Source of the DNA: Aestuariirhabdus litorea
GTDB taxonomy: Bacteria; Pseudomonadota; Gammaproteobacteria; Pseudomonadales; Aestuariirhabdaceae
DNA: 64,000 nucleotides
Direction of reading: 5' to 3'
Assembly (NCBI RefSeq): GCF_003864255.1
Contig: NZ_QWEZ01000002.1
Span: forward strand, 186,001-250,000
Below the pieces are notes generated by a model. The model saw only the letters and a program-made list of their open reading frames with translations, made no database searches and had not been told where the DNA came from. Positions 1 through 64,000 of this stretch are shown here, piece after piece. Positions within the stretch are counted from its first letter, which is position 1. Each line of letters opens with the position of its first letter. The translations under genes and the position numbers were made by a program.

Positions 1-1611
1 GATTTCACGAATCAAGCCAGACTGTTCCGCCACTCCGATAAAAGCATCGGGGTAGAGCAGCCCCTGCTGGGGATGACGCCAGCGGATAAGCGCCTCATAC
101 CCCATCACCTGGCGGGCAGTGAAGCTCACCAGCGGTTGCAAGTGGAGCTCAAACTGCTCAAGCTCCAGCGCCGATCTCAAGTCCTCCTCAATCCGCATCC
201 GCTGGACTAGCTGGTCGCGCATGGCGTCATTGAACAGACGATACTGATGCTTTCCCTCACGCTTGGCGTCGTACATCGCCAGATCGGCATTACGCAGCAA
301 GGTTTCCACTGTGCGCCCGTCCTCGGGCAACAGGGTGACACCGATCGAAACCGAGACAAGGAACTCCTTGCCGCCCACCGTCAAAGGCTCTTCAATGGCG
401 CGGATCAGCTTGTCACAGACCCGGGTGATCGCCGAAGGCTCATGGGTATCCTGTAACAGGATGCCAAACTCATCCCCCCCCAGCCGCGCCACCAGATCAC
501 TTTCACGTACCACGGAGCGTAAGCGCTGGGCGACCTGAGCCAGCAGGTTATCCCCCGCCGTATGCCCCATGGAGTCATTGACCAGTTTAAAGTCATCCAG
601 ATCCAGGTAGAGCAGGGCGGCTCTGTCGCCGTCACGGTGCAATCTTTTCAGCACCAGCTCCAACTGCTCGTGCAGCAAGCGTCGATTGGCCAGTCCGGTC
701 AGGGGGTCGTAAAACGCCAGTTCCTGCAGCCGGCGGGTCTTGTCCTCCACCACCTGGCGCAGTGTTTCAGGCTGGCGCAGTAACAGGTTTACCATCCAGG
801 ACACCAGCAACCCCGCCAGGAAACTCACCGGGTAGCCGAGCGAAAAAAGACTGTCCAGCGCCGACGGTGGCCGGCTCATCGCCAGTCGCCATTGGGCATT
901 AGGCACCGCGATGGCGTATTCAAAGGCATCCTCGGCTACTGGGCTCTCACTTGAGGCGAAGGTGACCTGCTGGCGGCTGACCGGGTCAAAGCGCGACAGG
1001 CGATAGCGATAGCCCTTACGCTCCAGGGCCTCCAGATCGGTGACTTCAAGGAGATCTTCGAGGAAGATAAGTGCCGAGGTAAAGCCCCAGAAATACTCCT
1101 CTCCATCTCGATAGATAAATACCGGGTTGCGGCCAATGACGGCAATGCCTCCCTGTACCAGTTCAAAGGGGCCGGCAAGGGTCATCCTGCGACTGGCGAT
1201 CGCTTTATGGGCCTCCTCGCGGCGGCTATCGTCGTTGAGGATGTCATGGCCCAGGGCTTTTTCATTACCCTCCAGCGGATACACTTTGCGAATCACCCCA
1301 TCCGGGGCCAGCTGAAGGTTGGAGACACCGCCGATCGCCTGGATAACACCATGGGCGTACTCATCAAAGTCGCGAAAATCGCCCCCCTGCTGGCGTACTT
1401 CCTGAGCCAGGATGTCGGTGGAGGAGAGCGAGCGAGACAGGCGACGCTCGATGGCCGACGCCTCGGAATCCACCAGCTGCTGCATCAGCAAGCGCTGCTC
1501 GTTCTGGGCCGAACGGTAAGAGAGCTGGGTCCAGTAACTTCCTAATGCAAACACGGCTGCAAAACAGAGCAACGCGGTGAGCAGGCGGTGTGAGTACTTA
1601 AATTGTGGCAT
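1..1611 (-). CDS. CHASE-GGDEF-EAL membrane sensor, c-di-GMP turnover (3' end cut by window)
   Basis: The frame is open from the ATG at 1611 to the window edge (537 codons), so the C-terminus is missing. An N-terminal membrane segment (about residues 9-26) is followed by a periplasmic CHASE-type domain (about 40-240, with FWGFTSALIFLEDLL), a second membrane segment (about 255-280), a GGDEF domain and the start of an EAL domain. The cyclase signature RLGGDEF (near residue 378) is intact and preceded by a RESD inhibitory I-site, and the EAL signature appears as YEALIRW (near 505). Both active centres look complete as far as visible, so it could make or degrade c-di-GMP in response to an extracytoplasmic ligand. 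Ligand and net activity cannot be told. I see no clear ribosome binding site at this start. Confidence 0.9.
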   Translation of the reverse strand, partial: MPQFKYSHRLLTALLCFAAVFALGSYWTQLSYRSAQNEQRLLMQQLVDSEASAIERRLSRSLSSTDILAQEVRQQGGDFRDFDEYAHGVIQAIGGVSNLQLAPDGVIRKVYPLEGNEKALGHDILNDDSRREEAHKAIASRRMTLAGPFELVQGGIAVIGRNPVFIYRDGEEYFWGFTSALIFLEDLLEVTDLEALERKGYRYRLSRFDPVSRQQVTFASSESPVAEDAFEYAIAVPNAQWRLAMSRPPSALDSLFSLGYPVSFLAGLLVSWMVNLLLRQPETLRQVVEDKTRRLQELAFYDPLTGLANRRLLHEQLELVLKRLHRDGDRAALLYLDLDDFKLVNDSMGHTAGDNLLAQVAQRLRSVVRESDLVARLGGDEFGILLQDTHEPSAITRVCDKLIRAIEEPLTVGGKEFLVSVSIGVTLLPEDGRTVETLLRNADLAMYDAKREGKHQYRLFNDAMRDQLVQRMRIEEDLRSALELEQFELHLQPLVSFTARQVMGYEALIRWRHPQQGLLYPDAFIGVAEQSGLIREI

Positions 1612-1671
1612 CGCAGCAAGACTAACAGCTCTATTACCAATACCCCATATGAAAGGGCAAATATATATCCG

Positions 1672-2442
1672 CTAGCCGGCCTGGAGAAAGCGCAGGCTCA
1701 GGGTACAAAAGAGATCGGGTTTTTCTGCGTGCAACCAATGGCCGGTGCCGCTGATCACCTTCAGCTCAGCATGGGGGAAGAGTTTGGCAACCCGGTCTCG
1801 GTGGCGCGGCAGTATGTAGTCCGAGTTACCCCCTTTGATAAAGAGGGTCGGCCCTTCGAAAGGGGTTCCCTGCTGACCACGCATAATGTTCTGGTACTGG
1901 CCATGGAGGACCGGCAGATTAACCCGCCAGCCGAAGCCCCCCAACCCGTCACTGCGACGTACCAGGTTTTTTAACAGGAAGGAGCGCACCGCCAGCTCGT
2001 GGACAAAGGGGGCCAGTAACCGGTCCGCCTCGGCCCTTGAGGTCAGCGTGGCGGGATCAAAACTGAGAAGCCCCTTGAAGATGTCGCGGTGGTGATCCTC
2101 GTAAGTGACCGGCGCGATATCGGCCACAATCAACCGGCTGACCCGCTCGGGATGGCTGAGCGCCAGCTGCATCGCCACTTTGCCCCCCATCGAGTGTCCC
2201 AGCAGATTGACCCGCTGCAGCTGCTGCTGCTCCATAAAGCGTAACAGGTCTCCCACCATCAGCTCGTAGCTCATCAGGTCCTGATGGGGTGAGCGTCCGT
2301 GGTTGCGCATGTCCAGTGAGTAAACGGTGAAATGGGCACTGAACTGTTTGGCCAGGTAGCCGAGGTTCTCCAGCGAACCGAAGAGTCCGTGGATCAGCAG
2401 CAGGGGCTCTCCCTCACCGTCTTTGCGAAAATGCAGGTTCAT
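1672..2442 (-). CDS. alpha/beta-hydrolase, YbfF-type esterase
   Basis: A 256-residue soluble alpha/beta-hydrolase. The oxyanion-hole HGLFGS lies near residue 20, the nucleophile elbow GHSMGG gives Ser84, and the C-terminal GTGHWLHAEKP supplies the catalytic His. DMRNHGRS is typical of the YbfF/acyl-CoA esterase branch, which hydrolyses short thioesters or esters in vitro; the cellular substrate is generally unclear. The start is the ATG at 2442, with GAGGAC about 10 bases upstream, rather than the upstream TTG at 2463. The next gene upstream on the same strand ends 69 bases away, so the two may be cotranscribed. Confidence 0.88.
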   Translation of the reverse strand: MNLHFRKDGEGEPLLLIHGLFGSLENLGYLAKQFSAHFTVYSLDMRNHGRSPHQDLMSYELMVGDLLRFMEQQQLQRVNLLGHSMGGKVAMQLALSHPERVSRLIVADIAPVTYEDHHRDIFKGLLSFDPATLTSRAEADRLLAPFVHELAVRSFLLKNLVRRSDGLGGFGWRVNLPVLHGQYQNIMRGQQGTPFEGPTLFIKGGNSDYILPRHRDRVAKLFPHAELKVISGTGHWLHAEKPDLFCTLSLRFLQAG

Positions 2443-2511
2443 CCGGGTTTTGTCCTCAACCAACGCAGCGCAGGATTATACATCGCCCGAGGCGCGGCGG
2501 CAGTCCCTGCC

Positions 2512-3357
2512 TCAGGCGGTCGGCAGCTCCACCCGACTGGTAACCGGCCGGCTCAGGTCCACTGCCAAGGCTCCGGACACCAGGTTGATGGCGGAGATAT
2601 TGTAGCCGGTAAAGCGTGCCACCCACCCCTCTGGCCCCAACAGTCGGTCACTGATCTGGCGTGTGCTGTGTCCCTGGCGCGCGAGCCGCTGTGCCTCATC
2701 ACACAGGCTGAGCAGGTTATCGAGCTTCTCCTGCAGCGAGGCCTTTCCCTGCTCTACGATGCCCCGATGGGGGCAAAACAGCACCTCAAAGTCGAGCTCC
2801 AGCACCTTGCCGATGCTGTCGATCAGCTGGCTCAGGTTTTCATCCACCCGCAGCATCCTCAGGGACTTGGCGATGTAGAGGTCGCCACTGAAAAACCAGC
2901 CTTGCTGGGGCAGGAAAAAGCAGGTGAGATCCCTGGCGTGGCCAGGGGTATGGATCGGGTACAGCGTCCCCCCATCGGCCAGCTCAACCCGCTCCGGCAG
3001 CGGGTCCGTCGCCACAGGCTGTGCCCGCCCCCAAACCAGGCGTTGCAACGCCGGGGTTGCAAACCCCTGGCGCAGCTTTGTGCGGGCCAGCTCGGGCGCC
3101 AGGGGCCTGATACCGAACTGGCGCGCGATCCTGGCCGCATTGCCGCTGTGATCCTCGTGGTGGTGCGTAATCAGCAGCTGCTCGACCCGCCGCTCGGAAA
3201 GAAATTGGCGCACCGGTCGCCACTGGTTTGAGGGCCCACAATCGATCAGGGTAGAGCCGATCCGATAGAGGATGAAGGTGGTGTTGATACCGGCGTTGAG
3301 GCGCCCCACTCGGACCCCCTCCACGCCATCGTGCTGTAAGCGCTGGCGAATGGGCAT
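2512..3357 (-). CDS. MBL-fold metallo-hydrolase
   Basis: A 281-residue metallo-beta-lactamase-fold protein. The zinc motif HHHEDH (residues 65-70) fits HxHxDH; further ligands are His in IHTPGHARD and Asp in FFSGDLYI, with a late HRG. The C-terminal third (about 195-250) is a helical extension like that of LACTB2-type or hydroxyacylglutathione-hydrolase-like enzymes. No signal peptide. It probably cleaves a thioester or phosphoester in the cytoplasm. The start is the ATG at 3357, two codons inside a possible TTG start. The substrate cannot be named. Confidence 0.85.
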   Translation of the reverse strand: MPIRQRLQHDGVEGVRVGRLNAGINTTFILYRIGSTLIDCGPSNQWRPVRQFLSERRVEQLLITHHHEDHSGNAARIARQFGIRPLAPELARTKLRQGFATPALQRLVWGRAQPVATDPLPERVELADGGTLYPIHTPGHARDLTCFFLPQQGWFFSGDLYIAKSLRMLRVDENLSQLIDSIGKVLELDFEVLFCPHRGIVEQGKASLQEKLDNLLSLCDEAQRLARQGHSTRQISDRLLGPEGWVARFTGYNISAINLVSGALAVDLSRPVTSRVELPTA

Positions 3358-3553
3358 AATCAATTCAGGTTAGATTGTCCGCCGATGCTCCGGAAAGCGC
3401 GCTGGGTGAGCAATGGCAAAAAGCAACGATCCGGCTGTCAAAATAGACCAGAATCCTCCTTCAGCAGACAGGCACCCCTGCTTATCCCTTGATCGCTGGC
3501 GTCTAACTGTTTACCGTCCCAACACAGAACAACGACAAAAAAGCTGGAGCACC

Positions 3554-4162
3554 ATGAAAATACTGGAAACCAAAACGGCCCCCAATGCCCGCCGCGTGCG
3601 TATGTTCCTTGCCGAGAAGGGGGTGGATATCGAGTACATCCAGGTCGATATCACCCAGGGCGAGAACCTCAGCCCCGATTTTCGCAGCAAGAACCCCTGG
3701 GGGAAGGTGCCGGTTCTCGAGCTGGGCGATGGCACCTGCATCGCCGAGTCGATCGCGATCTGCCGCTATTTTGAGGAGACTGTCCCCGAGCCGCCACTGA
3801 TGGGCCGCGATCCCCTGGAGAGGGCCCAGATCGAGATGTGGCAACGGCGCATGGAGTTTTCCCTGATGCTCAGCGTGGGGATGGCTTTCCAACACCTGTC
3901 CGGTTTTTTCAAAGACCGCATGACCCCGGTCAAGGAGTGGGGCGAGATCAACAAAGAGGCGGTCAGCAAGCTGCTCGCCCAGCTGGACCACCACCTCGCC
4001 AGCAGCACCTACATCGCCGGAGAGCAGTTTTCCGTCGCCGATATCACCGCCCTGTGCGCCATCGACTTCGCCCGTGTAATTGATGTCCGTCCTACGCCCG
4101 AGCAGACCCACCTGACGCGCTGGCACCAGCAGGTCTCCAGCCGTCCCAGTGCCAAAGCCTGA
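3554..4162 (+). CDS. glutathione S-transferase family protein
   Basis: A 202-residue GST. The N-terminal thioredoxin-like domain starts MKILETKTAPNARRVR and carries NPWGKVPVLELGDG with the cis-Pro and the ESIAICRYFE helix that binds the glutathione gamma-glutamyl group. The helical C-terminal domain follows from about residue 85 and contains FSVADITALCAIDF. The ATG at 3554 has GGAG five bases upstream, so it is preferred over an in-frame start at 3413 that would add 47 unrelated residues. It sits 13 bases before a second GST, so the two form an operon. Substrate unknown. Confidence 0.9.
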   Translation: MKILETKTAPNARRVRMFLAEKGVDIEYIQVDITQGENLSPDFRSKNPWGKVPVLELGDGTCIAESIAICRYFEETVPEPPLMGRDPLERAQIEMWQRRMEFSLMLSVGMAFQHLSGFFKDRMTPVKEWGEINKEAVSKLLAQLDHHLASSTYIAGEQFSVADITALCAIDFARVIDVRPTPEQTHLTRWHQQVSSRPSAKA

Positions 4163-4175
4163 TTGAGGAACCTCC

Positions 4176-4835
4176 ATGATCGACCTCTATACCGCCGCCA
4201 CTCCCAATGGCTACAAGATCAGCATCGCGCTGGAAGAGATGGCCCTGCCCTATAACCTGATTCCCCTCAACCTGATGGCCGGGGAGCAGAAACAGCCCGA
4301 TTTCCTCAAGATCTGCCCCAACGGCCGCATCCCCGCCATCGTGGACCGCGACAACGACGACTTCGCGGTTTTTGAATCGGGCGCCATCCTCATCTACCTG
4401 GCGGAAAAGTCGGGTAAGTTTCTTCCTACCGAGCCCAAGGCCCGCTCGCAGGTATTGCAGTGGCTGATGTTCCAGATGGGCGGGATCGGACCGATGATGG
4501 GGCAGGCCAACGTCTTTTACCGCTATTTCCCCGAGACCATTCAGCCGGCTATCGACCGCTACCAGCACGAGTGCCGACGCTTGTTTGAAGTGCTCAACGA
4601 CCGCCTCGCCCACCACGAATACCTGGTCGATGACTACAGCATCGCCGATATGGCCAACTGGGCCTGGGTTCGCACTCACGAGTGGTCCGGTGTACCGGTA
4701 GAGGGACTGGAACACCTGCAGCGCTGGATCAACGCCCTTTACCAGCGTCCTGCCTGCAAAAAGGGGATCACCTTGCCCCCAAGACAGGATGCCTCGACCG
4801 TCACCAAGGCCGGCAGCTCGATGATTACCCGCTAG
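4176..4835 (+). CDS. glutathione S-transferase, YfcG/disulfide-bond oxidoreductase type
   Basis: A 219-residue GST with [21 protein letters not shown] at the N-terminus, the hallmark of the Nu-class YfcG/YghU/Ure2p-like group. The Thr/Asn in TPNG replace the usual catalytic Tyr or Ser and bind glutathione. NGRIPAIVD and [13 protein letters not shown] complete the G-site. Known members reduce small disulfides using GSH. GAGGAACCTCC precedes the start. Organised with the GST upstream, 13 bases apart, which suggests shared use in glutathione-dependent detoxification. Confidence 0.9.
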
Positions 4836-4991
4836 CCCCGACCGGCGGGCGGGGCCCCTGCCCCCTCGCCGTACTTATAGGATTCCCGTCTTACTGACGC
4901 TGTTTGATCGAAAAAACCTCTAAAGCGACCCGCCCCTCTTTCCTATACTTGTACCAGGTGTGCCATTTTGGCCCCCTAAGGAGACGGTGCG

Positions 4992-5177
4992 ATGAAAAAC
5001 AGCCCACAGCAACATCAGATCCTCAATGTACTTTCTACCTCGCTGGTTGAACTGGTGATGTACCGCCACGGCAAGGATATCTCCCCCAAACTGGTCAAGC
5101 TCGGTGCCAAGCTGCACGCACGGCTCTACGCCATGCCTGCCGACACCACTGAGGATGGCTGGAAATACCCCTGCTAA
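4992..5177 (+). CDS. small conserved-type hypothetical protein (61 aa)
   Basis: A 61-residue basic protein with no signal peptide or membrane segment. It is likely a real gene: AAGGAGA lies about six bases before the ATG and the codon use matches the neighbours. The middle (SLVELVMYRHGKDISPKLVKLGAKLHARLYAM) looks like two amphipathic helices. I do not recognise a family and assign no function. It stands alone, 156 bases after the GST pair and 80 bases before the HugZ-like gene. Confidence 0.6.
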   Translation: MKNSPQQHQILNVLSTSLVELVMYRHGKDISPKLVKLGAKLHARLYAMPADTTEDGWKYPC

Positions 5178-5257
5178 CCCAAGCCCCTGCGCCTGTTATC
5201 CCCCCTTCGCCCCGGCTACAATGCCCGCTCGTTTGAACAGATTGGAGCCATGGGGCG

Positions 5258-5767
5258 GTGACGGATAATCACAAACCAAAGGGGGAGGAGCTTCCCCCAA
5301 GCGCACAGTTCAAGGCGTTTTTGCAAACGCGCAACAGCCTGATGCTGGCGACGCTGGACAGCGATGGAATGCCGCTTGCCAGTTATGCGCCCTGCTACTG
5401 CGATCAGGAGAGTTTTTTTGTCTTCCTCAGCGAACTCGCGCCCCACACAGCTCCCCTGCTAAAGGGGGGGGCCCTGTCGATCCTGCTGATCGAAGATGAA
5501 GCCCAGTGCAACAACCCGTTTCGTCGGGTGCGACTCAGCTGCCAGGCACGGGTGCAACCCATTGTGCGCGAGAGCGAGCACTGGGCCCCACTGATTGCCC
5601 AGCTGCAGCAGCGTCTTGGCAAGACAGTGCAGCTGCTCAAACAGTTGGGGGATTTTCACCTGTTCCGGATTACACCCACCCACGGCACCTTCGTCAGTGG
5701 ATTTGGCCACGCCTACCGCGTACAGGGACTCGACAGCCAAAGCCTGGAGGCGATCAGCGGGCGCTGA
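5258..5767 (+). CDS. HugZ-like pyridoxamine-phosphate-oxidase-fold protein
   Basis: A 169-residue split-barrel flavin/heme-binding protein of the HugZ/HutZ kind: SAQFKAFLQTRNSLMLATLDSDGMPLASYAPC opens the FMN-binding barrel and the C-terminal FRITPTHGTFVSGFGHAYRV is the typical HugZ tail containing the heme-binding His. Family members take part in heme utilisation or degradation. The start is GTG at 5258 with TTGGAG upstream. It lacks the extra C-terminal DUF2470 domain found in longer relatives. No heme uptake genes are nearby, so the role in heme use is inferred from family only. Confidence 0.75.
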   Translation: MTDNHKPKGEELPPSAQFKAFLQTRNSLMLATLDSDGMPLASYAPCYCDQESFFVFLSELAPHTAPLLKGGALSILLIEDEAQCNNPFRRVRLSCQARVQPIVRESEHWAPLIAQLQQRLGKTVQLLKQLGDFHLFRITPTHGTFVSGFGHAYRVQGLDSQSLEAISGR

Positions 5768-5771
5768 GCGC

Positions 5772-6494
5772 TCAGGGCGACAGCAGTCGAATCTCCGCAA
5801 AACAGGCCGACGCCTGCTCACCCGTGTTATCGGCGTCACTCATCAGCGCAATGCCGGAGATGGGAGGGGGCTCGGCGTTGAAAGCCCGACGGTAATCGGC
5901 AGCGATATCGCGGCGCTCCTCCAGCCACTGGTCAGTGACATCCCCACGCCCCCTGACCACCAGCATCATCGAGTTATCCACGTAGGGGCTGACGGCCATC
6001 GCCCCGGCCGCTTCGGCACTGCCCCAGACGTAGTTGAGTACCGCCTGCGGAGGGTACTCCCCGTAGATCAAGCGATAACCTTCATACTGGATCCGCTGGC
6101 CAAATCCCGCCTGCTCCGGCTGGTAGGCAAAGCTGATGTAGACACGGGCGGGGAAATCATCGCCATCCCGTTGCCCCAGACGCGCCTTCTCGTAGGTGTT
6201 GGAGATCCGCCAGCGCCAAGCCAGATAAGGGTATTGTTCAACAGGGGCATCGATGCGATAGATCAGACCCGATGCCGACCCTTTGGCATCGGCACAGACG
6301 AGCGGGCGCCCCTTGTCATTGAGAAAGTGGTATTGGGTCGGTTCCCGCCCCGAGAAGGTTAAGGGCTGCCAACCGGTCGGCGGCTGCCCCTCGACCAGGG
6401 GGTGTTCTCCCAGCAGGGGAATCGGCTGTGCGTGGAGGCGGACAGGTAGCAGCACCAGCAACCCCAGCACAAAGTAACCGCAACGCATCCCCAT
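5772..6494 (-). CDS. DUF3047 periplasmic protein
   Basis: A 240-residue protein with a signal peptide (hydrophobic GYFVLGLLVLLPVRLHAQP) and the body of the DUF3047 family: YHFLNDKGRPLVCADAKGSASGLIYRID, YLAWRWRI and a DFPARVYISFAY block. The fold is expected to be beta-rich and carbohydrate-binding-like; biochemical function is not known. The start is ATG 6494, eight bases after GAGGAG; a TTG at 6500 and an ATG at 6488 are alternatives. It converges with the HugZ-like gene with only four bases between them and is preceded on the same strand by a methyltransferase gene 22 bases away. Confidence 0.82.
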   Translation of the reverse strand: MGMRCGYFVLGLLVLLPVRLHAQPIPLLGEHPLVEGQPPTGWQPLTFSGREPTQYHFLNDKGRPLVCADAKGSASGLIYRIDAPVEQYPYLAWRWRISNTYEKARLGQRDGDDFPARVYISFAYQPEQAGFGQRIQYEGYRLIYGEYPPQAVLNYVWGSAEAAGAMAVSPYVDNSMMLVVRGRGDVTDQWLEERRDIAADYRRAFNAEPPPISGIALMSDADNTGEQASACFAEIRLLSP

Positions 6495-6516
6495 GCCCAA
6501 TTCTCCTCAGTAACCC

Positions 6517-7470
6517 CTAACCATCATAGCGGTAAAGCAGCAGCTTCAGCCCCTTGTTGGTGTCCTGCTCGGGAAAATCCTCTCCGGTTTCAATGCGCCG
6601 CACGAAGCCTAGTGCGTCACCCGCCCCCTTGACCGCCTGCTGCACAAAGTCGACCCCCAGATCCGGATCGTTCAGGCACAGCAGTACCTCGCCCCCTGGG
6701 GCCAGTAGCTCCGGCAGGCGAGCAACCACCTTCTGGTAGTGGCGCTCCGCCTCGAAGCTCCCCTTCTGGAACGAGGGGGGATCGACGATCACCCGATCAA
6801 AAGGCCCTTTGCGCTTGAGCTTGCCCCAGGACTTGAGCAGGTCATGGGGCAAAAACTCAACCCGACCCAGGTCGATGCCGTTAAGGCGATGGTTGATCCA
6901 CCCCTTTTGCAATGAGCGCTGGCTCATGTCCAGGTTGACCACCCGCTGGGCACCGCCGAGCATGGCGACCACCGAAAAGGCACAGGTGTAAGCGAACAGG
7001 TTGAGCACCCGCGCCCCCTCAGAGTGCTCCCTTAACCACTGGCGCCCGGTGGCCATATCGAGAAACAGGCCGCTGTTCTGCTGTTTACCCAGCTCCAGCT
7101 GGTAGCGGGCACCTGCTTCGATCACGATCGGTTGTGGCTGTAGCTCCCCCAAAAGCACTTCGGTGGGCGCCCCCGGCAGATAGCGTCGCTGCAGCAACAG
7201 GGCCTGCAGAGGCTCCCCCTTGCAGCGATGCGCCAGCGCCTGCAGCGCCGCCACCAACTCAGCCAGCGGCTCCTCACCCACCTCCCGGTAGAGGGTCAGT
7301 AGCCATTGGCGCCCGAGGGCATCTAAATTAATGGCCTCCAGGCCCGGGAAGCAGTGGCCGCGACCGTGGAACAGTCGACGTACATTATCGGAGATGGGGC
7401 TGGCCCGCCCGGCTGCCTGCTGCAGCAGAGGTTCCCAGCACCCGTCGATGGGTTGGGCTGTTGTTGTCAT
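6517..7470 (-). CDS. class I SAM-dependent methyltransferase, RlmI/RlmK type
   Basis: A 317-residue methyltransferase. The SAM-binding loop VLNLFAYTCAFSVVAMLGGA, the acidic turn VVNLDMS, and the catalytic-site motif VIVDPPSFQKG (DPPSF, as in RlmI, RlmK and related 23S rRNA m5C/m7G enzymes) are all intact. The N-terminal 90 residues lack an obvious PUA or THUMP domain, unlike RlmI and RlmL, so the target may be different from those enzymes. The ATG at 7470 follows an AGGT element and is preferred to a GTG six codons upstream. Likely cotranscribed with the DUF3047 gene. Confidence 0.88.
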   Translation of the reverse strand: MTTTAQPIDGCWEPLLQQAAGRASPISDNVRRLFHGRGHCFPGLEAINLDALGRQWLLTLYREVGEEPLAELVAALQALAHRCKGEPLQALLLQRRYLPGAPTEVLLGELQPQPIVIEAGARYQLELGKQQNSGLFLDMATGRQWLREHSEGARVLNLFAYTCAFSVVAMLGGAQRVVNLDMSQRSLQKGWINHRLNGIDLGRVEFLPHDLLKSWGKLKRKGPFDRVIVDPPSFQKGSFEAERHYQKVVARLPELLAPGGEVLLCLNDPDLGVDFVQQAVKGAGDALGFVRRIETGEDFPEQDTNKGLKLLLYRYDG

Positions 7471-7609
7471 AGCATACCTGTGAAGCACGCCCCGGGGGCA
7501 CTGTGACAGCGCTTTGCGGGCGGATTGACCGGCAGCTGTGGTTGCCGGACGAGAGCCCTATTCTACCCCAAGCACCACCGATCCGCAGGCCCAGCGGGGA
7601 CACGCTATC

Positions 7610-8164
7610 TTAAAACAGCGGCACCCCAAACAGCTTGCCGTGGAACATCAGCACGCCTGTCCACAGCGCACTACCGACCAGCACCACCAGCAGGTCCCAG
7701 TACCAGGGCTGTTTGATGCGGGCACGGGTGGCACCGCGCCGATTGGCGGAGGCGATCGCCACCACCGAGTAGGCGGCAAAACCGCCAAACAGGATGGCCG
7801 AAGCCTGGTCGCCATTGGCCAGCAGATGGCCCAGGGCCCACAGGATCACCCCACCCAGCATCGGATGCGGCGTCAGGCGACGCAGGTTGGAGGGGAGATA
7901 GGCGGCCACCAGCAGGATAAAGCCCAGCAGCACCAGAGGTGCCGTAAAGGCCCGTCCCCAGGAGGGAGGGGTCCAGAGAGGCACCATAGGGGCCTGCCCC
8001 TTGCCCATAACGATCATCACCAGCGCCAGGGCGGATATGAGGGCAAACAGTCCGCGGTAGGGGAGTGCCCCCAACCGTTCCACCAGTCCGGCGCGCAGCG
8101 AGACCGCCGTCGGCAGCAGATGGATGGCAATAAATAACAACATTCCAGACACCAGCAGGGTCAT
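7610..8164 (-). CDS. NnrU family membrane protein
   Basis: A 184-residue integral membrane protein with about five or six hydrophobic segments. TPHPMLGGVILWALGHLLANGD is the NnrU signature. NnrU was first linked to denitrification but is widespread and of unknown biochemical role; it is related to the heme-pathway-associated NnrU/isoprenylcysteine methyltransferase-like group. AAGGAG lies seven bases before the ATG at 8164, which excludes the longer reading starting at 8314. No denitrification genes are nearby. Confidence 0.85.
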   Translation of the reverse strand: MTLLVSGMLLFIAIHLLPTAVSLRAGLVERLGALPYRGLFALISALALVMIVMGKGQAPMVPLWTPPSWGRAFTAPLVLLGFILLVAAYLPSNLRRLTPHPMLGGVILWALGHLLANGDQASAILFGGFAAYSVVAIASANRRGATRARIKQPWYWDLLVVLVGSALWTGVLMFHGKLFGVPLF

Positions 8165-8271
8165 CGTTCTCTCCTTGTTCCGATCATTCGGGATGCCCAC
8201 CAGCATATCAGCGCTTACCCCCAACCCCAACTTCCCTTGCAGGCCGATCCCCTGCACCCTAGTATCGAGCC

Positions 8272-9012
8272 ATGAACCCGACGTTCCCCGATATGCCGCG
8301 CCCCGCACCTTCACCCCTGCTCGCCGGCCGCTGGCACCCCTTCGACCACCACGCCCATTGCTGCCAGCGCCTGGCGCAGGTGATGGCGAGCCAACTCAGT
8401 CGGCGTCTCAAGCAGCAGCCCCGCGCCAGCCTGGTGCTCTCCGGCGGTTCCACCCCCGCCCCCCTGTTTGATCGGCTCGCCACCTATGAGCTGCCCTGGG
8501 ATCGGGTCGATACCACCCTGGCCGATGACCGCTGGGTCGCTCCAGACTCCCCCGACAGCAACCTGCACCTGTTGCGGACGCACTTGCTCCAGGGGCCGGC
8601 CAGCGCCACCCACCTGATCCCTCTGGTGGGGGAAGAAGCGGGCCCGGAGCAGGGGCAGGCCGCCTGCGAGCGACGCCTGCAAGAGATGAAGTGGCCGATC
8701 GACCTCCTGCTGCTGGGGATGGGCAACGACGGTCACACCGCATCCCTTTTTCCCGGCTCCCCGGGGCTGGACGCGGCAATGGCCCTCGACCGCACACAAC
8801 GCTGCTGGGCGATGCGGGCTCCCAGCGCGCCGCAGCAGCGCATCAGCCTGGGGCTGGCTCCCCTGGCCGGCGCCGCTGATATATTCTTATTGCTGAAAGG
8901 GGAGGAGAAGTACCAGACCCTGACTCGCGCGCTGGCGAGTCAGGACCCGGTGCAGATGCCGATTTGTGCGCTCCTCAGCCTACCGCAATTACAGGTCTGG
9001 TGGAGCCCCTGA
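8272..9012 (+). CDS. pgl: 6-phosphogluconolactonase
   Basis: A 246-residue DevB-type lactonase converting 6-phosphogluconolactone to 6-phosphogluconate. Visible signatures are LVLSGGSTPAPLF (phosphate loop), DRWVAPDSPDSN and LLLLGMGNDGHTASLFPGSP (catalytic region). It converges with edd, whose product is the next enzyme of the Entner-Doudoroff pathway, with an 18-base gap. zwf and eda, which often sit beside these genes, are not in the window. Ribosome binding site weak. Confidence 0.95.
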   Translation: MNPTFPDMPRPAPSPLLAGRWHPFDHHAHCCQRLAQVMASQLSRRLKQQPRASLVLSGGSTPAPLFDRLATYELPWDRVDTTLADDRWVAPDSPDSNLHLLRTHLLQGPASATHLIPLVGEEAGPEQGQAACERRLQEMKWPIDLLLLGMGNDGHTASLFPGSPGLDAAMALDRTQRCWAMRAPSAPQQRISLGLAPLAGAADIFLLLKGEEKYQTLTRALASQDPVQMPICALLSLPQLQVWWSP

Positions 9013-9030
9013 GGGCGGAGCCCGCAGGGG

Positions 9031-10848
9031 TCAGAAACTGTCGAGTGGGAATTGGGTGGCGCCGGTGTCGGCGCTGCTGGCCTGGCGACGAAACAGGGTA
9101 AAGAGCTCTCGGCCGCATCCCTGTGGGTCAACGGCGGGCACCGGGTCAGGCTCCCGAGCAGCCAGCAGGTCGGGGTCGACCAGCAGTTCCAGCTCGCCGT
9201 GCTCGCAATCGACCCTGATCAGGTCACCATCGCGCACCCTGGCCAACAGCCCGCCCCGTGCCGCCTCCGGGCACAGGTGTATCGCCGCGGGGACCTTGCC
9301 GGAGGCGCCCGACATACGTCCATCGGTAACCAACGCAACCCGATAGCCCCGATCCTGCAACACCCCCAACACCGGGGTCAGCTTGTGCAGTTCGGGCATA
9401 CCCCGCGCAACGGGCCCCTGGAAGCGGACCACCGCTACCAGATCCCGGTTCAGCTCACCCGCTTCAAAGGCGCGCTCAAGCGCATGCTGATCGTCAAACA
9501 CCCGCGCCTCAGCCTCCACGACCCGCTGGCTGGGCACAACCGCCGAGACCTTGATCATGGCGCGGCCCAGGTTTCCCTGCAGCAGGCGCAGCCCCCCCTG
9601 GGCATCGAACGGGCGCTCAAGGCTGGTCAAGACTTCGCCATCGTCGTTGCCACCGGTAGCCGGCTGCCAGCAAAAGGCTCCCTCCACCAGCGCCGGTACC
9701 CGCCGATAGTGCTCCAGCCCGGTGCCCGCCACGGTCGACACCTCTTCGTGCAGAAGCCCACCTCGCCCCAGCTCCTGCAGCAGCCGAGGAATCCCGCCCG
9801 CCTGCTGGAAGGCGTTGATATCGGCCGGCCCGTTGGGGTAGATGCGCGCCAGCAGTGGCACCACCGAAGAGAGCCGATCAAAATCCTCCCAGCGCAAGTC
9901 GATGCCGGCGGCGGCAGCGATAGCGGGCAGGTGCAGGCTATGGTTGGTGGAGCCACCACTGGCCAGCAACCCGACCATGCCATTGACCAGGCTGCGTTCA
10001 TCCAACACTTTCCACAGCGGGGTCGGTTCACTGCCCGCTTCACTCAGGGCGACCACCCGCTCACCCGCCATCCGGGTAAGCCATTCACGGCGTTCATCCC
10101 GGGGGTGCACGAAGGCACTGCCGGGCAGCTGAAGGCCCATCACCTCCATCAGCAGTTGGTTACTGTTGGCGGTGCCGAAAAAGGTACAGGTACCCTCACC
10201 GTGGTAGGCACGGGTTTCCGCCTCCAATAGCGCTTCCCGGTCCACTTTACCCTCGGCGTACTGCTGGCGCACCTTTGCCTTCTCCGGGTTTGAGATACCG
10301 CTACTCATCGGCCCGGCCGGCACAAAAAGCGCCGGCAAGTGACCAAAGCGCAAAGCGCCGAGCAGCAGGCCAGGGACAATCTTGTCGCACACCCCGAGGC
10401 ACAGCAGGCCATCAAACAAATTGTGGCTCATGGCCACCGCGGTGGACATGGCGATCAGGTCGCGACTGAACAGGCTCAACTCCATCCCCGGCTGGCCCTG
10501 GGTCACACCGTCGCACATCGCCGGCACGCCGGCGGCGAATTGGGCAGTTCCCCCTGCCGAAGCCACCGCCGTCTTAAGCTGCTGCGGGTACTCCCCCAAC
10601 GGCTGGTGCGCCGACAACAGGTCATTGTAGGAGGAGACGATGGCAATATTGGGGACGTCCATCTGCCGTAGCCGAATGCGGTCGGGGCCCGGTGCGGCGG
10701 CCATGGCGTGGGCCAGGTTGCTGCAGGAGAGTTCCTGCCGCAGGGGCCGGCTTCGGCGTGCATCGGCCATCTGCTGCAGGTAGCGCTCGCGGGTCGGTTT
10801 GCTGCGCTCGATCATATCCCGGGTCACCTGCTCAACTACCGCGTGCAT
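9031..10848 (-). CDS. edd: 6-phosphogluconate dehydratase
   Basis: A 605-residue enzyme of the IlvD/Edd family that dehydrates 6-phosphogluconate to KDPG in the Entner-Doudoroff pathway. The Fe-S ligands are visible as Cys in PAMCDGVTQGQPGM and CLGVCDKIVPG, and GEGTCTFFGTANSNQ matches the third conserved Cys. FVPAGPMSSGISN and RMSGASGKVPAA are family motifs. Full length for Edd (about 600). AGGAG precedes the ATG by seven bases. Convergent with pgl. Upstream is a 203-base space shared with the divergent efflux operon. Confidence 0.96.
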   Translation of the reverse strand: MHAVVEQVTRDMIERSKPTRERYLQQMADARRSRPLRQELSCSNLAHAMAAAPGPDRIRLRQMDVPNIAIVSSYNDLLSAHQPLGEYPQQLKTAVASAGGTAQFAAGVPAMCDGVTQGQPGMELSLFSRDLIAMSTAVAMSHNLFDGLLCLGVCDKIVPGLLLGALRFGHLPALFVPAGPMSSGISNPEKAKVRQQYAEGKVDREALLEAETRAYHGEGTCTFFGTANSNQLLMEVMGLQLPGSAFVHPRDERREWLTRMAGERVVALSEAGSEPTPLWKVLDERSLVNGMVGLLASGGSTNHSLHLPAIAAAAGIDLRWEDFDRLSSVVPLLARIYPNGPADINAFQQAGGIPRLLQELGRGGLLHEEVSTVAGTGLEHYRRVPALVEGAFCWQPATGGNDDGEVLTSLERPFDAQGGLRLLQGNLGRAMIKVSAVVPSQRVVEAEARVFDDQHALERAFEAGELNRDLVAVVRFQGPVARGMPELHKLTPVLGVLQDRGYRVALVTDGRMSGASGKVPAAIHLCPEAARGGLLARVRDGDLIRVDCEHGELELLVDPDLLAAREPDPVPAVDPQGCGRELFTLFRRQASSADTGATQFPLDSF

Positions 10849-11051
10849 TCGCTGCTCCTGATAAAATAAAAGGAAAGCTGTCTCCAGCCCAACATCCCGG
10901 GGAGTTACCCAGAAGAGCCTACCCTGCCAAGCCTATTCCTGACTGTAAAGGTCGAGTAAGGGTATAGGAAGATGCCTTGGCAGTGGCGTACACTAAATTG
11001 GTTATTAACCCGAACCCTGACTGCATTTTCTGGCACACGACTGCTGCTCAC

Positions 11052-12452
11052 ATGCCCCAACCGTTTCAACTTACCGTATCCATGCTCGGCTGTCTGCTAC
11101 TGGCAAGCTGTAGCACCATCGATAGCCGGGTCGAGCCCTCCACCCCCATCGTCGCTAACCAGTGGTCCGCCGACGAGTTGCAGCAGCAGATGGACCGCGA
11201 GCCCTGGCTGGACAGTTTTTCCAACTCCGGACTCAACCAGCTGGTGGCCGAGGCGCTGGCCGCCAACTACTCACTGCGTGCGGCCCGGGCTCGCAGCGAG
11301 GTCGCCCTTGCTAAAGCACGCATTGCGGGCGCCGATCGCTACCCCGAACTCAACGCCGGCCTGGATGCGCTGCGGCGCAAGCAGACCCAGGGGGGCGAGT
11401 CGACCATCGATAACAGCTTCTCCGCCGAGCTGGAACTGGTATGGGAGCTGGACCTTTGGGGCAGGCTCGATGCCAGCACCCAGGCGGCCCTCAATGACTA
11501 CCTCGCCAGCCAGGCGGAGTTTGAGCAGGCTCGTTTCCAGCTGGCCGCCGATGTCGCCAGCGCCTGGTTCAACCTCAGCGAGGCGCGCATGCAGCTCGAC
11601 CTGGTGGAGCGACGCCTCAACAACCAGTCCAGCAACCTGGAGATCATTCGCCAGAACTACCTCAGTGGTCTTAGCGACTCCCTTGATCTCTACCTGGCCC
11701 GGGCTGATCTGGAGGGGGACCGTAGCCGTCGCCAGGCCCGCCTTCAAACACTGAAACAACGTACCCGTGAGCTGGAGATCCTGCTGGGTCGCTACCCGGC
11801 CACCGCCCTTGAGGCGCCCGCCTCGGTGCCCACCCTTACAGAGCCCCCGCCGGCCGGCCTCCCCTCAGAGCTGCTGCAACGCCGGCAGGACCTGATCGCC
11901 GCCCGCCTTAGCCTGCGAGCGGCTGACCTGCGCGCCGAGGAGGCCCACCTGCAGCGCTATCCCCGCCTGCGCCTGACCGCCACCGGCGGCACGCGAAGCG
12001 ACGAGCTGGGCGACCTGCTGCGCAGCGACTACCTCGGCTGGTCCCTGTTGGGGGGGCTGACCGCTCCGCTCTTCAATGCTGGCCGACTGGAAGCCGGAGA
12101 GCTCCAGGCCCGCGCCCGCACCCGGGAAGCCGAGGCTGACTACTCCGCTACGGTGCAGCGGGCCTTTGCCGAGGTTGAACAGGCGCTCGGCGACGAAGGA
12201 CTCCTGCTGGAGCAGCAGCGGGCCCTGAAAAACGCCGCCACCGACTCCATCAGCGCCGAAAAGCTGGCCTTCGAGAGCTACCGTTCCGGGCTGGTGGAGT
12301 TTGTTACCGTGCTGGAGTCCCAACGCCGTAGTTTCGACGCCCAGAGTGCCGAGATCGAGGTGCGCAACCGGCTGCTGCAAAACCGCATTAATCTCTATCT
12401 GGCGCTGGGCGGCGATTTTGCCCTCTCCCCCAGCCCCCTCGAGGAACCCTGA
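11052..12452 (+). CDS. outer-membrane efflux lipoprotein, NodT/OprM family
   Basis: A 466-residue outer-membrane factor. The signal peptide ends in the lipobox LLASC (Cys near residue 18), so it is lipid-anchored. Two OEP repeats follow (about 60-240 and 270-450), with the family motifs WELDLWGR and AEVEQALGDE. It forms the exit duct for the RND pump encoded by the next two genes. The start at 11052 puts the signal sequence at the N-terminus; the in-frame ATG at 10977 would add 25 residues. Its stop overlaps the adaptor start by one base (TGATG), showing translational coupling. Confidence 0.9.
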   Translation: MPQPFQLTVSMLGCLLLASCSTIDSRVEPSTPIVANQWSADELQQQMDREPWLDSFSNSGLNQLVAEALAANYSLRAARARSEVALAKARIAGADRYPELNAGLDALRRKQTQGGESTIDNSFSAELELVWELDLWGRLDASTQAALNDYLASQAEFEQARFQLAADVASAWFNLSEARMQLDLVERRLNNQSSNLEIIRQNYLSGLSDSLDLYLARADLEGDRSRRQARLQTLKQRTRELEILLGRYPATALEAPASVPTLTEPPPAGLPSELLQRRQDLIAARLSLRAADLRAEEAHLQRYPRLRLTATGGTRSDELGDLLRSDYLGWSLLGGLTAPLFNAGRLEAGELQARARTREAEADYSATVQRAFAEVEQALGDEGLLLEQQRALKNAATDSISAEKLAFESYRSGLVEFVTVLESQRRSFDAQSAEIEVRNRLLQNRINLYLALGGDFALSPSPLEEP

Positions 12453-13690
12453 TGTCCCGTTTGCGTAAAGCGATCCCCCCCCTGCTGGTGCTGGGCCTGA
12501 GCCTGGCCGCGGTGCATTACATCATCAACAACAAGCCCGCCCCGAGCCAGCGTCCCCAACCCCGCGCAGCGCTTTCCGTCGAGGCCCTGACCCTGGTGCC
12601 GACCGACTACCAGGTGGTACTCAGCAGCCACGGTACGGTCCATCCCCATACCCAGGGCAGCCTGATTCCGGAGGTCTCCGGCACCATTGTCGCGGTCTCC
12701 GACAACTTCCGCGAAGGGCGTTTCTTCGACAAGGGGGAGGTACTGCTGAGGATCGATGACCGTGACTATCAAGCCGCCCTCACCATTGCCCGCGCGGCAT
12801 TAATCCAGGCCCGGTTTGAGCTTCAGGAGGAGCAGGCCCGGGCCGCGCAGGCGAAGCGGGACTGGGAGCGGCTCGGCGAAGCCGGCGAGCCCACCCCACT
12901 GGTGCTTCGCGAGCCCCAGCTGGCCGCCGCCCGCGCAAAAATTGCTTCGACCGAAGCCCAGTACACCCAGGCCGAGCTCGACCTTCAGCGCACCCGCATC
13001 CGCGCCCCCTACGCCGGTCGCATCCTCAGCAAACAGGTGGATATTGGCCAGTTTGTCACCAGTGGCAGCGAGCTGGCGGAGATCTACGCCATCGACTTCG
13101 TGGAGGTACGCCTGCCGCTCAACAGCCGCCAGCTCGAGTTCGTTGAGATTCCCGAGCTCTACCGCGGTAACCGACCCCAGGCCGACCTGCGCTACCCCGA
13201 CGTCACCATCAAAGCACGCCTGGGCCGATCCGAATACCATTGGCAAGGGCGGATCGTGCGCGCTGAAGGGGCGGTGGACAGCGGTTCCCGCCAGCTCTTT
13301 GTGGTGGCGCGGGTCGATGACCCTTACGGCAACGACGGCAGCCAGCGCCCTCCCCTCAAGATCGGCCAGTTTGTCGAAGCCGAAATCCAGGGCACCCTGC
13401 TGCGCGATGTCTACGTGATGCCACGCAGCGCGCTGCGCCAGGATAACCAGATCGCACTGGTCAAGGACAACAAGCTGCAGCGCCTTCCGGTTGAGCTGGT
13501 CTGGAGCGATCCCGACGCAGCCGTCATTGAGGGGCCACTGCAAAGCGGTGAGCAGCTGGTGATCTCACCCACCGGCAGCGCCATCAGCGGCACGCCGGTG
13601 ACCATCAGCACCCTCGATGGCAAGGCCCAGCTCGCCAGCCAGCCGGCCAAAGCGGCCCCCACCGATGCCTCACCGGGGCAGGGGAGCTAA
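12452..13690 (+). CDS. RND efflux periplasmic adaptor (membrane fusion protein)
   Basis: A 412-residue adaptor. One N-terminal membrane anchor (IPPLLVLGLSLAAVHYII), then the lipoyl half-motif HPHTQGSLIPEVSGTIVAVSDNFREGRFFDKGEVLLRIDD, a coiled hairpin (about 110-170), and the returning lipoyl half TRIRAPYAGRILSKQVDIGQFVTSGSELAEIYAID. It joins the inner-membrane pump to the outer-membrane channel. The start overlaps the upstream stop by one base and the permease begins three bases after its stop. Substrate unknown; no regulator gene is adjacent. Confidence 0.92.
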   Translation: MSRLRKAIPPLLVLGLSLAAVHYIINNKPAPSQRPQPRAALSVEALTLVPTDYQVVLSSHGTVHPHTQGSLIPEVSGTIVAVSDNFREGRFFDKGEVLLRIDDRDYQAALTIARAALIQARFELQEEQARAAQAKRDWERLGEAGEPTPLVLREPQLAAARAKIASTEAQYTQAELDLQRTRIRAPYAGRILSKQVDIGQFVTSGSELAEIYAIDFVEVRLPLNSRQLEFVEIPELYRGNRPQADLRYPDVTIKARLGRSEYHWQGRIVRAEGAVDSGSRQLFVVARVDDPYGNDGSQRPPLKIGQFVEAEIQGTLLRDVYVMPRSALRQDNQIALVKDNKLQRLPVELVWSDPDAAVIEGPLQSGEQLVISPTGSAISGTPVTISTLDGKAQLASQPAKAAPTDASPGQGS

Positions 13691-13693
13691 TCC

Positions 13694-16600
13694 ATGCACG
13701 CCATGATCGCCTGGTTTGCGCGTAACCACGTCGCCGCCAACCTGCTACTGGTCACCATCATCGGTGTCGGCCTCTACTCCATGAGCAACCGGGTTCCGCT
13801 GGAAGTGTTCCCCAGCATTGACCTCGATATCGTGACCATTAATGTCGCCTACCGGGGCGCCACCCCCGCCGAAGCGGAGGAGAGTGTCACAGTCCGCATT
13901 GAGGAGGCGATCCATGACCTGGAGGGGATCGAAAAGCTTCGCTCCCGCTCGGTCGAGGGACGCTCGCAAGTCACTGTCGAGGTGGCCAGCGGCTTCGATT
14001 CGCGGGAGCTGATGAACGACATCAAAAGCCGGGTCGATGCCATCAGCACGCTGCCGGAGGACGCCGAGCGGCCGGTGGTGGCCACCCGTAAGCGCACCCG
14101 GGAGGTGATCAGCGTGGTGGCCTCCGGTGATCTCAGCGAGATGGAGTTACGCTTGCTGGGAGAACGGATACGGGACGACCTGGTACGGCTGCCGGGCATC
14201 TCCCAGGTGGAGCTGGAGGGGGTTCGCCCCTACGAGATCTCCATCGAGGTGGATGAACGTACCCTCAAGGAGTTTGGGCTCACCCTGGAACAGGTCGCGG
14301 ATCGGCTGGGCAACAGCTCCCTCGACCTGTCGGCGGGCAACATCCGCGCCCGCAGTGGTGAAGTGCTGGTGCGAACCAAGGGGCAGGCGTATACCCAGCG
14401 CGAGTTCGAAGAGATCGTCATCCTCACCCGCAGTGATGGCACCCTGCTGCACCTGAGCGATATTGCTACCGTGCGCGATGGTTTTGATGAAAACCTTATC
14501 ATCAACTCCTTCAACGGCAAGCCGGCGGTACTGGTAGAGGTGTATCGAATCGGTGACCAAAGTGCCATCGAGGTGGCGGATGCGGTCAAGCAATACATCG
14601 CTGAAACGGCCCCCACCCTACCGGAGGGGGTGGATCTGGGCTTCTGGCGTGACCGCTCCAAGATCGTCAAGGCGCGTCTCAAGACCCTCACCGACAGTGC
14701 CCTGCAGGGGGGAATTCTGGTGATCCTGCTACTGAGCCTGTTCCTGCGCCCGGCACTGGCATTCTGGGTCTTTATCGGTATCCCGGTCTCCTTTCTGGGT
14801 GCCTTTATCGTCATGCCGATGCTGGGGGTGACCCTCAACATCATCAGCCTGTTCGCCTTTATCCTGGTGTTGGGTATTGTGGTGGATGACGCCATTGTCA
14901 CCGGCGAAAACGTCTACACACATTTGCAGCGCTCTGAGAACCCGCTGCACGCGGCCATCGAGGGCACCCAGGAGGTCTCCATCCCGGTCACCTTTGGCGT
15001 CCTCACGACGGTCGCCGCCTTTACCCCGCTGCTGATGATTGGTGGGCCGCGCGGGGCGGTCTTCGCGCAGATCCCGATGATCGTGATCCCCGTGCTGCTC
15101 TTTTCCCTTATCGAATCCAAGTTTGTGTTGCCCGCTCACCTCAAGAACATCAAGCCCCCCTCAGCGCGGGAGGGACGCTTCTCACGCCTGCAGATTGCTA
15201 TCGCGCGCGGCCTGGAAACCGGCATTCGCCGCTACTACGCTCCGGTGTTGGACCGGGTGCTGGCACATCGCTACCTGTCGTTGGCGGTGATCTGCGGCAT
15301 CTCCGCCATCGTGTTTGCCATGGTATCGAGCGGCTGGATGCGCTTCATCTACTTCCCCAAGGTGCAAAGTGAAACCGCCCGCGCCACCCTCACCATGCCG
15401 GCGGGGACCCCCTTCGAAGTCACCGATCGCCACATCCTGAGGATGGCGAAAGCCGCCCGTGAGCTACAGCAACAATACATCGACCCCGCCACCGGCGAGA
15501 GTGTGATCACCCAGGTGCTGGCCACCACCGGTTCGACGGGGGGCGGCGGGGGCGGCGAATCCAATATAGGGCGCGTGATGTTTGAGATCGTTGCTCCGGA
15601 ACATCGCACCCTCAATGTCACCAGTTCGCAACTGGTGAACCAGTGGCGACAGAAGATCGGTACCATCGCCGGTCTTGAGAGCCTGACCCTCAGGGCCGAG
15701 ATCGGTCGCAGCAGCGACCCCGTTGATGTTCAGCTCTACGGTAATGATTTTACCGAGCTACGCGCCGTGGCCGCCCGCTTGCGCCAGCATCTGGCCACCT
15801 TCCCCGACCTGTTCGACATTCAGGACAGCCTCTCCAATGGCAAGGAGGAGTTACAACTCGGTATCAAACCCCAGGCTGAGCTGCTGGGCCTCACGCTCAA
15901 TGACCTCGCTCGCCAGGTGCGGGCCGCTTTCTTCGGCTTCGAGCTGCAGCGTATCCAGCGCGGCCGGGAGGATGTGCGGGTCATGGTCCGCTTCCCCGCC
16001 AGCCAGCGCGAGTCTCTGGACAGCCTGCAAAGCATGTTTATCCGTACCCCTCAGGGGGCAGAGGTGCCCTTCTTTGAAGTGGCCAAAATATCACCCGGAC
16101 GCAGCCCGACCGCGATCCACCGCCTCAACCGGGAGCGGGTGGTCAATGTGACTGCGGACGCCAACAAGGAGAGCGCCGATATCGAAGCGATTAAGCGCGA
16201 CCTGCGCCGCTTTATGGATGAGCTGAAACCCCTCTACCCCGGCATCGGCTATAGCCTGGAGGGTGAGGCCCGCGAGCAGGCGGACTCATTCAGCAAGCTG
16301 GGCTGGGGCTTGCTGGGGGTGCTTTTTGTCATCTACACCCTGCTGGCGATCCCCTTCCGCTCCTATGTCCAGCCCCTGGTGGTGATGTCGATCATCCCCT
16401 TTGGGGTGGTCGGTGCCATTGTCGGCCACTGGATCATGGACATGAGCCTGACCATTATGAGCCTGATGGGGATGCTCGCCCTGACCGGGGTGGTGATCAA
16501 CGACTCGCTGGTGCTGGTCGATTACATTAACCAGCAGCGACGCAAGGGGCTCAACCTCAAGCAGGCGGTGCGGGGGGCTGGCGTAGCGCGTTTCCGCCCG

Positions 16601-16819
16601 GTGCTGCTGACCTCGCTGACCACTTTCTTCGGCTTGATGCCTCTGATCTTCGAAAAGAGCACCCAGGCCCAGTTCCTGATCCCGATGGCCGTATCCCTGG
16701 GCTTCGGAATCCTGTTCGCGACCCTGATTACCCTGCTGATTGTCCCCGTCAACTACCTGATTCTTGAGGATCTGCTGGGCCACCGCGAGCGGGAGGCTGA
16801 GGGGGTAACGGCCCACTAG
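13694..16819 (+). CDS. RND efflux permease
   Basis: A 1041-residue inner-membrane pump of the AcrB/HAE family with twelve predicted membrane segments and two large periplasmic loops. The proton-relay Asp pair is visible in TM4 (GIVVDDAIVTGENV), and the N-terminal NRVPLEVFPSIDLDIVTINVAYRGATPAEAEESV is typical of the branch paired with short adaptors in marine gammaproteobacteria. The second half carries MGMLALTGVVINDSLVLVDYIN. GGGAG at the end of the adaptor gene serves as ribosome binding site. Expected to export lipophilic or amphiphilic compounds; the specific substrate cannot be inferred. Confidence 0.94.
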   Translation: MHAMIAWFARNHVAANLLLVTIIGVGLYSMSNRVPLEVFPSIDLDIVTINVAYRGATPAEAEESVTVRIEEAIHDLEGIEKLRSRSVEGRSQVTVEVASGFDSRELMNDIKSRVDAISTLPEDAERPVVATRKRTREVISVVASGDLSEMELRLLGERIRDDLVRLPGISQVELEGVRPYEISIEVDERTLKEFGLTLEQVADRLGNSSLDLSAGNIRARSGEVLVRTKGQAYTQREFEEIVILTRSDGTLLHLSDIATVRDGFDENLIINSFNGKPAVLVEVYRIGDQSAIEVADAVKQYIAETAPTLPEGVDLGFWRDRSKIVKARLKTLTDSALQGGILVILLLSLFLRPALAFWVFIGIPVSFLGAFIVMPMLGVTLNIISLFAFILVLGIVVDDAIVTGENVYTHLQRSENPLHAAIEGTQEVSIPVTFGVLTTVAAFTPLLMIGGPRGAVFAQIPMIVIPVLLFSLIESKFVLPAHLKNIKPPSAREGRFSRLQIAIARGLETGIRRYYAPVLDRVLAHRYLSLAVICGISAIVFAMVSSGWMRFIYFPKVQSETARATLTMPAGTPFEVTDRHILRMAKAARELQQQYIDPATGESVITQVLATTGSTGGGGGGESNIGRVMFEIVAPEHRTLNVTSSQLVNQWRQKIGTIAGLESLTLRAEIGRSSDPVDVQLYGNDFTELRAVAARLRQHLATFPDLFDIQDSLSNGKEELQLGIKPQAELLGLTLNDLARQVRAAFFGFELQRIQRGREDVRVMVRFPASQRESLDSLQSMFIRTPQGAEVPFFEVAKISPGRSPTAIHRLNRERVVNVTADANKESADIEAIKRDLRRFMDELKPLYPGIGYSLEGEAREQADSFSKLGWGLLGVLFVIYTLLAIPFRSYVQPLVVMSIIPFGVVGAIVGHWIMDMSLTIMSLMGMLALTGVVINDSLVLVDYINQQRRKGLNLKQAVRGAGVARFRPVLLTSLTTFFGLMPLIFEKSTQAQFLIPMAVSLGFGILFATLITLLIVPVNYLILEDLLGHREREAEGVTAH

Positions 16820-16844
16820 TGTTATCCCCTGTGATGGAGAGACC

Positions 16845-17276
16845 CTAGCGCTTTCGTTCGGCGTCCAGCTTGTGGTCGAGGGCCTGCAGCAGATCAATGG
16901 CCGACAGCATACCCACCAGGGTTTGGGTCTTGTCGAGTACCGGCACAGCCCCTACCCGCTGCTCCAGCAGCAGCTTCACCGCTTTGCTGAGGCTGTCGTA
17001 GGTGTGTACACAAAAGACATTGCGCACCATGATATCGCCGACGTCGAGGTCGTTGTTGAGGTCATAGATATGGGTGATATCGCGATCCTCATCAACCCAG
17101 TTAGGGCGGCGCAGCTCGCGGTCGCTGACGATGCCCACGAGCTGGTTCTCGTCATCGACCACCGGCAGGTGACGTACCCCCTCATCGCGCATGATAAAAA
17201 AGGCTTCGCGCACCCCCAGGTCAGGCTTTACGCTAATCACCTTGGCGGTCATGTACTCGGATACCTTGGTTGGCAT
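16845..17276 (-). CDS. CBS-domain pair protein
   Basis: A 143-residue protein made of two CBS motifs: VSEYMTAKVISVKPDLGVREAFFIMRDEGVRHLPVVDDENQLVGIVSDREL and DIMVRNVFCVHTYDSLSKAVKLLLEQRVGAVPVLDKTQTLVGMLSAIDLL. Stand-alone CBS pairs bind adenine nucleotides and act as energy sensors or regulatory subunits; the partner is unknown. The ATG at 17276 follows GGGAGGAGC directly; the longer frame to 17342 lacks a ribosome binding site. Convergent with the RND operon. Confidence 0.88.
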   Translation of the reverse strand: MPTKVSEYMTAKVISVKPDLGVREAFFIMRDEGVRHLPVVDDENQLVGIVSDRELRRPNWVDEDRDITHIYDLNNDLDVGDIMVRNVFCVHTYDSLSKAVKLLLEQRVGAVPVLDKTQTLVGMLSAIDLLQALDHKLDAERKR

Positions 17277-17485
17277 TGCTCCTCCCGTGTTGTGGTTGAA
17301 CTCAGTGGGCCCCATCTTCGTCACTTTAACGGGCAGGTTCAACCCTGCGCCCGATGACCAGCCCGTAATTTTCCCATCCCACTGACCTGAAGCAACTGCA
17401 AGCGCAGGCGGCGGGCTACAGCCTGTTATTCCTCGGTTATCTACTCTATAGTTTTCTGGAGCGAAAGCGCAGGGAGCGCGTTTTC

Positions 17486-17533
17486 ATGACGTTGGGCCAG
17501 GAGGGCTTAGCAAGCAACAATATGACTCTATGA
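17486..17533 (+). CDS. possible 15-residue leader peptide coupled to the cytochrome gene
   Basis: ATG at 17486 has AGGGAG nine bases upstream and opens a 15-codon frame whose TGA overlaps the cytochrome ATG as ATGA (17530-17533). The cytochrome itself has no ribosome binding site at normal distance; the nearest, AGGAGG, lies about 26 bases upstream inside this leader. This arrangement suggests that ribosomes finishing the leader restart on the cytochrome. The same frame is open further back to a TAA at 17367 and would encode a membrane-helix-like stretch, but has no usual start codon there. Confidence 0.35.
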   Translation: MTLGQEGLASNNMTL

Positions 17534-18234
17534 CCAGACACCCCTTTGTACCCCTGTTACTGCTGCTCTCCTTTTTTACCCTAAGTGGAGTGGCCCAGGC
17601 CAGCCCTGGTGCCATTGCCGAGCGCCTCAAACCCTACGGTACCCTGTGCCTGAAAGGGGACCCCTGTGAACAGCAAGTAGTGGCCACAACGCCTGCGGCC
17701 GAGCCGGACCGCTATCGCTACGCACAAACAGGCTCGCTGACCGAGCGGCTGCGGCCCTATGGGCGGGTCTGCCTTAAGGGAGATCCCTGCGATCCCAGTG
17801 CCGCGGCACCTGTGCCCGAGCACCATGAGGTCAGCCGTGAAGCCGTTGCCGGCGAGCCTCAGGTGACGGTCACCGTGACCGTCACCACACGTCCGGCCTC
17901 CTCGCCCGAGACCAGCCAACCGCCCCCCACTGCCAAACCCGCAACCCCACCCCGGCAGGAGACCGGCATTAGGGTGTCCAGTGCCGAACGTAAACGCGGG
18001 CAGCAGATTGTTTCCAGCAGCTGCTATGGCTGCCACGACACCGGCGTCATGGGAGCCCCCCGTATTGGCCAGAAAGCGGACTGGGCCCCCCGTGCCCGTA
18101 AAGGGGTGGACGCCCTGCTAGCGCAGGCCAAGAAGGGCTTCGAGGGGCGTATGCCCCCGCGGGGAATGTGCAGCGACTGCAGCGACGCTGACCTGCGGGC
18201 CGCAATCCGATACATGCTGAGCGAATCCCTCTAG
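17530..18234 (+). CDS. c5-type cytochrome with duplicated N-terminal Cys motif
   Basis: A 234-residue exported cytochrome. The signal peptide (PLLLLLSFFTLSGVAQA) is followed by two copies of ERLxPYGxxCLKGDPC (residues about 31-46 and 72-87), a Thr/Pro-rich linker (about 105-145), and a single c-type domain. Heme attachment is CYGCH (165-169), and the axial Met and a CSDC disulfide pair near the C-terminus are the marks of the cytochrome c5/class I group. It should carry electrons in the periplasm. The duplicated Cys motif is separate from the heme site and could form disulfides; its role is unknown. Starts inside the stop of the leader frame. Confidence 0.85.
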   Translation: MTRHPFVPLLLLLSFFTLSGVAQASPGAIAERLKPYGTLCLKGDPCEQQVVATTPAAEPDRYRYAQTGSLTERLRPYGRVCLKGDPCDPSAAAPVPEHHEVSREAVAGEPQVTVTVTVTTRPASSPETSQPPPTAKPATPPRQETGIRVSSAERKRGQQIVSSSCYGCHDTGVMGAPRIGQKADWAPRARKGVDALLAQAKKGFEGRMPPRGMCSDCSDADLRAAIRYMLSESL

Positions 18235-18250
18235 CCTCAGACCGCCTCCT

Positions 18251-18274
18251 CGCCCGCCGGATCCGCTGCGGGCG
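18251..18274 (+). terminator. GC hairpin after the cytochrome gene
   Basis: CGCCCGC and GCGGGCG form a seven-pair stem with a ten-base loop, 17 bases after the cytochrome stop. There is no T run directly after it, so termination is uncertain; it may only protect the transcript end. Confidence 0.25.
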
Positions 18275-18387
18275 GGGCAGGGATAATTTCCCCTCCTTAC
18301 CCACGCACAGCCGATATACTGAATCTATGTGGCTGAGCGGCAATACCGCCGCTTGCATCTCCATTGTTGACCGTACAAGAGGGATCC

Positions 18388-18714
18388 ATGAACAACGTAA
18401 GGGAACTGATCGCCGCCTGGGAGGGGGAGTCCAGCAAGGCACCCCGCGACCATGAACTCAGGGTTAAGTTGACCGCCCACGACAGTGCTCGCCTGCGCGC
18501 TCTGGCCGACATCTATCCAGGACGCAGCCAGGAGCAGATTCTGGGAGACCTGGTGGCGACCGCATTAAACGAGGTTGAGGAAGCGCTACCCTACGTCCAG
18601 GGTAAGAAAGTGATCGCCCGGGATGAAATGGGAGACCCGCTCTACGAAGATATCGGCATCACCCCACGCTTTGAGGCATTAACCCGAAAGTACCTGCAGG
18701 GGTCAAAAGGTTGA
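18388..18714 (+). CDS. conserved hypothetical protein (108 aa)
   Basis: A 108-residue cytoplasmic protein. The section ELRVKLTAHDSARLRALADIYPGRSQEQILGDLVATALNEVEEA resembles a ribbon-helix-helix-like or short helical unit and is followed by VIARDEMGDPLYEDIGITPRFEALTRKYL. Similar proteins in Pseudomonas have been labelled 'pilin assembly' or 'type 1 pili tip component' without, to my knowledge, firm support; no pilus genes are nearby. GAGGGA lies before the ATG at 18388; a TTG at 18364 is an unlikely alternative. Function not assigned. Confidence 0.7.
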   Translation: MNNVRELIAAWEGESSKAPRDHELRVKLTAHDSARLRALADIYPGRSQEQILGDLVATALNEVEEALPYVQGKKVIARDEMGDPLYEDIGITPRFEALTRKYLQGSKG

Positions 18715-18723
18715 CCAAGGGCA

Positions 18724-18753
18724 GGCGCACCCCATCCCGCGACGGGGTGCGCC
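18724..18753. terminator. ten-pair hairpin between convergent genes
   Basis: GGCGCACCCC and GGGGTGCGCC are perfect complements separated by ten bases, placed between two convergent genes (stops at 18714 and 18782). A T run is missing on both strands, but position and stem strength suggest a shared transcript end. Confidence 0.4.
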
Positions 18754-18781
18754 CTCGCATCCTGCGAATCAAGCAGCCTGA

Positions 18782-19033
18782 TCACTCGGCTTCGAGCAGC
18801 ATCCGCATGGCTTTAGCCAGGTTCTGCTCAGACTTCTTGTGATCACCGCTCTTGTGAAGCTCCATCCCCTTATCCCTTAGTGCCTGCACTTCGCTTTTCT
18901 GCGCTGCAGACAGGGAGGTGGTCTGCAATGCCTTATCGATTGCCTTGGCGTCGAGGGGGCAGTGTCCCGCCATCACCGGCGTGATCATCGCCAGTGAAAG
19001 TGCACCAGCCAACAGGGTGGATTTATTCATCAT
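18782..19033 (-). CDS. small periplasmic protein of unknown function (83 aa)
   Basis: An 83-residue precursor with a clean signal peptide (STLLAGALSLAMITPVMAGH) and a mature part of about 60 residues that is mostly alpha-helical (KAIDKALQTTSLSAAQKSEVQALRDKGMELHKSGDHKKSEQNLAKAM). One Cys sits near the mature N-terminus. AGAGGA precedes the double ATG at 19033/19030; the longer frame to 19060 is unlikely. I do not recognise a characterised family. Confidence 0.65.
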   Translation of the reverse strand: MMNKSTLLAGALSLAMITPVMAGHCPLDAKAIDKALQTTSLSAAQKSEVQALRDKGMELHKSGDHKKSEQNLAKAMRMLLEAE

Positions 19034-19452
19034 CGCTGTGTCCTCTCTAGGTCGCATCAAATTGATGCCGGAGCCTAAGTGTAGTCACTTCTCGCCAACC
19101 CGCCCCAGCCTGTGTCCGCTGCCGCCTGGTCGATCGACGCCGGATCGATATCGGCGCCATAGTGGACGGAGGCCAAGCGGCAACCCCAATACCGCCGTCC
19201 TTCCAGACCTATGACCCGGTCCAGGGCCAGTCGTGTTCGGCGCTTTCGCTTTGTGGCCGGCGGTCTCTATCAATCCATCACCTGTTCATCCGGGCTTACG
19301 TAGCCTGAGGCCTGTCACCCCGGCGCGCCAGAGGTAAACCTGCAACGGGCCGCCTGACATTGAAAGGGATATGGAGTGCGGGCAGATAACAGGCCCTCCC
19401 CGTCCATTGCGATGCCCACTCTCGATTGTGGGTCCAGCCCATCATCGGTTTT
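19034..19452. other. 419-base gene-free stretch holding a dispersed repeat
   Basis: No convincing gene on either strand. The short reading frames here have no ribosome binding sites and run through the repeat at 19161-19350. Its left part should contain the promoter of the small periplasmic gene; no clear -35/-10 pair was found. Confidence 0.6.
19161..19350 (+). repeat. dispersed intergenic repeat, copy 1
   Basis: This stretch is homologous to 35125-35288 in the same orientation. Shared exact blocks are acctgttcatccgggctt (19280-19297) and aggtaaacctgcaacgggc (19332-19350), with weaker matches upstream such as gtggacgg and ccaagcg near 19162 and gccagtc/gcgcttt in the middle. Neither copy carries a believable gene. 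The pair brackets a 16-kb block of catabolic and envelope genes. Its nature (decayed mobile-element end, structured RNA, or a family of intergenic repeats) is not known. Confidence 0.7.
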
Positions 19453-19905
19453 TCAAGCGTTTCTCTTTTTCACAAAGAGGACGTGCTCGGCGTACATCAC
19501 CACCTCGTCGTGCTGGTTAAGCACCTCCTTTACCTCCACGACCTGGCCATACCCCTTTTTCTTGGGGTGGTCCTCCTTGGAGTGAACGGTGATCCTGACC
19601 CGGATCGTATCACCCGCAAACACCGGCTTGGGATAACGAAGCTTGTTGTAGCCGTAGGACATCCCATTGGGGTTCAAGGGCTGGCCGGACACCGACAGGC
19701 CGATGGCCATTGCGAAAGTCATAGTGCCGTGGGCAATGACCTTCTTGAAGGGCTGGGTCTTGCAGAATTCGGCATCGGTGTGGTGGGGCATAAAGTCACC
19801 CGAGTGACCCGCATGGATCACGATATCGGCTTCCGTAACGGTTCGCGCATGGGTGACACGTGATGTCCCCATCTCGAAATCTTCAAAAAACTCAACGGGA
19901 TGCAT
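19453..19905 (-). CDS. MaoC-like hot-dog dehydratase
   Basis: A 150-residue single hot-dog protein of the MaoC family. The hydratase-2 motif is visible as D-F-MPHHTDAEF (FMPHHTDAEFCKTQPF) followed by VIAHGTMTFAMAIGLSV, which places the catalytic Asp/His pair. Family members hydrate trans-2-enoyl-CoA or act in related acyl-CoA chemistry. AGGAGCTGCA precedes the ATG. It lies 111 bases downstream of the GH88-like gene on the same strand, with a hairpin between them. Confidence 0.85.
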   Translation of the reverse strand: MHPVEFFEDFEMGTSRVTHARTVTEADIVIHAGHSGDFMPHHTDAEFCKTQPFKKVIAHGTMTFAMAIGLSVSGQPLNPNGMSYGYNKLRYPKPVFAGDTIRVRITVHSKEDHPKKKGYGQVVEVKEVLNQHDEVVMYAEHVLFVKKRNA

Positions 19906-19981
19906 TGCAGCTCCTGTAACGGGGGTTAGCGAATGGTGCAGAAAAAACGGGAGAGGGCTGTTGCCGCTCTCCCTGTTGATC

Positions 19982-20004
19982 GGCCCGGGTTGTTGGCCCG
20001 GGCC
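19982..20004 (-). other. hairpin between GH88-like gene and MaoC gene
   Basis: GGCCCGGG and CCCGGGCC form an eight-pair GC stem with a seven-base loop directly after the GH88-like stop. No T run follows on the minus strand, so it may lower read-through into the MaoC gene or protect the upstream transcript rather than stop transcription fully. Confidence 0.35.
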
Positions 20005-20016
20005 GGCTCCCGGCTA

Positions 20017-21171
20017 TCAGGAGTACAGGCCCTTCTTCTCCAGGCAGTAGAGGGCTTCCATCAGGAAGAAGTCGCCCCAGATGGTTTCGTTCTTGGGGGC
20101 AACCTTTTTCCGGCCATTCATGCAGCCGTCCAACAGCATCCCCACCGGGCGCTCATCCTGATCGTCAATCGGCGTCAGGTGCTTGCACAGGTTCTCCAAC
20201 ATGGGCTCGAGGCGGTCGGTGAAGGGCTTCGCCTCTTCCGGAAGCGGATCCAACACCGCCAACCGGGCCAGCGCCGAACAGACGATGGCAGAAGCCGAGG
20301 TATCCAGGGGCGCATCCGGGCTAGGGTCGTCAAAGTCCCAGGGTGGGATCTCGGCACCCACTTTATTCCACCAGTAGTCAAACAGCTTTTTAGCGGTTTG
20401 CAGGTAGTGGGTATTGCGAGTGTGCTCGTAGGCCCATAGGGTTCCGGCAATGGCCCAGGACTGGCCACGCGACCAGCACGAGTCATCGGCATAGCCGAGC
20501 AGGGTGGGAATCTCACCGATCAGCTCACCGGTCTCCCAGTTAAACATGATGTTCTCAATGGTGGAGCCATCTTCACGAATGAAGTGGTCCTCCAGCACCT
20601 TGTGCATCCGCTCGGCACCCTTCAGGAAGGTGTCGTCGCCGGTTTCTTTCCAGGCCCACCAGTCCAGGATCAGCGCAGGGTGTACGTTGTCGACACACAC
20701 GGTGTTACGCGACAGGGCTCCCTTCACCACCTCATCGGCGAACTCAACGGCCCCCAGTACCTGGCACTGGCTGCCCACCGGCATGGCACCGTTGCCCTTG
20801 TTGGCGCTGGAGCGCATTGCCCAGGCTGCGGCCAACGCCAGCGTACGCATGTGCTGGTCACCGGTGGCGCCATAGAGGCGCGCGGCGGAGTAGGCAAAGC
20901 GGTGACCGCGAAACATATCATCCAGTTCGAGCTTATAGCGCACGCTCTCGGTGCGGCGGAACGCCTCCTCGACGAGATCTGGACGATCCAGCAGGTCACC
21001 GGTCATGCGCAGCATGTCAATCCAGTGGCCCTCGACCCAGTCACCCGTGGCGACGGTGTTCCACTGGCCCGTTTCAGGATCCGCATTGTGCGCCCAGGCG
21101 TCACCTATTTGTTCGCGGGTACTCAGTACACGCTGGCACAGTAGCTCCAGCGCTTTCGATCGTTCTGCCAT
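20017..21171 (-). CDS. GH88-like glycosyl hydrolase with an altered catalytic motif
   Basis: A 384-residue (alpha/alpha)6-barrel protein of the unsaturated glucuronyl hydrolase family (GH88). VDNVHPALILDWWAWKETGD (Asp161) corresponds to the conserved IDxMMNL-type Asp, and DDSCWSRGQSWAIAG is the family's WSRGQ motif; DTSASAI follows. The upstream HDxGF-type motif that carries the second catalytic Asp in Bacillus UGL appears here as GHRFAYSAARLYGATGD (89-105) without Asp. No signal peptide, so it acts in the cytoplasm. GGAGGATTT precedes the ATG. No polysaccharide lyase or oligouronate transporter is nearby. Confidence 0.78.
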   Translation of the reverse strand: MAERSKALELLCQRVLSTREQIGDAWAHNADPETGQWNTVATGDWVEGHWIDMLRMTGDLLDRPDLVEEAFRRTESVRYKLELDDMFRGHRFAYSAARLYGATGDQHMRTLALAAAWAMRSSANKGNGAMPVGSQCQVLGAVEFADEVVKGALSRNTVCVDNVHPALILDWWAWKETGDDTFLKGAERMHKVLEDHFIREDGSTIENIMFNWETGELIGEIPTLLGYADDSCWSRGQSWAIAGTLWAYEHTRNTHYLQTAKKLFDYWWNKVGAEIPPWDFDDPSPDAPLDTSASAIVCSALARLAVLDPLPEEAKPFTDRLEPMLENLCKHLTPIDDQDERPVGMLLDGCMNGRKKVAPKNETIWGDFFLMEALYCLEKKGLYS

Positions 21172-21492
21172 AAATCCTCCGGTCTATGTTTTGTTATTTC
21201 GTGCTTGAGTATTGCCCCACTTATCACGCACTGCTTGTTATAAAAGGACAACTCTGCCGGTGTCGGAGACCCCAGGAAACGAAACAGAAAGAGGCGCTGG
21301 GAGCCCCCGATTAAGGGGCCAGTTTGCAGCGGCAGGACACGCTGCCACCCTGACCGGCCCGGATCGACCGTCGTCCCAAACCAATAAAGGCGAGCCCGCC
21401 GGTGCGGGATCGCCTTTATTGGGTTTAGGTGCCAATTACGTCCTTAAGCCAGCGGTGACCCAGAATGTTATCGCCCGTTTATCCGGCCCGTC
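21172..21492. other. 321-base gene-free stretch with the operon terminator
   Basis: Holds the strong hairpin at 21382-21421 and, nearer to 21172, the upstream region of the GH88-like gene. The short reading frames on both strands lack ribosome binding sites and overlap the hairpin. No further structure seen. Confidence 0.5.
21382..21421 (-). terminator. strong rho-independent-type terminator of the D-amino-acid operon
   Basis: CAATAAAGGCGA and TCGCCTTTATTG are perfect 12-base complements, and inside them CCCGC and GCGGG add five more pairs around a CGGT loop. On the minus strand the stem ends in a T-rich stretch (TTTATTGGTTTGG). It lies 71 bases after the deacylase stop and separates that operon from the GH88-like gene. 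Confidence 0.75.
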
Positions 21493-23148
21493 TCAATGGC
21501 CGAAATCATGCCCGTGGCCGGACTCATCGACTGTGAATGCAGGAATCGTAATGTTTTTCAGGAACTCTGAGTGATCCAGCCCTTGAAACCGACCCTCCTC
21601 ATCCGCTTCGAAGCGGATAGGCTGGCCTGCCCACACCTTCTTGAAGGTTCCGTTCTCGACGACGGCCTGACCATTAACGATCACATAGGAGATACCGGTG
21701 GTGGGCAATCCCTGTTCACCCCGCTTATAGGTTGCGTTGTCAGTGACGTTTTCGGGATCGAAGATCGTTATGTCTGCGACCATTCCCTCCTGCAGGCGCC
21801 CCCGCTCATCCATCGCCTGTACCCCTGCCTGCCCGAGGTGCATCGCGGGCCAATAGGACATTTGAGACAAGGTAAACATCAATGGTACGCCCTCTTCACG
21901 CGCCATACGCAGCACCCGTCCTCGGGTTCCCGCTGTGCGGGGATGCCCCTTGTATTCAGTCGGTGCAACATCCCAGGAATCAAGACCCAGCTCTGAGGAG
22001 AGCGAGTCGGCCGCAACGGTCATATGAGGTACCCTGAGCCAGGATTTCATCCAGTCCTTACGGGGCGGACTGAATACCGTCACAAGGTGGCCGGGCTCTT
22101 CCTTGGCCAGGGCCAGGTATTCATCTTTGGTGAGGAATTTATCCTGCTGAGGATCATACATAATGTCCTCATATTTATAGCCGAACACCCCTTCTACCGA
22201 TTCAGGCACCAGAAAGGAGGAACCAATCGCTGTGGCAGCCGCACCGTAGGGGTAATATTCCGACCACATATTGAGCCCTCGCTCGCGAGCGAGCTTGAGC
22301 TTTTCTTCGATCTCCCACCACCCATAATCATTATTGTGGGCGATCAGCAGAGGCGACCCCAACACCATGGCATTGGTAAACACCTCATCAAAGCCCAGCT
22401 GCGCCTCTGGGTTAACGGGGTTTGCGTGGAATCGTGTATGGGAAGAGGTAAAGCGTCCCCAGTTGGCAGCGACCTTCATGGACTGATACATCTCAAAGGA
22501 GGTAAGCCCATTGCGCATATAGGCGGTGGTCGACGCCAGGTTAAGGGCACCCTCTTTGAAACCCTCATCGAGGATTTTTAAAATCTGATTCATCTGCTCG
22601 GGGTCGGCTTTTGATACCGACCAGCCGCTCACCCCATCCTTGGCAGCGGCATTACGCAATGCACCAATAATTCCGATCGCATCCTGTGGAACGTCAATTT
22701 TGACCTCAGGGTCGAGCACCTGCAGGCGAGCACCTTCATGGCTGATGCCCGTGCCATAGTTCAAGGGCCACTTTCCTTTTTTGGATTCATACCAGTCAGC
22801 AATACCGATCGCACCCACCTCCAGGTCCATCCCGGTGGTGACGCCATCCAGGGCGCCCAGCTTGACGGCCAAACCATCAAGCGAATGGAAATGGGTGTCG
22901 ATAAAGCCGGGGGCAACCACCTGGCCCGTCGCATCAATGGTGGTGCTGCCCTCCAGCTTTGAGGGGGTGATTTTAACGATCCGGCCATCCTTGACGCCGA
23001 TATTCAAGACCGCATCAAGCATGGTTTCCGGGTCCATGACACGACCGTTTTCAATCACCATATCGTAGTCTGAAGCCATAAGGGGAGCGACGGTTAAACA
23101 CAAGGCCATCCCTAATGCACCGCTGAGGCGCCTATTGGTTACTTTCAT
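21493..23148 (-). CDS. secreted N-acyl-D-amino-acid (probably D-glutamate) deacylase
   Basis: A 551-residue amidohydrolase with a Sec signal peptide (GALGMALCLTVAPLMAS). The metal motif is GFIDTHFHSLDG (His86, His88, Asp91). The body, through YPYGAAATAIGS and GRLQEGMVADITIFDPENVTDNATY, resembles proteins annotated as N-acyl-D-glutamate deacylase. The family frees D-amino acids from N-acyl conjugates. Here it should act in the periplasm. The C-terminus ends in a short His-rich tail (HGHDFGH). It is the last gene of a dat-transporter-deacylase operon closed by the hairpin at 21382-21421. Exact acyl and amino-acid specificity is inferred. Confidence 0.82.
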   Translation of the reverse strand: MKVTNRRLSGALGMALCLTVAPLMASDYDMVIENGRVMDPETMLDAVLNIGVKDGRIVKITPSKLEGSTTIDATGQVVAPGFIDTHFHSLDGLAVKLGALDGVTTGMDLEVGAIGIADWYESKKGKWPLNYGTGISHEGARLQVLDPEVKIDVPQDAIGIIGALRNAAAKDGVSGWSVSKADPEQMNQILKILDEGFKEGALNLASTTAYMRNGLTSFEMYQSMKVAANWGRFTSSHTRFHANPVNPEAQLGFDEVFTNAMVLGSPLLIAHNNDYGWWEIEEKLKLARERGLNMWSEYYPYGAAATAIGSSFLVPESVEGVFGYKYEDIMYDPQQDKFLTKDEYLALAKEEPGHLVTVFSPPRKDWMKSWLRVPHMTVAADSLSSELGLDSWDVAPTEYKGHPRTAGTRGRVLRMAREEGVPLMFTLSQMSYWPAMHLGQAGVQAMDERGRLQEGMVADITIFDPENVTDNATYKRGEQGLPTTGISYVIVNGQAVVENGTFKKVWAGQPIRFEADEEGRFQGLDHSEFLKNITIPAFTVDESGHGHDFGH

Positions 23149-23256
23149 GTTGTTATTTTACTCCTGACCGCCTTGACGGAGGGCAGGCCACCGATCAACA
23201 ACACCGGTGGCCAGTCAGCCCTGTTCATTGTTAAAAACTCACAACCCCTTAGCGGG

Positions 23257-24348
23257 TTAGGCTTCCACCCGGGCTTTACCGAACACCTGCTTTCTCGCAA
23301 CAAAAAACAGAAATATCACCCCTAAATAGCCGGCCAGCGGAAAGATGAAATTGACCAGTGCAGAAAAAGGCAGCAACACAGAACAGAAATAACCAAGCAG
23401 GGAGAGAACGGCCGCATAAAGCCGATATTTTTTGCTTTTATCGTCCGGAGAAAACCTGGCCAAAACCATCCACAAGCAGGGGGCGCAGGTCGTGAATATT
23501 CCCGCCAAAATGATATAAACAAACAGCTCTGCAATTTTTCCCGTACTCTGCGCCGCGAGCACCAGGGTGGGGATTTCCGCACCAGTAACAGCAGGCGTTG
23601 AAGCAATCAAAGCGAGCACCAACAACAGCAACGTCAGGAACAGCAGCAAGGACCCCAGAAGGCCGCCACCGATCAGGTTTTTACTGATTTTCTCCCGCCC
23701 ACCAATAACCGGCAAGATACTGGCCAGCCCTATCACCTGGAAGGCGAGATAGATAATTCCAGAGAGCCACCAGTAGGGCGTCGCCTGGTACTGGGCCCCG
23801 GACTCCGCCAAAGGCCGGTCATAATCAAAACCAAGCCCGGTGTCCATAAGCACCGACAGTGCAATCACCACCACCAGGCCAACCAGCAGGGGCCCTATTG
23901 ATCCAACAACATTAACGAGCTGTTGCAACCCGAATATAACCACTAGCAGCACCAGCACCGCCATTAGGCCGGCCCCCGCTGCCACAGGCACCCCGAAGGA
24001 CTGTGAAATCACCGAGCCCGCTCCCGACAACATCACCACATAGGCAGAAAAGAGGAACAGTGTGGCAAACCAGGACATCAGCTTTCCTGCAATATCGCCG
24101 AGATAGTAGCGAAAAACCTCCTCGCCACTCTTGAAGTGATATTTTTGCCCCACCAGCAAAAGAGAGATCGTTGCATAGGAGCAGAGCGCAAAGAAAATCA
24201 GGGTTCCTGCTAGGCCCAGGCTTCCATGCACTACAAAAAACTGCATCACCTCCTGGCCCGTTGCAAAGCCGGCACCGACGATCAAGGCAACGATAGCCCC
24301 CGCAATTTTTAGGGTTTTAAATGCATCTTGAAACATAGGAATACTCAT
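23257..24348 (-). CDS. YkvI-type membrane transporter (APC superfamily)
   Basis: A 363-residue membrane protein with about ten hydrophobic segments. LKIAGAIVALIVGAGFATGQEVMQFF is the unwound first-helix signature of the YkvI group, distantly related to sodium-coupled amino-acid carriers (LeuT fold). LPFSALVNFIFPLAGYLG ends the protein. Lying between a D-amino-acid transaminase and an N-acyl-D-amino-acid deacylase gene, it probably imports the released amino acid. The start at 24348 places the first helix at the N-terminus; ribosome binding site weak, ATG 24336 possible. Start gap to the upstream transaminase is 69 bases. Confidence 0.8.
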   Translation of the reverse strand: MSIPMFQDAFKTLKIAGAIVALIVGAGFATGQEVMQFFVVHGSLGLAGTLIFFALCSYATISLLLVGQKYHFKSGEEVFRYYLGDIAGKLMSWFATLFLFSAYVVMLSGAGSVISQSFGVPVAAGAGLMAVLVLLVVIFGLQQLVNVVGSIGPLLVGLVVVIALSVLMDTGLGFDYDRPLAESGAQYQATPYWWLSGIIYLAFQVIGLASILPVIGGREKISKNLIGGGLLGSLLLFLTLLLLVLALIASTPAVTGAEIPTLVLAAQSTGKIAELFVYIILAGIFTTCAPCLWMVLARFSPDDKSKKYRLYAAVLSLLGYFCSVLLPFSALVNFIFPLAGYLGVIFLFFVARKQVFGKARVEA

Positions 24349-24417
24349 TTTTATTATTTTTAGCTGTGAGTCACGCCCCCAAAGGGGCGTTGAACTCACC
24401 GCGATATAAATGCCCGA

Positions 24418-25284
24418 TCAGACATTGAGGTCAAAGCAGTGGCGGTTGTAACACGCCCTCGCCTTTTCCCAGACCGGGCCCACCTTGCCATCGGCAACGG
24501 GCCGACCGTCGAGCGTCACAACCGGCAAAATATGAACACCGGAATTGGTCACCCATACCTCATCAGCCCCGCGAACCTCATCCATATGAATGACCCGCTC
24601 TGACACGCCGAACCCGCCCTCCTTGCGGAGACTTTCGATCATCAGGTGACGAGTAATACCAGGCAGGATCTGCTCATCCAGAGGCGGTGTAATGATTTGA
24701 TTGTCGTTGACGATAACTACGTTACTGGCACTACCTTCGGTGAGCTCATTGTCGGCATTGTACAAAATGCACTCATTGCCACCGCGACTGTAACTGTCCT
24801 GGAAATGTAAAACATTGCCCAGCAGCGCCGTGGACTTGACGTTACAGCGCTTCCAGCGCTTGTCCTGCGCCGTGTAGCAGGATAATCCCGGCTGGGTTTC
24901 GCTGTCGGGTTCACCCAGGAAAGGAAATATCGGCGTGGTCATCGCAAATACCGTGGGGGTCACTTTCTCCGGGAAGGCATGGTAACGACGTCCCTCGTCG
25001 CCACGAGTAATGTGCAAGTAGATGCCTAAGTCAGTACCCTCATTGCGTTCAAGCAGTTGCTGTGAAATCTCAAGCCACTGCCGCACAGAAATATCCGGCC
25101 GCACGATACCGATGGCATCGAGGCCATTATTCATGCGATCCAGATGGAGGTTAAAGCCGACAAAGCGCCCGGAATGCGACGGGATCAACTCGTATATGCC
25201 ATCACCAAACAGGAAACCACGGTCCATGGGGGATATTTTTGCCTGCTCTACAGGCATAAAGTCGCCATTAAGATAAACAATCAT
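24418..25284 (-). CDS. D-amino-acid transaminase
   Basis: A 288-residue fold-type IV PLP aminotransferase. The PLP Lys is in RCNVKSTALLGNV (Lys150) and the second cofactor contact is NELTEGSASNV. Tyr31, and Arg100 and His102 in GRRYHAFP, match the Tyr31/Arg98/His100 carboxylate trap of Bacillus D-amino-acid transaminase, which favours D- over branched-chain L-substrates. It would pass the amino group of D-Ala, D-Glu or similar to a 2-oxoacid. AGAGGTTACTG precedes the ATG at 25284; the longer frame to 25332 is unlikely. First gene of the operon. Confidence 0.88.
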   Translation of the reverse strand: MIVYLNGDFMPVEQAKISPMDRGFLFGDGIYELIPSHSGRFVGFNLHLDRMNNGLDAIGIVRPDISVRQWLEISQQLLERNEGTDLGIYLHITRGDEGRRYHAFPEKVTPTVFAMTTPIFPFLGEPDSETQPGLSCYTAQDKRWKRCNVKSTALLGNVLHFQDSYSRGGNECILYNADNELTEGSASNVVIVNDNQIITPPLDEQILPGITRHLMIESLRKEGGFGVSERVIHMDEVRGADEVWVTNSGVHILPVVTLDGRPVADGKVGPVWEKARACYNRHCFDLNV

Positions 25285-25443
25285 CAGTAACCTCTTCTTG
25301 AATAGCCAACACAACTCCTCCCCTTTATGCACCCTACGGACAGCGCTGGAGGTTTACAGGTCACGGAGAGGGTGCCGGGGGGGCTAATTAACTCCGGCTC
25401 AGGTACAACACCCGTTTCTCTGTAGCGCCAAAGCCTTCATCCA

Positions 25444-25475
25444 CCCGCCCTCGATCTTTTGGAACACAGGGCGGG
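25444..25475 (-). terminator. hairpin after the MMPL/RND gene
   Basis: CCCGCCCT and AGGGCGGG form an eight-pair stem with a 16-base loop, 20 bases after the RND stop on the minus strand. No T run follows, so it may be an incomplete terminator between the envelope operon and the D-amino-acid operon. Confidence 0.35.
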
Positions 25476-25495
25476 AGTTGCATGTTCCTCTCTAC

Positions 25496-27931
25496 TCAGG
25501 AAGCCTTTGAGGCGGGATGGGCCAGGGGGCCTTCATGCGCCAGCCCCACCTCCTCGCTTTCACCTGCACCCTCAGGCTGCGTTTCGCTGCCTTTCGCCCT
25601 GGGTTTGACCAGGAAGTAGGCCAGTGCCGGCAGCACCAGCAGCGCGCCCACCATGTTCCACACAAACATAAAGGTCAGCAGCAGCCCCATATCGGCCTGG
25701 AACTTGATTGGCGAGAAGGTCCAGGTCGCTACACCAACACCCAGCGTCACACCGGTAAAGGCCACGGCCCGGCCAGTGGTTTTGAGGGTTTCTATATAGG
25801 CACGATGGACGTCATAACCCTTATCCAGCCACTCCTTCATCTTGCTGTAGATGTAGATGCCGTAGTCGATACCAATGCCCACACCCACCGCGATCACCGG
25901 CAGTGTGGCCACCTTGATACCGATGCCCATTTTGGTCATCAGGGCCTCACACAGCACCGAGGTGATGTAGAGCGGCACGACGATGCAGATGGCGGCGCGG
26001 ACACTGCGGAAGGTGATGATGCAGACCATGATTACCGTGATGTAGACCACCCAGGTGGTCAGCAGGTGCGCGTTCTCAACCTCATGATTGGTGGCCGCTT
26101 CAATGCCAGCGTTACCGGCCGCCAGCAGGAAGTTAACCCCATCCAGATCCACCGTTTCATTGAACGCTTCTACCACCGCAACCACGCGATCCAGGGTCTC
26201 CGCCTTATGGTCGGTCAGGTACACCTTGATGGGGCTGAAGTTACAATCAATGGTGGTCCACTCCGGCTTCGCCCGGGTAGCGGTATAGCCGAGGAACTGG
26301 TCGCTTCGTGAAAGCGTTTTCGCCTTCAGCGAGCCTTCGCTCATACCGGCATTGAAGTTTTTGGTGAAATCCGCGATCGATTGCGTCGACTGAACCCCGG
26401 GGGTGTTGCGCAGCTGCCACTGCAAACGGTCGATCTCGACCAGGGTGCGATAATCGGTACACTTGTCCTTGGGACTCTCCACCATCACCACAAACAGGTC
26501 ACTACTGGTTGAGTAGTGATCGATGATGTAGGCGTTGTCGATGTTGTAGCGCGAGTCGGGCCTTAGCTCGGGTGCACCGGGATCCAGATCACCGATCTTG
26601 AGGTCCATCCTGACGTAAGAGGCACCGGCGAACAGTACCGCAGTCCCCGCGAGGACAGCGATGGCGTAGGGACGCTTGGTCACTTGCGCAATCTTGGTCC
26701 ACAGGACGCTGCTCTCTTCCTCTTCGATCTTTTCCAGCTTATTCACCGCTCGGCGGCTGACACCGGTGTAACTCATCAATACCGGCAGCAAGCAGAGGTC
26801 ACACAGGGCCACAACCGCCACGCCGATGGTGGCGCCCACCGCGATATCCTGAATCACGCCGATCGCAATGATGAACAGCAGGGCAAAGCCGACGCCATCG
26901 GTAAACAGTGCCGATAGACCAGGCAGGTAGACCGCACGGTAGGCGCGTCGTACGGCGGTCAGTTTGTCCTGGCCGGCCATCAGCTCATGGACCACCGCAT
27001 TGAACATCTGGATGCCGTGGCTGACGCCCAGCGCAAACATGAGGAACGGCACCAGCATCGAGTAGGGGTTAAGCCCAAACCCGAGGGCATGGAGTATGCC
27101 CATCTGCAGCACCACCGCGATGATGGAGGAGACCGCCCGTGAGAGGGTACTGCGCCAGCAGCGTGAGTTGACCCACAGCAGCGCCAGCAAAATGACAAAG
27201 GCGATCAGGAAGAAAAAGCCGACCAGGATCGCGCCGTCGATCAGGTCACCCACCAGTTTGGCAAAGCCAATGATGCGTATCTTGATCTTTTCATTCTGGA
27301 ACCGGTCCCGGATCTGCTCTTCGAGCGCCCCGCTAAACTCATGATAGTCGAGAGGCTTTTTTGCTTCGGTATCGTACTCGACCAAGGGGACGATGAGGGT
27401 GGTCGACTTGAAGTCATTGGCAACCATCGACCCCACCAAACCGGCCGTTTGTATGTTCTTCTTCAATTGCTGCAAAGAGGCTTCGGAACCATCAAAGCCA
27501 TTCGGCATGACGGTATCACCCGTAAAGCCCTCTTCGGTTACCTCGGTATAGCGAACCGCCGAGGCCCACAACGAGATCATATTCTGGCGATCGACTCCGC
27601 GCAGGAAGAAGGTGGCATCGTGCACTTCACGCAGGGTCTCGATGTACTCTTTGGTGAAGATATCTCCTTCGGTGGTTTCAACAACAATGCGAACCGTGTT
27701 ACTCAGCCCTTTGAGCTTATCGCTGTGTTTTTGGTTGGCCTGAATGTACTCGTGATAAATGGGGATCATGCGTTCGAAGCTGGCCACCGGGCGCATCTGC
27801 ATGACGTGGTAACCAAAATAGAGGGTTAGCAGCGCAAAGATGATCAGTACCAGAGGCCGGTTGCCGAATACAAGGCGTTCGATTAGCGGCGCGTTATCCG
27901 TAGACGAGGCCAGGGTGTTGTTGTGCTTCAT
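25496..27931 (-). CDS. MMPL/RND-superfamily transporter
   Basis: An 811-residue membrane protein with the half-size RND layout: one helix, a periplasmic loop (about 55-225), a five-helix sterol-sensing-like bundle, a second loop and a second bundle. GVSHGIQMFNAVVHE and GVGIGIDYGIYIYSKM are the MMPL-type TM4 and TM10 motifs. It has no AcrB-type adaptor beside it. In many proteobacteria this type is encoded with DUF1302, DUF1329 and Ycf48-like genes, as here, and the group is thought to move hydrophobic molecules through the envelope. It starts two bases after the Ycf48-like stop. Confidence 0.87.
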   Translation of the reverse strand: MKHNNTLASSTDNAPLIERLVFGNRPLVLIIFALLTLYFGYHVMQMRPVASFERMIPIYHEYIQANQKHSDKLKGLSNTVRIVVETTEGDIFTKEYIETLREVHDATFFLRGVDRQNMISLWASAVRYTEVTEEGFTGDTVMPNGFDGSEASLQQLKKNIQTAGLVGSMVANDFKSTTLIVPLVEYDTEAKKPLDYHEFSGALEEQIRDRFQNEKIKIRIIGFAKLVGDLIDGAILVGFFFLIAFVILLALLWVNSRCWRSTLSRAVSSIIAVVLQMGILHALGFGLNPYSMLVPFLMFALGVSHGIQMFNAVVHELMAGQDKLTAVRRAYRAVYLPGLSALFTDGVGFALLFIIAIGVIQDIAVGATIGVAVVALCDLCLLPVLMSYTGVSRRAVNKLEKIEEEESSVLWTKIAQVTKRPYAIAVLAGTAVLFAGASYVRMDLKIGDLDPGAPELRPDSRYNIDNAYIIDHYSTSSDLFVVMVESPKDKCTDYRTLVEIDRLQWQLRNTPGVQSTQSIADFTKNFNAGMSEGSLKAKTLSRSDQFLGYTATRAKPEWTTIDCNFSPIKVYLTDHKAETLDRVVAVVEAFNETVDLDGVNFLLAAGNAGIEAATNHEVENAHLLTTWVVYITVIMVCIITFRSVRAAICIVVPLYITSVLCEALMTKMGIGIKVATLPVIAVGVGIGIDYGIYIYSKMKEWLDKGYDVHRAYIETLKTTGRAVAFTGVTLGVGVATWTFSPIKFQADMGLLLTFMFVWNMVGALLVLPALAYFLVKPRAKGSETQPEGAGESEEVGLAHEGPLAHPASKAS

Positions 27932-27933
27932 GA

Positions 27934-29118
27934 TCAGTTGACCTCGACAGAAAAGCTCTGGGCGCTGTGAGCCGTAACGCCATTAGTACCGACGGTAATC
28001 ATTGGGCCCTGCTGGAGAATCAGGAACGATGAAATCGCCCCGGTGCTGGACCAGGGAAGCCGTTTAAAGGCGGTACTGTCCGGGTTTGAAATCAGCAGTT
28101 GCGGGGCATATTGCGACATCAAAAAGCGGCCATCCTCCAACAGGACGGCCTTGGAGAGGTTGAGGTTGGTACCGGTCTCTACCGGGGCCCAGGTCTCGCC
28201 ATTATCTTCAGAGAGGAAGGCGTTACCGCGCAGCCCCAGCAGCAGCACGCGCTCCTTATCCACCACCACATCGAAGAAGGAGCCCTCATAAGGGGAGTCC
28301 AGCAGTTCCCAGGTCTCCCCCCCGTCGGTGGAGCGCTGTATATGCCCGCCTTCACCAGCGATAAAGAGCGCATTCTCGTCACCGGCCATGGCGTTGTAGT
28401 GACGCGCGTCGGGGTTCTTTAATGAGGGGGCCGGGCTATACCAGCTTTTGCCGCCATCCCTGGTACGCAGGATCAGCCCAAAGGTGCCCACGGCAAACCC
28501 CTCCGAGGGGTTTTTAAACCAAAGGTCCACGAAGGGACGAACCGGCCCCTCTTCGACAAAAGAGGCCGAGTCATCGAGCATAAACTCGAGGCTTTCCAGC
28601 TCCATTTCGAGGGGCTCGCGTTCGGACTCAGCGGCCAGCTCCAGCGCCTCGATCCTGGCCTCTGCGGCCGTCGTGAAAGCATCCACCATCAGCTGGTGTG
28701 CCTGGTTGCCGTCCAGCTGTTTGCTCCAGGTCAGGCCGCCATCCTGGCTCATCAGGATGACACCCTGATGGCCAACGGCCCAGCCCAGAGGGCCGGCATC
28801 CGGGAAGGTGACGGCGGTGAGCATCACCCGTACCGGTACCTCGGCCTGCGTCCAGCTTTGTCCCAGGTCGTCGGAGTACAGGATATGCCCCCGCTCGCCA
28901 ACGGCGACGATCCGCGAGCCGGTTAACGCCACATCCAACAGCAGCGATTGGGCGGCGACGGGGACCTGGATAGCCGGTGCGTGCAGCGGATCCTCAAACG
29001 CCTGCGCCTGCACACTGAGCAAGAGGGCAAACACGGCGACCTGGGCTGGCCGGTGCAACCGTCGTAGCTGGCGAGCACACGCACTTTTCACTGAACCTGG
29101 TGACTCATGAAACAACAT
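27934..29118 (-). CDS. Ycf48-like beta-propeller, exported
   Basis: A 394-residue protein with an N-terminal signal region (PAQVAVFALLLSVQAQAFEDP) and repeated BNR/Ycf48 blades with the Asp-box-like motifs YSDDLGQSWTQ, MSQDGGLTWSK, TRDGGKSWYS, STDGGETWEL and SEDNGETWAP. A seven-bladed propeller is expected. Between blades two and three lies a charged helical insert (about 130-175, ALELAAESEREPLEMELESL). Related to photosystem II factor Ycf48 by fold, but here it belongs to the DUF1302/DUF1329/MMPL set and is probably a periplasmic scaffold. AGAGG lies before the ATG; tightly coupled to the transporter gene downstream. Confidence 0.85.
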   Translation of the reverse strand: MLFHESPGSVKSACARQLRRLHRPAQVAVFALLLSVQAQAFEDPLHAPAIQVPVAAQSLLLDVALTGSRIVAVGERGHILYSDDLGQSWTQAEVPVRVMLTAVTFPDAGPLGWAVGHQGVILMSQDGGLTWSKQLDGNQAHQLMVDAFTTAAEARIEALELAAESEREPLEMELESLEFMLDDSASFVEEGPVRPFVDLWFKNPSEGFAVGTFGLILRTRDGGKSWYSPAPSLKNPDARHYNAMAGDENALFIAGEGGHIQRSTDGGETWELLDSPYEGSFFDVVVDKERVLLLGLRGNAFLSEDNGETWAPVETGTNLNLSKAVLLEDGRFLMSQYAPQLLISNPDSTAFKRLPWSSTGAISSFLILQQGPMITVGTNGVTAHSAQSFSVEVN

Positions 29119-29232
29119 AGAAACCTCTGACGGACGTTTTATTCTTGATTTAGCCCCAACCGGATAACGCCAACCGTTTCCGCTTGGTTTGTAGTAACGG
29201 GGGTTGGATAGATCGGCGCACTATCGATCTGT

Positions 29233-29262
29233 GGCTGTGGTGGTAGAAACCACCAGAAAGCC
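29233..29262 (-). other. intercistronic hairpin between DUF1329 and Ycf48-like genes
   Basis: TGGTGGT and ACCACCA form a seven-pair stem with an AGAA loop, extended by GGCT/AGCC after a small bulge. It lies in the 218-base gap that splits the operon into two pairs. Without a T run it looks more like an mRNA processing or stability element than a terminator. A second inverted pair, GTGAATGG/CCATTCAC, lies at 29286-29325. Confidence 0.4.
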
Positions 29263-29336
29263 AGAAGTAGATCGGCGTCGAGAAAGTGAATGGACACAGG
29301 CTCGGTCGACCCCCTGCCCATTCACCCAACTGCAGG

Positions 29337-30689
29337 TTAGCGTCTGGCCTGTTTACGGATGCCCTGAGGCGTGAAGAATTCCTTCTCTTTAGGCTCAACG
29401 CCTGCGAGCGGATGCGTATCTACGTAAGCCCACAGGAACTGGCCGGAGTCGATATCAAAGGCCATAATCGGCCGGGCGAATGAGCCCTGGATAGCGGGAT
29501 CATAGGCCTGGTAGACGTTGGCCCAGGTATAACGCCACAGCTCACCCTTGCCATCGTATTTCTCTGTCAGGGCGATGTTCCAGGTATCTTCATCGAGATA
29601 GAAGGTACGCTTGGCATAGATATGGCGCTCACCCTCTTTCAGGGTCGCTTCAACCACCCATACCCGGTGCAGTTCCCAACGCCACAAGTTTTTGGGGTCT
29701 GAGGCGATCGCCTCCTCCATCTTCATCTCGCCTTTACCGTAGGCACTCGCCAGATCATAACCACTGTAGGGGATATAGATCTCTTTTTTACCAAGTACTT
29801 TCCAGTCGTAACGGTCTGGTGATCCGTTGTACAGGAAGGCATCGTCATAGGTGAAGATGCTGCTATCGGGTGTATCGTACGCCACGGTAGGGGCACGACG
29901 GACACGACGCTGGCCAGGAATATACTGCCACGCCTCTCGAGGCGTCGCTGCTGCATCGATATAGTCGTTCACCAGGATCATTTCACCCTTACGACGAGCC
30001 GGGTAGTTGTAGGTCACGAAGAACGAAAACAGCTGCCCGTCCGAACAGTCGCTGTTCTGGTCGTAGTAGTGCCACTGCCACAGCGTGTTGGACTCACCCG
30101 CCAGGGTCGTTGCGGGGTTGTGCATATAGCTCTGGAAGGCGGTGTACTGCATGTGCAGGGATGACCCTTTCCAACGCGAGTTATGGTTGAGGATCATCTC
30201 ATTGCCGTTGTTGGTAATCGGGAAAGGAATACCGCCGCAGGCATTGTTGGCACCAGTGCCCGCGTCATTCAGTGAGGCGTTGATGGCGTTGTTGTAGGTG
30301 TTCTCCTGAACCCAATCCGGCGCCGCCGCAGTACGGTGGGTCGGGTAGACGTTCATCTTGATCTGATCGGGGTAGCGCTTGAAGGCATCAATCTGGCTGG
30401 GGGTGAGCTTGTCGATATACTGCTCATAGTTAGACGCCGTAATGGTAAACAGCGGCTTCTCGTCGGCGAATGGATTAGGCATCCAGTCTCCTGACTGGAA
30501 CCCGGCTGGCGCCTCGGTCAAACCGCCTGTCCACTCAGGGATCGTGCCGTCCGCATTACCCCCACGCTCGGCCCCAAACGGGGTCAGCACTGATTTCAAC
30601 TTCTCTGCTTCTTCTACCGTAACTGCCGCCTGGGCGGAGCTTATGCCCAGCAGCATCGCACTGCCAATCGTCATCAATTTATTACGCAT
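29337..30689 (-). CDS. DUF1329 exported protein
   Basis: A 450-residue precursor with signal peptide (LMTIGSAMLLGISSAQAA) and the DUF1329 body: LTPFGAERGGNADGTIPEWTGGL at the mature N-terminus, NPFADEKPLFTITASNYEQY, PGQRRVRRAPTVAYDTP and AKRTFYLDEDTWNIALTEKYD. The fold is LolB/LolA-like, suggesting it carries lipids or other hydrophobic molecules across the periplasm. GGGAGATCATC precedes the ATG. It lies 38 bases after the DUF1302 stop, the usual pairing. Confidence 0.92.
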   Translation of the reverse strand: MRNKLMTIGSAMLLGISSAQAAVTVEEAEKLKSVLTPFGAERGGNADGTIPEWTGGLTEAPAGFQSGDWMPNPFADEKPLFTITASNYEQYIDKLTPSQIDAFKRYPDQIKMNVYPTHRTAAAPDWVQENTYNNAINASLNDAGTGANNACGGIPFPITNNGNEMILNHNSRWKGSSLHMQYTAFQSYMHNPATTLAGESNTLWQWHYYDQNSDCSDGQLFSFFVTYNYPARRKGEMILVNDYIDAAATPREAWQYIPGQRRVRRAPTVAYDTPDSSIFTYDDAFLYNGSPDRYDWKVLGKKEIYIPYSGYDLASAYGKGEMKMEEAIASDPKNLWRWELHRVWVVEATLKEGERHIYAKRTFYLDEDTWNIALTEKYDGKGELWRYTWANVYQAYDPAIQGSFARPIMAFDIDSGQFLWAYVDTHPLAGVEPKEKEFFTPQGIRKQARR

Positions 30690-30727
30690 GATGATCTCCC
30701 ACTAATTTTTAGAGTTGTTCGCTGTTA

Positions 30728-32275
30728 TTAGAATGAATACTTCAGAGCCAGGCTGACGTAGTCGCGATCGTCCTTTGAGTTCTGCCGGGAACCACCAAAG
30801 AAGTTCACGTAACCAAGCTGCATCTGGTACTTCAGCTTGTAGATCACATCCAGGGTGACACCCACCTTGTCAGAGCCTTCAGTGAACGATCCACCCATCG
30901 CAGAGTTACCATTAACGCCCTGCGACAAACTGATGGGCAGATTGATGTCCGTGTTCGGGAAGGCTTCCAGCCAGGTCGGCTTCAGGGTCAGGGCATAGCC
31001 GTAGGCAAACTTGTCTTTGGCCAGCTCATCGCGGTCCATATCCAGCACATCATCGGCCGCGACCTCTGCGGTCAGGCTGAGGTTATCCATCAGCGCGTTG
31101 GCACCGAAAATATGGATCCCGGAGAGCGAGTAGTGCATCAGCTTGGCGCGCTCCCAGGTAAATCCGAGAGGGTTGCCTGCTTTAACGGTAACCGGGGCAT
31201 TTTCGCGGTAGCTGACCTCACCGGAGATATTGGTGCTGCCGATGACCGTACCGAAGCTGGCCGCCCACAAACGCACATCTTCTACGTAATCGAGATAGTA
31301 TTCGAAGTTTGCCAAGTCCAAAGTCAACTGCGGCAACTGGTCATGGTAGGTGATGTAGTAGAGGCCAAACTCGGTACCGTTGAGCTCTTCGGCCAGGTAA
31401 CGCAGAGCGACACCCCACTGACCACTATCTCTCGCCTCGTTGTCTGCACCACGAGGTATCGGCCCAAACGGGCTTAGCAGACTTTCTCCTCCCTCATCGA
31501 TCATATCAGCGGTTGAGAAGTAGCTACCGGCCGCATCCAGGGTGTGTTCTTGCCACTCCCACTGGTAGTAGGCTTCCATCGAGAGGTTATCGGTCAGCGA
31601 GGTCTGGATAGCGATCTGCTCAACCGGCAAAAACAGCTCTTTAAGCTCTGCACCGGGCTGGTTGAAACCGGTGGCGTCCACCGGGCCCTGGGAGGTGGCC
31701 ACACCGCCGAGCAGGAACAGGGTTTCACCCCAGTTCAGCGCCTGGCTGCCGATCCGCAGGGTGGTGTCGTGACCACCCAGATCTGCCCCCGCGTAGAGGA
31801 AGTAATCCAGCATCTCGGCATCGCGGCCATGCTGGCGGCGGGTGTCCTCGGTGAACTCGTTGTAGGGCTTGGACACATTGTTACTGGTGGCTGGGGAGTC
31901 GTGGTCGTTGGAGCGGTTATAGACCCGGTCGTACCAGGCGCGGCCGCGGACAAAGGCCCCCAAATCGTAGAAGGGACCGACTTCCCCAAAGTTCAGGTCC
32001 GCCTCCGTAATCACGTCAAAGCGGTTCTTGATCAGGCTGTTCTTATCAAAGTTGCGGTTGCCGTCATCGCCGTTGGCGTTTTTGCCGCGAAGTAGATAGT
32101 CGTCCTGCTTGGCCACACGTTGGGCAACGGTGTAACGAAGGTTGGTATCCCAGTCCAGAGTGGTTTGCTCCCCCAACTGAAAGTTCAGAGCGTACACACT
32201 GGAAGACGCCGCCAGATAGACAGGGATAGCCATCGCTGCCTGAATTGCGGCCTTTATTGTTGTTTTTTTCTGCAT
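30728..32275 (-). CDS. DUF1302 outer-membrane protein
   Basis: A 515-residue outer-membrane beta-barrel candidate with signal peptide (AIQAAMAIPVYLAASSSVYA). Family motifs: LNFQLGEQTTLDWDTNLRYTVAQR at the mature start, YDLGAFVRGRAWYD, LRIGSQALNWGETLFLLGG, and the C-terminal strand VSLALKYSF, whose terminal Phe is the usual signal for barrel insertion. First gene of the minus-strand envelope operon. Two palindromes sit in the upstream region. Proposed to act as the outer-membrane port of the DUF1302/DUF1329 system; the substrate is unknown. Confidence 0.92.
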   Translation of the reverse strand: MQKKTTIKAAIQAAMAIPVYLAASSSVYALNFQLGEQTTLDWDTNLRYTVAQRVAKQDDYLLRGKNANGDDGNRNFDKNSLIKNRFDVITEADLNFGEVGPFYDLGAFVRGRAWYDRVYNRSNDHDSPATSNNVSKPYNEFTEDTRRQHGRDAEMLDYFLYAGADLGGHDTTLRIGSQALNWGETLFLLGGVATSQGPVDATGFNQPGAELKELFLPVEQIAIQTSLTDNLSMEAYYQWEWQEHTLDAAGSYFSTADMIDEGGESLLSPFGPIPRGADNEARDSGQWGVALRYLAEELNGTEFGLYYITYHDQLPQLTLDLANFEYYLDYVEDVRLWAASFGTVIGSTNISGEVSYRENAPVTVKAGNPLGFTWERAKLMHYSLSGIHIFGANALMDNLSLTAEVAADDVLDMDRDELAKDKFAYGYALTLKPTWLEAFPNTDINLPISLSQGVNGNSAMGGSFTEGSDKVGVTLDVIYKLKYQMQLGYVNFFGGSRQNSKDDRDYVSLALKYSF

Positions 32276-32288
32276 TGTTGTTTCCTTC

Positions 32289-32302
32289 TATGGATATCCA
32301 TA
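32289..32302. promoter_or_regulatory. perfect 14-base palindrome upstream of the DUF1302 gene
   Basis: TATGGATATCCATA is its own reverse complement and ends 13 bases before the DUF1302 start, just ahead of its GAAGGA ribosome binding site. Candidate operator or 5'-leader hairpin. Confidence 0.35.
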
Positions 32303-32572
32303 ATTGGAATTTGTCTTGTTATTTTTCTTTCCGCAGACCCGACCATACAGAAGAGAGCCGCAGACAGAGGGTTTATCACCAGACGATTGCCAAGGGCATT
32401 CCGGTTACGGGCTGGACCAGGTCTCCACAGACCATCCCCTTGCCTCGGCCAAACCTACCGCCGGCGCCTACGGGGGTCTGTCAACGAGATTACATTTGCT
32501 GTTCCGCCGCCATACCCCAGCAGGCGCCGAGATGCGTTCGCTCCACACCCCTGGCGGTTAGTTGCTGCCACA

Positions 32573-32595
32573 AAACCCTTGTAACACAAGGGTTT
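32573..32595. promoter_or_regulatory. perfect inverted repeat, candidate operator
   Basis: AAACCCTTGT and ACAAGGGTTT are exact complements around AAC, giving a 23-base site in the middle of the divergent region. It could be a dimer-binding site, or a hairpin with a three-base loop. The same ten-base half occurs at 43065-43074, next to the start of the AraC-type regulator, where it also serves as that gene's ribosome binding site. Confidence 0.45.
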
Positions 32596-32755
32596 ATCGA
32601 CAGAAGCACAAAGCAGCGCCCTCTATTTTTCGCCCCGTGCAAGCCCTCAATACGCCCAAAGCACTGTCTCTTCATAACAAGCAAAAGCCCTGTAAGAGGG
32701 TCGATACTAAGGCGCTGACTACCCAGTTCCGCTTCATCGAAATCTACAGAGAAGA

Positions 32756-34072
32756 ATGAACACGACTATGAAAACAACAATGCGATTTAAGTTGGTCAAC
32801 ACCCTGTCCCTGTTCTTTATTACGGCGGCCCCTTTGGCCACCGCCGCGGTGGATGTTACGAAGACACGTGACGGTTATACCCTGGAGCAGAGCCAAACCT
32901 ATTCCAGTGCAACGGGTTACAAGGAGCTACTGGGAGGCGACAGTGTCACCTCCTGGTGGGCTGAGAATATCTCTCGCACTATGCTGACCGCGGTTCTTCC
33001 TAACCGCCTTCCTGCCAGCACCTTTGAAACCGACCTCGACGAGTGGCCCCTGAAGCTGGAGGCAGTCACTGCCGATACCCACCTCGGCGAGATAACCCTG
33101 TCCGAAGCGATTAACGATCCACGCGCTGCGGTCAAAGCGATGATCATTCTGCACAAGGGTAAAGTGGTATTTGAAACCTATCCCGGTTTGCATCCGGCCA
33201 ATAGCCACTTGTGGGCCTCCGTGGCCAAGCCCACCGCCGCACTGCTTATCGAGCAGCTGATCGATGAGGGCAAACTGAACGATAGCGATCGGGTCGATAC
33301 CTACCTGCCCGATTTCGCGGGGACGGCACTGGGCGAGACCACGGTGCAGCAACTGCTGGACATGGTTCCCGGTAGCGACACCCACGACAGCCCCTCGACC
33401 CGCCGGGACCCAGACTCCGTGGCCACCCGCTATTATCGCGCCGAGTTCGATGAAGCCTATAAGGACGGCAAAGTCGAAACCGTACGTGAAATACTGCAGG
33501 GGGCCGGTCGTACCGGCCCTGCCGGTGAACGGTTCGAGTACAGCTCCGGCATTACCCAGATGCTGGTTTTCATAGCCGAGGCGGTCACCAACCAAAGCTG
33601 GTCCGATGCGTTTGACGAGCGGGTTTGGTCCCACGTTCGTGCCGATGGCGCCCTGCAAGTGCACCTTGCACCCGACGGCATGGCAATGGCTCACGGTATT
33701 GTCTCCTCTCGCCTGCGCGACCTGGCTCGCTACGGCTTGCTCTACACGCCCTACTGGTCTCAGGTGGCCGACAAGCAGGTGGTGTCCGACGCCGCGATGG
33801 CGCGCATTGTCAACGCAGAGCACAACCGTGAGGCCTACGCGAAGGGGGACGGGCAGCGTTTTACCCCTCTGCTCGGTGAAGCACCGGTTGCCAACTCTCG
33901 TCAGTGGGATGCTATTTATGCCGATGGCGGTATGTTTAAAGGCGGCCTATTCGGCCAGGGGCTTTACGTATCACCCGAAGAGGGGATCGTGATTGCCTAC
34001 TACTCCACCGCTCCCGCATCCCCCCTGCACCGGTTCGTAAGGCCGCTATCGAAAGCACTTACCCAGGAGTGA
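32756..34072 (+). CDS. exported class C beta-lactamase-fold serine hydrolase
   Basis: A 438-residue precursor with signal peptide (LVNTLSLFFITAAPLATAA). The nucleophile motif SxxK is SVAK (Ser155-Lys158) in HLWASVAKPTAALLIEQLIDEGKL, and the YxN element is YSS (262-264). The spacing and DMVPGSDTHD block recall the 6-aminohexanoate-dimer hydrolase (NylB)/EstB branch, which cleaves amides or esters, rather than true beta-lactamases. Faces the DUF1302 operon across a shared control region, so its product or substrate may use that port. Several ATGs (32756, 32768, 32777) are possible starts. Confidence 0.83.
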   Translation: MNTTMKTTMRFKLVNTLSLFFITAAPLATAAVDVTKTRDGYTLEQSQTYSSATGYKELLGGDSVTSWWAENISRTMLTAVLPNRLPASTFETDLDEWPLKLEAVTADTHLGEITLSEAINDPRAAVKAMIILHKGKVVFETYPGLHPANSHLWASVAKPTAALLIEQLIDEGKLNDSDRVDTYLPDFAGTALGETTVQQLLDMVPGSDTHDSPSTRRDPDSVATRYYRAEFDEAYKDGKVETVREILQGAGRTGPAGERFEYSSGITQMLVFIAEAVTNQSWSDAFDERVWSHVRADGALQVHLAPDGMAMAHGIVSSRLRDLARYGLLYTPYWSQVADKQVVSDAAMARIVNAEHNREAYAKGDGQRFTPLLGEAPVANSRQWDAIYADGGMFKGGLFGQGLYVSPEEGIVIAYYSTAPASPLHRFVRPLSKALTQE

Positions 34073-34375
34073 TAGAAGCCGCTGGCCCCGCGCCCGGCTC
34101 ACAACACAAAAAGACACCGGCACGCTACGAATGGGTTATTGATGAGCACAATCGTAGCGTCATCCGGTAACTGGCCACGGCCTTGTCGGGCTGTCCGCTT
34201 CTGGTTTGAGGCGCGAGGGCATCACGGAAGAGGAGCATCTGCAAAAAGGGAGGTATCGCCTGAGTCATAGGGCAGGGCAGAGCCGACATCGCGCTCAGGG
34301 CTAGCACAACAAGCCAGTAACCGGAGGCCGTTCATCGTAAACCTCCAACACGTAATCTAGAGGGCTAGCAATCCC
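34073..34375. other. 303-base gene-free stretch
   Basis: Lies between the serine hydrolase stop and the Crp/Fnr regulator start. A 60-codon minus-strand frame (34125-34307) has no ribosome binding site and no recognisable content. Probably carries the regulator's promoter; nothing else seen. Confidence 0.4.
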
Positions 34376-35059
34376 ATGACAAACAGCGCCAACTGGATGT
34401 TACTACTGCCTGAAGAGGTGAGAACGGAGCTCTCGCGACACATGACGCTACGCAACTATCAGGACGGTCAATACATATACCGCGCGGGCGAAAGCAGCCA
34501 TTCCCTCTACCAGATTAAAGAGGGAGGGGTAAGGTTACGGGTCCTTTCCGAGAGCGGCAAAGAGGTTACCTACATCATATACAGCCCCGGTGACTGTTTC
34601 GGTTTTTTATCGGCTATTGATAGTGAGCCACGACCTCAAGACACCATCGCCGTTGGCGAGGTCACGGTTGCCAGTCTGTCCGTCAGTGAATTCGAACGAC
34701 TTAGGAACCTGTACCCGGCTATCGACCGGGCGCTGCTGCGGCACACCTCCTGGCGTATCCGCGAACTGTTCAAGATGTATGAGTTTGGAAACCTTTGCGA
34801 TCTGCGCAGGCGACTGGCGTTGCAAATTGGCTTTCTACTCGACTTCGGTGGCAAGTCAGACAGTGGCGACTCAGTCCAGGAAATTAAACTGACCCAGGAC
34901 ACCCTTGCCTCCTCTGTGTGCGCAACGCGCCAGGCCATCAGCAAGGTGCTCAAGAGCTGGTCGGATAAAGGCATTATTGAGTACCGTTATGGCCGCCTGA
35001 GGGTACTGGATCGCGGTCAGTTGGCCAAAATCTCCGAGCAAAGCAGCCCGGAGCACTAA
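34376..35059 (+). CDS. Crp/Fnr-family transcription regulator
   Basis: A 227-residue regulator. The cyclic-nucleotide-binding-type beta-roll spans about 15-125 (GQYIYRAGESSHSLYQIKEGGVRLRVLSESGKEVTYIIYSPGDCFG), the dimer helix 130-165, and a winged helix-turn-helix at 175-220 (LTQDTLASSVCATRQAISKVLKSWSDKGIIEYRYGRLRVLD). No N-terminal Fe-S cysteine cluster, so it is not Fnr; the cAMP contact residues of Crp are not clearly present either. It probably responds to another effector and could control the adjacent serine hydrolase/DUF1302 region. Weak ribosome binding site. Confidence 0.87.
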   Translation: MTNSANWMLLLPEEVRTELSRHMTLRNYQDGQYIYRAGESSHSLYQIKEGGVRLRVLSESGKEVTYIIYSPGDCFGFLSAIDSEPRPQDTIAVGEVTVASLSVSEFERLRNLYPAIDRALLRHTSWRIRELFKMYEFGNLCDLRRRLALQIGFLLDFGGKSDSGDSVQEIKLTQDTLASSVCATRQAISKVLKSWSDKGIIEYRYGRLRVLDRGQLAKISEQSSPEH

Positions 35060-35519
35060 ACGGCCCGGTTCTCCCCCTATAGCCGGTAGAGTGCGCCCCT
35101 AAAGCGGGTGGCTGCCCTGGTGACGGTGGACGGGAGCCAAGCGTAAGCCCCCTCTCTCCAGGCCGATACCCAGCCCGGAGCCAGTCACGTTTTGCGCTTT
35201 TTATGGCCGTCGGGCTCTACCTGTTCATCCGGGCTTTTCGAACCTAGGCCTGTCTCCCCTGCGCGCCAAAGGTAAACCTGCAACGGGCGCTCCGGGCCGC
35301 AGAATCACTCCGCGCGCCTGTCCAATCAGCTCAAGTTAAATACTCGATTAGGGGTAATAATGACACCAATCCCCTGTCGAGCATGGCCTCTGGGCGATCA
35401 AGACAACAACCGGCGACTCCTAACAGCATCACTGTATCGCAGCCCCGTAAGCCGCACATGCCTGAGAGGCCTGAGGTTTAAAGGCCAGAGCAAAAACAAC
35501 CAAACAGAGTGGTTTAGCC
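35060..35519. other. 460-base gene-free stretch holding a dispersed repeat
   Basis: Contains repeat copy 2 (35125-35288), then 230 bases ahead of the crotonase gene that should include its promoter. A 66-codon plus-strand frame at 35360-35560 overlaps the crotonase start and lacks a ribosome binding site, so I do not call it. Confidence 0.5.
35125..35288 (+). repeat. dispersed intergenic repeat, copy 2
   Basis: Direct-orientation partner of 19161-19350. Identical blocks: acctgttcatccgggctt (35219-35236) and aggtaaacctgcaacgggc (35270-35288), with gcgcgcca just before the latter in both copies. The copies differ in length (about 164 against 190 bases), mainly in the middle. Flanks beyond these limits are not similar. 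Confidence 0.7.
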
Positions 35520-36299
35520 ATGTCCGAATATCAGTTTATCCTGTCGGAACGGATCAATAATGTCGGCGTCATCACCCTCAACCGTCCCGAGCAGCTTAAC
35601 GCCATCAATGAGCTCGTCACCCAGGAGCTGGTTGATGCCTTGAGTGCCTTTGACCGCGATGATCGTATCGGCGCTATTGTGTTGACCGGCAACCGCCAGT
35701 GTTTCGCTGCCGGTGCCGATCTCAAGCACATTGCCCAGCTCGAATTTGCCGACGCCTACCGCTCCGATTTCGCCGCCCCCATCGACCAGGTGGCAGCCAT
35801 TCGTAAGCCCATTATCGCAGCGGTATCCGGTATCGCTTTCGGGGCAGGCACCGAAATCGCGCTGATGTGCGACATCATCCTGGCTTCGCAAAGCGCCCGG
35901 TTTGGGCTTCCGGAAGTCACCCTGGGGGTGATTCCCGGCGCCGGTGGCACCCAGCGCCTGTCTGACCGTATCGGGAAAGCCAAAGCGATGTATTACATCC
36001 TGACCGGGCGCCCCTTTAACGCCAGCGAGGCCGAGCAAATGGGACTGATCTCGCAGATCATGCCTGACGATACCCTGCTGGATGAGGCGATTAAGCTGGC
36101 GACAACCATTGCCAACAATCCTCGCCTGGCGGTGCTGGCCGGCAAGGAGACCGTCAACCAGGTGGCCGAGATAACGCTGGCTCAAGGGCTACAACTCGAG
36201 CGGCGGTTGTTCCATGGACTTTTTGGGACTGCCGACCAGAAGGAGGGTATGGCCGCCTTTGGCGAAAAGCGTAAGCCTAACTACACCACCTACGAATAA
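35520..36299 (+). CDS. enoyl-CoA hydratase/isomerase (crotonase)
   Basis: A 259-residue crotonase. The oxyanion-hole segments are FAAGADLKHIAQ and SGIAFGAGTEIALMCDIILAS, and both catalytic acids are present in FGLPEVTLGVIPGAGGTQRLSD (Glu of PEV and Glu/Gly of the second loop in the hydratase pattern). This matches true enoyl-CoA hydratases of the PaaF/FadB-like group. It should hydrate a trans-2-enoyl-CoA in a catabolic route. First of two adjacent crotonases, 26 bases apart. Ribosome binding site modest. Confidence 0.9.
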   Translation: MSEYQFILSERINNVGVITLNRPEQLNAINELVTQELVDALSAFDRDDRIGAIVLTGNRQCFAAGADLKHIAQLEFADAYRSDFAAPIDQVAAIRKPIIAAVSGIAFGAGTEIALMCDIILASQSARFGLPEVTLGVIPGAGGTQRLSDRIGKAKAMYYILTGRPFNASEAEQMGLISQIMPDDTLLDEAIKLATTIANNPRLAVLAGKETVNQVAEITLAQGLQLERRLFHGLFGTADQKEGMAAFGEKRKPNYTTYE

Positions 36300-36325
36300 C
36301 CCCACCGCTGAATAGGGAAACTGCG

Positions 36326-37081
36326 ATGCAAAAAGTGATCGTTGAAAAAAAAGACGGTGTGGTCCACGTTCGGCTCAATCGCCCGGAAGTGATGAATGCC
36401 TGCGATGGCGACACCTATAACGCCATCGCCGATGCATGGGATGAGCTTGAAAACGATCCCTCCTTACGGGTAGGAATCCTCAGCGGCGAGGGTCGCGCAT
36501 TTTGTGTCGGTACCGATATCAAGTGGGTCAAATCCCCGGCCGCAGAGGGTTTTCAGGACCGCCTCTATCCACGCATGCTGAGCCTCACCAAGCCGGTAGT
36601 CGCGGCAATCCATGGCCACTGCAACGGGGGTGGCCTGGAGCAGGCATTGGGGGCTGACATTCGCGTCTCCAGCGATGACGCCCATTATGGTTTTGGTGAA
36701 GCTCGCCTTGGCTGGATTCCTGGCGGCCATGGGACCCAAAGACTGCCACGCCTTATCCCCTTGGGTAACGCACTTGAGCTGCTCTACACCGCCAACCGTA
36801 TCGACGCCCGCGAAGCTCACCGTCTGGGCCTCGTCAACCATGTGGTACCGGCGGACCAGCTGATCTCCCGATGTGAGCAGATCGCTGAAGATATCATCAA
36901 GAGTGCCCCGCTGGCCGTGCAGAAGATGAAGGTCGCTGTGATGCAGGGACTTGATATGCCAATGGCCCAAGGGGTCAGACTGGAACAGGAGTGCTTCAAG
37001 TGGCTGATGCAGACCGAGGACGCCAAAGAGGGCGCGTTGGCGTTCGCTGAAAAGCGCGCGCCAAACTGGCAGGCTAAATAG
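36326..37081 (+). CDS. second crotonase-family protein
   Basis: A 251-residue crotonase distinct from its neighbour. Segments FCVGTDIKWVKS and HGHCNGGGLEQALGADIRVSSDDAHYGFGEARLGWIPGGHGTQRLPRL define the acyl-CoA pocket. The GEARLGWIPGGHG loop keeps Glu at the first acid position and differs at the second, where true hydratases usually have Glu or a different Gly pattern, so it could be an isomerase or lyase. AGGGAAA precedes the ATG. Probably cotranscribed with the first crotonase. Confidence 0.88.
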   Translation: MQKVIVEKKDGVVHVRLNRPEVMNACDGDTYNAIADAWDELENDPSLRVGILSGEGRAFCVGTDIKWVKSPAAEGFQDRLYPRMLSLTKPVVAAIHGHCNGGGLEQALGADIRVSSDDAHYGFGEARLGWIPGGHGTQRLPRLIPLGNALELLYTANRIDAREAHRLGLVNHVVPADQLISRCEQIAEDIIKSAPLAVQKMKVAVMQGLDMPMAQGVRLEQECFKWLMQTEDAKEGALAFAEKRAPNWQAK

Positions 37082-37202
37082 TTTTAGCTCTCTCGCCAGG
37101 GGCGCATGGGCAGAACCCCCATAAGGATCACCCGCCGCCCGCAACATGATCACGCTCCAGCACATTGGCAAGGCCGGTTTTGCGGCATAACCGACCTGCC
37201 AA

Positions 37203-37218
37203 GGGGACGAGCGTCCCC
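37203..37218 (+). other. small hairpin ahead of the thioesterase gene
   Basis: GGGGAC and GTCCCC form a six-pair stem with a GAGC loop, in the 184-base gap between the second crotonase and the thioesterase. A neighbouring CGGTT/AACCG pair lies at about 37174-37192. No T run; the role is unclear. Confidence 0.3.
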
Positions 37219-37265
37219 GCCATTAGGCTGCGGGCACAACCGGCCACAACCAGAAGGAGAAACCA

Positions 37266-37664
37266 ATGAAAGAGACCCTAACCCTGGGCTGTACCAAGAC
37301 CCTGCGCGTGATCATCGATGATGCCCGCACGATCGACTTTATGGGCGAAGAGATGCGGGTCTACGCCACCCCTGAGCTGGTCCGGGATATTGAGATGACC
37401 TGTCGCGAGATACTGGTGGAACACTCCGATGCCGGCGAAGACTCGGTCGGCACCCGGGTGGTGGTGGACCATATGGGCGCCACGCTCAAGAGTATGTGGG
37501 TCGACATTACCGCTACCGTTACAGCCGTTGAGGGGCCCCTGGTACACTTTGAGGTGACGGCCAACGACGCCCTTGAACAGATCGCCAGGGGAAGCCACCG
37601 TCGCTTTTCCGTTCCCGTCAGCAAGCTGGAACAGAAACTGAAGGCCAAACTCGCCTGCCTTTAA
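37266..37664 (+). CDS. FlK-like acyl-CoA thioesterase
   Basis: A 132-residue hot-dog protein resembling the fluoroacetyl-CoA thioesterase FlK of Streptomyces cattleya. Thr35 (YATPEL), Glu43 (DIEMTC), Gly62 (SVGT), His69 (VVDHMGA) and Arg113 (GSHRRF) stand at exactly the spacing of FlK Thr42, Glu50, Gly69, His76 and Arg120, so the whole catalytic set is kept. FlK-fold relatives are common and not all act on fluoroacetyl-CoA. AAGGAG precedes the ATG. Follows two crotonases and converges with a 2-hydroxyacid oxidase with a four-base overlap of stops. Confidence 0.85.
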   Translation: MKETLTLGCTKTLRVIIDDARTIDFMGEEMRVYATPELVRDIEMTCREILVEHSDAGEDSVGTRVVVDHMGATLKSMWVDITATVTAVEGPLVHFEVTANDALEQIARGSHRRFSVPVSKLEQKLKAKLACL

Positions 37665-38827
37665 CGGCGCTCAACGCGTTCAATCACCTCCGGGCTGAGC
37701 TGGCCAACCTGGTTTATCCCCATCAGCGCCATTCCGATACTGGTCTCGTGCTGGAAACGGGTCAGCAGGTTCGCCAGCCCCTCCTCGCCGCCACCGGCCA
37801 GGGCCCACACCCAGGGACGACCGATCAGCACACCCCGGGCCCCCAGGGCAACGGCCTTGAGCAGGTCCAGACCGTTGCGCACACCGCCATCGAGGTAGAC
37901 TTCGGCCCGCTCCCCGACCGCTGCGGCTATAGCCGGCAACCTGGAAATGGTGGACGCAACACTGTCGAGCTGTCGGCCCCCGTGATTGGAGACCACCACC
38001 CCATCGGCGCCGACATCGATCGCCGCCACGGCATCGTCGGTCTCGAGCACCCCCTTGATCAGCAGTTTACCTGGCCATAGGGAGCGCAACCAGGCGATCT
38101 CCTCCCAGGTCACCGAGGGGTCATACTGGGACTCGATAAAGGCTTTGCAGGCATCCAGCTCATTGAGGTCAGGCCTTAGGTCCGCCAGGTTGCCAATACT
38201 CAATGGTTTCCCCTTGATGGCAACATTGAGCAGCCAGTGGGGGCTGCTGAGTATTTGTGCTGCTTTCGAGATCTTCCCAACCCGGCCACCCGCCGCTACT
38301 CCGTTTCGAAAAACCCGTGTACGGAAGCCGGTCAGCGGCGCATCCACAGCGAACACCAGGGTCGTGCAGCCGGCCCGCTGGGCCCGCTCCAACAGCGCTT
38401 GCATCAAGTCGCGATCTTTCAACATATAGAGCTGGAACCACGCGGGTCGCCCGCTGGCCAATGCCACCTCCTCGGTCGAGCTGATGCCGAAGGCTGATAG
38501 CGTAAAGGGGATATCGACCGATCTCGCCGCCATCGCGGCCTGTACCTCTCCACGGCGCGCAAACAGCCCGGCCATACCGATGGGCGCCAACGCCAGCGGC
38601 ATACTGGAGGGCTGGCCCGCCAGGGTGGTGCGGGTATCGACCTGGCTGACATCCTTCATGACCCGCTGGACCAGCTGGTAACCGTCGAAGTCAGTTGCAT
38701 TGCGGGCCAATGTGGCTTCGTTGTTGGCGCCACAGTCGATAAAGTCAAACAGGAAGCGGGGCAGGCGACGTCGCGCCCGGCGCCGATAATCATCCACGGT
38801 GACCGGGTTAAAATTCACTATCTCCAT
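37661..38827 (-). CDS. FMN-dependent 2-hydroxyacid oxidase/dehydrogenase
   Basis: A 388-residue TIM-barrel flavoenzyme of the glycolate oxidase/LldD/mandelate dehydrogenase family. The catalytic His and substrate Arg are in SNHGGRQLD; LAPIGMAGLF, WFQLYMLKDR, LLIKGVL and YLDGGVRNGLDLLKA form the FMN site. The N-terminal Tyr of the family (Tyr24 of spinach glycolate oxidase) is Phe29 here (LFDFIDCGANNEATL). It should oxidise an L-2-hydroxyacid to the 2-oxoacid. AGGAGTTGAAG precedes the ATG at 38827. The next gene upstream on this strand is a GntP permease, likely its substrate importer. Confidence 0.9.
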   Translation of the reverse strand: MEIVNFNPVTVDDYRRRARRRLPRFLFDFIDCGANNEATLARNATDFDGYQLVQRVMKDVSQVDTRTTLAGQPSSMPLALAPIGMAGLFARRGEVQAAMAARSVDIPFTLSAFGISSTEEVALASGRPAWFQLYMLKDRDLMQALLERAQRAGCTTLVFAVDAPLTGFRTRVFRNGVAAGGRVGKISKAAQILSSPHWLLNVAIKGKPLSIGNLADLRPDLNELDACKAFIESQYDPSVTWEEIAWLRSLWPGKLLIKGVLETDDAVAAIDVGADGVVVSNHGGRQLDSVASTISRLPAIAAAVGERAEVYLDGGVRNGLDLLKAVALGARGVLIGRPWVWALAGGGEEGLANLLTRFQHETSIGMALMGINQVGQLSPEVIERVERR

Positions 38828-38961
38828 CTTCAACTCCTGCCAAAATAGGAAAGCCGATTTACGAGTGGATGGCCCCGGGAGTAGTTGGGCCAGGGCCCTC
38901 ACGCCTTATCAACGCAGGGACCTGGCGCAGCCGCTGCCCCTTCCTATCCGAGTATGCCAAC

Positions 38962-40335
38962 TTATCCGATCACGCCGATGACCCCGATCATCGCCAATGT
39001 GACCGCGACCGGTATCACCACCGTAATCACCCCGACATCCCGGTATGCCTCTTTATGGTTCAACCCCGTAACGCTCAACATGGCGATAATGGCTCCACAA
39101 TGGGGTAGTGAATCGAACCCCCCGGAGGCCATGGTGGCGATACGGTGCAAGGTTTGCGGCTCAACCCCCATTTCCAGATAGGCCGGCGCCATGGTTTGCA
39201 TAAATATTTGAAGCCCTCCGGTCGCAGATCCGGTAATAGCGGACACCAGGCTGATGGAGGTAAAGGCGGAGATCAAAGGGGGAAGTCCTGATTCGAGCAT
39301 CATGGACGAGAACTGGGCAAACCCCGAGGTATGCACTACGATCCCGCCAAAACCCACCACCGCCGCCGTATTGATCAGCGGCATGATGGAGTCCTGGGTA
39401 CCGTCACCCAGCACCTTCATAGCCTTGCCTCGAATATGTTCAAACAACGCAACCGCCAGCAGGGTACCGACCGTGAGCGCAATGCTGGGCCAGAGAATCG
39501 GTTGGCTCAGGGCAAATTTCAACACCCCGTAGAGCAGCGAGTCATGGGCAAGGGTTTCAATGTCCATGGAAAGGCTGATCAGGCGCGGAAGGATGATGAC
39601 CAGCATGACGAAGATCAGCGGCAGGCAGGCTAGCTTCCAACTCGGGTAGTCACTGGCGTCGACCGTCGAAATCTGGTCGGTCGCAGCGGGCACAAAGCGT
39701 TCACCATTCCTGGCCGCCGCCAGCCGCTGGCGCTCCAGGTACCAGAGGCCAATCAGCAACATCAACAGCCCGGACACAAGCCCGATCCAAAAGCCGGCAA
39801 AGAGATCCGTTCCCAGTGACGAGGCCGAGATAACATTATGGATGGAGGGGGTACCGGGCAGGGCCGTCATGGTGAAGGTACCCGCACCCAGCGCCAGGGC
39901 AGCACAAAACAGGCGTTTGGGAATGTCCGCCTCCTGCAGCAGTTTCAACCCCAGCGGATACATGGCAAAGATCACCACAAACGTCACCACTCCGCCGTAG
40001 GTCAATGCTGCGCAGGCCAGCGTGGTGATGACCAACGCCCGGTGGGCACCCATCACGCGGATTAATGACAGGGCAATGCTGGACGCTGCGTGGCTTTCGC
40101 CCATTACGCGTCCGAATACAGCACCGGCAGCAAACAACAAAAAGAACTTCCCGGCAAAGGTGAAGGCACCGAGCGGGCCAAAGGCGTAGTACTCGTTCAG
40201 GCTATCCGCCAGGGATAACCCGCTGGTCAGGATGACCAGAAGTGAACAGAGCAACGAGGCCAATATAATATTCACGCCCCGCAGGGCTAGCCAGATCAGC
40301 AGCACAACGCTGCCAAGTAATCCGATGGATTCCAT
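38962..40335 (-). CDS. GntP-family permease
   Basis: A 457-residue inner-membrane carrier with about twelve segments. The start SIGLLGSVVLLIWLALRGVNIILASLLCSLLVILTSGLSL and the motifs GRVMGESHAASSIALSLI, ALPGTPSIHNVI, SAITGSATGGLQIFMQ and ASGGFDSLPHCGAIIAML are those of the GntP/DsdX/YgbN family, which brings in gluconate, D-serine or other small hydroxy- or amino acids by proton symport. GGAGAG precedes the ATG at 40335. Between the 2-hydroxyacid oxidase and CoA-transferase genes, so its substrate is probably a hydroxyacid. Confidence 0.9.
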   Translation of the reverse strand: MESIGLLGSVVLLIWLALRGVNIILASLLCSLLVILTSGLSLADSLNEYYAFGPLGAFTFAGKFFLLFAAGAVFGRVMGESHAASSIALSLIRVMGAHRALVITTLACAALTYGGVVTFVVIFAMYPLGLKLLQEADIPKRLFCAALALGAGTFTMTALPGTPSIHNVISASSLGTDLFAGFWIGLVSGLLMLLIGLWYLERQRLAAARNGERFVPAATDQISTVDASDYPSWKLACLPLIFVMLVIILPRLISLSMDIETLAHDSLLYGVLKFALSQPILWPSIALTVGTLLAVALFEHIRGKAMKVLGDGTQDSIMPLINTAAVVGFGGIVVHTSGFAQFSSMMLESGLPPLISAFTSISLVSAITGSATGGLQIFMQTMAPAYLEMGVEPQTLHRIATMASGGFDSLPHCGAIIAMLSVTGLNHKEAYRDVGVITVVIPVAVTLAMIGVIGVIG

Positions 40336-40473
40336 CGTGAGGTACTCTCCGCTTACGATTGTAGTTATTGTGCCGTGCGAATAACGGCGTAAAGCTAGGA
40401 CAACAGGGTGTTCACTCAATAAGGGGACTGCAGCCAAAACGCTGCAACCCTCAATGGAAACAGCAGGCGCCCG

Positions 40474-41682
40474 CTACTTGGCGATATGCACAGCTCCCTC
40501 TTCAGCCAGACGCTGGATCTGCGCTTCGGAATACCCTACGGCTTTCATTTCCGTCACCGTATCACCTCCAATCTCGGATACTTTACGGGGTTTCACCTTC
40601 TCGAAGCCTTCGATTTGAATCGGGCTGTCGATGGTACGGTGCCCTGGGGTTCCCTCAATTTCGGGGAAGCATCCATTGGCCATCATATGCTCGTCGGTTG
40701 CACACTCCGCCGGGGTTTGGATAACGCCATGGTTAACGCCATTGCTCTTGAAGCGCTTTTCAACGTCCGCCAGCTCCAGGCTACTGAACACCTGCTGGAT
40801 CTCATCCCACAATACCCGCACGTTCTTGGCACGCATCTCAGCCGTCGAAAAGCGTTCATCAGCGCTCAGGTGGGTGGCGCCCAGCGCTTCCCATACGCCC
40901 GCCGCATTGTTTGGGTTGAGTTCATTGACCAGCACGTAGCGGTCGTCACGGGTTTTATAAATGGCGCCCATGACGGCCTGGGGCCACTCATCACGGTGGT
41001 ACTTCTCCATGGGCGGAGCACCAACCAGGGCTGCCTGCACCATAGATCCGTTAGACCACAGGCCATTGTTCATAAGCGATGTGCTGACCTTGCAGCCTTC
41101 GCCGGTGCGCTCTCGATGAAAGAGCCCTGTCATGATGGCGCCGAACAGCGCAGTTGCGGAAGCGGAATCGCCCAGGCCGATGGGTTGCATGGTGGGCGAA
41201 CCACCCTTGGGACGAGCCTGTTCTGCGATACCACAGCGGGCCCAGGATGCGGTCACATCGAAGCCCGGCAGGTCCTTATCCGGGCCCTTGAGGCCAAAGC
41301 CATTGACCCAGCCGAAAATAATCCTTGGGTTGATCTTGCGGATATCCTCGTAGGTGTGTGCACAGTCCTGCTGCACCTTGAGAGGGGAGTTGGTCAGCAA
41401 CACGTCCGCGCTTTCCACCAGCTTATGCAGAATTTCCTGGGCGCTCGGGTGTTTAAGGTTGAGAGACACCGACTTCTTGGTGCGATTACGGAAGTAGGTG
41501 GTGTAGGGGATTTTGCTCGGAGGCATGCCGGCGATCAGGTGCCCATATCGCCAGGGATCGCCAGTGGGCACCTCCACCTTAATAACTTCGGCACCAAAAT
41601 CCGCCAGGATCACCCCCGCAGAGGGTCCTGCGGCCATGGTGGCAACCTCGATAACCTTAATGCCTTCCAGAATAGTCTTCAT
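40474..41682 (-). CDS. family III CoA-transferase (CaiB/BaiF)
   Basis: A 402-residue CaiB/BaiF transferase. N-terminal Rossmann half with VIEVATMAAGPSAGVILADFGAEVIKVE, the nucleotide-binding NRTKKSVSLNLKHPSAQEIL, and the active-site Asp in LPGFDVTASWARCG (Asp142), followed by IGLGDSASATALFGAIMTGLFHRERTGEG. It moves CoA from an acyl-CoA donor to a carboxylic acid. With the nearby crotonases and thioesterase it would activate and process an acid. GAGGAATGAGGC precedes the ATG. Acid substrate not known. Confidence 0.9.
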   Translation of the reverse strand: MKTILEGIKVIEVATMAAGPSAGVILADFGAEVIKVEVPTGDPWRYGHLIAGMPPSKIPYTTYFRNRTKKSVSLNLKHPSAQEILHKLVESADVLLTNSPLKVQQDCAHTYEDIRKINPRIIFGWVNGFGLKGPDKDLPGFDVTASWARCGIAEQARPKGGSPTMQPIGLGDSASATALFGAIMTGLFHRERTGEGCKVSTSLMNNGLWSNGSMVQAALVGAPPMEKYHRDEWPQAVMGAIYKTRDDRYVLVNELNPNNAAGVWEALGATHLSADERFSTAEMRAKNVRVLWDEIQQVFSSLELADVEKRFKSNGVNHGVIQTPAECATDEHMMANGCFPEIEGTPGHRTIDSPIQIEGFEKVKPRKVSEIGGDTVTEMKAVGYSEAQIQRLAEEGAVHIAK

Positions 41683-41999
41683 GCCTCATTCCTCTCCATT
41701 CAATACAGAATGTTCAGCCTCTTGTTGTTATGGCAATGCTCGCAAACAAAACCGCGACCGCCCGCACGCCTGCAGGAGCGGCTGTACCTTCTTACGATAA
41801 CGATCTGACGCGCTATTATTACGCTACCCCTTTGAGAGCTACTTGTTTTAAGCGGACAAACCCTAGAGCAAAATCGACGTTTGAGAGAGGTTTTTAGCGC
41901 CAGCCTGCAGGAGCCGGAGACCCGGACAGTGACTGGGCTGGGCCGTTGGGAGGGGAAAACGCGTTAGGGGGATGAGGTTAAAGGGCCTGGAGAAGTCCC
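41683..41999. other. 317-base gene-free stretch
   Basis: Lies upstream of the CoA-transferase gene and downstream of the AraC-type regulator gene. GCCTGCAGGAGC occurs twice (near 41770 and 41910), otherwise nothing repeated. It should hold the promoter of the CoA-transferase/GntP/oxidase genes. No gene seen. Confidence 0.4.
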
Positions 42000-43064
42000 T
42001 CAGGGCAGCGAATGAGTCGCGCTGTGAGCATCGGTGGCACCTTGCCTTAGCCGCCGCCTCCAAACAGCAGGAGAGACCTTATGGCGGCTTTTGAAAGCGT
42101 GGGAAAAGCTACTCAGCTCGCTGAATTTCAATATTTCTGAAATGGTAGTCAGCGGTATTTCCGAATCCTTCAGGTAGCGCTCCGCCATATCCAGCCGCAC
42201 CTCCGCCTTCAACTCACGAAAGGTCACCCCCTCGTTTTTCAGTTTCCTCTGCAAGGCTTTGGGGTGCATGGAAAGCAGCCCGGCTATCCCCGTCTGGGAG
42301 CAGTCCTCAGTGTGGATTGCCTTCTGTATCAGCAGCTTCATCTTTGAGCAGAAATCCTGCTTACGCTCGTCCTGACTTTCCAGTTGCTGCAACTGCCTGG
42401 TCAACTGATCATAAATGCCTCGATTATGATCCGTAATTTTCCTTTCCAGAAAAGCCGCAGGGAAAACGATCTGATTTAATGCCTGATTGAACTCAACTTT
42501 GACGCCAAAGAACTTGTTGTACGCCTTCGCATTGGCCGGGGCGGTGTGTATAAAGCTTACCTCTGAAGGCAACCAGTCAGCGCCACACAGCACTTTCAGT
42601 ACGCCGAACATGGCACAGGTACTGTGCACGGCATACTGGAAGGAGGATACCTGGCCGGCTACCCGCGCCTCCCGAACCTCGCGGATGATTTGGGCGTAGC
42701 TGCCCTCGACCACCAACTGCCACGACAGACCCTGACTGTGAAAGTGGAGGTGCTCCGACCCTACTTTCAGTGCCTCCCCCACATCTGAGCAGTGCGCCAT
42801 CAGCGGCCATAAAAGACCAATCTGGGATCGTTTCCACTGCCCCCCCAGAATCAGTCCCAGCTCCTCCTGCCCCGACTCTTTGGCGGCGGTATCCATCAAT
42901 TCACAGACCCTGTCGTAGGGCACCATATAGTCGGAGTTCGCCATCAGCAACGGTGTCAACCCCACTCGACGATAGAGCGGCCGCGGGTCGGTACCCAGCT
43001 GCCGCAGCAGGTCATCAAGCCCCGCCACCGTGTCACTGCGCACTAGATAGATATCGTTTGCCAT
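42000..43064 (-). CDS. AraC-family regulator with PF12625-type sensing domain
   Basis: A 354-residue regulator. The N-terminal two thirds are the arabinose-binding-like domain of the OruR/ArgR-type AraC group (GLDDLLRQLGTDPRPLYRRVGL, LGLILGGQWKRSQIGLLWPLMAHCSDVGEALKV). The C-terminal AraC DNA-binding domain has two helix-turn-helix units (CSQTGIAGLLSMHPKALQRKLKNEGVTFRELKAEVRLDMAERYL and PLTTISEILKFSELSSFSHAFKSRHKVSPAVWRR). It is the likely activator of the CoA-transferase, GntP and oxidase genes beside it. The ATG at 43064 follows ACAAGGGTTT directly. Confidence 0.88.
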   Translation of the reverse strand: MANDIYLVRSDTVAGLDDLLRQLGTDPRPLYRRVGLTPLLMANSDYMVPYDRVCELMDTAAKESGQEELGLILGGQWKRSQIGLLWPLMAHCSDVGEALKVGSEHLHFHSQGLSWQLVVEGSYAQIIREVREARVAGQVSSFQYAVHSTCAMFGVLKVLCGADWLPSEVSFIHTAPANAKAYNKFFGVKVEFNQALNQIVFPAAFLERKITDHNRGIYDQLTRQLQQLESQDERKQDFCSKMKLLIQKAIHTEDCSQTGIAGLLSMHPKALQRKLKNEGVTFRELKAEVRLDMAERYLKDSEIPLTTISEILKFSELSSFSHAFKSRHKVSPAVWRRRLRQGATDAHSATHSLP

Positions 43065-43244
43065 AAACCCTTGTGACCACCTGCCGCTTGTTGTCCGGCC
43101 TGTTTCTGCCACCATTATCACTGTCCACTCACAGCAAGTACAGTATGGGTTCGATAGCCCCTGGATACCAGTGGAGAGAGTTCACGCACTACCCGGTGCG
43201 CCTCAGCAGACCGAGCGATCTCGATACCCGGGCTGATATGGGAG

Positions 43245-44075
43245 TCAGGGTGAAGGTTGCCTGTTTTTAAGCAGCTCGTTTTGCTGCTCCACCAACCGCT
43301 TCAACTCCTCGACCTGCATCGACAGGGTCTCTATCGATGGCCGCCCGCCCGCCAGTGCCTCCTCATCGCGCTCCTTCTGGTGCTCCTCTTCCAGTACATT
43401 GACCACTATCCCGATCACCATATTGAGGAACGCGAACGCGGTGAGGAAGATAAAACTCAGGTAGTAGAGCCAGCTGATCGGGTAGACCTCCATGGTTTCG
43501 TACATGACATCGGTCCAGTCCTCGAAGGTCATCACCCGGAACAGGGTGAGCATGGCCACACTGATGTCCTCCCACAGGAAGGGATTGATGCTGGAGAAGA
43601 GAGTGGCGCCAATGGCAGCATAGATATAGAAGATGATAAACATCAGCAGAATCACATAACCCAGCTTGGGCAGCGCTTGCAGCAGCGAGTTCAACAACAG
43701 GCGCAGCTCGGGAATGATCGATACCATCCGGAGCACCCTGAACACCCTGATCAGGCGTCCCACCAGCGCCATATCACTGTTGTCGACCGGTACCAGGCTC
43801 ACCACCACGATCAGGGTGTCGAAAATATTCCAGGGCTGTTTGAAAAAGTCCCGCTTGCGCTCCTCCCCAAAAAACCGGATCAGGATCTCGATCAGGAAGA
43901 TGGCGGTAATCCCGTGATCCATCCACCAGATCAGCTCCAGCAGGGCGGGATCTATATTGTAGGTTTTGGCCCCCACCACCAGTGCCGAAAAGATGATGAC
44001 GCCGACCACAAAGAGTTCAAAAGCCTTATTGCTGCGAATGCGCAGAAAGGTTTGTTGCAACGACTGATTGTTCAT
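43245..44075 (-). CDS. bacterial voltage-gated cation channel, calcium-type filter
   Basis: A 276-residue six-helix channel subunit (NaChBac/BacNav family). S4 carries spaced arginines (LVGRLIRVFRVLRMVSIIPELRLL). The pore reads TFEDWTD (183-189), with acidic residues at the three positions that are Asp in the engineered calcium-selective channel CavAb (TLDDWSD) where NavAb has TLESWSM. The tail ends in a heptad coiled coil (ETLSMQVEELKRLVEQQNELL) that would hold the tetramer. The ATG at 44075 has TTGGAA upstream. Divergent from gpt. Confidence 0.88.
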   Translation of the reverse strand: MNNQSLQQTFLRIRSNKAFELFVVGVIIFSALVVGAKTYNIDPALLELIWWMDHGITAIFLIEILIRFFGEERKRDFFKQPWNIFDTLIVVVSLVPVDNSDMALVGRLIRVFRVLRMVSIIPELRLLLNSLLQALPKLGYVILLMFIIFYIYAAIGATLFSSINPFLWEDISVAMLTLFRVMTFEDWTDVMYETMEVYPISWLYYLSFIFLTAFAFLNMVIGIVVNVLEEEHQKERDEEALAGGRPSIETLSMQVEELKRLVEQQNELLKNRQPSP

Positions 44076-44183
44076 AGGTTCCAAGGCATTCTGGTCAGGT
44101 GGGAGCGCTCTCACACGCTAACGAAAAGGGTGCAAGTCATGGTAAATTGGCGCGCAACAGATTACCGCAGATCGAGGTAAAAG

Positions 44184-44663
44184 GTGAGCACCGAATACAG
44201 CAAAAATTTCCCGGTTTCCTGGGAGGAGTTACATCGTGATGGCCGTGCCCTGGCCTGGAAATTACTGGATATGGGCCCGTGGAAAGGGCTGATCGCCATC
44301 ACCCGGGGCGGCATGGTGCCGGCGGCTATCGTTGCCCGGGAGCTCAACATCCGCCTCATCGACACCATCTGCATCAGTAGCTACGAAGGCGAACGACGGG
44401 GCGAACTGCATCTGCTCAAGGGGGTCGAGGGGGATGGCGAAGGGTGGTTGCTCATCGACGACCTGGTCGATACCGGCAGCACCGCCAGGATGGTGCGCGA
44501 ACTGCTACCCAAGGCGCACTTTGCCACCCTCTATGCCAAGCCCGCCGGCAAACCTCTGGTGGACAGTTTTATCACCGAAGTGAGCCAGGACACCTGGATC
44601 CGCTTCCCCTGGGATATGGAGCTGCAGGTGGCTACCCCCCTGGTGGAGCGGCGCAAGTCCTGA
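44184..44663 (+). CDS. gpt: xanthine/guanine phosphoribosyltransferase
   Basis: A 159-residue type I phosphoribosyltransferase salvaging xanthine and guanine with [33 protein letters not shown] and the PRPP loop [20 protein letters not shown] match E. coli Gpt closely, and the [27 protein letters not shown]-terminus is diagnostic. Length agrees with Gpt (152). The start is GTG at 44184 with AGGT/AAAAGG just upstream. Confidence 0.93.
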
Positions 44664-44690
44664 CCCCTTTACTCCCGGCGAGGTGCGCGG

Positions 44691-45464
44691 TTAAAGGCGC
44701 ATCTCGATGCCGCGGGCGGCCATATAGGCCTTGGCCTCGGGAACGCTGTACTCGCCGAAGTGAAAAATGCTGGCTGCCAGCACCGCATCGGCGCCCCCTT
44801 TGAGGACCCCATCCACCAGGTGGTCCAGGTTACCCACGCCACCGGAAGCGATCACCGGAATGTTGATGCGATCGCTGATCGCCCGGGTTACCCCCAGATC
44901 GTAGCCCTGCTTGACCCCATCCTGGTCCATGCTGGTGAGCAGAATCTCACCGGCGCCCAGAGCCTCCATTTTGGCCGCCCACTCCACCGCGTCCAGGCCG
45001 GTAGGCTTGCGACCGCCGTGGGTGAAGATCTCCCAGCGTCCGGGCTCGCCGGGACGGCTCACCTGTTTGGCGTCGATCGCCACCACAATGCACTGGGAAC
45101 CGAAGCGGGCCGCCGCCTCCCCCACGAATTCGGGGTTGAAGACCGCTGCGGTGTTGATGCTGACCTTGTCGGCACCGGCGTTGAGCATGGTGCGAATATC
45201 CTCGATCTTGCGGATGCCGCCACCCACGGTGAGGGGGATAAAGACCTCGCTGGCCATCCGCTCGACGGTGTGGACCGTGGTGTCGCGCCCCTCGTGACTG
45301 GCGGTGATGTCGAGGAAGGTGATCTCGTCGGCGCCCTCCTCGTCATAGCGCTTGGCCACCTCCACCGGGTCACCGGCATCGCGGATATCGACAAATTGAA
45401 CCCCTTTTACCACGCGCCCGTTTTCGACATCGAGGCAGGGGATAATGCGTTTGGCCAGACCCAT
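44691..45464 (-). CDS. hisF: imidazole glycerol phosphate synthase, cyclase subunit
   Basis: A 257-residue (beta/alpha)8 enzyme. Catalytic Asp residues are in [15 protein letters not shown] (Asp12) and [11 protein letters not shown] (Asp about 131); phosphate-binding VGGGIRK, ASGGVGN and the [12 protein letters not shown] end are intact. With HisH it makes IGP and AICAR in histidine synthesis. Last gene of the minus-strand hisB-hisH-hisA-hisF order; 29 bases after hisA. Confidence 0.97.
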
Positions 45465-45493
45465 GATACGGCTCCCTAGATTTGCCTGATCGA

Positions 45494-46225
45494 TTAGCCC
45501 TGGTCGCAGAAGCGCTGCGCTTCCGCCACGTCCAGGGTGCCCTCATAGATCGCACGCCCGGTAATGGCCCCGAGGATGCCCTGGTCGGCTACCGCCTTGA
45601 GGGCACGGATATCGTCCATGTTGGTGATGCCACCGGAGGCGATGATCGGGATCTTCACGCTCTGCGCCAGCTTCAGGGTGGCCTCCACATTGACCCCCTG
45701 CATCATGCCGTCACGGGCAATATCGGTATAGACGATCGACTCCACCCCGTCCGACTCGAAGCGACGCGCCAGCTCAACCACCGGCTGGTCAGAGACCTCG
45801 GCCCAGCCGTCGGTGGCGACAAACCCCTCCTTGGCGTCGAGGCCAACGATGACCTTACCGGGGAAGGCGCGGCAGGCCTCACCCACAAACTCGGGTTCCT
45901 TCACCGCCTTGGTACCGATGATGACGTAGGAGACACCGGCGCGAATGTAGGATTCGATGGTCTCCAGGGAGCGGATTCCACCGCCGATCTGCACCGGCAG
46001 GCCGGGGTAGGCGGCCACGATCTCACGCACCACCTCGCCGTTGACCGGCTCGCCGGCAAAGGCACCGTTAAGGTCCACCAGGTGCAGGCGGCGACAGCCC
46101 GCATCCACCCAGCGCCTAGCCGCATCGGCGGGGCGGTCGGTGAACACGGTTGCGTCCTCCATCAGCCCCTGGCGCAGGCGCACGCAGGCACCATCCTTAA
46201 GATCTATGGCGGGAATAATCAGCAT
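45494..46225 (-). CDS. hisA: ProFAR isomerase
   Basis: A 243-residue (beta/alpha)8 isomerase. [20 protein letters not shown] holds catalytic Asp8 and [19 protein letters not shown] the second Asp (about 128). QIGGGIRS and [10 protein letters not shown] bind the substrate phosphates. It opens the aminoaldose ring of ProFAR to PRFAR. Lies between hisH (46 bases) and hisF. Confidence 0.97.
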
Positions 46226-46271
46226 GGTTCGGTTCCTGAAATAGTCGCAAAAAAGGGGTCACCGGCCAGCC

Positions 46272-46913
46272 TCAGGGGCGCCAGTTGACGAAATTCTCAA
46301 GCAGCTTCAGCCCCACGGCGGCACTTTTCTCGGGGTGGAACTGGGTGGCGAACAGGTGCCCATCGGCCACCATCACATCGCAATCGACGCCGTAGTGGCA
46401 GTTACCCACCACCGACTCGCGCTGTTGGGCACGGACGTAATAGCTGTGCACGAAGTAGAAGCGGGCAAGGTTGTCGATACCGGCACAGAGCGGGTGCTCG
46501 CGTAGCTGCTCCACCTGGTTCCAGCCCATATGGGGAACCTTGAGGCGCTCGCCGTTGGCTTCCGCCAGTTCGCGGCCAAAAAACTTCACCTCTCCGGGCA
46601 GCAGGCCGATGCAGTCAACACCGCCGTTCTCCTCGCTGCGCTCAAACAGCGCCTGCATGCCAACGCAGATCGCCAGCACCGGCTTGTGACGCACCACCTC
46701 GCGCACGATCTCATCCACCCCCAGGCGGCGAATCTCGGCCATGCAGTCGCGGATGGCACCGACCCCGGGAAACAGCACCCGATCGGCGGCCAGAATGGTG
46801 TCGGCGTCTGGGGTCACCACCACCCGGGTATTGGCATCACTCACGTGCTCCAGCGCCTTGGAAGCAGAGTGCAGGTTGCCCATGCCATAGTCGATTACTG
46901 CGATTGTTTTCAT
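46272..46913 (-). CDS. hisH: imidazole glycerol phosphate synthase, glutaminase subunit
   Basis: A 213-residue class I glutamine amidotransferase. The triad is visible as Cys in [11 protein letters not shown] (near residue 82) and His/Glu in [13 protein letters not shown] (near 194). [11 protein letters not shown] forms the oxyanion region. It feeds ammonia to HisF. Fifty bases downstream of hisB on the same strand. Confidence 0.97.
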
Positions 46914-46963
46914 CGTTTAGCTGTCCACAACAGAGAGGTCTGCGTCCGCATCCTGCCGCGGAG

Positions 46964-47557
46964 TCAGAGAGTACCTTTGGTGGAGGGCATCACCCCTGCC
47001 ATCCGTGGATCCGGCTCAACCGCCATGCGCAGGGCCCGGCCAAAGGCCTTGAATACGGTCTCGGCCTGGTGGTGGCTATTGGTGCCGCGCAGGTTGTCGA
47101 TATGCAGGGTCAGCAGGGCATGGTTAACGAAACCCTGGAAGAACTCCTGGAACAGGTCCACATCGAAGTTGCCAATACGGGCACGGGTGAAGGGCAGGTT
47201 GTAGACCAACCCCGGGCGTCCGGAGAAATCCACCACCACCCGTGACAGGGCCTCGTCCAGTGGAACGTAGGCGTGGCCATAACGGGTGATCCCCTTCTTG
47301 TCCCCCAGCGCCTTGGCGAACGCCTGCCCCAGGGTGATACCGATATCCTCGACGGTATGGTGATCGTCGATCTCGTTGTCGCCCTTGGCGGTTACCTCGA
47401 TATCGATCATGCCGTGGCGAGCAATCTGGTCCATCATATGGTCGAGAAAGGGCACCCCGGTGTCGAACTGGCTGGTACCGTTGCCATCAAGATTGATGAC
47501 AACACGAATCTGGGTTTCCAGGGTATTGCGTTCAACGCTGGCGACTCGGCCGCTCAT
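46964..47557 (-). CDS. hisB: imidazoleglycerol-phosphate dehydratase
   Basis: A 197-residue monofunctional IGPD, without the phosphatase domain of the E. coli fusion. The two metal-binding repeats are visible: [13 protein letters not shown] with [15 protein letters not shown], and [19 protein letters not shown] with [17 protein letters not shown]. The ATG at 47557 is preferred to the one at 47569. First gene of this his group; a TATAAT -10 lies 64 bases upstream. Confidence 0.97.
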
Positions 47558-47620
47558 TATGACTCTCACTCCATGGATGGGGACGCCGTACGATGCGGGC
47601 CCGGTTGATCAAGGGCTGGA

Positions 47621-47626
47621 ATTATA
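47621..47626 (-). promoter_or_regulatory. -10 element of the hisBHAF promoter
   Basis: On the minus strand this reads TATAAT, a perfect sigma70 -10 box, 64 bases before the hisB start. The -35 partner 17-18 bases upstream (near GTAGCA) is poor. Placed in the 189-base divergent gap with the oxidoreductase gene. Confidence 0.45.
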
Positions 47627-47746
47627 AGGCTTTACGGGCAGCGGTGCTACGTTGCCGGCCGCTGGGGTTGTGCCCCCTGTTCCTGCAACCCGGCGCTGGG
47701 TACACTGGAGCCCTGTTCTTGAGCAATAACCCGGAGAGACGACAAG

Positions 47747-48865
47747 GTGGAATCGGTGGATCTGGCGATCATAGGCGCCGGGGTGGTGGGCCTGGCCGTC
47801 GCCCGGGCCCTGGCGCAAGCCGGGAGGGAGACCTTCGTTCTGGAGCAGCACCAGCAGGTCGGGTTCGAAACCAGCAGCCGCAACAGCGAGGTGGTCCACG
47901 CCGGCATCTATTACCCCACCGGCAGCCTCAAGGCCCAGCTCTGTGTGCGTGGCAAGGCGCTGCTCTACGACTACTGCCAGCAACAGCAGATCCCCCACAG
48001 CCGATGCGGCAAGCTGATCGTCGCCTGCGAAACCGACGAGCAACCACAACTGGTGGAGATCGAGCAGCGCGCCCGTGCCAACGGGGTCCATGACCTCGAG
48101 TGGCTGGACGCTGGTGCCCTGCGCGAGCGGGAACCCGAACTGCGCGCCTGCCAGGCACTCTGGTCCCCCTCTACCGGCATCGTTGACAGCCACGCCCTGA
48201 TGCAAAGCTGCCAGTTCGATGCCGAGCGGCAGGGGGCCATGCTACTGCTGGACACCCGGGTGGTCTCCCTCAAGCGCCGGGCGGAGGGTTTTGTGGTGGG
48301 TGCGGTCACCGCCGGCGAGGAGTATGAGTTTGCCTGCTCGCAACTGGTGAACTGTGGCGGCCTCCACGCCCAGGCGCTGGCGGCCACCTTCGAGGGCTAC
48401 GACCCTGGCCTTATCCCCCCGTTGCACTACTGCAAGGGGCACTACTTTTCCCTCAGCGGCGCACGCCCCTTCAGCCACCTCATCTACCCGGTGCCGGAGC
48501 GCAATACCACCGGTCTCGGGGTACACGCCACCCTCGCCCTGGACGGCCAGGTCCGCTTTGGCCCCGATACCCTTTATATCGATGCGATCGACTACACGGT
48601 CCCTCCTGAGCTCGCCGACCGCTACTACCGCACCATCCGTCGCTACTACCCGGGCCTGGCTGATGGCAGCCTGCAAGCCGACTACGCCGGCATCCGCCCC
48701 AAGCTGCAGGGACCGGGTGAACCCTTTGCCGACTTTTGCCTGCAGGGGCCCGCCGACCACGGAGTCCCCGGCCTGGTTCAGCTGTTCGGCATCGAGAGCC
48801 CCGGCCTCACCGCCTCCCTTGCGATCGCCGAACGGGTTGCCCAGCTGCTCAAGCAGCACCACTGA
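47747..48865 (+). CDS. FAD-dependent oxidoreductase, L-2-hydroxyglutarate oxidase-like
   Basis: A 372-residue DAO-superfamily flavoprotein. The dinucleotide fold is DLAIIGAGVVGLAVARALAQAG with the acidic end VLEQ, and SSRNSEVVHAGIYYPTGSLKAQLCVRG is the LhgO/YgaF/L2HGDH signature; GIRPKLQGPG and GIESPGLTASLAIAERVA close the FAD site. Likely substrate is L-2-hydroxyglutarate or a related 2-hydroxyacid, as a metabolite-repair enzyme. GTG start at 47747 with GGAGAG upstream. Divergent from hisB and 46 bases before the AsmA-like gene. Confidence 0.85.
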   Translation: MESVDLAIIGAGVVGLAVARALAQAGRETFVLEQHQQVGFETSSRNSEVVHAGIYYPTGSLKAQLCVRGKALLYDYCQQQQIPHSRCGKLIVACETDEQPQLVEIEQRARANGVHDLEWLDAGALREREPELRACQALWSPSTGIVDSHALMQSCQFDAERQGAMLLLDTRVVSLKRRAEGFVVGAVTAGEEYEFACSQLVNCGGLHAQALAATFEGYDPGLIPPLHYCKGHYFSLSGARPFSHLIYPVPERNTTGLGVHATLALDGQVRFGPDTLYIDAIDYTVPPELADRYYRTIRRYYPGLADGSLQADYAGIRPKLQGPGEPFADFCLQGPADHGVPGLVQLFGIESPGLTASLAIAERVAQLLKQHH

Positions 48866-48911
48866 CACTACACTCATACAGAATTGCCCATCCAACAAAG
48901 GAGTCCCTCCC

Positions 48912-51067
48912 ATGAAAGCGCTGCTCAAAGCCGGCCTGATCGCCCTGCTACTGGCCATTGTGTTGCTGGTTGCCGCCCTGGTGATCATTCCCCTGCTGGT
49001 AAACCCCAACGACTACAAGCCGCAGCTGCAACAGCTGGTGCGCGAGCAGAGTGGGATGGAGCTGCTGATCGACGGCGAGATCGGCCTCTCCATCTTCCCC
49101 ACCCTCGGCTTTACCCTGCAGCAGGTCTCGCTGGCCAATCAGGGCCAGCCCCTCGCCAGGCTTGAGCAGGCGCAGATGGCGCTGAAGCTGCTGCCCCTGC
49201 TCGGAGGCAAGGTGGAGGTGCAGGCCCTGGCCCTCGATGGCTTGGACCTGCAGCTGGTGAAAACCCCCCAGGGGGAAGCCAACTGGGTGCCAAAACCGCC
49301 TTCAGGGCTGGGCACCGCCAGTACCGCCACCCCCGATACCCCTGACCAGCCAGCCGCTGCGCAAACGCCGGCAGGGGGAAGCGGCGAAATACGTCTCAGC
49401 GTGTCCGAGATCCGTATTCGCGATATCTCTCTGCACTACCTCGACCAGCAACAGGGCAAGGAGTACCGCCTCGAACAGATGAGCCTGCTGACCGGTGCTA
49501 TCGAGCCGGGACAGCCCTTTCCACTGGAGCTGAACTTTAACCTCGACAGTCGCGATCCCGAACTTAGCCTCAAGACCCGCCTCACTGCCGAGGCCAGCCT
49601 TGATCTCGCCCGTCAGCACTACCGTCTGCAGCAGCTGGTGCTGGACAGCCAGCTCAGCGGCGCCACCACCGGTGGCAAGTCGGTTCCCCTGCGCCTTGCA
49701 GGCAACATCGACGCTCAGCTCGGCGAGGGTCGCATTCAGCTCGACACGCTAAGCCTGGGGCTCGCCAACCTGACCGCCAACGCCGATCTCAAGGTGACCG
49801 CCCTGCAGCCGCTGCGCTACGAGGGCAGCCTGCAACTGCCGGCCTTCGACCTCAAGGCGCTGATGAGCACCCTCGGCCAGCCGGCACTCGACACTCAAGA
49901 CCCGGCGGCCCTCAAGGCGATCGCCCTCAGCAGCCAGCTTAGCGGCAGCGACCAGTCCATCGAACTGTCCGGGCTCCAGCTCGGCCTCGATGGCAGCCGC
50001 TTTAACGGCCGCATTGCTATCCCCTCTTTTGCCAACCAGGCGCTGCGTTTCAGCCTTAAGGGTGACAGCCTCAACGTCGATCGTTACCTGCCGCCCGCCC
50101 CGGCCAAGGGGGGGAAGGGAGAAGCCTCCGCTCCGGCCACCCCCCCCCCCGCCGCTGCCGCCAGCAGCGAGTGGGATGACTCCCCCCTACTACCTGTGGA
50201 AACCCTCAGTGCGCTGGACCTGGTGGGCGAGCTGCAACTTGGCCGCCTGGTTGCCAGCGGCGTCACCATCAGCGACGCCAGCCTCAAACTCAGTGCCCGT
50301 AATGGCCTGCTTAAACTGGAACAGCTCAAGGGCGGAGCCTTCGACGGCCAGTTCAGTAAAACCGCCAGCCTCGACCTCAACAAGAGCCCCATCAGCCTCA
50401 ACGCAACGGTTGATATGGAGAAGGTCGATATCAGCGAGGTGCTCAAGCTGGTGAACCCCGATAAACCCGCCGCCCGGGGGCGCGCCAACATCAGCACCCG
50501 GCTGGATGCCCGTGGCAACAGCCAGCGCAAACTGGTTAACAGCCTCAACGGCACCACCCGCTTCTCAATCGACGACGGCGCCCTGCTGGGCACCAACCTC
50601 AACCAACTGGTGTGCCGCGCGGTTGCCAGCGTGCGCAAGAAGACTCTGGCCGAGCAGAGCTGGCCTCAGGAGACCCCCTTCCGCAGTCTGGGCGGCAGCC
50701 TCAACATCCGTAACGGCGTCGCCGGTAACAATGACCTGATCGCCGCCATGGACAATCTCAAGTTGAGCGGTGATGGCGAAATCAACCTGCCCGCCAAAGC
50801 CCTCGACTATCGCCTGGGGCTGACCATTGTCGGCAACGGGGCGGATCAGGACGAAGCCTGCCAGATCAACGAGAAGTACGCCAACATCGCCTGGCCGGTG
50901 CGCTGCAACGGCAGTTTCGTCGGCGACAAGCGCCTGTGTGGGATCGACAGCCAGCGCATGGGCGCGGTGGTGGCAGGGATCGCTGGCCAGGAGGTGCAGC
51001 AGAAGATCAACAAAAAGCTGGAAGAGAAGCTGGGCAGCGGTCTCAAAGGGCTGTTCGACAAGCTGCA

Positions 51068-51071
<4 letters not shown>
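48912..51071 (+). CDS. AsmA-family inner-membrane-anchored envelope protein
   Basis: A 719-residue protein. One N-terminal membrane helix ([31 protein letters not shown]), then a repeating beta-groove body: N-terminal chorein-like AsmA domain (about 25-150), a Pro/Ala-rich linker (about 125-150 and 395-420), and a C-terminal AsmA domain (about 480-700) with four Cys. AsmA-like proteins bridge the periplasm and are linked to phospholipid transport to the outer membrane. AGGAG precedes the ATG at 48912; a longer in-frame reading to 48354 lies inside the preceding gene and is not credible. Its stop overlaps mutY as ATGA. Confidence 0.92.
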
Positions 51072-52123
<1,052 letters not shown>

Positions 52124-52173
52124 CACCGGGTCTACCGTTGCCCGAAGTCCCCCACCCCACCGAGGAGAACAGC

Positions 52174-52446
52174 ATGTCCCGCACCGTATTCTGCGCCAAA
52201 CTGAAAAAGGAGGCCGAGGGCCTCGCCCTGCCCCCCTACCCCGGCGCCAAGGGCCAGTGGATCTACGAAAACATCTGCGAACAGGCGTGGAAGGAGTGGC
52301 AGGATCACCAGACCCGTTTGATCAACGAGAAGCAGCTGAGCATGATGAACCCCGCCGACCGCAAATTCATCATGGAGCAGATGGACCGTTACTTTGCCGG
52401 TGAAGCCTTCGAAGAGGCCGAGGGCTACGTTCCCGAGAAGAAATAG
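52174..52446 (+). CDS. yggX: YggX, Fe(II)-trafficking/oxidative damage protection protein
   Basis: A 90-residue protein with the full YggX pattern: [17 protein letters not shown] with the conserved Cys7, [23 protein letters not shown], and [20 protein letters not shown]. It protects Fe-S enzymes from oxidation. It is downstream of mutY, itself an Fe-S enzyme acting on oxidative damage. The ATG at 52174 is the family start; twelve extra codons upstream are ignored. Confidence 0.96.
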
Positions 52447-52506
52447 CCTTCAGGTGGGTGTTTTCTGGCCACCCCGTTAAGGGCCCAAAAAAACTTTCAC
52501 CCCCCC

Positions 52507-52535
52507 TTGACTCGGCGCAGCCTGAACGGTTTAAT
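52507..52535 (+). promoter_or_regulatory. sigma70 promoter of tRNA-Phe
   Basis: TTGACT (52507-52512), a 17-base spacer, and TTTAAT (52530-52535), followed by a GC-rich discriminator (AGCGCCCCG) as expected for stringently controlled stable-RNA genes. The mature tRNA begins 12 bases after the -10. Confidence 0.8.
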
Positions 52536-52546
52536 AGCGCCCCGTC

Positions 52547-52622
52547 GCCCAGATAGCTCAGTCGGTAGAGCAGAGGATTGAAAATCCTCGTGTCGGTGGT
52601 TCGATTCCGCCTCTGGGCACCA
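52547..52622 (+). tRNA. tRNA-Phe (GAA)
   Basis: A 76-base tRNA with CCA encoded. Acceptor GCCCAGA pairs with TCTGGGC, the D-arm is GCTC-AGTCGGTAGA-GC, the anticodon arm GAGGA-TTGAAAA-TCCTC gives anticodon GAA, and the T-arm is GGTGG-TTCGATT-CCGCC. All stems are intact. Confidence 0.97.
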
Positions 52623-52652
52623 CATATAACCCTACACCGAAGGGGTTAACGA

Positions 52653-52681
52653 AAAGCCTGCTAGCCATAGCGGGCTTTTTT
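52653..52681 (+). terminator. terminator of tRNA-Phe
   Basis: AAGCCTGCTA and TAGCGGGCTT pair (one G-T) around GCCA and are followed by a run of T, 31 bases after the tRNA end. Confidence 0.8.
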
Positions 52682-52702
52682 GTGTCTGCGCATTGAGCCC
52701 CC

Positions 52703-52800
52703 TGTCGGTGGTTCGCCGCTTCACAAGACCTTGCCTCCGGGCACCACCTTTAACCCTTAACCGAAGGGGTTAACCAAAGAGCCCGCTAGCCATAGGTTTT
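52703..52800 (+). pseudogene. decayed copy of the tRNA-Phe 3' half and its terminator
   Basis: Starts with TGTCGGTGGTTCG, identical to the T-arm region of tRNA-Phe (52591), then an inserted/changed segment, GCCTCCGGGCACCAC like the acceptor end and CCA, and then CCGAAGGGGTTAAC and GCCCGCTAGCCATAG matching the bases after the tRNA through its terminator. The 5' half is absent, so it cannot make a tRNA. Spacing from the original is about 112 bases. Confidence 0.75.
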
Positions 52801-52806
52801 TCCCGG

Positions 52807-53553
52807 CTATTCGGAAAACAAAAACGCCCCCTTCCCCCCCTGTTCCTTGATGCGGTACATGGCCGCATCGGCCTGGCGGGTGATCATCTCAGCGTCGAGC
52901 CTGGCGCCGAAGCCAAGCAGGCAGGCGCCCACACTGGCCCCTACCCGGATCTCCGTGCCATCAATCAGGACCGGCTGCGCCACCCTTTCGATCAGCTTGT
53001 CGGCTATTCCCCGGGCCGCCACAAGGGCCTTGCCTTCGTCAGCCCCCAAGCGGTGGATAAGTACCATAAACTCATCGCCACCGAGGCGGCCCACCAGGTC
53101 TTCACCCCGAATTTCGGAGCGTAACCGCTTGGCCACCTCTACCAGCACTGCATCCCCCGCATGGTGACCGTACTGGTCGTTCACCTGTTTGAAGCCATCG
53201 AGATCGATCAGCAGCACCGCTCCCCCGATCCGGTTACTACCCACCTGATCGATCAACAGCTCCATTCGGGAAAACAGAAAGCGACGGTTAGCCAGGTGGG
53301 TCAGGGGGTCGGTATTGGCCAGTCGGTTCACCTCGCTCAGCACCCGGTCGTGGGCCAATACAAAGGGCTGGATCACCCAGAGATAGATGACCGGCGTCGT
53401 CAACAGCGCCAGTAGCAGGGTGTCAATCAGTGGTACTGGGTAATTGCTCCACGCCTGCGGCAGATGCGGCAACAGCAACATGATCACCAGCTCCACCAGC
53501 GAGATGGTGAGCACAATCCTGAACACCACCTGGCGGGTGCTTAACCTGGCCAT
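52807..53553 (-). CDS. membrane diguanylate cyclase
   Basis: A 248-residue protein with two N-terminal membrane helices (about 10-30 and 42-65) and almost no periplasmic part, followed by a GGDEF domain (85-245). NTDPLTHLANRRF, LLIDLDGFKQVNDQYGHHAGD and GRLGGDEFMVLI are intact, with a RGED inhibitory site five residues before GGDEF. It should make c-di-GMP. AGGAGG lies four bases before the ATG. Its stop abuts the decayed tRNA copy. Confidence 0.92.
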   Translation of the reverse strand: MARLSTRQVVFRIVLTISLVELVIMLLLPHLPQAWSNYPVPLIDTLLLALLTTPVIYLWVIQPFVLAHDRVLSEVNRLANTDPLTHLANRRFLFSRMELLIDQVGSNRIGGAVLLIDLDGFKQVNDQYGHHAGDAVLVEVAKRLRSEIRGEDLVGRLGGDEFMVLIHRLGADEGKALVAARGIADKLIERVAQPVLIDGTEIRVGASVGACLLGFGARLDAEMITRQADAAMYRIKEQGGKGAFLFSE

Positions 53554-53592
53554 AGGACCTCCTTTTCCTTCACGCTAAGGGGCATCACCCCC

Positions 53593-54144
53593 TCAGCTCA
53601 ACAGCAATCGGCGTAGATGATCCCGCCAGCGCTGCTCGGCCCGCTCGTAATCAGGCTCGCGTACCACGTTATAGACCGCAAAGCTGGGCAACGCCTCCAT
53701 ACCCACGTAACGGTGCGCCTGGTGCATCGCGATCATCGCATCATCCAGCGTAGCACCCTGGTAGAAGGTAGCGGGGTCAGCAAAGGCGCTCTCGGGCGCA
53801 TTCCAGGTGGTGGAGAGCAGGTAACGCTTGCCACCCATCAGGCCACCGGTGCCGTAGGGGAGCTTGCGCTCAAAGAAGACCCCGTGGGCAAAAACCCGGT
53901 CGATGTACTGCTTGACCGAGGCAGGGCAGTTGAACCAGAAGACAGGAAACTGCCAGATCACCACCTGCGCCTGGCGGAACTTCTCCTGCTCCTGTTCGAC
54001 ATCGTAGCCCGCTTCAATGGAGGTAGTGAGGAGCCGGTAGTGCTCACCCAACAGCGCTTCAGCAGCAGCGGCCAGGGAGCGGTTGTAGCGGCCCTCGGAG
54101 ATGCCCGCCCGTTCGGCGCCGCAGATAATCAGGATGCTGTCCAT
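53593..54144 (-). CDS. MdaB-like NAD(P)H quinone reductase
   Basis: A 183-residue flavodoxin-fold reductase. VVIWQFPVFWFNCPASVKQYIDRVFAHG, GLMGGKRYLLSTTWNAPESAF and FLGMEALPSF-like YVGMEALPSFAVYNV follow the MdaB/NQO1 pattern for FAD binding and quinone two-electron reduction. AAGGACGATCG precedes the ATG at 54144; the longer frame to 54225 is unlikely. It lies 39 bases upstream of the cyclase on the same strand. Confidence 0.87.
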   Translation of the reverse strand: MDSILIICGAERAGISEGRYNRSLAAAAEALLGEHYRLLTTSIEAGYDVEQEQEKFRQAQVVIWQFPVFWFNCPASVKQYIDRVFAHGVFFERKLPYGTGGLMGGKRYLLSTTWNAPESAFADPATFYQGATLDDAMIAMHQAHRYVGMEALPSFAVYNVVREPDYERAEQRWRDHLRRLLLS

Positions 54145-54289
54145 CGATCGTCCTTGAAGGGTAGAACGGTTGATCATCTCACCTCCCAATTCCCTTTGAC
54201 AACTATCCGGCACCCCGCTGATCACTAAACAGCCAATTTTTTCCGCCTACCTATTCCATCCGCATCGCCTTCCCTGTATAAGGGCCGCC

Positions 54290-55147
54290 ATGAAGATCCC
54301 TAAGCGCATTCAACCCCTGTACGAAGATGGCCTCGTTGACGAGGTGCTTCGCCCCCTGATGAGCGGCAAGGAGGCCTCGGTCTACCTGGTGCGCTGCGGT
54401 GACGAGACCCGCTGCGCCAAGGTCTACAAGGAGGCCAGCCAGCGCAGCTTTCACCAGGCGGTGCAGTATCGGGAGGGGCGCAAGGTACGCAACAGCCGCC
54501 GAGCCCGTGCCATGGAGAAGGGCTCCCGGTTTGGTCGCAAGCAGCAGGAGGATGCCTGGCACAACGCCGAGGTGGACGCCCTCTACCGCTGTGCAGAGGC
54601 CGGTGTGCGGGTGCCCCAGCCCTACGGTTGTTTTGATGGGGTACTGCTGATGGAGCTGATCACCGATGGCGAAGGCGGCGTCGCGCCTCGTCTCAACGAT
54701 GTCTCCATGTCCGCCGAGCAGGCACTGGAAGACCACGCCTGCATCGTCCGTGATGTGGTGCGTATGCTCTGCGCGGGGCTGGTCCACGGCGACCTGTCGG
54801 AGTTCAACGTGCTGGTCGACCCCGACGGGCCGGTCATCATCGACCTGCCCCAGGCGGTGGATGCCGCTGCCAACAACCACGCGCAGTGGATGCTTGAGCG
54901 CGACCTCAACAACATGCGCGACTATTACGGCCAGTACGCCCCCGAGCTGCTCGAGACCCAGTACGCGAAGGAGATCTGGGCGCTCTACGAGGCGGGTGAG
55001 CTGACCCCGGACAGCGAACTGAGTGGCCGCTTCAAGGAGAGCCAGAAGGCCGCCGATGTGGATGCGGTGCTGCTGGAGATCAAGGCCGCTTTCGCCGCCG
55101 AGCAGGCACGCCTGCAACGGCTGCGGGAGGCCGACGAGGCCCCCTGA
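54290..55147 (+). CDS. RIO1-type serine/threonine kinase
   Basis: A 285-residue RIO kinase. MSGKEASVYLVRCGDETRCAKVYKEA is the nucleotide loop with its Lys, LVHGDLSEFNVLV is the catalytic loop, and VIIDLPQAVD carries the metal Asp. The flexible RIO1 loop (RRARAMEKGSRFGRKQQEDAW) is present. C-terminal helix (about 245-285) is charged and coiled. Bacterial RIO proteins are less studied than the eukaryotic ribosome-maturation kinases; the target is unknown. Confidence 0.9.
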   Translation: MKIPKRIQPLYEDGLVDEVLRPLMSGKEASVYLVRCGDETRCAKVYKEASQRSFHQAVQYREGRKVRNSRRARAMEKGSRFGRKQQEDAWHNAEVDALYRCAEAGVRVPQPYGCFDGVLLMELITDGEGGVAPRLNDVSMSAEQALEDHACIVRDVVRMLCAGLVHGDLSEFNVLVDPDGPVIIDLPQAVDAAANNHAQWMLERDLNNMRDYYGQYAPELLETQYAKEIWALYEAGELTPDSELSGRFKESQKAADVDAVLLEIKAAFAAEQARLQRLREADEAP

Positions 55148-55400
55148 AGCCGACGCCTGCTGGGCGCGGGCCAGCGGACCGCTGCCTCCACCCACCGCTG
55201 TACGATTTACAGCCCGTTCAATCTCACGTAGTATGCGCCCCCCCTACTCCTGACCACTTTGCGCTACCTGCTGGCTTTGCCCTTGCCCATAGCGCTGCGG
55301 TCATACTCGCGCCCACCAGCTGCCGGCGCCCCCCATTCAAAGCCGATGCTGCCCGCCAACCGGATCGGCGGCCCATCGCCCAGATAGACAGTGATTGCCG

Positions 55401-56891
55401 ATGATCGACACCATCAAACGGGACTGGTTCTCCAACATCAAAAACGACCTGCTGGCGGGGCTTGTGGTCGCCCTGGCCCTGGTGCCCGAGGCGATCGCCT
55501 TCTCCATTATCGCCGGCGTTGACCCCAAGGTGGGACTCTACGCTTCCTTCTGCATCGCCGTGGTGATCGCGTTTGTGGGTGGCCGCCCCGGTATGATCAG
55601 CGCCGCCACCGGTGCCATGGCCCTGTTGATGATCACCCTGGTCAAGGAGCACGGTCTCGAGTACCTGCTGGCCGCCACCCTGCTCACCGGCCTGCTGCAG
55701 ATCGGCGCCGGCTACCTCAAGCTGGGCAGCCTGATGCGTTTTGTCTCCCGCTCGGTGGTGACCGGCTTCGTCAACGCCCTTGCCATCCTTATCTTTATGG
55801 CGCAGCTGCCGGAGCTGACCAACGTCAGCTGGCACGTCTACGCCATGACCGCCGCCGGCCTCGCCATCATCTACCTGTTTCCTCTGCTGCCCGGGATCGG
55901 CAAGGCGGTTCCTTCGCCGCTGGTCTGTATTCTCAGCCTGACCGCCGTTGCCATTTTCCTGGGGCTGGATATCCGCACCGTCGGCGATATGGGTGAGCTG
56001 CCCGATACCCTGCCGGTGTTCCTCTGGCCCGACGTGCCCCTCACCTTCGAGACCCTCACTATCATTTTTCCTTACGCCGCCGGCCTCGCCGTAGTGGGCC
56101 TTTTGGAGTCGATGATGACCGCCACCATCGTCGATGACCTCACCGACACCCCCAGCGACAAGAATCGTGAGTGCAAGGGGCAAGGAATCGCCAACATTGG
56201 TGCGGGTTTGCTGGGCGGCATGGCGGGCTGCGCGATGATCGGGCAGTCGGTCATCAACGTGAAATCGGGCGGGCGCGGACGTCTCTCCACCTTCACCGCC
56301 GGCTTCGTGCTCCTCATTATGGTGGTGTTCCTTGACCAGTGGCTGAAGCAGATCCCTATGGCGGCGCTGGTGGCCGTCATGATCATGGTCTCCATCGGCA
56401 CCTTCTCCTGGGAGTCCCTGCGCGACCTCAGGAAACACCCCCTATCGACCAACCTGGTGATGGTGACCACGGTGGCGGTGGTGGTGGCGACCCATAACCT
56501 GGCCATTGGCGTCTTTGTCGGCGTCCTCCTGGCCTCACTCTTTTTCGCCAACAAGATCGGCCGCTTTATGGTGGTCAGGAACCAGCTGGATAGTGACAGC
56601 AGTGCCCGCCGTTACCAGGTGATTGGGCAGGTCTTCTTTGCCTCGGCCGACCAGTTCAGCAACGCCTTCGATTTCAAGGAGGCGGTGGAGCATGTCACAA
56701 TCGACCTTTCCCAGGCTCATTTCTGGGATATCACCTCGGTCGCCGCACTCGACAAGGTGGTGGTTCGCTTCCGTCGAGAGGGAACCCGGGTTGAGGTGAT
56801 CGGCATGAACGATGCGACCCGCACCGTGGTCGATCGTTTCGGGGTCTATGACAAGCCCGACGAGATCGAAAAAATAGTAGCCGGTCATTAA
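55401..56891 (+). CDS. SulP-family anion transporter with STAS domain
   Basis: A 496-residue membrane protein. The membrane part has the SulP fold ([50 protein letters not shown]), and the STAS domain is at the C-terminus ([31 protein letters not shown]). It carries sulfate, bicarbonate or a dicarboxylate, probably with sodium or protons. The ATG at 55401 is preferred over a TTG two codons earlier. A universal stress gene follows, a frequent pairing. Confidence 0.92.
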
Positions 56892-56914
56892 TGGACTTAT
56901 CGGAGAGCGCAACC

Positions 56915-57766
56915 ATGACCCACATCACCGCCTGTATCGACGGCTCGGCCATCTCCGGTTCGGTGTGCGATGCCGCTGCCTGGGCCAGCACCTGCCTGGA
57001 GGTGCCCCTGACCCTGCTGCACGCGCTGGAAAAACCCCACACCCCGGCCAAGGAAGATCTTTCCGGCGCCATTGGGTTGGGCAGCCGGGAGCAGCTGCTC
57101 GATGAGCTTACCCGCCTCGACGAGCAGCGCGCCCGCCTGGCCCTCGAACACGGCAGGCACCTGCTGGAGGAGGCCCGTGCCCGGGCACAGGCGCTGGGGG
57201 CCTCGGAGGTGCTGCTCAGCCAGCGCCATGGTGCCCTGCTGGAAACCCTGCTCGAGTGCGAAACCAACACCCGCTTGTTCGTCATGGGCCGTCTCGGTCA
57301 CGACCACGACATCAATGCCCGCGCCCTGGGTGCTCACTTCGAGAGCGTGGTGCGAGCGCTGCATACCCCGATCCTGGTCACCGTAGGAGAGTTTACCCCC
57401 CCCAGCCGCTACCTGATCGCCTACGACGGCAGCGACAGTGCTAACCAGGCGATCCAGCGCATCGCCAGCAGCCCCCTCCTCAAATCGATGCAGGGTATCC
57501 TGGTGATGGTCGACAGCGACACCGACAGCCACCGTAGCTGCCTGCAGCAGGCCACTGCCCGTCTGCTGGAAACCGGCCATCAGGTGGAGGGGCTGTTACT
57601 GGAGGGCTCCCTGCAGGAGCAGCTGGACCGGGTTCGCCGTGAGCAGGAGATCGAGCTGATGGTGATGGGGGCCTATGGCCACTCACGGCTGCGTGAGCTT
57701 TTTGTCGGCAGCAACACCTCCAGGCTGGTCAGCAACAGCGGCGTCCCCCTGCTGCTGTTGCGCTGA
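56915..57766 (+). CDS. tandem universal stress protein
   Basis: A 283-residue protein of two Usp domains in a row (about 3-150 and 155-283). The first lacks a clear ATP loop; the second ends with LMVMGAYGHSRLRELFVGSNTSRLVSNSGVPLLLLR, matching the G-2X-G-9X-G-S/T nucleotide motif. GGAGAG lies seven bases before the ATG at 56915. Only 23 bases after the SulP stop, so cotranscribed; it may tune that transporter under stress. Confidence 0.9.
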   Translation: MTHITACIDGSAISGSVCDAAAWASTCLEVPLTLLHALEKPHTPAKEDLSGAIGLGSREQLLDELTRLDEQRARLALEHGRHLLEEARARAQALGASEVLLSQRHGALLETLLECETNTRLFVMGRLGHDHDINARALGAHFESVVRALHTPILVTVGEFTPPSRYLIAYDGSDSANQAIQRIASSPLLKSMQGILVMVDSDTDSHRSCLQQATARLLETGHQVEGLLLEGSLQEQLDRVRREQEIELMVMGAYGHSRLRELFVGSNTSRLVSNSGVPLLLLR

Positions 57767-57787
57767 CCCGGAGCTGCTGAAGCCCGC

Positions 57788-58429
57788 CTAGTGCGCCAGC
57801 AGCTCCTGCTTGAGGATTTCGTCGACAAAGGCGCGGATAAAATCCTGCTGCAGCTGGTCCACTGACCCGGTTTCCATATCCGTCGACACCGCCTGCCAGA
57901 CCCGCTTCTCACCCTCCACCCGATAGAGGTCGGAGATCAGGGTTACCCGGTTGTTACTGGTCCAGACGGCAGGATCGGAATAGACGTTAATCCATTGCCC
58001 CCAGCCCCAGCCGACGTCGCGCCCGGTGCTGGCATCGTACAACGGCACCACCGTGTAATAGTCCGTGCCCGGATGGTAGACCGGCTGCTCAAGGGTGCCG
58101 GCATACTGGGTCACCAGCACCGCGGCAAGCGAGTTGGCCTTGGCCGCCGCAATGACCCGGGCCCGCTTCGGGTGCTCAGGAATCAGGGTATGGCTGGCCA
58201 CGGCGCGCACCCCCTGCTGCTCAAGTGCCGCCGCCATCGCCGTTTCAAAGCCGACGCGAAGCTGATGGTGATCCGGTGCTTCGCCGGCAACGGCAATGAC
58301 CATGACCCCATCGAGTCTGCGCTGCTCGAGGGCGGGGTCAATCCAGGCGTCTGTGATGCGCGCACTGCTGCCACACCCCACCAGTAACCCCGCCAACAGC
58401 ACCATTAACCAGCGTCCCAAACCTTCCAT
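57788..58429 (-). CDS. lipoprotein of unknown function (DUF4136-like)
   Basis: A 213-residue lipoprotein. Lipobox LVGC at the end of LGRWLMVLLAGLLVGC. The mature part (ITDAWIDPALEQRRLDGVMVIAVAGEAPDHHQLRVGFETAMAAAL) resembles DUF4136/GNA1162-type outer-membrane lipoproteins. GGAGG is nine bases before the ATG at 58429. Convergent with the Usp gene. Function unknown. Confidence 0.75.
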   Translation of the reverse strand: MEGLGRWLMVLLAGLLVGCGSSARITDAWIDPALEQRRLDGVMVIAVAGEAPDHHQLRVGFETAMAAALEQQGVRAVASHTLIPEHPKRARVIAAAKANSLAAVLVTQYAGTLEQPVYHPGTDYYTVVPLYDASTGRDVGWGWGQWINVYSDPAVWTSNNRVTLISDLYRVEGEKRVWQAVSTDMETGSVDQLQQDFIRAFVDEILKQELLAH

Positions 58430-58513
58430 CCTATCCAACCTCCCTGCTCCCGACTCACCATCAACCTGTGCCCGGCGTCCAGTATCCCCCAGTTGCCGTG
58501 CTCTCCCTACACT

Positions 58514-59449
58514 TTAATAGCCCCGTTGGCGATCCACCGCGGGCAGGGGGGCCCCTGATTCCAGCCGCCCTATTCCCTCCACAATCTGCTCGATGGCCCC
58601 TTCGATCGGTGTCGGGGCGGAGATATGCGGGGTAATAATCAGGCGCTCATTGTCGTAGAGGGGGCTGTCGGTGGGCAGCGGCTCCTGTTCAAACACATCC
58701 AGCAGGGCACCGCGCAGGTGGTGGCTGTCAAGCAGCGCCAGCAGGGCCTGGCTATCCAGCACTTCGCCTCGGCCACAGCTGATGACCACCGCCCCTTCAG
58801 GCAGCCGCTGCAGTCGCTCGAGGTTGAGCAGATGGCGAGTGTCTACCGTCGCCGGCAGAATACTCACCAGCACCCGACAGCGGGAGAGGAATGGGGCCAA
58901 AGTTGTTTCACCGGCGTAGCAGTCGACACCCGGGATTGACTTGGGGGTACGGCTCCAACCGCTGACGCTATAGCCTTCCACGCTCAAGGCGGCTGCGATC
59001 TCGCTCCCGAGAGCCCCCAACCCCAGTACCCCCACAGGCCACTGGGCTCGATGGCCAATCTCCCTGGGCTGCCAGCACCTCAGCCGCTGTTGCTCACGGT
59101 AGCGATCCATATCGCGACCAAAGTGCAGCAGTCCGTAGCGGATATAGTCGAGCATCCAGGCCGCCATGCCCGCATCACGCAACTTGTAGATCGGCACCTC
59201 CTCCGGCAGGCCGGGGTTGGCCAGCAGGGCATCTACCCCGGCCCCCAGATTGAAGATGCCCCGCAGCCGGCGCTGTGAGCGCAGCAGCTCCGGCGGTGGC
59301 TGCCATAACAGGGCGTAGTCCGCCTGCCAGTCGCTGGTGGCTTCGCCATAAAGGCGGATCTCCGCGCCGGGTAACGCCTGGTGTAGCGCCTCGATCCAGC
59401 GGCTTGACTGTCCGCTACGGGAGTAGAACAAAAGCTTTAACGCGCGCAA
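58514..59449 (-). CDS. GhrA-like glyoxylate/hydroxypyruvate reductase
   Basis: A 311-residue D-2-hydroxyacid dehydrogenase, the size of GhrA (312). NAD(P) loop VGVLGLGALGSEIA followed by SGWSRTPK (a GhrA-type NADPH-binding Arg), substrate motif FNLGAGVDALL, and the catalytic Arg in ISCGRGEVLD, Glu in DVFEQEPLP and His in IITPHISAPT. The start is taken as TTG at 59449, with AGAGG six bases upstream, because the upstream ATG at 59512 adds unrelated residues. Confidence 0.87.
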   Translation of the reverse strand: MRALKLLFYSRSGQSSRWIEALHQALPGAEIRLYGEATSDWQADYALLWQPPPELLRSQRRLRGIFNLGAGVDALLANPGLPEEVPIYKLRDAGMAAWMLDYIRYGLLHFGRDMDRYREQQRLRCWQPREIGHRAQWPVGVLGLGALGSEIAAALSVEGYSVSGWSRTPKSIPGVDCYAGETTLAPFLSRCRVLVSILPATVDTRHLLNLERLQRLPEGAVVISCGRGEVLDSQALLALLDSHHLRGALLDVFEQEPLPTDSPLYDNERLIITPHISAPTPIEGAIEQIVEGIGRLESGAPLPAVDRQRGY

Positions 59450-59516
59450 TGGACACCTCTGTGGATGCTGACAACCAGAGTTCCATTGTAGGGACTCTCC
59501 TCTACACTGCATACCT

Positions 59517-59891
59517 ATGGACCCCCGTATGCTTGCCGATCTGCTGCTGATCCTTCACCTGCTGTTTATCCTGTTCGCCCTGTTGGGGGCGATACTGCTG
59601 CTGCGCTGGCCCTGGCTACTGCTGTTGCATCTGCCGGCCATCGTCTGGGTGGTAATGCTGGAGCTCAATGGCTGGATCTGCCCCCTGACCCCCCTCGAGA
59701 ACCGGTTCCGCCAGGCTGCCGGCGAGGCCGGCTACAAGGGCGGTTTCATTGACCACTACCTGCTTCCGCTGATCTACCCTGCCGGCCTTACCCCGGAGAT
59801 CCAGCAATGGCTCGGGTTGGGAGCGCTACTGATCAACCTGGCCCTCTACGGCTGGGTCGCACGTCACTGGCACCGCCGAGGGACGCCCTGA
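59517..59891 (+). CDS. DUF2784 membrane protein
   Basis: A 124-residue protein with three hydrophobic segments. LADLLLILHLLFILFALLGAILLL, LELNGWICPLTPLENRFR and GGFIDHYLLPLIYP are DUF2784 signatures. Function of the family is unknown. It diverges from the GhrA-like gene with 67 bases between starts. Confidence 0.88.
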   Translation: MDPRMLADLLLILHLLFILFALLGAILLLRWPWLLLLHLPAIVWVVMLELNGWICPLTPLENRFRQAAGEAGYKGGFIDHYLLPLIYPAGLTPEIQQWLGLGALLINLALYGWVARHWHRRGTP

Positions 59892-59934
59892 CCCCGGCTA
59901 TGGCATAATGGCAACCTTTAGGGCACGCTCCGAA

Positions 59935-60441
59935 ATGTCATCCACCCCACTGCGCTATCTGCAAGGCTACCCACCGGCACTGGTTGAGCAGGCCAGCGCA
60001 CTGGTGCTGAGTGGCCGCTTGCCCGACTGGCTGCGCGAGCGCTACCCGCAGCGCCACGCGATCCGTACCGACAAGAGCTTGTACGAGTACACCCTTGGCA
60101 TCAAACAGCGCTACCTGAAGCAGTCGAATGCCCTCAGCAAAGTGGTGTTTGACGATCGTATCGATGTACTCCACCAGGCGCTGGGACTGCACACCCGAAT
60201 CTCCCGGATCCAGGGAGGGAAGCTCAAGGCCAAACGGGAGATACGCATCGCCTCGCTGTTCAGGGACGCACCTTCCCCCATGCTGGAGATGATTGTGGTC
60301 CATGAGCTGGCCCACCTTCGCGAAGCCGAGCACAACCGTGCGTTTTACAAGCTGTGCTGCCATATGCAACCCGACTACCCCCAGCGCGAACTGGATACCC
60401 GCCTCTACCTGACCTGCCTGGAGCGCTTCGGTCCACTCTAG
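59935..60441 (+). CDS. YgjP-like zinc metallopeptidase domain protein
   Basis: A 168-residue protein of the YgjP/DUF45 family. The zinc site is HELAHLREAEH (HExxH plus a third His). The upstream KVVFDDRIDVLHQALGLHTRISRIQGGKLKAKREIRI corresponds to the beta region of the family. Cytoplasmic, no signal. Whether it has peptidase activity is unproven. ATG 59935 and 59908 are both possible; neither has a strong ribosome binding site. Confidence 0.82.
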   Translation: MSSTPLRYLQGYPPALVEQASALVLSGRLPDWLRERYPQRHAIRTDKSLYEYTLGIKQRYLKQSNALSKVVFDDRIDVLHQALGLHTRISRIQGGKLKAKREIRIASLFRDAPSPMLEMIVVHELAHLREAEHNRAFYKLCCHMQPDYPQRELDTRLYLTCLERFGPL

Positions 60442-60447
60442 GTAGGG

Positions 60448-61077
60448 TTAACGTTCCAGCGCCAGGCGAACGCCGAAGCCCACCAGCAGCAGGCCGGTGA
60501 GACCGTTCATCACCTGGCCCACCCTCGGTCGGGCCAGCCACAGCCGCGCACGACCCACCAGCAACACCAACGCCCCCTGCCACAGGCTGGCGATCAGGAA
60601 GTGGATCGCGGCCATCACCATCGACTGGCCCATCGCCGACTGCTGTGGATCGATAAACTGGGGCAGAAACGCCATGTAGAAGATAATGGTTTTGGGGTTG
60701 AGCACGTTAGAGAGAAACCCCTCCCGCAACGACTGCTGCATCGGTACCCGTTGGGGGGCAATCTCGGGCAGGGCGAGCGCCCGCGCCCGCCAGGCGGTGC
60801 GAAGGCTCTGCCAACCCAACCACACCAGATAACCGGCTCCCGCGTACTTTAGCAGCAGAAACAGCTGGGCTGAGCCCAGCAGGATCACCGACAGCCCCGC
60901 CGCCGAGATCAGGGCATGCACGAACAGGCCCGAGCAGATCCCGGTGCTGGTCAGCAACCCATCGCGCCAGCCACCGCGGGCGGCGTTGCGGATCACCAGC
61001 AGGGTATCGAGCCCAGGGGTCAGAGTGAGGGCGGTAATCGCCAACAGGAAGGGCCACCACTGGAAATGGTCAAGCAT
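60448..61077 (-). CDS. LysE-family exporter
   Basis: A 209-residue inner-membrane exporter with six hydrophobic segments. The N-terminal ALTLTPGLDTLLVIRNAARGGWRDGLLTSTGICSGLFVH and SLREGFLSNVLNPKTIIFYMAFLPQFI are the RhtB/LysE signatures. Members export amino acids such as homoserine or threonine. Convergent with the metallopeptidase gene, six bases apart. Confidence 0.9.
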   Translation of the reverse strand: MLDHFQWWPFLLAITALTLTPGLDTLLVIRNAARGGWRDGLLTSTGICSGLFVHALISAAGLSVILLGSAQLFLLLKYAGAGYLVWLGWQSLRTAWRARALALPEIAPQRVPMQQSLREGFLSNVLNPKTIIFYMAFLPQFIDPQQSAMGQSMVMAAIHFLIASLWQGALVLLVGRARLWLARPRVGQVMNGLTGLLLVGFGVRLALER

Positions 61078-61160
61078 CGGTTTGTCCGCCGCGGGTATGC
61101 AGGTTATCGAGTCGAGCGCCGATCATAAACCAATGCCGGAAACAGGCAAGCCAGTCGCGA

Positions 61161-62885
61161 TCAGGAGGGGCTTAACACTGTATCTTCAAGGGTGTTGTAG
61201 TTGCAGAAGCAGTTGCGCCCAGCATGCTTGGCCGCATACAGGGCATGATCCGCCTTGTTCAACACCGAGTCGAGGCTTTCACCGCTGTGAGCGACGTAGC
61301 CACCGGCACTGACCTCTATCCTTATTTGCTGCCCCCTGGAATCCCGCAGTGAACCCTGTCGGGAGACCGAGACACGCAGACGCTCCCCCACGGCATTAAG
61401 CAGCGCTTCGTCGCAGGTATCGATCAGGATAAGAAACTCATCCCCTCCCCAACGGGCCGCGTAGTCGTAGGCGCGCAGCACCGACTCGATGCTACGGGCA
61501 ACCGACTTGAGGGCCTGGTCCCCAACACTGTGCCCATACTGGTCATTGATCTCCTTGAACAGGTCGAGGTCGATCCAGATGATGCCAAAGCTGCGCGCCA
61601 CCCGCTCCCCCCGGCTCACCTCCGCTTCGAGACGCTCGGTCATACCTCGCCGGTTTAAAAGCTCCGTCAAGGGGTCGGTCTTGCTCAGATGCTCCAGAGC
61701 CTCGGTTCGCTTCAACACCTTGCGTTCAAGCTCCTCCCGGGCGCTGATGACCGAGTACGCCATCTTGCGAAAGTGTTCGATCAGTCGGGCGACCTCGCCC
61801 CGGGACCCCTTGGGCAACTGCTCCTCGCGATAGGTCCCCTCACTCACCTGGTTCATGGCCAGCTCCAGCTGGACCAGGGGCGCCAGCAGGTAGCGCTCAA
61901 GCGCCAGGTGAAACAGCAACAGGGCGACCACCAACACCAGCATGTAAAACAGCAGAATGCCGCTAAAGCTGCTCAGCGGAAGCAGCACATTGAGGTCCAT
62001 GAGCATGATCTCATACCAGCCGACCTCTGGCAGATAGGCCACACTGGCTAAAAAGCGCTGGCCCTGGATCTCCACGAACTGGCTGATGACCCGCGACTCT
62101 GTGTCCTCCAGCTGGCGCATCGCATCGCGCATGGCGTTACGATCAGACTCCCGGTCAAACAGTAACTCCAGGGTTTTGTGCTGATCCTGGCGACTAACGC
62201 TGGAGAAATCGATCATGCTCTGGTCGCGGTAAACCTGAATAGCCCCCTCGTGGTCCACGAACAGGCTGGTGATGCCGGGCTCCACCTGTTTAACGACTCG
62301 CTCGATGAAGCCCGTAAGGTCAAGGCCAGTGCCCACGACCCCCAGTATATCGTCTCCGTCGCGCATCAACACATCGATCCACAGCTTGGTGACCCCCAGA
62401 TTGTGGTCCAGGTTGACGTTCAGGTGCAGGTCTCGCTGCTGATCCACAATGCTATAGAACCAGCGGTCCCTCTCTCGAGCGGCGTTGAGGGTATAACGAT
62501 ACGGCTGTCCGGCGAACTCGTTGTCCGCATTATTGTGGTAATAGCGACCCGTCTTGAGAAGGGCAACAAAGTAACTGCGATCGGAAAAATTAAGCCGGAA
62601 GTTCTCCATCTCGGCAATGGCCTGCGCCGACAGATCGGGGTCATCCGGATTCCTGGCCCACTCCTTGAGTATGCGGGAATCGGCGAACTGTCGTGACAGG
62701 GTGATTTCGCGAATAATCGGCTGCAGGGTACGGACCTTGTCGTACAGGACCTGCTTTTCTGCGTAGCGCACCGCCCACTGCTCAATAAGGCTTTCCGCCA
62801 GTTGGCGGACCGGTACCCAGGCGACAGCAACCGCCAACACCACCAGCACGGCACTAAAGATAAAAAAACGGAGCCTGAGGTTCAT
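61161..62885 (-). CDS. sensor diguanylate cyclase
   Basis: A 574-residue membrane protein. TM1 (about 5-25), a periplasmic dCACHE-type sensor (about 30-310, with the VVGTGLDLTGFI and FLASVAYLPEVGWYEIML segments), TM2 (about 318-340), a HAMP-like linker, a coiled region and a GGDEF domain (405-570). The signature is WGGDEF with a RAYD inhibitory site five residues earlier, and KTDPLTELLNRRG begins the domain. AGGG precedes the ATG at 62885; 62891 is two codons longer. Confidence 0.9.
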   Translation of the reverse strand: MNLRLRFFIFSAVLVVLAVAVAWVPVRQLAESLIEQWAVRYAEKQVLYDKVRTLQPIIREITLSRQFADSRILKEWARNPDDPDLSAQAIAEMENFRLNFSDRSYFVALLKTGRYYHNNADNEFAGQPYRYTLNAARERDRWFYSIVDQQRDLHLNVNLDHNLGVTKLWIDVLMRDGDDILGVVGTGLDLTGFIERVVKQVEPGITSLFVDHEGAIQVYRDQSMIDFSSVSRQDQHKTLELLFDRESDRNAMRDAMRQLEDTESRVISQFVEIQGQRFLASVAYLPEVGWYEIMLMDLNVLLPLSSFSGILLFYMLVLVVALLLFHLALERYLLAPLVQLELAMNQVSEGTYREEQLPKGSRGEVARLIEHFRKMAYSVISAREELERKVLKRTEALEHLSKTDPLTELLNRRGMTERLEAEVSRGERVARSFGIIWIDLDLFKEINDQYGHSVGDQALKSVARSIESVLRAYDYAARWGGDEFLILIDTCDEALLNAVGERLRVSVSRQGSLRDSRGQQIRIEVSAGGYVAHSGESLDSVLNKADHALYAAKHAGRNCFCNYNTLEDTVLSPS

Positions 62886-63113
62886 CGCCATCCCTGCACA
62901 GGGGACGGCTACAGAACCGTCCGTTGCCCCGCATCATATCCCAGTTTTTCCGAAGGGCTCCACTCAAACATTGTTTTATTAAGTAGACCAAGCCTTTAAA
63001 GCCTCTTTTTGATGGTTTTTCCCTTCGTTTCTTAAGGCTGTCTCTCCCATCCACGGGTCGCCACACCCTACAATAGAGCCCTCCCCTAACCGCCGACTAC
63101 AGGATAGATAATT

Positions 63114-64000
63114 GTGTTTGCTATTACCCCTTCGCACCTGTTGCTGATAAGTGTTGCCTCCATCTGGGGGTTCGCCTTTGTGGCCCAGAGTGCAGGTATG
63201 GACTACCTGGAGCCCCACAGCTTTAACGCCGCCCGCTTCGTACTCGGTGCCCTGTCGCTGGTTCCGCTCTGGCTTATCATGAGTCGCGGTAAAATGCCCC
63301 ACGGCCGAACCCTCTGGATCGGCGGGCTGCTGGCAGGCTGTGTCATGTTCGGTGGTTTCACTTTCCAGCAGATCGGCCTGCTTCACACCAGCGCTGGCAA
63401 CGCCGGCTTTATCACCGGCATGTATATTGTCATGGTGCCCATCGTCGGTACCTTGCTGGGTCAAAGCACCAACCCCCAAACCTGGATCGGGGTGGTGCTG
63501 GCCGTATTGGGGCTCTACAGCCTGACCATCGGTCCCGACTTCAAGGTCAACTACGGTGACTTCCTCGAGCTGGTGGGCGCCCTGTTCTGGACCGCCCACG
63601 TTCTGATCATCGGCTGGCTGTCACGCAAGGTAGACGCCATCAGCCTTTCCATCTGCCAGTTTGGGGTGGCGGCCGTTCTGGCCGCACTGTTTGCCATCAC
63701 TACGGAGTCCCCCAGCCTCACCAACTTCCAGGCGGCCTGGATGCCGCTGCTCTACGCCGGCATTGCCTCCAGCGGTATCGCCTGCACCCTGCAGATCATT
63801 GCGCAACGCAAGGTGGAGCCCAGCGTAACGGCACTGATCCTCTCCACTGAGGCGGTGTTTGCCGTGATCGGCGGCTGGCTATTGTTGGGGGAGTCGATGG
63901 GGAGCAAACAACTGCTGGGCTGCAGCCTGATGCTGATGGGTATGCTGATCAGCCAGTGGCCCGTAGGACGCCAGCGGGCGCTGGCCACCGAGGGTGAGGG
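63114..64000 (+). CDS. EamA/DMT-family transporter (3' end cut by window)
   Basis: Open from GTG 63114 to the edge (295 codons). Ten hydrophobic segments in two EamA repeats: ASIWGFAFVAQSAGMDYLEPHSFNAARFVLGALSLVP in the first and LLYAGIASSGIACTLQIIAQRKVEPSVTALILSTEAVFAVIGGWLLLGE in the second. AGGA lies nine bases before the start. Substrate unknown; amino-acid or metabolite export is usual. Likely only a few codons are missing. Confidence 0.88.
   Translation, partial: MFAITPSHLLLISVASIWGFAFVAQSAGMDYLEPHSFNAARFVLGALSLVPLWLIMSRGKMPHGRTLWIGGLLAGCVMFGGFTFQQIGLLHTSAGNAGFITGMYIVMVPIVGTLLGQSTNPQTWIGVVLAVLGLYSLTIGPDFKVNYGDFLELVGALFWTAHVLIIGWLSRKVDAISLSICQFGVAAVLAALFAITTESPSLTNFQAAWMPLLYAGIASSGIACTLQIIAQRKVEPSVTALILSTEAVFAVIGGWLLLGESMGSKQLLGCSLMLMGMLISQWPVGRQRALATEGE

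Follow-up and report, generated by a model that had tools for sequence, protein, structure and literature searches.

An Ame-type envelope transport set beside a conserved, probably AraC-regulated catabolic module in Aestuariirhabdus litorea

The window analysed here (the whole stretch of 64,000 nucleotides, positions 186,001 to 250,000 of contig NZ_QWEZ01000002.1 of Aestuariirhabdus litorea) holds four envelope genes that face, across one intergenic region, the gene of an exported hydrolase. The arrangement raises the question of whether set and hydrolase serve one function. The initial annotation had proposed that the cargo moved by the set is either a product of the hydrolase or a molecule against which the hydrolase is protected. 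The features concerned are the following:

25496..27931, minus strand: MMPL/HAE3-like RND transporter, AmeD-like (Pfam PF03176, 4e-31)
27934..29118, minus strand: Ycf48-like propeller, AmeC-like (PF14870, Ycf48/PSII_BNR, 6.9e-20)
29337..30689, minus strand: DUF1329 / LolA-like periplasmic protein, AmeB-like (PF07044, 1.8e-115; PF17131, 2.8e-10)
30728..32275, minus strand: DUF1302 outer-membrane barrel, AmeA-like (PF06980, 4.6e-146)
32276..32755, no strand: divergent intergenic region of 480 bp, between the DUF1302 start at 32275 and the hydrolase start at 32756
32573..32595, no strand: perfect inverted repeat with 10-bp arms and a 3-nt spacer, role unassigned
32756..34072, plus strand: exported SxxK hydrolase of the NylB/class C beta-lactamase fold family, a core module gene (PF00144, 8.4e-29)

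Reading frames, Pfam families and the divergence across 480 bp bear out that a DUF1302-DUF1329-Ycf48-MMPL set faces an exported SxxK hydrolase. The set spans 25496-32275 on the minus strand, with gaps of 38, 218 and 2 bp between open reading frames. Judged by eye, the N-termini of the DUF1302, DUF1329 and Ycf48-like proteins are Sec-type, and the DUF1302 protein ends in KYSF. The hydropathy profile of the MMPL protein shows 10 simple peaks and two large loops (38-220 and 440-623). The model TIGR00921 aligned over 24-771 at 1.7e-45, with 155 bits, below the curated cut-off of 352.

The closest described counterpart is AmeABCD of Castellaniella defragrans, which consists of a DUF1302 barrel, a DUF1329 LolA-like protein, a Ycf48/COG4447 protein and a HAE3 RND pump (12 TM helices, two loops in the periplasm), and is connected with monoterpene export and tolerance (PMC6394551). 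The window set matches it in all four families and in their order, A-B-C-D in a single run, where A is a DUF1302 outer-membrane barrel with a signal-like N-terminus and B is LolA-like (families by Pfam, location from sequence alone). The C. defragrans cassette lies in a monoterpene island, whereas the window set lies by an AraC/CaiB/MaoC/GntP module, and the two are likened by families and order (PMC6394551). In the PP_0765/PP_0766 and PP_2018/PP_2019 system of Pseudomonas putida, the DUF1302 and DUF1329 proteins are required for growth on Tween20 and are linked in function with a periplasmic protein and a transporter of the efflux type; by locus number these genes lie in two places, in contrast to the single run of the window (PMC10866462). 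In the described portion of the nanopod gene cluster of benzene-degrading ORM2a, DUF1329, YCF48-related and MMPL genes occur together, as in the window, and no hydrolase appears; ORM2a belongs to the Desulfobacterota, and its cluster is labelled as putatively involved in benzene transport (PMC13101534). Given the published AmeABCD arrangement and the P. putida proteins of the same DUF families needed on Tween20, the four-gene set is a known kind of envelope transport set. We infer that it is an AmeABCD-type trans-envelope carrier, whose cargo would be hydrophobic or amphiphilic.

Such sets recur. The genome itself holds a second complete set on contig C1 in the same gene order, and the MMPL protein was matched at E<=1e-150 in 143 of the 390 genomes of the order, so the set is not unique. 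Among other MMPL loci read, three (L067, L072 and L172) have the same A-B-C-D order, and L074 keeps that order with other genes inserted. L075 has the set without DUF1302, L073 shows Ycf48 and MMPL alone in the stretch read, and at L173 the MMPL gene is separate from DUF1302-DUF1329. The DUF1302 protein is 28-36% identical to those of the other sets compared.

Among PDB entries, the hydrolase comes closest to NylB-type 6-aminohexanoate-dimer hydrolases (4gb7, 3.3e-26; 2e8i, 7.9e-23), and its S155-V-A-K158 and Y262 align with their SxxK and Tyr, the residues of the class C beta-lactamase fold. Its N-terminus is Sec-type by eye. Unlike NylB, it has an extra N-terminal region, the best match covering residues 115-425 of 438. 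Its R216 stands, in a gapped region of the pairwise alignment, opposite Tyr170 of NylB, a residue associated with amide hydrolysis.

Close relatives of the hydrolase (at least 72%) occur in five of the 390 genomes of the order, the own genome included, at 72-73% in the other four. Alongside the hydrolase, six further core genes are present at all five loci:

19453..19905, minus strand: MaoC-like hydratase (PF01575, 9.3e-26; 64-69% in all four relatives)
20017..21171, minus strand: GH88-like protein (phmmer to unsaturated glucuronyl hydrolase 2ahf, 5.1e-25; 86-87% in all four relatives)
35520..36299, plus strand: crotonase, ECH (PF00378, 6.9e-77; 60-63% in all four relatives)
38962..40437, minus strand: GntP-family permease (PF02447, 1.2e-14; 66-69% in all four relatives)
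40474..41682, minus strand: CaiB-type CoA-transferase (PF02515, 1.3e-80; 58-61% in all four relatives)
42000..43121, minus strand: AraC-family regulator (PF12625 and HTH_18; 55-58% in all four relatives), true start probably near 43061 by comparison with the relatives

The GH88-like gene occurs at its 86-87% in exactly the same four other genomes as the hydrolase. Residues 20-379 of its 384 align to the solved unsaturated glucuronyl hydrolase, a similarity over the full length, and neither Pfam (E<=1e-3) nor NCBIfam (E<=1e-10) assigned it to a family. In the alignment, F87 and V158 stand opposite Asp88 and Asp149, presumably the catalytic residues of the Bacillus enzyme, with D161 three residues off. 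Its AlphaFold model, built from 4 sequences, has a mean pLDDT of 51.8 and is too poor to interpret.

The core operons are also connected by a motif, TGTCCNNTCANANCAAGC, found in front of core operons in all five hydrolase genomes. The spaced word TGTCC-N8-CAAGC was found in 18 of 32 upstream stretches, some of which share divergent regions or come from near-identical strains; the word discovery took in window sequences. Loose matches outside the window numbered 23, of which 18 sites (17 distinct) from the four relatives trained a position weight matrix and five were excluded by eye for having no TCA-type centre (G004 30363, 43592 and 53801; G105 23034; G179 21754). Against a null of 20 Markov sequences of 64 kb, whose best score was 17.1 bits, the window gave these sites:

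43122..43139, plus strand: AraC-type motif upstream of the AraC regulator, 24.9 bits, in the reversed orientation that the four relatives also show
21233..21250, minus strand: AraC-type motif upstream of the GH88-like gene, 23.9 bits
32665..32682, plus strand: AraC-type motif upstream of the hydrolase, 91 bp from the ATG, 20.9 bits
41841..41858, minus strand: AraC-type motif before CaiB, 15.7 bits, a score that 2 of the 20 random sequences also attained
35319: weak motif upstream of the crotonase, 10.9 bits, within chance

Genome-wide, exact matches to the motif fell inside the cluster in 4 of 4 cases in G179, 3 of 3 in G004 and 4 of 5 in G260, where the remaining one (C3:298733) is distant and among unrelated frames. 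All six in G105 are confined to C11:110034-135899, and two of these are separated from the hydrolase by 10-14 kb. G000 has no exact match, and its three one-mismatch matches are all within the window. At two or fewer mismatches the motif is at genome-wide background (11 matches in G000, 5 of them in the window, vs 10 for the control), and the CaiB and crotonase sites therefore rest mainly on position. Since the same six genes accompany the hydrolase at all five loci and share the motif, the hydrolase belongs to a conserved, probably AraC-regulated module of apparently co-regulated breakdown genes, whose AraC protein would bind the predicted motif. The literature searched on its families and module terms yielded no description of the seven-gene module, and solely for that reason do we call it uncharacterised.

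DUF1302 has no motif site of its own, the next best score in 32200-32800 being -3.3 bits, and shared control of set and hydrolase is thus rejected for the set side by the motif test. Crp-/Fnr-type boxes were discarded as well: the divergent region has three two-mismatch matches, of 32 with at most two mismatches window-wide. Motif matches near the Ame sets of other genomes (11.7 bits at L174, 13.0 bits at L067) are at chance level and were not counted.

The account that we consider reasonably probable is that two systems, the module and the Ame-type set, are neighbours within a single low-GC catabolic island, with no specific tie. The hydrolase would cleave an ester or an amide, either in the periplasm or extracellularly, and the GntP permease would import the acidic product. 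CaiB would then convert the product to a CoA thioester, which the crotonase and the MaoC-like hydratase may channel into central metabolism, the module AraC protein presumably turning the operons on when substrate is present. The Ame-type set would be a neighbour, probably under separate control, with no specific tie to the hydrolase. The block that includes the set has a GC content of 0.569, vs 0.622 and 0.623 in the flanks. That the set lies inside the same low-GC block would also fit its recruitment for the same substrate, which counts against a reading as two systems.

What the relatives carry in place of the set suggests a second account. The other four loci have a TonB-dependent receptor where the own locus has the set: in three of the four it lies beside the hydrolase (mutual identity 84-91%), and in the fourth a distant one lies 3 kb away. 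In G179 and G260 the receptor is divergent from the hydrolase and has its own motif, and DUF1302 occupies that position here. It is possible, if rather unlikely, that an energised Ame-type RND/DUF1302 route with its own promoter replaced the receptor of an otherwise conserved seven-gene regulon and carries the substrate or the hydrolase product. This would agree with the lack of a match to the relatives' receptor in the own genome (in a search without a positive control), with the finding that the two nearest DUF1302 relatives in 340 genomes of the class are encoded within clusters for aromatic and acyl-CoA catabolism, and with the requirement of P. putida for its own proteins of the two DUF families on an ester detergent (PMC10866462). 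However, no motif precedes DUF1302, and the case is a single example.

The transport half of the initial annotation agrees with PMC6394551 and PMC10866462; the partnership that it proposed between hydrolase and set is not supported. The set adjoins the hydrolase at one of the five close loci, the own genome being the sole case; at the other four, no set gene (blastp E<=1e-10) was found in the 27-55 kb read around the hydrolase. It is adjacent at neither of two more distant hydrolase loci of G133, and the Shewanella gaetbuli hydrolase, from a contig scan by two peptide patterns that can have missed loci, has neither the set nor other core genes within 10 kb. Of nine other genomes whose hydrolases are distant (E<=1e-60), the neighbourhoods read amount to 3.5 kb in one, G233. 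An Ame-type MMPL occurs somewhere in all five hydrolase genomes, vs 143 of 390 overall. Three of the five are of one genus (g79), whose members G157, G240 and G298 have an Ame-type MMPL and are not among the hydrolase genomes; as the co-occurrence is confounded by kinship, we did not count it as a link. A fixed functional pair, in which the set cargo is made by the hydrolase or is something from which the hydrolase is protected, would fit that co-occurrence and the divergent adjacency in the window, but is very improbable given the adjacency counts, the S. gaetbuli locus and the motif that links the hydrolase to other genes. Set and hydrolase are probably paired only locally, since the relatives place the hydrolase in a different conserved gene group.

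With its GH88-like protein and exported hydrolase, the conserved module has the look of a separate, uncharacterised breakdown pathway. A set standing by a well-defined regulon, in the place of the relatives' TonB-dependent receptor, offers a compact test for the unsettled cargo and direction of DUF1302/DUF1329/Ycf48/MMPL sets. If the replacement were true, RND/DUF1302 and TonB-receptor transport could do the same uptake job, and the locus would offer a direct way to learn what DUF1302/DUF1329 proteins carry.

The open frames and family matches placed the five genes of the initial annotation, the set and the hydrolase, at the positions and in the families it had named. The hydrolase belongs to PF00144, has a Sec-type N-terminus as judged by eye, and carries S155-V-A-K158 and Y262; among solved structures, NylB-type hydrolases are its best relatives. 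The features considered here are as follows.

20017-21171: GH88-like protein
within 21493-25332, minus strand, beyond the MMPL end of the set: class-IV aminotransferase of the D-amino-acid type
within 21493-25332, minus strand, beyond the MMPL end of the set: exported-looking amidohydrolase, PRK09061 subfamily
within 21493-25332, minus strand, beyond the MMPL end of the set: membrane protein that we take to be YkvI-like, with no family match
25496-32275, minus strand: the set, from the DUF1302 start (32275) through the DUF1329 and Ycf48-like genes to the MMPL end (25496), with gaps of 38, 218 and 2 bp
32573-32595: inverted repeat whose 10-bp arms match perfectly across a spacer of 3 nt, single copy in the window
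32756-34072, plus strand: hydrolase, starting 480 bp from the set
34376-35059: Crp/Fnr-type regulator, inside the island
37661-38902: FMN-dependent hydroxyacid dehydrogenase, inside the island

Across the 390 genomes of the order, the hydrolase was matched at E<=1e-60 in 15, and at 72% identity or more in five, its own included. The GH88-like protein occurred at 86% or more in exactly those five and at 29-32% in three further genomes; among 340 genomes of the class, a search at E<=1e-60 returned no match beyond its own genome. A genome contig scan named three loci, of which those of Seongchinamella unica and a gammaproteobacterial MAG were judged the same as the relatives G260 and G004 and not additional to the five genomes; the third, in Shewanella gaetbuli, has a hydrolase of 67% identity with the other core genes absent within 10 kb. 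In the 27-55 kb read around the hydrolase in the four relatives, no protein matched the set genes at blastp E<=1e-10. Instead, seven core genes (AraC regulator, GntP permease, GH88-like protein, CaiB, MaoC, crotonase and the hydrolase itself) were all present in 5/5 loci in varying order. The proposed pairing of hydrolase and set is thus not upheld in the relatives: judged from gene content, the hydrolase has partners other than the set. More distant hydrolases were found in the genome G133 (43-46% identity), where the set genes are absent and the neighbours are an FMN dehydrogenase (62-63% to that at 37661), GntP (74%), an amidohydrolase (34%) and IlvD/Edd-type proteins; besides G133, only 3.5 kb from one of nine other distant neighbourhoods (G233) was read. 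The FMN dehydrogenase also recurs in G004 (58%); in both genomes it lies near a related cluster, and a TPP enzyme is close. The genes at 21493-25332 were not found alongside the core in the relatives, except for a 43% amidohydrolase in G004.

A spaced-word count over 32 upstream stretches, drawn from seven gene families in five genomes and including the window, returned TGTCC-N8-CAAGC in 18; some divergent regions are counted twice among the 32, and G179 and G260 are nearly identical. A looser pattern matched 29 places in the five regions, six of them in the window, where five precede core genes and one lies within an unrelated open frame. We trained a weight matrix on 18 of the 23 non-window matches, five being dropped by eye, so that it contained no window sites. 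Window sites scored 24.9 bits (AraC), 23.9 (GH88-like), 20.9 (hydrolase), 15.7 (CaiB) and 10.9 (crotonase). Because a chance site inside an RND gene reached 15.1 bits and 2/20 random sequences reached 17.1, only the first three are clear on score alone. Per-lineage held-out scores ranged from 16.3 to 31.0. Exact genome-wide matches fell inside the cluster in 4/4 (G179), 3/3 (G004) and 4/5 (G260) cases, and in G105 all 6/6 fell in C11:110034-135899, where two lie 10-14 kb away from the hydrolase. Our own genome has no exact match genome-wide; its one-mismatch matches lie within the window (3/3), and allowing up to two mismatches brings the count close to background (11 vs 10 in the control). 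Upstream of the AraC gene, the site has the reversed orientation in 5/5 genomes (with the gene start taken from relatives in G105 and the window), as for self-regulation.

The sole motif site between set and hydrolase lies 91 bp upstream of the hydrolase and is 390 bp away from DUF1302; no second site was found in this region, the next best score being -3.3. Because this site is on the hydrolase side, while in G179 and G260 the TonB-dependent receptor facing the hydrolase carries a site of its own, the two promoters are probably separate. The inverted repeat at 32573-32595 is a possible operator. One of its arms recurs at 43064-43074, directly before the likely AraC start; the exact arm occurs in 5/174 loci, all from our own genome, and the stem predicted by folding has a z of only -1.9.

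A TonB-dependent receptor is present in all four relatives' loci. Those of G004, G179 and G260 share 84-91% identity, and that of G105, 3 kb from the hydrolase, only about 25% with the others. The set occupies the place where the relatives keep this receptor, within the same low-GC block, and a search run without a positive control gave no receptor match in our own genome. On these grounds one might read the set as having replaced the receptor in this one genome, although we regard this as rather unlikely.

The set itself is of an already known kind. AmeABCD has these four families in identical order, with an HAE3-type pump, and its deletion is reported to reduce monoterpene tolerance (PMC6394551). 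Pseudomonas putida needs DUF1302 and DUF1329 proteins to grow on Tween20, along with a transporter and a periplasmic protein (PMC10866462), and a benzene degrader is reported to carry another cluster of this sort, in which DUF1329, YCF48-related and MMPL genes occur (PMC13101534). Our own genome holds three DUF1302 and four DUF1329 genes, and its contig C1 carries another complete set. The window MMPL was matched at E<=1e-150 in 143/390 genomes of the order, a count of MMPL matches, with full-set membership read at selected loci only; identity was at most 52% among the matches listed, with no more than two candidates scored in each genome. The window DUF1302 had two matches besides its own copy at E<=1e-60 (33-35%) among 340 genomes of the class. 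By sequence comparison, the window copy of the set is divergent. Both DUF1302 matches have catabolic neighbours: in G021, an aldehyde dehydrogenase and a ring-hydroxylating beta subunit; in G611, acyl-CoA dehydrogenases, an AMP-binding enzyme and a thiolase-like protein. Elsewhere in our own genome (L069, C2:1198000-1217000) lies a DUF1302-DUF1329 pair, and nothing in the 19 kb read there matched the Ycf48-like or MMPL protein of the window set; from their N-termini, we take its neighbours to be an acyl-CoA ligase, a thiolase and an IlvD-like gene.

The GC content of the block 19453-43121 (0.569 vs 0.622 and 0.623 in the flanks) fits an accessory island. In its core, the AraC protein would bind the motif, the hydrolase would release an acid outside the cytoplasm, GntP would import it, and CaiB, crotonase and MaoC would process it as a CoA ester. 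The GH88-like protein might act on a sugar-acid-like part; this step is weak, because the catalytic Asp residues of the Bacillus enzyme align unclearly with it and the structure model is poor. The G105 cluster (L102, L101) holds what we take to be a UxaA-type altronate dehydratase-like protein, and an IlvD/Edd-type dehydratase is found instead in those of G004, G179 and G260 (the G260 copy, L076, by Pfam). This may be a hint that the substrate has a sugar-acid part.
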